From IMG/VR virus record IMGVR_UViG_3300009182_003652, positions 1-22,615 of that record: 22,615 nt of DNA, one strand, 5' to 3'. The notes below the pieces were generated by a model, which saw nothing but the letters and a program-made list of their open reading frames with translations, did no database searches and had not been told where the DNA came from. Each line of letters begins with the position of its first letter. The stretch's first letter is position 1. Below, one piece after another: positions 1-22,615 of this stretch. The stretch is from a virus. The position numbers were made by a program, and so were the translations under genes.

Positions 1-3
1 AAA

Positions 4-354
4 ATGAAAAACTTTTTTAAAAATCTTTTTGCTAAACCCCAAGTTGTTGCCAGTCCCAAAACTCCAAAAGATCTGGCTACTGAGCGTAAAGAACCGTGGA
101 TTTCTGTACTAAACACTCATGTAAATCCAGACAATATTCGAAACGGGTTTTTTGAGCTTGATTGGAACGAGTATTTTGTGTTACAATTACGTACAGCAGG
201 CTACATTGGTGACACAGATGAGGCAATAGTCGATGCATGGTTCAGTGAACTGTGCAGGAATGTAGGGGCTGAGGAAAATATTGACATGTCCCGACGATCG
301 TCAGGATATGTGAATGTTAACAATCTAGGTAACGGCAAAACTGAGGTTTCATAA
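4..354 (+). CDS. Conserved phage protein of unknown function, 116 aa
   Basis: I do not recognise a function. The protein starts with a short basic and aromatic stretch (MKNFFKNLFAKP), then a polar linker to about residue 30. An apparently folded acidic domain follows, with the motif NIRNGFFELDWN near residues 44-55 and IDMSRRSSGYVNV near the C-terminus. There is no signal peptide, clear membrane segment or catalytic motif. The general look matches small unannotated proteins encoded next to the exonuclease in marine T4-like phages; that is recollection, not a search. The ATG is three bases from the window edge, so an upstream start cannot be excluded (the preceding codon AAA is in frame and open). 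Its stop overlaps the exonuclease start by one base (TAATG), so the two are probably translationally coupled. Confidence 0.75.
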   Translation: MKNFFKNLFAKPQVVASPKTPKDLATERKEPWISVLNTHVNPDNIRNGFFELDWNEYFVLQLRTAGYIGDTDEAIVDAWFSELCRNVGAEENIDMSRRSSGYVNVNNLGNGKTEVS

Positions 355-1343
355 TGTCAAAGACATATATATTGGTAGATACTGCAAATACTTTTTTTAG
401 AGCTCGATATGCGGTTCGAGGCAGTCTAGAAGATAAAATTGGTATGAGTATTAATACTGTGCTAGGCAGTGTTCGTAAGGCTTGGCGAGATTTTAAAGGT
501 GATCATGTTGTATTTTTTCTTGAAGGCCGAAGCTGGCGTAAGGATTTTTATGCTCCATATAAGCGACAACGTGCTGAAGGTCGAGCGGCGGCCAGTCCTA
601 GTGAACAAGAGGAAGAGCGAGTATTTTGGGAAACGTTTGATCAGTTTAAAGACTTTATCACCAATAAAACAAACTGCACAGTTTTGCAAAATCCTAGACT
701 TGAAGCGGATGATTTAATTGCAGGTTTTATTAAAAATCATCCCACCGACAATCACATAATTATCAGCACAGATGGAGATTTTGCACAATTGATTTCGCCA
801 AATGTTCGTCAATATAACGGTGTAATGCAAATTACGACTACGCATGAGGGCTACTTTGATGAAAAAGGCAAACGTGTGATTGACAAAAAAACTAACAAAG
901 AAAAGCCCGCACCTGATCCACAATGGTTGCTGTTTGAAAAATGTATGCGGGGGGATACTAGCGACAATGTGTTTAGTGCATTTCCAGGTGTGCGTGAAAA
1001 AGGCACAAAGAATAAAGTTGGTCTCCGAGAGGCCTTTGCAGATCGAGCAAGCAAAGGATATTCTTGGAACAACATGATGCTCCAGCGCTGGACTGATCAC
1101 GAAGGTGTTGAGCATCGAGTGTTAGATGATTACAACCGTAATGTGGTATTATGCGATTTATCAGCACAGCCTCAAGATATTAAAGATTTAATTGAGCAAG
1201 TAATTGCCAGTATAGAGGAAAAGAATATATCACAAGTGGGTGTAAGATTAATGAAATTTTGTGCAGAATTTGACATGCAAAAAATTAATGAACAAATTAA
1301 CAGTTATGTAGACCCATTAAATGCAAGGTATATTAAAGAATGA
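354..1343 (+). CDS. rnh: 5'-3' exonuclease / RNase H of the T4 Rnh-FEN family
   Basis: This is a structure-specific 5' nuclease, expected to remove RNA primers and 5' flaps during phage DNA replication using two metal ions. At 329 aa it is close to T4 RNase H. Visible metal-site residues are D9 in the N-terminal ILVDTAN motif, E57 in FFLEGRSWRKD, E117, D119 and D120 in LEADDLI, D140 and D142 in STDGDFAQL, and D201 and D204 in MRGDTSDNV. FPGVREKG at 210-217 then begins the helix-3-turn-helix DNA-binding segment. The basic WRKDFYAPYKRQR segment (61-73) is typical of the helical arch base. E57 stands where an Asp is usual, probably a subfamily feature. A GAGG ribosome site at 343-346 serves the ATG at 354. 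The start overlaps the gene before by one base, and the stop overlaps the next start as ATGA. Family assignment is firm; RNase H versus general flap exonuclease activity is not resolved. Confidence 0.93.
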   Translation: MSKTYILVDTANTFFRARYAVRGSLEDKIGMSINTVLGSVRKAWRDFKGDHVVFFLEGRSWRKDFYAPYKRQRAEGRAAASPSEQEEERVFWETFDQFKDFITNKTNCTVLQNPRLEADDLIAGFIKNHPTDNHIIISTDGDFAQLISPNVRQYNGVMQITTTHEGYFDEKGKRVIDKKTNKEKPAPDPQWLLFEKCMRGDTSDNVFSAFPGVREKGTKNKVGLREAFADRASKGYSWNNMMLQRWTDHEGVEHRVLDDYNRNVVLCDLSAQPQDIKDLIEQVIASIEEKNISQVGVRLMKFCAEFDMQKINEQINSYVDPLNARYIKE

Positions 1344-1825
1344 ATTCAACTGCAAAAATTTTAATTCCAGATAAAGAATGGCTGATTAAAGATAGTTTTG
1401 GTAAAATTGCCAGTGTGGCTAAATTTAAAAAGGGCTATCTGGTATTGTGCAATGGCAAATCGATTGCTTTTAAAAATTTAGCCGAAGTCAAGGCTGCTGT
1501 AGGTATTGCATTTTTTGAAGAATCAATCAAAGATCATAAACGAGAGGATTTTCCCAATTACAATATCTATGGATACCCGTGCAAAAATAAACCTTTTGAG
1601 CCTTTATACAACGTTCAAAAGAAGCTGCCCCTATACATAAAACGCACCAAAAGCAAAAGTCAGCATTGCGCTGGTCATTATATCATTAAATTTAGAAAAG
1701 GTTGGGTTAAAAGTTTTTGTCCCAAGCTAATCACATTAGAACGATATCCCTTTCAAGGTCCGTGGAAAACTGAAGAAGAATCAAGACAAGCATTAAAAAA
1801 GGCCAATCAGTTATGCGACAATTGA
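1340..1825 (+). CDS. Conserved phage protein of unknown function, 161 aa
   Basis: No function recognised. It is a basic protein with many Lys residues. The N-terminal third looks like a small beta-rich unit (DKEWLIKDSFGKIASVAKFKKGYLVL). The second half carries a motif-rich stretch: YGYPCKNKPFEPLYNVQKKLPLYIKR near 73-98, then SQHCAGHYIIKF and FCPKLITLERYPFQGPWKTEEE. The Cys and His residues (C77, and the QHCAGH and FCP motifs) could bind metal but do not form a recognisable zinc-finger spacing. The YPFQGPWKTEEEA-like ending resembles a conserved tail I associate with unannotated marine T4-like phage proteins. It starts on an ATGA overlap with the exonuclease stop, so it is very likely co-transcribed and coupled with it. 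A role near nucleic acid is only a guess from its charge and neighbours. Confidence 0.8.
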   Translation: MNSTAKILIPDKEWLIKDSFGKIASVAKFKKGYLVLCNGKSIAFKNLAEVKAAVGIAFFEESIKDHKREDFPNYNIYGYPCKNKPFEPLYNVQKKLPLYIKRTKSKSQHCAGHYIIKFRKGWVKSFCPKLITLERYPFQGPWKTEEESRQALKKANQLCDN

Positions 1826-2028
1826 ACACACTGCCCATAGAAAATTTTTTGGACAAGGCTAGAATCGCTATTAAAAGTAATCAAAAAACGATAACAATGG
1901 ATATTAAAGAAGTGGCTGATTTACAAAATAGTCTTGCAGTGGTAATGACTAGATTAAGTGGCGAATTAGATCAACAGACTGCAAAATCTGATCCTATTAC
2001 AATTAAAATGACAGGTGGAACTTTTTAA
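1813..2028 (+). CDS. Small conserved phage protein, 71 aa
   Basis: No function recognised. The protein is predicted mostly helical in its first 55 residues. A central segment (IKEVADLQNSLAVVMTRLSGELDQQ) has regular hydrophobic spacing that could form a short coiled coil or helical hairpin. It ends in a short beta-like tail, ITIKMTGGTF. It overlaps the preceding gene by 13 bases in another frame. An AAGG sequence about ten bases before the ATG serves as a weak ribosome site. It is too short for a detailed family call, but the overlap, the start signal and protein-like composition support a real gene. Confidence 0.68.
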   Translation: MRQLNTLPIENFLDKARIAIKSNQKTITMDIKEVADLQNSLAVVMTRLSGELDQQTAKSDPITIKMTGGTF

Positions 2029-2035
2029 TTCTTGG

Positions 2036-2043
2036 AATAAATA
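2036..2043 (+). promoter_or_regulatory. Possible T4-type late promoter (AATAAATA)
   Basis: The octamer AATAAATA fits the relaxed late motif NATAAATA known for T4-like cyanophages and differs from the T4 consensus TATAAATA only at its first base. It falls in one of the few non-coding gaps on this strand. Start of transcription would be near 2049, giving a roughly 19-base leader that contains the GGAG ribosome site of the next gene. The octamer is AT-rich, so chance occurrence is a real alternative. Confidence 0.35.
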
Positions 2044-2067
2044 CATGCTTAACGGAGCGTGTACTCA

Positions 2068-2367
2068 ATGTCAAGGCCTAAACCCACTGTGTTATTAGAA
2101 ATAACTAACAAAAAAACATACAAAACTGAACAGGTATTGGACGCAGATGCCATTTGGGCAGTATTTTATCAAGATAAACCTATCAATTTAAAAACCAGTA
2201 GCATTGTAGCTCAAAAAGTTGGACCAAAATATAAAAAAATAAGTTTTAGCAATCCAGGTCATGCGTTCAATCTTGCAGAAAAACTCAATAAAATTTTTTG
2301 CTCTACAGATTTTTCTGTCTACAAATTGGTTACTGGAGAAAAGATGACCAATGAATCAGAAAGTTGA
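2068..2367 (+). CDS. Conserved phage protein of unknown function, 99 aa
   Basis: I recognise the pattern (MSRPKPTVLLE, then TYKTEQVLDADAIWAVFYQDKPINLK, then GPKYKKISFSNPGHAFNLAEKLNKIF) as one seen in unannotated small proteins of marine T4-like phages, but no function is known to me. It looks like a compact alpha/beta protein with no membrane segment. The start was set at the ATG at 2068 because GGAG at 2054-2057 is ten bases upstream. The in-frame GTG at 2059 would lie one base after that site and is unlikely. A late-type octamer at 2036-2043 may drive it. Its 3' end overlaps the next gene by 17 bases in a different frame. Confidence 0.8.
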   Translation: MSRPKPTVLLEITNKKTYKTEQVLDADAIWAVFYQDKPINLKTSSIVAQKVGPKYKKISFSNPGHAFNLAEKLNKIFCSTDFSVYKLVTGEKMTNESES

Positions 2368-2740
2368 ACTAACACGTTATGTGGCAAATCAATGCCAGTT
2401 GCCTACTGATGATGATTCCATCAAACATTATTTAATACAATGGTGGCTCAACCCTAGAGTAAAAATATCAGGAGGCCTTAGACTGACTGATGAAGGATTT
2501 GATCGAGTTTCAGAACATGTCAAAAGACATCGGGTAATCATTGACGAACCCATAGCGTACACTAACAAGGTCATCATTTGGTTGGATAATTATATTGATA
2601 GTCCATGGTACGTGACTGATAAGGAAATTTTTGTATTCAGCGAACGCATGGCTGTACAACTAGTGCTATTTTCTGGTAATATAGCCAGATATTCTGAAAT
2701 TAAAGCCAATACTGCTCGTTGCAAACTTGACAATATATAG
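2351..2740 (+). CDS. Conserved phage protein of unknown function, 129 aa
   Basis: No function recognised. Visible motifs are NPRVKISGGLRLTDEGFDRV near residues 35-54, a basic helix (EHVKRHRVII), and the C-terminal block FSERMAVQLVLFSGNIARY. The GGLRLTDEGF motif resembles a turn before a winged-helix-like segment, but this is weak. The ATG at 2351 overlaps the previous gene by 17 bases, and a GGAG sits about 12 bases upstream. The last codons and the stop (TAG at 2738-2740) lie inside the promoter of the MoxR gene: its -35 box is within this coding sequence and the stop is in the spacer. Confidence 0.78.
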   Translation: MNQKVELTRYVANQCQLPTDDDSIKHYLIQWWLNPRVKISGGLRLTDEGFDRVSEHVKRHRVIIDEPIAYTNKVIIWLDNYIDSPWYVTDKEIFVFSERMAVQLVLFSGNIARYSEIKANTARCKLDNI

Positions 2741-2755
2741 ATTTTGCTGTATAAT
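2727..2755 (+). promoter_or_regulatory. Perfect sigma-70 promoter before the MoxR gene
   Basis: TTGACA at 2727-2732 and TATAAT at 2750-2755 are separated by exactly 17 bases, and TG at 2748-2749 gives an extended -10. Both hexamers are the full bacterial consensus. Transcription should start near 2762, giving a leader of about 48 bases before the ATG at 2810. This points to host RNA polymerase with its housekeeping sigma factor, as in early phage transcription. Confidence 0.85.
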
Positions 2756-2762
2756 TTAGACA

Positions 2763-2788
2763 TACTGTAGTGCACAGTGCCTACAGTA
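2763..2788 (+). promoter_or_regulatory. Dyad at the MoxR transcription start: operator or 5' mRNA hairpin
   Basis: TACTGTAG (2763-2770) is the exact reverse complement of CTACAGTA (2781-2788). The inner bases GC...GC continue the symmetry, with one bulged T at 2771. The element begins at about +2 of the predicted transcript. At the DNA level it lies where a repressor would block a strong promoter. In RNA it would be a 5' stem-loop ending before the ribosome site (AGAAAG, 2797-2802). The half-sites resemble those of E. coli LexA (TACTG/CAGTA), but their spacing is 16 rather than 10 bases. No protein can be assigned. Confidence 0.55.
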
Positions 2789-2809
2789 AATCTTTTAGAA
2801 AGCACTAAA

Positions 2810-3889
2810 ATGGCAGAGCAAACCAACACTAATCGTACTGTTACACCTAACGACGCTAAACGCAGTCTTCGTAAGTGTATCAAAATTAAACGCCCCGTGT
2901 TCATGTGGGGGCCTCCAGGTATTGGCAAAAGTGATATTGTAAAACAAATTGGGGACGAAACAGATCGTGAAGTGATCGACGTTCGCCTGTCTCTTTGGGA
3001 ACCTACTGACATCAAGGGCATCCCTTATTACAACAGTACCGAAAACACAATGACTTGGGCTCCTCCGGCAGAACTGCCAACTGATCCTGAATCTACTGCT
3101 ATCCTATTCCTGGACGAATTAAACAGTGCAGCGCCTGCCACGCAGGCAGCGGCTTTCCAGCTGGTTTTGAATCGTCGAGTGGGTACATACATTCTACCTA
3201 AAGGTGTAAGTATTGTGGCTGCTGGCAATCGAGAAGCAGATAAAGGTGTTACATACCGGATGCCTAGCCCTCTAGCTAATCGATTTGTTCATATTGAGTT
3301 AAAAACTGATTATGACGACTGGTTACAATGGGCTACTACTAACCACATTCATGAGCAAGTGGTTGGCTACATTGGTTTTTGCAAACAGGATCTTTACGAT
3401 TTTGATCCAAAAAGTTCCAGCCGTGCATTTGCAACGCCACGTTCTTGGTCATTTGTCAGCGAACTGCTCATGGATGATGATCTGCCAGAAGGCACGTTGA
3501 CTGATTTGGTTGCTGGAGCAATTGGAGAAGGATTGGCCATCAAGTTTATGGCACATCGTCGTGTTGCTAAACAAATGCCCAATCCCTCTGACATCCTGTC
3601 AGGCAAAGTGGAAAAATGTAACATTAAAGAAATTTCTGCAATGTATACCTTGACCACTAGTCTGTGTTACGAACTACAGGCAGCCGATCAACAGAAAGTT
3701 AAGAATTGGGACGAAATGGCAGACCATTTCTTTAAATTTATGATGGACAATTTTCCAACTGAATTAGTGGTAATGGGTGCGAAAGTATCAATGACTACAT
3801 ATCAGTTACCGTTTGACACTACCAAGTTGAAAAACTTTGATCAGTTTTATGAAAAATACGGTAAGTTAATTACTATGGCTATGGAATAA
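2810..3889 (+). CDS. MoxR-type AAA+ ATPase
   Basis: This is an AAA+ ATPase of the MoxR/RavA group, which act as hexameric chaperones working with VWA-domain partners. Counting from the ATG at 2810 (359 aa): Walker A GPPGIGKS at 34-41, a substrate-loop region LSLWEPTDIKGIPYY (60-74), Walker B ILFLDELN at 98-105, sensor-1 asparagine in VAAGN (N140), and the arginine-finger-type PSPLANRF (152-159, R158). The C-terminal half is a helical lid with no extra domain. A GTG at 2777 would add 11 residues but lies inside the leader hairpin and close to the predicted RNA start, so the ATG with weak ribosome site AGAAAG is preferred. The next gene encodes the metallopeptidase/VWA protein, the expected partner. 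The target in the phage cycle is not known; virion or enzyme-complex maturation is a possibility only. Confidence 0.9.
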   Translation: MAEQTNTNRTVTPNDAKRSLRKCIKIKRPVFMWGPPGIGKSDIVKQIGDETDREVIDVRLSLWEPTDIKGIPYYNSTENTMTWAPPAELPTDPESTAILFLDELNSAAPATQAAAFQLVLNRRVGTYILPKGVSIVAAGNREADKGVTYRMPSPLANRFVHIELKTDYDDWLQWATTNHIHEQVVGYIGFCKQDLYDFDPKSSSRAFATPRSWSFVSELLMDDDLPEGTLTDLVAGAIGEGLAIKFMAHRRVAKQMPNPSDILSGKVEKCNIKEISAMYTLTTSLCYELQAADQQKVKNWDEMADHFFKFMMDNFPTELVVMGAKVSMTTYQLPFDTTKLKNFDQFYEKYGKLITMAME

Positions 3890-3908
3890 AAAGAAAATAT
3901 TTTCTTTT
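3889..3908 (+). promoter_or_regulatory. AT-only palindrome abutting the VWA promoter, possible UP element
   Basis: AAAAGAAAAT is followed directly by its exact reverse complement ATTTTCTTTT, ending one base before the -35 box. Position and A/T-tract composition match a promoter UP element, contacted by the RNA polymerase alpha subunit. It has no loop and few GC pairs, and the T-run is part of the palindrome, so an efficient intrinsic terminator for the MoxR transcript is unlikely. Confidence 0.45.
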
Positions 3909-3909
3909 A

Positions 3910-3938
3910 TTGACAGAACTCATAACTTAATGTATAAT
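3910..3938 (+). promoter_or_regulatory. Perfect sigma-70 promoter before the VWA gene
   Basis: TTGACA at 3910-3915 and TATAAT at 3933-3938 have a 17-base spacer and a TG directly before the -10 (3931-3932). This is the same arrangement as the MoxR promoter, although the spacer sequences differ. Transcription would start near 3945, giving a short leader of about 16 bases that contains AGAGG (3951-3955) five bases before the ATG. Confidence 0.85.
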
Positions 3939-3945
3939 ATAATTT

Positions 3946-3961
3946 TAATTAGAGGTAATTA
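3946..3961 (+). promoter_or_regulatory. TAATTA-GAGG-TAATTA: ribosome site between two repeats
   Basis: The core of the ribosome-binding site (GAGG, 3952-3955) is flanked by two copies of TAATTA (3946-3951 and 3956-3961), each self-complementary. They could pair as a six-base A-U stem that presents GAGG in a four-base loop. The stem is weak, and the last A is the first base of the start codon, so it may be only AT-rich chance. Confidence 0.3.
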
Positions 3962-5235
3962 TGTCTTCTAAAACATCCACAGCTAACAAAAAACTGTACC
4001 AGTCCAAACAAAGACAGTTCACATCAGATCAAAAAAATAAGATTGTGGAAAAATTAGTTGCCACTCGAGTTAAACTATTATTGCGGCATCCATTTTTTGG
4101 CAACATGGCAACTCGAATGAAATTGATTGATGCCACTGAATGGTGCAATACACTAGCCACCGACGGTCGAAATTTTTATTACAACAACGACTTTGTAAAC
4201 GAACTCACTCCTGCACAATGCGAGTTTGGTTTTGCTCACGAAATTTTACACAATGTGTTTGATCACATGGGACGCCGTAACGGTAGAGATCCACAACTTT
4301 CAAATATTGCAGCCGACTATGCAGTTAATCAAATTTTGAAAGACGAACGAATTGGTGAGATTCCGGCAATCATTCAAATTTATCAAAATGACAAATATCG
4401 TGGTAAAAGTTACGAAGAAATCTATGCTGATATTTACGAAAAAGCAGATAAAATTGACATAGCCTCGCTGGGTGAATTGCTTGATGATCACTTGGACGGT
4501 GATGATGAGGGCAACGGAGCTCAAGACGGAAAAGAAATTGACGGCAATGGTAAGGGGCGGCCTAAACTCACCGACGAAGAAAAGAAACAGATCCGCGATG
4601 AGATAAAAGAAGCAATGGTAGCGGCTGCACAAGCAGCAGGTGCTGGCAAAATCCCATCAGGAATCAAACGTTTGATTAGCGACTTCACTGAACCTAAAAT
4701 GGACTGGCGCCAAATTCTGCGTATGAATATCCAAAGCATCTTTAAAAGCAATTTTAGTTTTAGTCGACCCAATCGTAAGAGTCAGCATTGCGGCGCAATC
4801 CTGCCAGGCATGATGAATGAAGAAACTATTGACGTGTCTGTTGCAATTGATATGAGTGGTAGTATTTCTGACACGCAGGCTCGCGAATTTATTAGTGAAG
4901 TCAAAGGAATTATGGACGAATACAAGGATTTTAAATTAGATCTTTGGTGTTTTGATACCCAAGTTTATAATTATGCTAAATTTACAGGCGACACCGCTGA
5001 TGAAATTATGACTTATGAAGTTAACGGAGGTGGTGGAACTGATTTTGAGGTCAATTGGAAATTTATGAAAGACAATGATATCAATCCCAAGAAATTTATC
5101 ATGTTCACAGATGGGTATCCATACGGTAGCTGGGGTGACGAAGATTACTGTGATACATTGTTTGTAATCCACGGTAATGATACCATCGTTGCTCCATTTG
5201 GACAAACTGCCTATTTTACATTATTGGCTGATTAA
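3961..5235 (+). CDS. Putative metallopeptidase with C-terminal VWA domain (MoxR partner)
   Basis: A two-domain protein of 424 aa. The N-terminal part resembles the DUF2201-type putative metallopeptidase domain: H93, E94, H97 and H102 in HEILHNVFDHMGRR form an HExxH zinc motif with a likely third ligand, followed by NIAADYAVNQIL (115-126). An acidic low-complexity linker (175-200) and a Lys/Glu/Ala helix (203-228) separate it from a von Willebrand A-like domain. That domain has a complete metal site: D297-x-S299-x-S301 in AIDMSGSIS, T360-D361 in GGGGTDF, and D384 in MFTDG. Such proteins pair with MoxR ATPases, and here the ATPase gene is directly upstream. It has a strong ribosome site, AGAGG. 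It is probably cytoplasmic, since no signal peptide is seen. Whether it cleaves anything is unknown, but the catalytic residues are intact. Confidence 0.88.
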   Translation: MSSKTSTANKKLYQSKQRQFTSDQKNKIVEKLVATRVKLLLRHPFFGNMATRMKLIDATEWCNTLATDGRNFYYNNDFVNELTPAQCEFGFAHEILHNVFDHMGRRNGRDPQLSNIAADYAVNQILKDERIGEIPAIIQIYQNDKYRGKSYEEIYADIYEKADKIDIASLGELLDDHLDGDDEGNGAQDGKEIDGNGKGRPKLTDEEKKQIRDEIKEAMVAAAQAAGAGKIPSGIKRLISDFTEPKMDWRQILRMNIQSIFKSNFSFSRPNRKSQHCGAILPGMMNEETIDVSVAIDMSGSISDTQAREFISEVKGIMDEYKDFKLDLWCFDTQVYNYAKFTGDTADEIMTYEVNGGGGTDFEVNWKFMKDNDINPKKFIMFTDGYPYGSWGDEDYCDTLFVIHGNDTIVAPFGQTAYFTLLAD

Positions 5236-5237
5236 TT

Positions 5238-5519
5238 GTGGCATTGAATCGCGGTCAAGCTAATCCATTGGGGATACTAAATTTAAGAAAATTAGGGTTT
5301 ATCCCTGATCATTTTTCAAAAATTAAGGTAAAATCATCTGATATCAAATTATTAACTCAGTGGATTAACTATAACTTAAATAGTAGGTATGCAATTAAAA
5401 AAGCCTACGATATCAACTTTCAAAATAAGAATTTAGTTGAAACATTTGAAATTGGAATGGAAGATCCTTCCGAAATTACTATGTTAATTTTAGGATGTCC
5501 TCATTTACATAACATATAA
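5238..5519 (+). CDS. Conserved phage protein of unknown function, 93 aa
   Basis: No function recognised. The protein begins MALNRGQANPLGILNLRKLGFIP, then has helical segments (SDIKLLTQWINYNLNSRYAIKKAYDI) and ends in EDPSEITMLILGCPHLHNI. A GTG codon was chosen as start because no ATG occurs before the last quarter of the frame. It lies two bases after the VWA stop, and the resulting N-terminus looks natural. No good ribosome site precedes it, so translation probably depends on ribosomes finishing the VWA gene. It is likely to share the VWA transcript. Confidence 0.68.
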   Translation: MALNRGQANPLGILNLRKLGFIPDHFSKIKVKSSDIKLLTQWINYNLNSRYAIKKAYDINFQNKNLVETFEIGMEDPSEITMLILGCPHLHNI

Positions 5520-5529
5520 AGGAAAAAAA

Positions 5530-5751
5530 ATGAACGAAGAAACTCAACAATCTGTAGAAGATACTACACAGCCTGCCGCTCCTCAACTCAGCATCCAAGA
5601 TTTGCAAAATCTCCGTGCAGTGATCGATTTAGCAGTACGTCGCGGGGCATTTGGCGCCTCCGAGGTCAGCTCAGTTGGTCAAGTTTTTGATCGTCTTAAC
5701 ACATTTTTAACCGCAATTGCCCCGCAAGTTGATTCCGCTACTGGTCAATAA
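5530..5751 (+). CDS. Small conserved phage protein, 73 aa
   Basis: No function recognised. A polar, Gln/Thr-rich tail of about 18 residues is followed by a predicted helical domain (LSIQDLQNLRAVIDLAVRRGAFGASEVSSVGQVFDRLNTFLTAI). The RRGAF and VGQVFDRL motifs recall a small helical family common in T4-like marine phages, whose role I do not know. A strong ribosome site, AAAGGA at 5518-5523, is six bases from the ATG. It is acidic, with no membrane segment. Confidence 0.76.
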   Translation: MNEETQQSVEDTTQPAAPQLSIQDLQNLRAVIDLAVRRGAFGASEVSSVGQVFDRLNTFLTAIAPQVDSATGQ

Positions 5752-5763
5752 TAAGGTCATAAT

Positions 5764-6405
5764 ATGAAACATATAGGAAAAATGAAAAACAACAACGCAA
5801 AGATTGTTGTTGTTTATAGAACCTTGCCTGGAGATTCAAAAAGTGCATTAGTTGTAGGCACTGGAAATATGAATGATTCTTGGCACGATTCATTAATGTC
5901 ATTGGTTCAAGAGTCTGCCGGTCAAGAAGCAAATGAATTGGCCGATGTATTATCGGTTCGAAAATTTCCTGATGGACGAACTATGCTGGAAGCATTGCAT
6001 CTGGGCGGGCATCTTAAAAAAGTACCAACCACAGGTGTAATTATGACACCATCATCAAATGCATCAATTGCTCTCAACGAACTTAATGATCTTATTGCTA
6101 AACAAAAAGGTATTACAGTCGATGAGCTGGCGGTTACTGATGGCAGCAGGCCTAACAAAAGGCCTGCTGTCAAAGATGATCCGACAAAAACTACTAGTTC
6201 TAGTGTAAATTCCGGCGAGGAAGTTTTATCGTCTGAAACTGTTACAGCAGAACCTGTGTCAATCACCGAAGAATTGAGTCCTACACAAATGAGATCAAAG
6301 GCGGATAAACTTTTCAAGGAAGCACAACTTCTTAGAAAAGAAGCGGACGCAATTGATCCACCAAAAAGTCGCAAAATTAAAGAAGTTGTAACGGACGCCA
6401 AATGA
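5764..6405 (+). CDS. Conserved phage protein of unknown function, 213 aa, two-part
   Basis: No function recognised. Residues 1 to about 125 look like a conserved folded domain, with MKHIGKMKNNNAKIVVVYRTLPGD at the start, DSWHDSLMSLVQESAGQEANELADVL in the middle, then RKFPDGRTMLEALHLGGHLKKVPTTGVIMTP. A Ser/Thr/Glu-rich linker (about 130-175) leads to a charged helix (ADKLFKEAQLLRKEADAIDPP) that could form a short coiled coil. The layout suggests an abundant binding or scaffold protein rather than an enzyme, but this is inference. AAGG at 5753-5756 is seven bases before the ATG. The junction between folded part and linker is encoded by a very stable hairpin (6142-6171). The stop overlaps the thymidylate synthase start. 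Confidence 0.8.
   Translation: MKHIGKMKNNNAKIVVVYRTLPGDSKSALVVGTGNMNDSWHDSLMSLVQESAGQEANELADVLSVRKFPDGRTMLEALHLGGHLKKVPTTGVIMTPSSNASIALNELNDLIAKQKGITVDELAVTDGSRPNKRPAVKDDPTKTTSSSVNSGEEVLSSETVTAEPVSITEELSPTQMRSKADKLFKEAQLLRKEADAIDPPKSRKIKEVVTDAK
6142..6171 (+). other. Strong GC-rich hairpin inside a coding region
   Basis: The arms GGCAGCAGGCCT (6142-6153) and AGGCCTGCTGTC (6160-6171) pair over 12 positions, 11 Watson-Crick plus one G-U, around the loop AACAAA. It is much richer in GC than its surroundings and falls at the domain-linker junction of the 213-aa protein. No U-run follows on either strand, so it is not an intrinsic terminator. It may be a pause, a processing site or translation-slowing structure. 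Confidence 0.6.
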
Positions 6406-7286
6406 TGCATCCTGAATTAGTTTATCTAGATGCTCTTAAAAACATCTTGGAAAACGGCGATGATAGACCAGATCGAACAGGCGTAGGTACTAGAAGTATT
6501 TTTGGACTTCAGCTTCGATTTGATCTATCAGAAGGTTTTCCCGCTGTAACTACAAAAAAATTAGCTTGGCGTTCAGTTGTTAGTGAACTACTATGGTTCA
6601 TTGAGGGCAGTGGGGATGAGTTACGTCTAAAAGAAATCCTTCATGGTAATAGAGCTAGCGATAAATCCACAATATGGACTGATAATGCACAGGCTACTTA
6701 TTGGGTCAATCGAAAACTTAAAAGAAGTGCCGGTGATCTAGGTAGAATTTACGGGGTTCAATGGCGTAGGTGGCGAAAACCACTAATTCGTATCAATAAG
6801 GTTATTCTTCAAAATTATGATCAGTTACTGGAATTAATTTCAGGTATCAAAGATGATCCATATGGCCGCAGACATATTATTTCAGCATGGAATCCTGGAG
6901 AATTAGATTTAATGGCGTTGCCGCCTTGCCACATAATGAGTCAGTTTTATGTTAGCAATGGTAGATTGAGTTGCCATATGTATCAAAGATCTGCAGATTT
7001 TTTCTTAGGTGTCCCATTTAATATTGCTTCATACGCATTGTTTACGCACATGATTGCACAAGTGTGTAATTTAGAAATAGGTGATTTGATTATTAGTTTT
7101 GGCGATGCGCATATCTACCACAATCATTTCGATCAAGTCAAACAACAGTTGACCCGAAAACCATTTTTATTACCCACATTGCAGTTAAATCCATCTATAC
7201 AGTCAATTACTGATTTTGAAATGGATGATGTTGAGTTAGTGGATTATCAACACCACGAGGCTATTGTAGCACCAATGGCTGTTTAA
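6402..7286 (+). CDS. thyA: Thymidylate synthase (ThyA/Td type)
   Basis: It converts dUMP to dTMP with methylene-tetrahydrofolate, supplying thymidine for phage DNA. The 294-aa sequence has the family hallmarks: DRTGVGT at 24-30, the nucleophile C176 in ALPPCH, the paired arginines R156-R157 in YGRRHI, phosphate and substrate residues in QRSADFFLGVPFNIASY (195-211), HIYHNH at 237-242, and the complete C-terminal APMAV. It is slightly longer than the E. coli enzyme (264 aa), like phage T4 Td. No intron or frameshift is seen. The start is an ATGATG pair overlapping the previous stop, and the second ATG (6405) is equally possible. No partner dihydrofolate reductase is in the window. The 3' end meets the opposing fibre gene with a four-base overlap of stop codons. 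Confidence 0.96.
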   Translation: MMHPELVYLDALKNILENGDDRPDRTGVGTRSIFGLQLRFDLSEGFPAVTTKKLAWRSVVSELLWFIEGSGDELRLKEILHGNRASDKSTIWTDNAQATYWVNRKLKRSAGDLGRIYGVQWRRWRKPLIRINKVILQNYDQLLELISGIKDDPYGRRHIISAWNPGELDLMALPPCHIMSQFYVSNGRLSCHMYQRSADFFLGVPFNIASYALFTHMIAQVCNLEIGDLIISFGDAHIYHNHFDQVKQQLTRKPFLLPTLQLNPSIQSITDFEMDDVELVDYQHHEAIVAPMAV

Positions 7287-8515
7287 ACTACCAGTATTTC
7301 AATAATACCAAAGCCCTCGGACTGCGACCCCAGGGCTTTTCCTATGACTGTTCCAGCAAATACATTGTAAAATGCAGCACATCCATATCCAGGTGTACTA
7401 CTAGTAACAATCAAGTCACCTTTTCTAACATGCCCCTGAACCTTGCAAGGAACTCGACCTTTTAGGGCAATTGCAGGGTGAGTTTTATCAGATCCGGCGT
7501 CTTTATTCATCAAATAAGCTGGATTTTTACTTACTACACCCACTACTCGTGTATCACCAAATTGATCAGTAACAGTGACTTCTTTGTCGCCGCCAATGAT
7601 CAATACAGTGCCTTCATCATATTCAGCATCTGCTTCATATCGTTCGGCTAAATCGGCATAATATGCTGACGAAGCAGTGGCATTTAATACCCCGGCATTG
7701 TAATAAAAAGAAGATGTAGTTACTAAAGAAACGCTACCGTTAGTGACATTTGACAATGGTACATAAAAATTAGATGAAATATTTGATTGTGATTTTACTG
7801 AAACATTTCTAGCATTGATTGCGTCAGCTGCGGTTCCCCAAAGCAAATAACCCGAAGTAGTAGTTACCGAAGATACTCCGGTGCTTGCATCAGCATTGGG
7901 TAATGTGATACCTTGCTTGATAACTGTAAAGGTATTTAAGCTGTTCCCGCTAATTAAATTAAGATTTTGTGGGGCGTATGTGGATTGATTTGAAAAAGAA
8001 ACCACTGGAGAATTTCCAACTTTACCAATAATTACTGAATTTTGAGTAATACCGTTAGCCGCAAAAATCCTACCATAAATCCAAGAACTAAACTGGCTAC
8101 CGTTAGTGGGGCCAATATTAACATAGTTACCTGCAGATGCTTGATATCCATAAAGAATACCATTGTCCCAAAACATATCACCATCTGCAGGGTTTGACAC
8201 TGTTGATGTTGATCCAACGGTAATGCTACCAATACCCTTAAATTGATTACCATCATAACTTATATAAAGCTGTCTACTAGTGCTATTAAACCATAATTGC
8301 CCTTGCAGAGGGTTTGATAATACTGGGAGAATGGGAACATTACTCGTTCCTGGAGATGAAAAATTTTCTAATAATTTTATAAAATTTTCTTCAAAAGGCT
8401 GTCCATATCCAGAAAAGTTTTTTCCAAGAAATGTAAGACCAGTGCTGTTATCTACAGTCCCGTCTGCAACCGAAATTAATTGACTTCCAGTAGTTAAATT
8501 TAATATGTATGGCAT
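7283..8515 (-). CDS. Phage fibre-like structural protein, 410 aa
   Basis: Probable virion appendage protein, likely trimeric. The N-terminal domain (1 to about 130) has VADGTVDNSTGLTFLGKNFSGYG, then two copies of a small beta unit: NPLQGQLWFNSTSRQLYISYDG (68-89) and NPADGDMFWDNGILYGYQ (108-125). A Ser/Thr/Asn-rich beta shaft with low charge runs to about 280. The C-terminal domain (282-410) has ADLAERYEADAEYDEGTV, GVVSKNPAYLMN and ALKGRVPCKVQGHVRKGDLIVTS. This type of ending occurs in marine phage fibres and resembles self-cleaving intramolecular chaperone tips (Peptidase_G2-like), but cleavage is not shown. The upstream gene encodes a relative sharing only the N-terminal domain. No clear ribosome site is seen before the ATG, two bases after the upstream stop, so coupling is likely. 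Confidence 0.85.
   Translation of the reverse strand: MPYILNLTTGSQLISVADGTVDNSTGLTFLGKNFSGYGQPFEENFIKLLENFSSPGTSNVPILPVLSNPLQGQLWFNSTSRQLYISYDGNQFKGIGSITVGSTSTVSNPADGDMFWDNGILYGYQASAGNYVNIGPTNGSQFSSWIYGRIFAANGITQNSVIIGKVGNSPVVSFSNQSTYAPQNLNLISGNSLNTFTVIKQGITLPNADASTGVSSVTTTSGYLLWGTAADAINARNVSVKSQSNISSNFYVPLSNVTNGSVSLVTTSSFYYNAGVLNATASSAYYADLAERYEADAEYDEGTVLIIGGDKEVTVTDQFGDTRVVGVVSKNPAYLMNKDAGSDKTHPAIALKGRVPCKVQGHVRKGDLIVTSSTPGYGCAAFYNVFAGTVIGKALGSQSEGFGIIEILVV
7310..7339 (+). terminator. Terminator-like hairpin after thymidylate synthase
   Basis: AAAGCCCT (7310-7317) and AGGGCTTT (7332-7339) form a perfect 8-bp stem with a 14-base loop, starting 24 bases after the thymidylate synthase stop. 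On the + strand it ends in CTTTT, a short U-run mostly within the stem. It lies inside the last codons of the opposing fibre gene. The position suits a terminator for the rightward operon, but the poor U-tail lowers confidence. Confidence 0.42.
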
Positions 8516-8517
8516 AA

Positions 8518-9306
8518 TTAGAATGTTGATAAAGTTGAAGTTCTTTTCCAGGTATTAATAGCTGTGCAAACGTAGATATAACTTGAATCAACTGCTATTT
8601 GCCCAATTGTACCAGTCGATGCCGATGTCAGAGGTGCTGGGTTTACAATAAAACCGTTAGTGGCCTGTATAGACCCAATAATATTTAAACCTTTTACTAT
8701 AGAATAAGCTGCGGAGCCAGCTAATGGAAATGTATTCGCACTGTCATTAGCACTGGCAACAAAAGTACTGTTACTTAACACGCCAACTACACTACCATTA
8801 TTTTCAAGTAATACAACTGGCTGTGATCGTGGTGTTGGAGTAGTGTTATCTAATATTGGCGTGTTTAAATTAGGTAATATCCAACCACTGGGGGATGATC
8901 TAGGATACGTGGGTATTGTTACAAAATTATTAAATGTATAAACATTCAATTGATTTTGGACAGTGTCATACCAAAAATCCCCAACAGCAACGCCACCAGG
9001 GAACTCAGAGGATACAGTAGCAGCACCTGCATGCTGCCATCCATTATTAGACCTATAGTTAGGATCGTATACATTGAGTCGCCTGTTAGTAGAATCGTAC
9101 CACAACTGGCCTGTTAACGGATTTATTGGTCTGCTGTGATTTGGACTAGATGAATTTGTCAATAAAGTCACTAAATTTTGATTTTGGTAAATCCCGTATC
9201 CCTTAAAATTTCGTCCAACAAACGCCACACTTTTAGAAGTATCAACAGTTCCGTCGGCCACTATCAATATTGGCGTACCATCATTATACGTTATTGCAAA
9301 AGACAT
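8518..9306 (-). CDS. Phage fibre-like structural protein, 262 aa
   Basis: Probable virion appendage protein related to its downstream neighbour over the first 130 residues: IVADGTVDTSKSVAFVGRNFKGYG (15-38) aligns with that protein, followed by the repeated beta unit INPLTGQLWYDSTNRRLNVYD (61-81) and VAVGDFWYDTVQNQLNVYT (106-124). The middle is a Ser/Thr/Asn-rich shaft. The C-terminus, TGTIGQIAVDSSYIYVCTAINTWKR (231-255), is a short beta cap common at fibre ends in marine phages and unrelated to the neighbour's tip. The ATG is preceded by a strong ribosome site GGGGGA, which overlaps the last codons of the upstream gene. The shared N-terminal domain likely attaches both proteins to the same virion structure. 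Confidence 0.83.
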   Translation of the reverse strand: MSFAITYNDGTPILIVADGTVDTSKSVAFVGRNFKGYGIYQNQNLVTLLTNSSSPNHSRPINPLTGQLWYDSTNRRLNVYDPNYRSNNGWQHAGAATVSSEFPGGVAVGDFWYDTVQNQLNVYTFNNFVTIPTYPRSSPSGWILPNLNTPILDNTTPTPRSQPVVLLENNGSVVGVLSNSTFVASANDSANTFPLAGSAAYSIVKGLNIIGSIQATNGFIVNPAPLTSASTGTIGQIAVDSSYIYVCTAINTWKRTSTLSTF

Positions 9307-9948
9307 TTAAAATCCCCCAGTCAAACTTTGTACTCGAATAGTATAATCAATTTGTAATAATCGATTTAGAGATTTTTGAATAGGATGAAAAATCACATGA
9401 GTTAAATACGGGCCAGTACCAGTGCCGTCTGGACCGTATGCTCTAATACCAATTTCATCAAACACAAACGTTCCATCACTGTTTACAGTACTATCAAATG
9501 CCTGCTGTCCGCTTGGTTCTCCAAAATCTAATAAACAACTGACCAAAATATCGCTGTATGGCACTCCTGGTAAATGACGATATTGCATGAAATTCCTAGC
9601 AGGATCCAAATTGGCACTATTAGTACCTGCAATGCCATAAGCATCAACCACTTTATAATAAGTTTTATTGTATAAACCAGAAGTAGTACCAATTACATTA
9701 GGAGTAAGATATGTTATAATGCCAGTAGCATCAACTCTAGAACCCCCGTTACCAAACGCCATACCTTCAATCATGCCAATACCTTGATTGGATAAACTTT
9801 GTGCCATTGCTATGCTAAAATTTTCGTAATTAATAGCATTAGGCTGATCTCGAAATACTTCCTTAGATATTGGATCATAAATTTTAATATGCCCCCGAAC
9901 TGCTATAGTACAATTTTCATTAGGGGCTTCATGAGATTTATTAGTCAT
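9307..9948 (-). CDS. Phage virion structural protein, 213 aa
   Basis: Probable tail or baseplate-associated protein, judged from its place between fibre genes and the giant structural gene and from its Gly/Asn/Thr-rich beta composition. Visible features: an N-terminal NCTIAVRGHIKIYDP strand region, the helix YENFSIAMAQSLSNQ, IEGMAFGNGGSRVDATG, and a C-terminal segment with DEIGIRAYGPDGTG and LNRLLQIDYTIRVQSLTGGF. I know no precise function. The start was set at the ATG at 9948 because GGA lies ten bases before it and a late promoter motif predicts the RNA start near 9963. An in-frame ATG at 9963 would add five residues but would have no leader. It is separated from the giant gene by a 28-base gap. 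Confidence 0.8.
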   Translation of the reverse strand: MTNKSHEAPNENCTIAVRGHIKIYDPISKEVFRDQPNAINYENFSIAMAQSLSNQGIGMIEGMAFGNGGSRVDATGIITYLTPNVIGTTSGLYNKTYYKVVDAYGIAGTNSANLDPARNFMQYRHLPGVPYSDILVSCLLDFGEPSGQQAFDSTVNSDGTFVFDEIGIRAYGPDGTGTGPYLTHVIFHPIQKSLNRLLQIDYTIRVQSLTGGF

Positions 9949-9968
9949 ATTTGATTTTTCCATAGTAA

Positions 9969-9976
9969 TATTTATA
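9969..9976 (-). promoter_or_regulatory. T4-type late promoter, exact TATAAATA
   Basis: The complement of 9969-9976 reads TATAAATA, the T4 late consensus, directly after the stop of the giant gene. By T4 rules transcription would begin about six bases beyond the motif, near 9963, giving a short leader with the GGA ribosome site for the ATG at 9948. The same octamer also occurs by chance inside the giant gene (15652-15659), so position and spacing carry the argument. Confidence 0.6.
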
Positions 9977-12900
9977 TTATATTAAACCGCCCCGTGATTT
10001 AACTTCGGTAGAATTTGATCCATAAAAATAATGCGAAGGTAATACTGCGGGTCCTGATTTTAAGAAATTAGCAACTGTACTAGTGCTGTCCAATAACGAT
10101 GTACTAGCATTAATTGATATAACATCATTCCAAGAGGAGCCAACTTGACGTTTGACTATTGTTAGTTGTGTGCCTGTACTAATTTTAACTGTTGCAGTAT
10201 TTAAAATTAGTTGCTGAGTGCCTGTGTTGATTAAAAAATCAGGCAACAATCTTTTCATTCCAGAATATACAAATGACGGAACTGCCTGAATATTGTATTG
10301 ATTATTATCAGTACATACCCAAATCTCATTTGTATCTTGACAGATATATGCATCACCCAAGTAAATGGTTGCAGTTGATAATGATAATGCAGTTGGTACA
10401 ACCCCTTTAATTTGAGTTTGTAATATGCCATCATAAGACACTGTAGTGTCGTGATAAAAAGATTGATCTTTTTTCAGCAATCTTCCGCCATAGTATACTT
10501 CAATTTGATCTTTTGCATCAATGCTGGCTGATGATATTGAATACGATCTTGCCTGATATATTTCTGTTCCAATGTATGAGTCATTTGGCAACGTGGATTT
10601 GGTAGTCATTAATTTTATACCGTCACATTGTATGGTAGCAGATGTTTTTGGATTAACCCAATTATACACTGTAGTGGTACTTATTATGTATGTGTTTTCC
10701 AAAGCTGCACTAGTAAAAGTATTCTGTACTAGTACGGTATCTGAATATGGTGTAGCTGGCAACACATTAATAGTTTGATTAGCACCCTGATCTAGAACAA
10801 TAGTGCCTATATCCAAATGCGCTGCTGGTGCAGTTCCACCAGTGGCCCTGCGTAATTGACTCAAAACATTATCAATATTTTTAAAGAATTCAATCCGTTC
10901 CCCCGCAATCAATACAACTCCCGGTATATTCCTATCAGAATCTGGCTGACTTAATATACTTCCATCAGCAACATAAATTGAGTTACTGGCGGGAGTTAGC
11001 GGGGATGTTAGATACGTGGAGTCGTCGTTGGACAATCTAGTAAATGAGGTTTTTCCTAGAAAGTCCTTAGAAATTCGATAACCTAACGTTTTTGCCGATC
11101 TGCTGGGGTCGGCAAAACTCATTATAAACACCGTGTCCTCATTCGTTAGGTTAATTGCATCACTAATTAGTACTGTTAAATTATCGCCCAACATTTGATA
11201 ATCGATATTGTTTACTAACGATATTAATCCAGTAGAAGTAGTGTCTGCTTCCACCCACAAATAGTTTGAGTTCAGCACCGGATAACTTAGTTTATATGTT
11301 CGAAGAGGACTTCCCACAAAACGTTGTGACACCATTCCTAAACTATCCTGTATTGCAAATGTAGTTATTTTTAAAGTAGCAGAAGTCAAATAACTATAAT
11401 TTGGTGTTAGTAATAGCGAACTACCGTCAGTAGTGACCATAAAATCATAATCATATGGCACTATACCATTAGTATTTGATACCGCATTAGAAATATTATT
11501 ATAATAAAATGTTTCTATCGCCACTTTACTACCAACAACAGGCGTATTGCCAGATGATGCAGGTTGACTAGTTAATGTCACTGAATTATTAGAAATTGTA
11601 TAGTCTAATGTATAACTCAACGGTAGCCCATTTAGATATACTTGAATATTTGAAGCATTTCCAGTAACAGCAAATGACGAGGTTGACGATACAATTGGAT
11701 AACTGGCTAATGCAACGTTTGTCGTAGTTACTGTGTAATACGTAACATACGGCGGACGCAGTCTTATAGGGTTGCCTTGATTTGGAATTAACTCAAGAAT
11801 AATTTGAGAACTAAACGGTCCTAAATTGGCAGGCATATTTGTTAAACTTATACTATTGGCATAACCATTTTGATTATAAGTTCCCAATTGAGCACTACCG
11901 GTAGAATACACTTGCTCAGTCAATTTATTAAATTTTGGATTGGTAGAATTAAAAAACCAAGATTGAATTAAATGTGACCCAGTAGGTAAATTATACACCA
12001 AAACCGATACCCTAGAATCCCTAATACTAGCCGTATTTAATGAATAAAATATAGGTTGTCCTGGCACATTAGGGTAAACTGTGTTACTAATTGGTAATCC
12101 GTCAACAGTCACATATGCCCCGCCAACTTCATTATAGTTAACCATACCAATTATTGTGGTAGCACCAACTGTTGTTGTAACTATTACTGGAAAAGATTGG
12201 GTATCTATAATGCCTAACCCAGAATAATCTGCATCGCCCACCCCTATTATTGAATACCCCAATATGCCACCAGTTTTTTGTGGCGGTACTGTCAATGTTT
12301 TGTTAGTCCAATTAATATTAAATTGAGTTGAAGTCGTAAAGGTTGTAGATGTAACGTATGTCAATAGATTATTGTTTATTGTTACTACAATACTAGCAAC
12401 TGTGGGTGGCATGACTGACAGGTTAAATGTTTGTGTCAACGTAGAACTATATACTCGGTTACTACCGTTGAAAATTGTTGGTGTCTGATATGCAGATTTA
12501 GTGTAAACATCTATCGCCAAAGAATCAACTGAAAGACCCGGCACGAACTCCTCTAATGATTGTCCTGTTGCAGTGGATACAAATCCAAATGATCCGTCGA
12601 TTATATTGTCAGTGTTGTCAATACCCAGTGCATTTATTAGTCGGCCGCCCCCCCAAGAAGGGTAGTCTGATGTACTAGGATTGAGTATAGTGTCCGCCAA
12701 CTGTCCAGAATTAACATTTGAAAAACCAGTACCCTCATATTGTCCGCCAATAATTTTTCTAGGGTCCACTACTCCTGACATTAATTGGCCAAGGTCGTTA
12801 CCCGGCATGGCGTCAGATGGAGCATAAAAATTCTGTATTCTCTCAGCTGCTGACATCAATTCAGTGCTTTTTTGATAAATGACTGTCAAATTAAAAGGCT

Positions 12901-15900
12901 GAGTGGTTTCTAATTTTAATAATTTAAGATAGCTATATTTTTTATTATAACTCTGATAACGCTCAGTAGTATATGTTATAGTATACATTGAATTAAAAAC
13001 TAACACACCATTTATCTGCACTTGAATTTTTGATTTATCAGCTTGAGCTAGCCAACTCAATTGGAACAATGTCTCGCCTGGTTTTCCTAAAAAATTATCA
13101 ACCACAGTCAAATTGCCAAGTTGATCTCGGGCACTAATTCTGTCAAATAATATTCTAGAACTTGTTTCTCGCCAAGGCACAGTAATCAATTTTATGTCAG
13201 CTGTATAACTAGCAGTAGTAACTATCCCAGAAGATGTATTATAACATTCTGGAAAAGTAAAATTACTCAAAGGTATTGGTGCAAAGACATATTGTTGAGA
13301 CGTTGAATTGAATATAACTGGATAATCAAAATCGGTTATTGTGGTATTAGGTGCTTCAAAATTTTCAAATTCTGTGGTAAATTGACGTACTTTAGTATGG
13401 TAAGGTTTGACTTCATTTACAAAATTTTCATAATACGCAGCATCCTGTAATTTATATACAGGAGGCTGAGTTAGAGTTCCTGCATAATTTACCACATCAA
13501 TTAATGATGTTTTAAACGCCCAGTTGACAAATTTTTGTTCTGAGAACACATATTTCACTGCTTTAAAAACTAATAAATTCCAATTTTCTGATAATTCGTT
13601 AATAAACAAATCATTTTTTAATGCATGCAAAATATTAGAAATTTCAATATTAGGAGTTTGATCAAACAATGATTGACTATAGGCTTGTGAGTTATCCCAT
13701 CCGTAGGACAGATCCCATAAATTATTGTTTAATTGAATAGTTCCGTTTTGTACATAGATAACATTATAATTAGCATTAAATGTGCCAACGGTGCCTGATG
13801 CTGCGGGTGTGACTATAATATAATTACCGTCACCTCGATTTTTTATTTTTACATATTGTCCACCCAGCACAGTCAGTTGATTTAATTGATAAACAGTATC
13901 TATAATATGTGACAATTTTTTATAAATTTCGAAATCGTCACTAGCCCAATCAACATATCTCCAATATAGAAGTGTATTGTAACTTTGGGTCCTAATTTTA
14001 TTCCAAATTCCGTTGCTATTTTGATAGACGGCCCACCCACCGTTTCCATTAGAATCTGAAATTACAGTCGCAGTGGTTATCTGCAAATCAGTGATTTCTA
14101 TCAACGCAGTGGAGTCCTCAACTACTACCCAAGACGATGTAGTAGGCTGGGGCGGCAATTCTTGATCTGATAGACGTTGAAAACTTCGATTTCCAGTAGT
14201 CTGATTTTTGATCAATACACTATTAGCAAAGTCTACAATGTTTCGTAAGGCTTTTGATCTATCATCAAATAGGGTCTGTTGTGGCCGAATATCTATTCCA
14301 AATTTTGCCCTATTAGATAATTTGGGGTCAGGCACTGTATTTCCCAAACTATCATTACCAATAAGGCTATCAAATAGTTTCTTTTCAATTATTGGAGGAA
14401 TTTTACCTAATCCCTCTTTGACCAATTGCCACTCTACATGGTTTAATGTTTTATTATTTGAATTATCAATTGTAAAATTTAAACTAATCTCATCCGACCG
14501 AAGTTTTACAGAAGCATTAGCTATTATTAAAGAACTAGTTGAAATAAATGCAACATGCTGTATTCCTGAAGATGTGGGGTTAGCAATATAACTGGCTACA
14601 GAAAACGCACTTATTTTTCTATTTTTTACATCAGGCACTGTTACTTTATTCTTTACCCAATAATAATATATATTGCTTAAACTTCCAACAACATTATCAT
14701 ACACTTGTTTTATTGATATTGCACTGTTATCAACATATTTAGGTTGCCCGCTAATACCCTGAGTCATGCCACTAGGTGTATCTGCAATAGCACTCCATTC
14801 ACTGGGCAATAACGATGATCCAACCCATTCGTATACGTCAATACTGGCTCCAGGAAATAATTTTCCCCAGTTATTCTTTCGATATTCCAATTCTCCCTGC
14901 TCGTACCAGATAAATTTGGCGGTGCTCACATCCCACCATAATTTTCCTATCTGCTGATCAATCCAACTGGTGTTGGGGTTTACATTAACTCCCTCGCCAC
15001 CCAGGCTATAAATTGCGGGGTCGGCTGATGTTATATATGTTAACTCTTCCTCAGCAACTCCCAATATTTTTCCTTTTAACGGGTCTACAAAATCAAAATA
15101 ATTTATAATCTCATCTGACACAGTATCAATTAACCGTATTTGTTTTACGGAGTTGGGTAATAAAAGATCATCTTGTATTCGATCAGTTTTCCAACCATCA
15201 ATAGATTTGTCAATTTTAGAAAATTTATAAACACTGCCAGTATTTTGATTAGACACCGCAGGCGCACCAACTAATATTATATCGTTATCAATAGCCACTG
15301 ATGTGCCAAAATTGGTCAATGATGAAACAGATTCCGCAAATTCATTTATTTCTTGGCTAAATTTAAAATTTTTATTTTTTCTATTATAAAGATAAGCAGT
15401 TCCTGAATAGTCCTCAGATTCAATAAATCGCGTTGAATTAAAATCAAAAGTAGTAAGATTATCAAATATAGTAATTACAGTAGTATTTGTACCCATTGCA
15501 GTTACTACCAATGCATTTGACAAAGTATTAATATCCAAAGCCATACCAAAATACATTTTACCGTTTGGTATCAAATTGGTTAATACTTGAGTTAACGTAT
15601 AAATTCCACCAGTATAGGTATTATTATAAATTGCGACTGCACCAAAACTGGTATTTATATTTACGGCATTGGGTGCAGATATTGCCAAATATGATCCGTC
15701 GCCACTCATGGTCATTGCTTGACCGAAATTGCCAGTATTGCCAAACGGGCTATATAGAGTCTGTATAATGGTAGTTCCGCGTATTATGGAAACAGTTCCT
15801 GAATTTTGTGGTCCGTTAAACGGTGCACTAACAGCCAAGTAATTTGCATTATCAGAACCAACAATTGAATATCCCCATTGCGCATTGGCATCTAAAGATA

Positions 15901-18900
15901 CAATAGACGTCACTGTGGTGGCCGGACTTATTAATAATGAATTGGCAGTGGCAGTTACTATATATGAATATACTTTATTAATTGCTGGCGCGCCGACCAA
16001 CATTTGTTTAGTACTGGTGTTACGCTGAACAAAAATACTAGATCCAAATGTGCCTGAAGATACATTATTAGTAAGTGTATTGATTACGGTAGATTGATAT
16101 GTTAAATCAATACTGATGATTTGAAGCATACCTTTATTGTCATATGCTCCAGGAGCACCGGCAAATACTAAACCAAATGGACTATTTTTATTGGGATACT
16201 GAACATCATCATAAAATACTACAGTACCTAATTTGTTATTGCCACTAGTATTTGGCATTGCGTAAAACGCAATTTCCTCTAATGTTGAATTTTTGTAAAC
16301 AACTATTGCTCCTGATGTACCATCACTTGTATTTTTATATAAAGGCGAACCTACTACCAAAATATCTGAATTTTTTCTTAAACTAATACTAACTCCGTGA
16401 CCATCTGATAAAGAATGGTTCCCGTATATTATGTTACTGAAAAAATTGTTTACTTTTTTATATACTGCCCACCCATCATTGCCAGTGCCGTTCTCAGAAT
16501 CTATCCAAAGTCGAGTGCCAAGACTGTATTGATATAAAATATCATCAGATGGAATATTATCAAATTTTGGAAATCTTAACGACTCAAATGTAAACAAAAA
16601 TCCTGGAAAAGTAAAATATGCGGACGAAGCAAACGAGTTGCTATTGACGATAACAAACTGTGTTGAAGATACAATTGATTCAACGGTATAGACCCCGTCT
16701 AGCAAACTGTTAATTCCAACAATAGATACAATTTGACCGGCTATCAAATTATGCGGGTTAGAAGTGCTAATAGTTACATTATGATAAATGGTGTCGGACA
16801 CAGCATCAACAATGTCTGCGCTTAATAGTTTATATCTTAATACATCCCAATCACCATTTGGTTTAAACCCTAACCAAATGGTGGTGCCCTCCAATAAATT
16901 TTTAGAATTTGCAATATCTAATAAACTAGTTTGATTATATGCAGTAGCATCAACATCATCAAGTCGAACATACCCTGCATGAATAAATTTAAATGCGTTA
17001 TTTAAATTTGTAGTATGTATTCTAGGAATAGAACCCATTTTTGGTGAAATTGTAAATTTACCAGGATCAATATACTGCACTGGAGTAAATGTTGTTTCTG
17101 ATACCGGTTTTTCAAATGTAATAATTTGAGGATTTTCTATAAAAGACCCCTCAATTAACGGAAATTCAAATTCTTGAACGGATGTGAAATTACCATATTG
17201 GCCCACTCTCATTGCCCAATTTTCGTAAATTTGAATATTATTTTTTAAATTTTGAGATCTAGCCTTCGACAATTTTAGAATAGCATTTTTTGTACCTTTA
17301 TCTCTGATATATCCTTGATAAAATTTATATTGAGATATTGTATTTGGAATAACATTATTAAGATAAACCCTAGGCAAATAACCAATTAAATTTTGCGCAG
17401 ATTTTTGTTGCCCAATATCAAAATTATCAATATCTAAACTATAAAAATCATTAAATTGATTAATTTTATAATCAAAATTAGGTAGTAACCCTGCTATAGG
17501 TTTTTTTATAAGTTGTTTCCATTTGGTAAAATCAAAAACTTTAGATCGATCAATATTTGTTCTTGCACTATAATAAAAATTATTATATCGAACAATACTG
17601 CTAGCAAGGTAAGATGCATTAGGTGCCCAATCAGTAACGGATGCTGCATCGTAAACAAAACCTGGAGAAGAAAATTCTCCGTTCCACTTGGCTGTTCGGA
17701 AACCAACCATTTTTATACGTTTTTGTCGGTTGCCGGTTTGTACATCATAAACTATATCTCCAAAAGTGGTAACATTTTTAAAAATTATTCCATGCTCTTT
17801 TTGTATGGAATTCAATCTTGCAAAATATATTCCATCATCAGTGTTTATTGTAGCGACAGTAAAAACACCATTTTGTCTAGTTATAAAAAGATTTTTTTTA
17901 TCAAATGGTGTGCCATCTGCTTTAGTTAAACTGTAGTCATAAAAGCTGTTGAAAATGTTGTCAACTATCGACTTATTAAATTGATATGTGAACTGATCCG
18001 CAAACGGACTCACAGTTAGTATACTATTGTTGACCCAATTCTGAGTAGTCCAAAACAAAAATTCATTTGCGCTCAAATTCCAATCAACAACTTGCCCTAA
18101 ATCATTATTAAATTGATTGAATACAAAACCTTGATCAACTAACCAGGTTCCATAACCCAATATCAAATCATACACATCCTGTACACGTGAAAAAGTAGTT
18201 CCGTACGGAATTCTAATAGCATTGGTGTTGAAACTTGCTACTAGTTGGACAGAAACACCCCCAGATGTTGGCAATGATGTCAATTTTGAAAACAAGGTTG
18301 AATCAAATATAGGTCCTGCTCGGTGGGATACTGCTACTCGATAGAATGAAGATCCGTATTGAACAATTTGATCCTTTTGATAAAATGTATTAGCCGGTGT
18401 CGATGCTGCAGAAATTGTATCCAATGTACTAAGAGAAGATGCTGATGTATAACCAGGAACCCAATTGACGTAGTCGCTGCTAACACCGCCAATAGTGGTA
18501 ACTGGCGTTGCAGAATTCCTAGTTGCTGGATAGTATGTAAAATAAGGGTTGTCCCTGTCGTAACCCCTAACAACAAAAGAATCATTTCCTATTCGTTGTA
18601 TAATTATACCAGAAATTCCTATACTGTTAATTGGATTACTGACATTAAGAATTGACGAATAATCAATATTTGGAAGTAGCGCACCTATAGAATTGGTGGT
18701 TGGCTCGTAGGCATCAATAAAAAATTGTGTTGTATTTTTACTTAAGAATCCGCCAACTTTATAAAATAAATTAAAATTGACATATTTTAAATCATTTCGA
18801 AGTTTTAAAATATAGTCAACATCCCGCTGTTGTCCAATTTCACTAACAAAAACACTAAAACCGCTGTTTAATGGAACTCCAAAATCTCCATGGATCGGCA

Positions 18901-21900
18901 AATCGGCTATTCTTAAAAATGTTTGGCCATTATTATTAGAATAAACCCATTGATCAATTTGATTAAGCATCATATTTGCTGGGTCATACATTAAAGACGA
19001 ATACGATGAAGGTTGGGTCAACGCCAACAATTTTTGCAACGCAAACGGCCAACTGCTACTTCGCCTCCACGCAGTTTCCGCAGGCCCTTGATTACCAACT
19101 GCCCAGCTATGACTGCCAAAGGTATCAGGGAATGGTAAGATTCCAATGTCCATTGGACTTAATAAATTTCCAAATGTGTCAACTGGAATGATGTCTAATA
19201 AATTTGGCCTAGCATAAAACTTATCAATGACTACTCCGTTAGCAGTAACTGCAATTTTTCCTTGTGCAAGATCTGACCATAATATAGAATTGCCAGATGT
19301 ATATGGTGCGCTGCCATATTGGGCGTCCCACCATTCAGGTTTTTGAGCTAATCCCAGCATTTCCCAAGGATTTGTGTGCGGTCTGTCAGTGTCGTAGTAG
19401 TATTTAAAAATTGATCTCCAAGACCCAATAGTAGGATAATTCCAAGTAAATGAATTATTTTGATCATACGTATTATTAGTTGTATAATCAACACCATAAT
19501 TTATGGCCCATTTGATAAAATCTTTTTCTAGTATAGAAGTAATTTCTGAAAAAGAATATTTGCTGATTTGTAGAGAATCTCGATAAAAACCAGGATCAAC
19601 ACTGTGTATGTCAAAGAGCTCTTTACGATATTTTACCTTTAAATTATTAAAAATCCGTAGTTCATATTCTAAAACAATGTCGTCGCGATAATCGCCAAAT
19701 GCAGGCATTATACTGCCGTCGTGGCCCTGTATCACCATTGTTGGGGTGATATAGGTACCATCTAAAAATTTAGATGGTACAACACTGGGGTATAACCCCA
19801 GTTTAGTAGGAGTTGGCGGAATATAACTTTTTTTAGTGTCCTGATAGTAATTTATTGATATTTGATCCCCAACTGCCAAAGGTTTTAAAATATTAACAAA
19901 CGGATCAATACTATCAAACGTATAATCAATTGCTGACGTTAATTGAATATTGTTAATGTAAACCAATATGCTAGTATTAGACGGTACTTCAAGTGTAAAC
20001 TCTATTGGTAGCGCATATGACACAATATTAGTATTTTTAACGGTATAGTTTAAAATAGTTTTATTTTGTCCATGACCCAACATATCTGACAAATAAAACG
20101 GATCTCTACTTGTCTTGCCAGAATTAAGTGTTTCTAAAACTGCGTCAAGAGCGGATGATGCATGTAGATTTGATGAAGTTTGAGATATACCGTTAATTAG
20201 ACTTAATTTAAAATAATTATATTCTTCAGAGCATTTTGTGATGGCATCAATAACACTATGTTCTCTTTTGCCAATAAACATCATGGCAAAACTAATAGGA
20301 TTATGATTTGAAATTAATCGAGTACCTTGTTTATTTTTTTGATCTTGCAAATCACCATGCACCAATAAATCTAAATTACTGTTCAATGGATTATTAGCCA
20401 GTCCCAATGGGATATTATAGTAGTTGGAATTAATTACTTTTTCAATTGTTGGTGATATTAGTGGCTGCCAAACATTACTCAAATTACCATTTATTTTAAA
20501 ATAAGTTTGACTAGCGTTGATAGTCACCGCTGCATTTACATTGTTAACAGCATTTATAACCCCTTTAGAAAAATAATTTTCAAATAATATACTTGATTTA
20601 ACGTTGTTGTTCAAATATTTTAATTTTAACCCCAACACAGTATCAGTTATTGTATCAGAATCGCTAATGCTATAACCAAAAATTTTGTTCCCAGCAAAAT
20701 TAGTCAAATGACTAGTTTGATCTGAATAACTAATTCCATTGCTATCAAATAGATCAAATAATGGCCCTTCATTTAAAACGGTATGCTGTTGACCATATAC
20801 CCATTGATTTCCGTTAAACCACCAAGTTGTCCCAGCATATTGATTGCCGCTTTTAATTAATACTGATGTCCCAGCAGCTACTGTACCTGCTGGAACTAGT
20901 GCCACTTTTGAATTTATAAAAAATACTTCAAATATTGTGTTTCTAACCAACGGGTCTTCGTCGGCAGCAAAAATTATTCTATTGCGATAAGATACGGTTA
21001 CCCCATCAATAATTATTGAAGTAAGAGTAGTAGTATTACTAGATATTGGACTACCTTCAACACCATTGATTATACCAAATGCATCCGTTATTCGATTATC
21101 AATCAAATCAACTGGGTCTGTGGCCGTAGAACCAAAGTTATACAATTGTATGTTTGGATTAAATTCAATGATAGGCCGAACTGCTCTATTTGAAATAGGT
21201 ATAATCACATCTTTGTTGTTCAACATAGAACTAGTTACTATTACCTCTTTACTCACCCAACGATTATATCTAGACCATGGATTTTTATCGTTACTGGCTC
21301 TGTTAATAGTAATATATTCAGGAATCAACGCCTCAGTTGCATTTATTTCATCATATCCCAAAAAGTCATAACCGTAAGTATTTGAATCATATAAATCTGT
21401 TATCGGGGCAGCAAATTTTTCAGGGGTGTACAGTGAGTTTATCGGGACTAGTACAATAGATGTACCAGTACCTTCTACGAAAAATTCATTATATTGATAT
21501 TTGGCATCAACCTGAACTCCGCTAAATGTTACCAGCATACCGTTCAATAAAGTTACATCAGTTCCATTAACAGTCACTGTGGCAGATTGTTTGCCTACAA
21601 TTTTTTCATCAACATTTAAATAACTTTGATCAATATCAATTAAAAACGACCCAGACGGTAACCAAAAATACTGCTCATAATTAATAAATTTATCCAAATC
21701 AATTTGCGGATAAAACGGATAAACACTACTGCTGAACAACCTGTCAAAATTATCAGTATAGCCACCCTTTAACGAGATCTCATTAGATAAATCGTCGATG
21801 GTTGTTACTGACTGCGCATCTCCATTAATATTATACGTAACCAACGCAGGTTCTAATTGGTAAGTTTGTCGTAAACTGCTGGATTCTTGAATATAAGAAT

Positions 21901-22615
21901 CAGAAGGGTCCCAGGTAGGTAATTTTGAAAAATCTACATAGGACGTGGTTGTGGATGAAGTTTTATAAACCACTGTACTGCTAGTAATATAAGTGGAAGA
22001 AGAAATTAAAACTGTGGAGCTAGATCTAGTAATATCAAAACTCCCTGGGCCAGCATAGTGCCAATTTCCACCATTTTGAGTGCTATAAAACACATGGCTG
22101 GAATTGTCGGCGATCATATCTTGACTGAGTTGAATGCCTGTACCCAATGTATCTACACTCTCAACGACATTCGTGTTAATAAAGGCATTAGTAGAAGATG
22201 TAGCAATACCAACCACTACACCGACATCGTCCTGCCCAAGACCTTTTACGGTTCTAGGAATTTTTTGATATATAGTTTCTACATACTGATTAGTTCCATC
22301 CGAATACATCGTAGTTTCATAATCATACGCAGGAATAGTGGGTATATTATCAGACTCTTTATAATGCGACCCTTGGAAACGCATCCTAAAAAATTGAAAT
22401 GTGCCTGTAGTTCCTTGCTGAACAAAATGACCAGGAATTTCACCAGTGTTCAACGGTGTTGTACCGTCGTTACCACCATAGCCCTCCCACAAATCAGTAT
22501 ACATGGAATAGATAGTTGGATATGGCAAAACTCCAAATGTAATGGGAGAATAAACTGCTGATCCTTCACCAAACGTCAAAACACCATTAGTACCAATGTA
22601 TACCTTAGTAAATAT
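9977..22615 (-). CDS. Giant virion structural protein with FG-GAP beta-propeller, 5' end outside window
   Basis: The frame is open from the right edge to the stop at 9977: 4212 residues with no stop. Upstream codons before the in-frame TTG at 22579 are also open (IFTKVYIGTNGV), so the true start lies beyond 22615. It is probably a huge tail, fibre or baseplate protein. Blocks in order: NGVLTFGEGSAVY (about 22600-22545); PEYITINRASNDKNPWSRYNRW (about 21260-21340); GHDGSIMPAFGDYRDD (about 19680-19735); GPAETAWRRSSSWPFALQ (about 19040-19100); two WxxxxxY-type carbohydrate-binding-like units (18280-18475, 17508-17630); seven FG-GAP repeats (15221-16425); LWWDVSTAKFIWYEQ (about 14885-14940); NEVKPYHTKVRQF (about 13380-13425); MPGNDLGQLMSGV (about 12765-12810); beta-sandwich-like modules (10000-12900); and GERIEFFKNIDNVLSQLRR (about 10850-10910). 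I associate many of these blocks with giant proteins of marine T4-like phages. No catalytic motif was recognised. Confidence 0.9.
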   Translation of the reverse strand: MFTKVYIGTNGVLTFGEGSAVYSPITFGVLPYPTIYSMYTDLWEGYGGNDGTTPLNTGEIPGHFVQQGTTGTFQFFRMRFQGSHYKESDNIPTIPAYDYETTMYSDGTNQYVETIYQKIPRTVKGLGQDDVGVVVGIATSSTNAFINTNVVESVDTLGTGIQLSQDMIADNSSHVFYSTQNGGNWHYAGPGSFDITRSSSTVLISSSTYITSSTVVYKTSSTTTSYVDFSKLPTWDPSDSYIQESSSLRQTYQLEPALVTYNINGDAQSVTTIDDLSNEISLKGGYTDNFDRLFSSSVYPFYPQIDLDKFINYEQYFWLPSGSFLIDIDQSYLNVDEKIVGKQSATVTVNGTDVTLLNGMLVTFSGVQVDAKYQYNEFFVEGTGTSIVLVPINSLYTPEKFAAPITDLYDSNTYGYDFLGYDEINATEALIPEYITINRASNDKNPWSRYNRWVSKEVIVTSSMLNNKDVIIPISNRAVRPIIEFNPNIQLYNFGSTATDPVDLIDNRITDAFGIINGVEGSPISSNTTTLTSIIIDGVTVSYRNRIIFAADEDPLVRNTIFEVFFINSKVALVPAGTVAAGTSVLIKSGNQYAGTTWWFNGNQWVYGQQHTVLNEGPLFDLFDSNGISYSDQTSHLTNFAGNKIFGYSISDSDTITDTVLGLKLKYLNNNVKSSILFENYFSKGVINAVNNVNAAVTINASQTYFKINGNLSNVWQPLISPTIEKVINSNYYNIPLGLANNPLNSNLDLLVHGDLQDQKNKQGTRLISNHNPISFAMMFIGKREHSVIDAITKCSEEYNYFKLSLINGISQTSSNLHASSALDAVLETLNSGKTSRDPFYLSDMLGHGQNKTILNYTVKNTNIVSYALPIEFTLEVPSNTSILVYINNIQLTSAIDYTFDSIDPFVNILKPLAVGDQISINYYQDTKKSYIPPTPTKLGLYPSVVPSKFLDGTYITPTMVIQGHDGSIMPAFGDYRDDIVLEYELRIFNNLKVKYRKELFDIHSVDPGFYRDSLQISKYSFSEITSILEKDFIKWAINYGVDYTTNNTYDQNNSFTWNYPTIGSWRSIFKYYYDTDRPHTNPWEMLGLAQKPEWWDAQYGSAPYTSGNSILWSDLAQGKIAVTANGVVIDKFYARPNLLDIIPVDTFGNLLSPMDIGILPFPDTFGSHSWAVGNQGPAETAWRRSSSWPFALQKLLALTQPSSYSSLMYDPANMMLNQIDQWVYSNNNGQTFLRIADLPIHGDFGVPLNSGFSVFVSEIGQQRDVDYILKLRNDLKYVNFNLFYKVGGFLSKNTTQFFIDAYEPTTNSIGALLPNIDYSSILNVSNPINSIGISGIIIQRIGNDSFVVRGYDRDNPYFTYYPATRNSATPVTTIGGVSSDYVNWVPGYTSASSLSTLDTISAASTPANTFYQKDQIVQYGSSFYRVAVSHRAGPIFDSTLFSKLTSLPTSGGVSVQLVASFNTNAIRIPYGTTFSRVQDVYDLILGYGTWLVDQGFVFNQFNNDLGQVVDWNLSANEFLFWTTQNWVNNSILTVSPFADQFTYQFNKSIVDNIFNSFYDYSLTKADGTPFDKKNLFITRQNGVFTVATINTDDGIYFARLNSIQKEHGIIFKNVTTFGDIVYDVQTGNRQKRIKMVGFRTAKWNGEFSSPGFVYDAASVTDWAPNASYLASSIVRYNNFYYSARTNIDRSKVFDFTKWKQLIKKPIAGLLPNFDYKINQFNDFYSLDIDNFDIGQQKSAQNLIGYLPRVYLNNVIPNTISQYKFYQGYIRDKGTKNAILKLSKARSQNLKNNIQIYENWAMRVGQYGNFTSVQEFEFPLIEGSFIENPQIITFEKPVSETTFTPVQYIDPGKFTISPKMGSIPRIHTTNLNNAFKFIHAGYVRLDDVDATAYNQTSLLDIANSKNLLEGTTIWLGFKPNGDWDVLRYKLLSADIVDAVSDTIYHNVTISTSNPHNLIAGQIVSIVGINSLLDGVYTVESIVSSTQFVIVNSNSFASSAYFTFPGFLFTFESLRFPKFDNIPSDDILYQYSLGTRLWIDSENGTGNDGWAVYKKVNNFFSNIIYGNHSLSDGHGVSISLRKNSDILVVGSPLYKNTSDGTSGAIVVYKNSTLEEIAFYAMPNTSGNNKLGTVVFYDDVQYPNKNSPFGLVFAGAPGAYDNKGMLQIISIDLTYQSTVINTLTNNVSSGTFGSSIFVQRNTSTKQMLVGAPAINKVYSYIVTATANSLLISPATTVTSIVSLDANAQWGYSIVGSDNANYLAVSAPFNGPQNSGTVSIIRGTTIIQTLYSPFGNTGNFGQAMTMSGDGSYLAISAPNAVNINTSFGAVAIYNNTYTGGIYTLTQVLTNLIPNGKMYFGMALDINTLSNALVVTAMGTNTTVITIFDNLTTFDFNSTRFIESEDYSGTAYLYNRKNKNFKFSQEINEFAESVSSLTNFGTSVAIDNDIILVGAPAVSNQNTGSVYKFSKIDKSIDGWKTDRIQDDLLLPNSVKQIRLIDTVSDEIINYFDFVDPLKGKILGVAEEELTYITSADPAIYSLGGEGVNVNPNTSWIDQQIGKLWWDVSTAKFIWYEQGELEYRKNNWGKLFPGASIDVYEWVGSSLLPSEWSAIADTPSGMTQGISGQPKYVDNSAISIKQVYDNVVGSLSNIYYYWVKNKVTVPDVKNRKISAFSVASYIANPTSSGIQHVAFISTSSLIIANASVKLRSDEISLNFTIDNSNNKTLNHVEWQLVKEGLGKIPPIIEKKLFDSLIGNDSLGNTVPDPKLSNRAKFGIDIRPQQTLFDDRSKALRNIVDFANSVLIKNQTTGNRSFQRLSDQELPPQPTTSSWVVVEDSTALIEITDLQITTATVISDSNGNGGWAVYQNSNGIWNKIRTQSYNTLLYWRYVDWASDDFEIYKKLSHIIDTVYQLNQLTVLGGQYVKIKNRGDGNYIIVTPAASGTVGTFNANYNVIYVQNGTIQLNNNLWDLSYGWDNSQAYSQSLFDQTPNIEISNILHALKNDLFINELSENWNLLVFKAVKYVFSEQKFVNWAFKTSLIDVVNYAGTLTQPPVYKLQDAAYYENFVNEVKPYHTKVRQFTTEFENFEAPNTTITDFDYPVIFNSTSQQYVFAPIPLSNFTFPECYNTSSGIVTTASYTADIKLITVPWRETSSRILFDRISARDQLGNLTVVDNFLGKPGETLFQLSWLAQADKSKIQVQINGVLVFNSMYTITYTTERYQSYNKKYSYLKLLKLETTQPFNLTVIYQKSTELMSAAERIQNFYAPSDAMPGNDLGQLMSGVVDPRKIIGGQYEGTGFSNVNSGQLADTILNPSTSDYPSWGGGRLINALGIDNTDNIIDGSFGFVSTATGQSLEEFVPGLSVDSLAIDVYTKSAYQTPTIFNGSNRVYSSTLTQTFNLSVMPPTVASIVVTINNNLLTYVTSTTFTTSTQFNINWTNKTLTVPPQKTGGILGYSIIGVGDADYSGLGIIDTQSFPVIVTTTVGATTIIGMVNYNEVGGAYVTVDGLPISNTVYPNVPGQPIFYSLNTASIRDSRVSVLVYNLPTGSHLIQSWFFNSTNPKFNKLTEQVYSTGSAQLGTYNQNGYANSISLTNMPANLGPFSSQIILELIPNQGNPIRLRPPYVTYYTVTTTNVALASYPIVSSTSSFAVTGNASNIQVYLNGLPLSYTLDYTISNNSVTLTSQPASSGNTPVVGSKVAIETFYYNNISNAVSNTNGIVPYDYDFMVTTDGSSLLLTPNYSYLTSATLKITTFAIQDSLGMVSQRFVGSPLRTYKLSYPVLNSNYLWVEADTTSTGLISLVNNIDYQMLGDNLTVLISDAINLTNEDTVFIMSFADPSRSAKTLGYRISKDFLGKTSFTRLSNDDSTYLTSPLTPASNSIYVADGSILSQPDSDRNIPGVVLIAGERIEFFKNIDNVLSQLRRATGGTAPAAHLDIGTIVLDQGANQTINVLPATPYSDTVLVQNTFTSAALENTYIISTTTVYNWVNPKTSATIQCDGIKLMTTKSTLPNDSYIGTEIYQARSYSISSASIDAKDQIEVYYGGRLLKKDQSFYHDTTVSYDGILQTQIKGVVPTALSLSTATIYLGDAYICQDTNEIWVCTDNNQYNIQAVPSFVYSGMKRLLPDFLINTGTQQLILNTATVKISTGTQLTIVKRQVGSSWNDVISINASTSLLDSTSTVANFLKSGPAVLPSHYFYGSNSTEVKSRGGLI
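10000..12900 (-). repeat. C-terminal series of beta-sandwich-like modules in the giant protein
   Basis: Several segments share the pattern 'hydrophobic strand, short linker, (V/I)xVxxNxxxL, then YT/YxxSxxxVTL': IQVQINGVLVFNSMYTITYT, IVVTINNNLLTYVTSTTF, IQVYLNGLPLSYTLDYTI and IEVYYGGRLLKKDQSFYHD. A related copy (ILVYINNIQLTSAIDYTF, about 19900-19960) lies far upstream. Divergence is high and boundaries are approximate. They probably build an extended arm. Confidence 0.5.
11090..11117 (-). other. 9-bp perfect hairpin within the giant gene
   Basis: TTTTGCCGA (11090-11098) and TCGGCAAAA (11109-11117) are exact reverse complements with a ten-base loop. The coding strand there encodes SFADPSRSAKT. 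No adjoining U-run makes a clear terminator. It could be chance; it is listed because similar, longer stems occur elsewhere in this gene. Confidence 0.4.
15221..16425 (-). repeat. Seven FG-GAP-type repeats forming a predicted beta-propeller
   Basis: About 400 residues contain seven units of the form FGxSVAIxxDxxxLxVGAP followed by a GTVxxY strand. Clear cores, N to C: GVSISLRKNSDILVVGSP; a second with FGLVFAGAPGAYDNKG; FGSSIFVQRNTSTKQMLVGAP (inexact spacing); GYSIVGSDNANYLAVSAP; FGQAMTMSGDGSYLAISAP; FGMALDINTLSNALVVTAM (degenerate); FGTSVAIDNDIILVGAP. This matches the FG-GAP_2 style rather than integrin alpha repeats, because the calcium loop DxDxDG is absent. Seven units fit one closed propeller, a common ligand-binding fold. 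It is an uninterrupted part of the giant reading frame. Confidence 0.78.
16852..16883 (-). other. 12-bp perfect hairpin within the giant gene
   Basis: CACCATTTGGTT (16852-16863) and AACCAAATGGTG (16872-16883) are exact reverse complements with an eight-base loop. The region encodes TTIWLGFKPNG. A second, AT-only 10-bp stem with a five-base loop lies close by at 16985-17009. No U-run follows, so termination is unlikely. Confidence 0.5.
17508..17630 (-). other. Carbohydrate-binding-like module, second copy, in the giant protein
   Basis: The pattern is WAPNASYLASSIVRYNNFYY, then SARTNIDRSKVFDFTKWKQL. A leading Trp, the spaced SIVRYNNFYYSA core and a closing FDFTKW match the short aromatic-rich layout of chitin-binding (CBM5/12-like) and similar phage-fibre modules of about 40 residues. 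Sugar binding is inferred from layout only. Confidence 0.5.
18280..18475 (-). other. Carbohydrate-binding-like module, first copy, in the giant protein
   Basis: This unit begins at WVPGYTSASSL and, after a longer insertion, continues with FYQKDQIVQYGSSFYRVAVS and ends FDSTLFSKL. The QIVQYGSSFYRVAVSH core corresponds to SIVRYNNFYYSARTN of the second copy, about 650 bases further along the gene. The insertion makes this copy less certain. Confidence 0.42.
19755..19802 (-). other. Two tandem hairpins within the giant gene
   Basis: GTACCATCTAAA and TTTAGATGGTAC (19755-19780) pair over 12 positions around a two-base centre. Three bases on, ACTGGGGT and ACCCCAGT (19784-19802) form a perfect 8-bp stem with the three-base loop ATA. 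In the mRNA the GC-rich stem comes first. The encoded peptide is KLGLYPSVVPSKFLDGTY, just before the conserved GHDGSIMPAFGDYRDD block. Confidence 0.58.
22380..22615 (-). other. Adhesin-like N-terminal block of the giant protein (partial)
   Basis: The visible N-terminal end reads VYIGTNGVLTFGEGSAVY, then PYPTIYSMYTDLWEGYGG, with a later FFRMRFQGSHY. The order 'strand-(T/S)NGxLTFG-...-P.I.....D.w.G' resembles the start of NIDO-like extracellular domains and other beta-sandwich adhesins. It is cut by the window edge, so only a resemblance can be claimed. Confidence 0.35.

Follow-up and report, generated by a model that had tools for sequence, protein, structure and literature searches.

A predicted seven-bladed FG-GAP beta-propeller inserted into the giant virion protein of uncultured jumbo-phage relatives

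The giant virion protein and its gene neighborhood

The window analyzed here is the whole of a viral DNA record of 22,615 bases, a fragment of a genome. Its minus strand carries an open reading frame of 4,212 residues (22615-9977) with an open 5' end, in which residue i begins at base 22615-3(i-1), together with a run of smaller genes:

9977..22615, minus strand: giant virion structural protein, 4,212 residues, homolog of phrog_10938 by PHROG match; 5' end outside the window
16886..18328, minus strand: conserved upstream flank of the giant protein, residues 1430-1910, by conservation among relatives
14126..15127, minus strand: conserved downstream flank, residues 2497-2830, the query used for finding relatives
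9307..9963, minus strand: 218-residue gene directly downstream of the giant open reading frame, phrog_11259
8518..9306, minus strand: 262-residue gene with weak tail-protein PHROG matches
7283..8515, minus strand: 410-residue gene with weak tail-fiber and virion PHROG matches

The plus strand, read in the direction opposite to the tail genes, carries thymidylate synthase and 5'-3' exonuclease genes (6402-7286 and 354-1343). Positions 2777-5235 hold a gene for a MoxR-like AAA ATPase and, after it, a DUF2201 gene (metallopeptidase plus VWA-like); below threshold, the ATPase matches the bpMoxR of MoxR-vWA-beta-propeller systems.

In profile searches the giant protein matches the virion structural protein family phrog_10938 with an E-value of 1.2e-289, and the homology spans four stretches (965 bits) that take in most of the protein length. 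Homologs occur in the jumbo phages 121Q, GAP32, RaK2, XaC1, PA5oct, Vibrio 2.275.O, and SCTP-2; named members of the family are 121Q gp582, RaK2 ORF070, GAP32_230, PA5oct gp355, and SCTP-2 gp140. The upstream neighbors of the giant gene lie beyond the window, and the order of baseplate genes is taken from the isolates 121Q, GAP32, RaK2, and XaC1, where gp25-like and gp6-like baseplate genes lie immediately upstream of the giant-protein gene. The PA5oct gene comes after two genes for baseplate wedge proteins, and its product bears a mass-spectrometry note in the sequence record. The virion protein gp245 of phage phAPEC6 (381.88 kDa) is listed after the baseplate wedge protein gp244 (PMC7247149, Table 1); the matching size and position suggest that it is a further homolog. 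Gene order had raised the idea that the giant protein is a wedge protein of the T4 gp7 type, but profile searches and structure prediction lent it no support: profiles of three regions of the protein retrieved nothing convincing from the PDB, and the model of residues 225-1370 was poor, with low confidence and no significant structural match to known baseplate proteins. A sub-threshold CBM_5_12-like stretch lies in the upstream flank, at residues 1663-1684.

The beginning of the open reading frame is unusual. Residues 1-208 (window 21990-22615, TNGVLTFG...DLWEGYGG) share 43-54% identity with a stretch close to the C-terminal end of this protein in some relatives (for example, residues 3818-4010 of locus L168), and the N-terminus that is usual in the family, as found in loci L014-L016, is lacking. 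The cause is either the relocation of a domain or a chimeric contig end.

A seven-bladed propeller of FG-GAP type

The original prediction proposed a seven-bladed, calcium-free FG-GAP propeller at 15221-16425, in the middle of a phage structural protein. The flanks are indeed homologous to the phrog_10938 virion protein, and the location is correct; the extent was underestimated, with the domain running slightly further, from about 16450 to 15176.

15176..16450 (approximate), minus strand: inserted seven-bladed FG-GAP beta-propeller, residues about 2056-2480, from motifs, profiles, AlphaFold, and Foldseek
16250..16408, minus strand: blade 1, residues 2070-2122, the least conserved blade, from model and repeats
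16061..16234, minus strand: blade 2, residues 2128-2185, from model and repeats
15908..16051, minus strand: blade 3, residues 2189-2236, from model and repeats
15752..15880, minus strand: blade 4, residues 2246-2288, from model and repeats
15578..15730, minus strand: blade 5, residues 2296-2346, from model and repeats
15344..15559, minus strand: blade 6, residues 2353-2424, with a long hairpin bearing FD..TTFDxxxTxF, from model and alignment
15176..15313, minus strand: blade 7, residues 2435-2480, the unit passing Pfam FG-GAP_2, from Pfam and model

A motif pattern finds seven FG-GAP-like units, all within the span originally given, with starts at residues 2064-2436 and none elsewhere in the 4,212 residues; when the 410-residue segment was shuffled 2,000 times, the mean was 0.11 units and the maximum two. 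The FG glycine of all seven motifs is kept in at least 90% of 52 aligned relatives. Profiles of single blades recognize one another, with probabilities of 98% for blades 4 and 5, 97% for 1 and 4, 96% for 3 and 5, and 93% for 2 and 7; most other pairs are strong as well, the weak ones including several that involve blade 6 or blade 2, the most divergent blade in this comparison. The expected affinity to FG-GAP_2 (PF14312) holds, in that blade 7 alone passes the Pfam cut-off in the window (28.5-37.7 bits against 23) and the family is detected in 43 of the 52 relatives; Pfam gives FG-GAP_2 only, and no hydrolase family, for the propeller region. DxDxDG calcium loops are missing from the window propeller, as predicted, and a single weak match to them occurs among the 52 relatives.

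The AlphaFold model, built with the alignment of 52 relatives, has seven blades of four strands each (pLDDT 88.2, pTM 0.88), with a long blade 6 hairpin whose tip is of low confidence. Foldseek against the PDB ranks integrin alpha heads first (4.1e-11), and sequence-profile searches do the same, matching integrin alpha-4 at 5.7e-14; both the profile comparison and the structure prediction thus favor the integrin-like propeller originally proposed. The remaining structural matches are WD40-type propellers, and glycosidases are absent from them. Alignments to seven-bladed propellers reach target-normalized TM-scores of 0.60-0.71; judging from these and from the strand count, the ring is probably closed. 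FG-GAP-like folds occur among predicted viral structures, some of them from phages.

The recipient hairpin and its empty counterpart

The phrog_10938 profile gave a first sign of an insert, since its positions 1464-2139 (676 positions) are stretched over 1,102 residues of the window protein. The site is marked by one arm of a hairpin:

16460..16510, minus strand: upstream arm of the recipient hairpin, residues 2036-2052, LWIDSENGTGNDGWAVY, from comparison with PA5oct

At the corresponding place the PA5oct protein has WIDS..NDWAV, then a short turn where the window has its propeller, and then a strand leading toward the conserved DP.KG region. When the window flanks are joined (residues 1995-2056 and 2473-2600), they align to PA5oct at 1e-30 and ungapped at the junction; they also align significantly to three further loci (L096, L095, and L097). 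Because the joined flanks run across the PA5oct junction, the recipient site is read as the turn of a beta-hairpin. That the propeller is an inserted domain in the giant protein is close to certain, and by these alignments it replaces a hairpin turn that is left empty in PA5oct.

The SCTP-2 protein (L008) carries a different, unrelated insert at residues about 2110-2350, in the neighboring loop just before the WAVY strand and next to the propeller site; its position suggests that the hairpin region tolerates insertions. By eye this insert looks LamG-like, but an assignment to LamG found no match in Pfam or among PDB sequences.

Distribution and origin of the propeller

Used alone as a query, the propeller retrieved nothing from viral contigs in a close-relative search, and among phage records it matched only Sinorhizobium phage Phosso. 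Relatives were therefore collected through the conserved downstream flank, for which viral contigs contain at least 584 related stretches; three different lead sequences served as queries, and the 80 best matches of each were retained. Among these best matches, 144 distinct loci have both anchors and 129 of them contain the propeller, a proportion that is not a population frequency, since query similarity determined the ranking of loci. The 129 comprise 125 loci matching the propeller HMM and four recognized by inspection (L122, L162, L225, and L239), of which L162 was also found by Pfam. The propeller is absent from all seven cultured phages examined.

In a tree of the flanks only (unrooted and made by quick search), one branch with SH-aLRT support of 99 splits 72 rows with the propeller from 13 without it; the propeller state requires one change, against a mean of 12.3 when states are shuffled. 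On this flank phylogeny the propeller is of single origin in the sampled family. A gain rather than a loss is indicated because the group without the propeller spans diverse isolates, and no loss was seen in the 72 rows of the clade. In marine metagenome-assembled genomes (MAGs), three of four related contigs match the propeller HMM. MAG contigs with relatives were binned as Porticoccaceae, Pelagibacter, Betaproteobacteria, and Rickettsiales; since these may be binning errors, no host is claimed.

Divergence, loop inserts, and the blade 6 motif

The propeller evolves faster than its flanks: mean pairwise identity among 52 relatives drops from 0.578 and 0.616 in the two flanks to 0.377 in the propeller, and is lowest in blade 1 (0.268). 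Large inserts decorate the loops of some relatives. Locus L050 has one of about 290 residues between blades (2300-2588), and L092 has two, of about 140 (2172-2313) and about 420 residues (2426-2845); the inserts of L050, L092 (the larger one), L036, L108, and L091 have no Pfam match. Repeated helical-looking units of the form TRAxVLxAYxxNLDAPLYPxExxIRYWM make up the inserts of L050, L092, and L076 (residues 2288-2437). The giant protein of L162 (residues about 2030-3056) has a YHYH domain (E 2.9e-37) embedded among its FG-GAP repeats.

The best conserved polar residues, as far as the alignment tells, sit in one hairpin of blade 6 and not around a central pocket across blades. Its motif FD..TTFDxxxTxF includes D2391 and T2395, both present in 52 of 52 relatives; this conservation rests on the 52-row alignment, and of the 129 propellers only 77 were matched when the motif was written as a strict regular expression.

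Comparison with known propellers

Integrin alpha heads (alpha-4, alpha-IIb, and alpha-M) share the seven FG-GAP blades and give the best profile and fold matches; the window propeller differs from them in having no DxDxDG loops, about 15% identity, and apparently no beta-subunit partner, and it is not an integrin. With proteins of the FG-GAP_2 family it shares the FG and GAP motifs, a score above the cut-off, and the absence of calcium loops; here, however, the repeats apparently form one closed set of seven within a virion protein. The giant protein of Phosso (L013, 4137-15215) has 3,692 residues consisting largely of FG-GAP repeats; as a long array of many repeats, it resembles the window protein in these repeats only. 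Prasinovirus MntV1 and other giant eukaryotic viruses encode FG-GAP propellers with a proposed role as an attachment aid (PMC11467894); unlike the window protein, these belong to viruses of eukaryotes and are stand-alone or in other contexts. The same 2024 paper describes FG-GAP as very rare in viruses (PMC11467894), and the open-access papers searched contain no mention of FG-GAP together with jumbo phages.

Among phage proteins, the phi11 receptor-binding protein and PhiKZ gp131C (baseplate periphery) contain propellers, the receptor role of gp131C being speculative (PMC4901313). The likeness lies in their being baseplate beta-propellers with proposed receptor roles; the phi11 propeller is five-bladed, and neither protein is presented as FG-GAP in the passages that describe them (PMC4901313). 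The closest known counterparts of the giant protein itself, the phrog_10938 proteins of isolates, are homologous and encoded beside a baseplate wedge gene, and those examined are without the propeller.

Possible roles of the propeller

The proposed architecture is a seven-bladed, calcium-free FG-GAP propeller inserted in the hairpin turn of a giant protein of the 121Q/RaK2/PA5oct type. The two strands of the hairpin would hold the propeller, a rigid disc, off the protein body at the tail end; its face loops could touch a glycan or protein of the bacterial surface during adsorption, and loop insertions in relatives might tune what is bound. Surface exposure of the propeller is probable. Fast change and loop decoration suggest that one face contacts a partner that itself changes, for which the host surface is the simplest candidate, and they fit the host-surface or sugar-binding head of the original prediction; whether such binding is the main job of the propeller we consider an even question. 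Clade-wide retention, the conserved core, and the blade 6 motif fit a docking or structural role equally well. Retention in 72 rows and the conservation of blades 2-7 and of the blade 6 motif are less typical of a host-range determinant, and the isolates examined do without the propeller.

Docking or scaffolding inside the baseplate, by binding another virion protein such as a tail fiber or wedge subunit through the blade 6 hairpin, is accordingly a plausible alternative, if one we hold at somewhat below even likelihood. It would account for a propeller kept in every row of the clade, for seven FG glycines and a D2391/T2395 pair conserved across 52 relatives, and for a hairpin that is long with a low-confidence tip; in the nozzle of phage SU10 a seven-bladed propeller is structural, and a fiber docks on a blade loop (PMC9509320). 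A docking surface sits less easily with a propeller that changes much faster than its flanks and tolerates very large loop inserts, or with related virions that are built without it. Some beta-propellers act on glycans, and a head serving as an enzyme or lectin-like depolymerase for host polysaccharide would agree with this and with the sub-threshold CBM_5_12 match in the same protein; it is nevertheless improbable, given that Pfam recognizes only FG-GAP_2 in the propeller region, that Foldseek retrieves integrin heads and WD40-type propellers instead of glycosidases, and that, as judged from sequence, the most conserved polar residues are grouped in one blade 6 hairpin without ringing a central pocket. 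The contig is fragmentary and its first 208 residues are oddly arranged, features that would suit a chance pattern or misassembly; for the propeller region this explanation is refuted for practical purposes by seven motifs where 0.11 are expected and by more than 120 distinct loci that carry this propeller at an identical position.

Implications

FG-GAP propellers and the giant virion protein family are each known; their combination, the precise empty site, and the clade-wide single origin appear new. The broadest reading has one ancient insertion of an integrin-like head in the tail-end giant protein define a large, uncultured clade of jumbo phages, apparently widespread in natural waters, and has the head, diversified by domains inserted in its loops, serve as the main adhesion module of the clade; it is tentative and, taken whole, rather doubtful. 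The gain of a head resembling that of animal integrins by a phage family can be mapped here to one domain insertion, with a relative in which the site is empty. Should the head bind hosts, it would point to the site of host-range determination in a common, uncultured group of jumbo phages; should it dock other virion parts, it would mark a new element of the baseplate.
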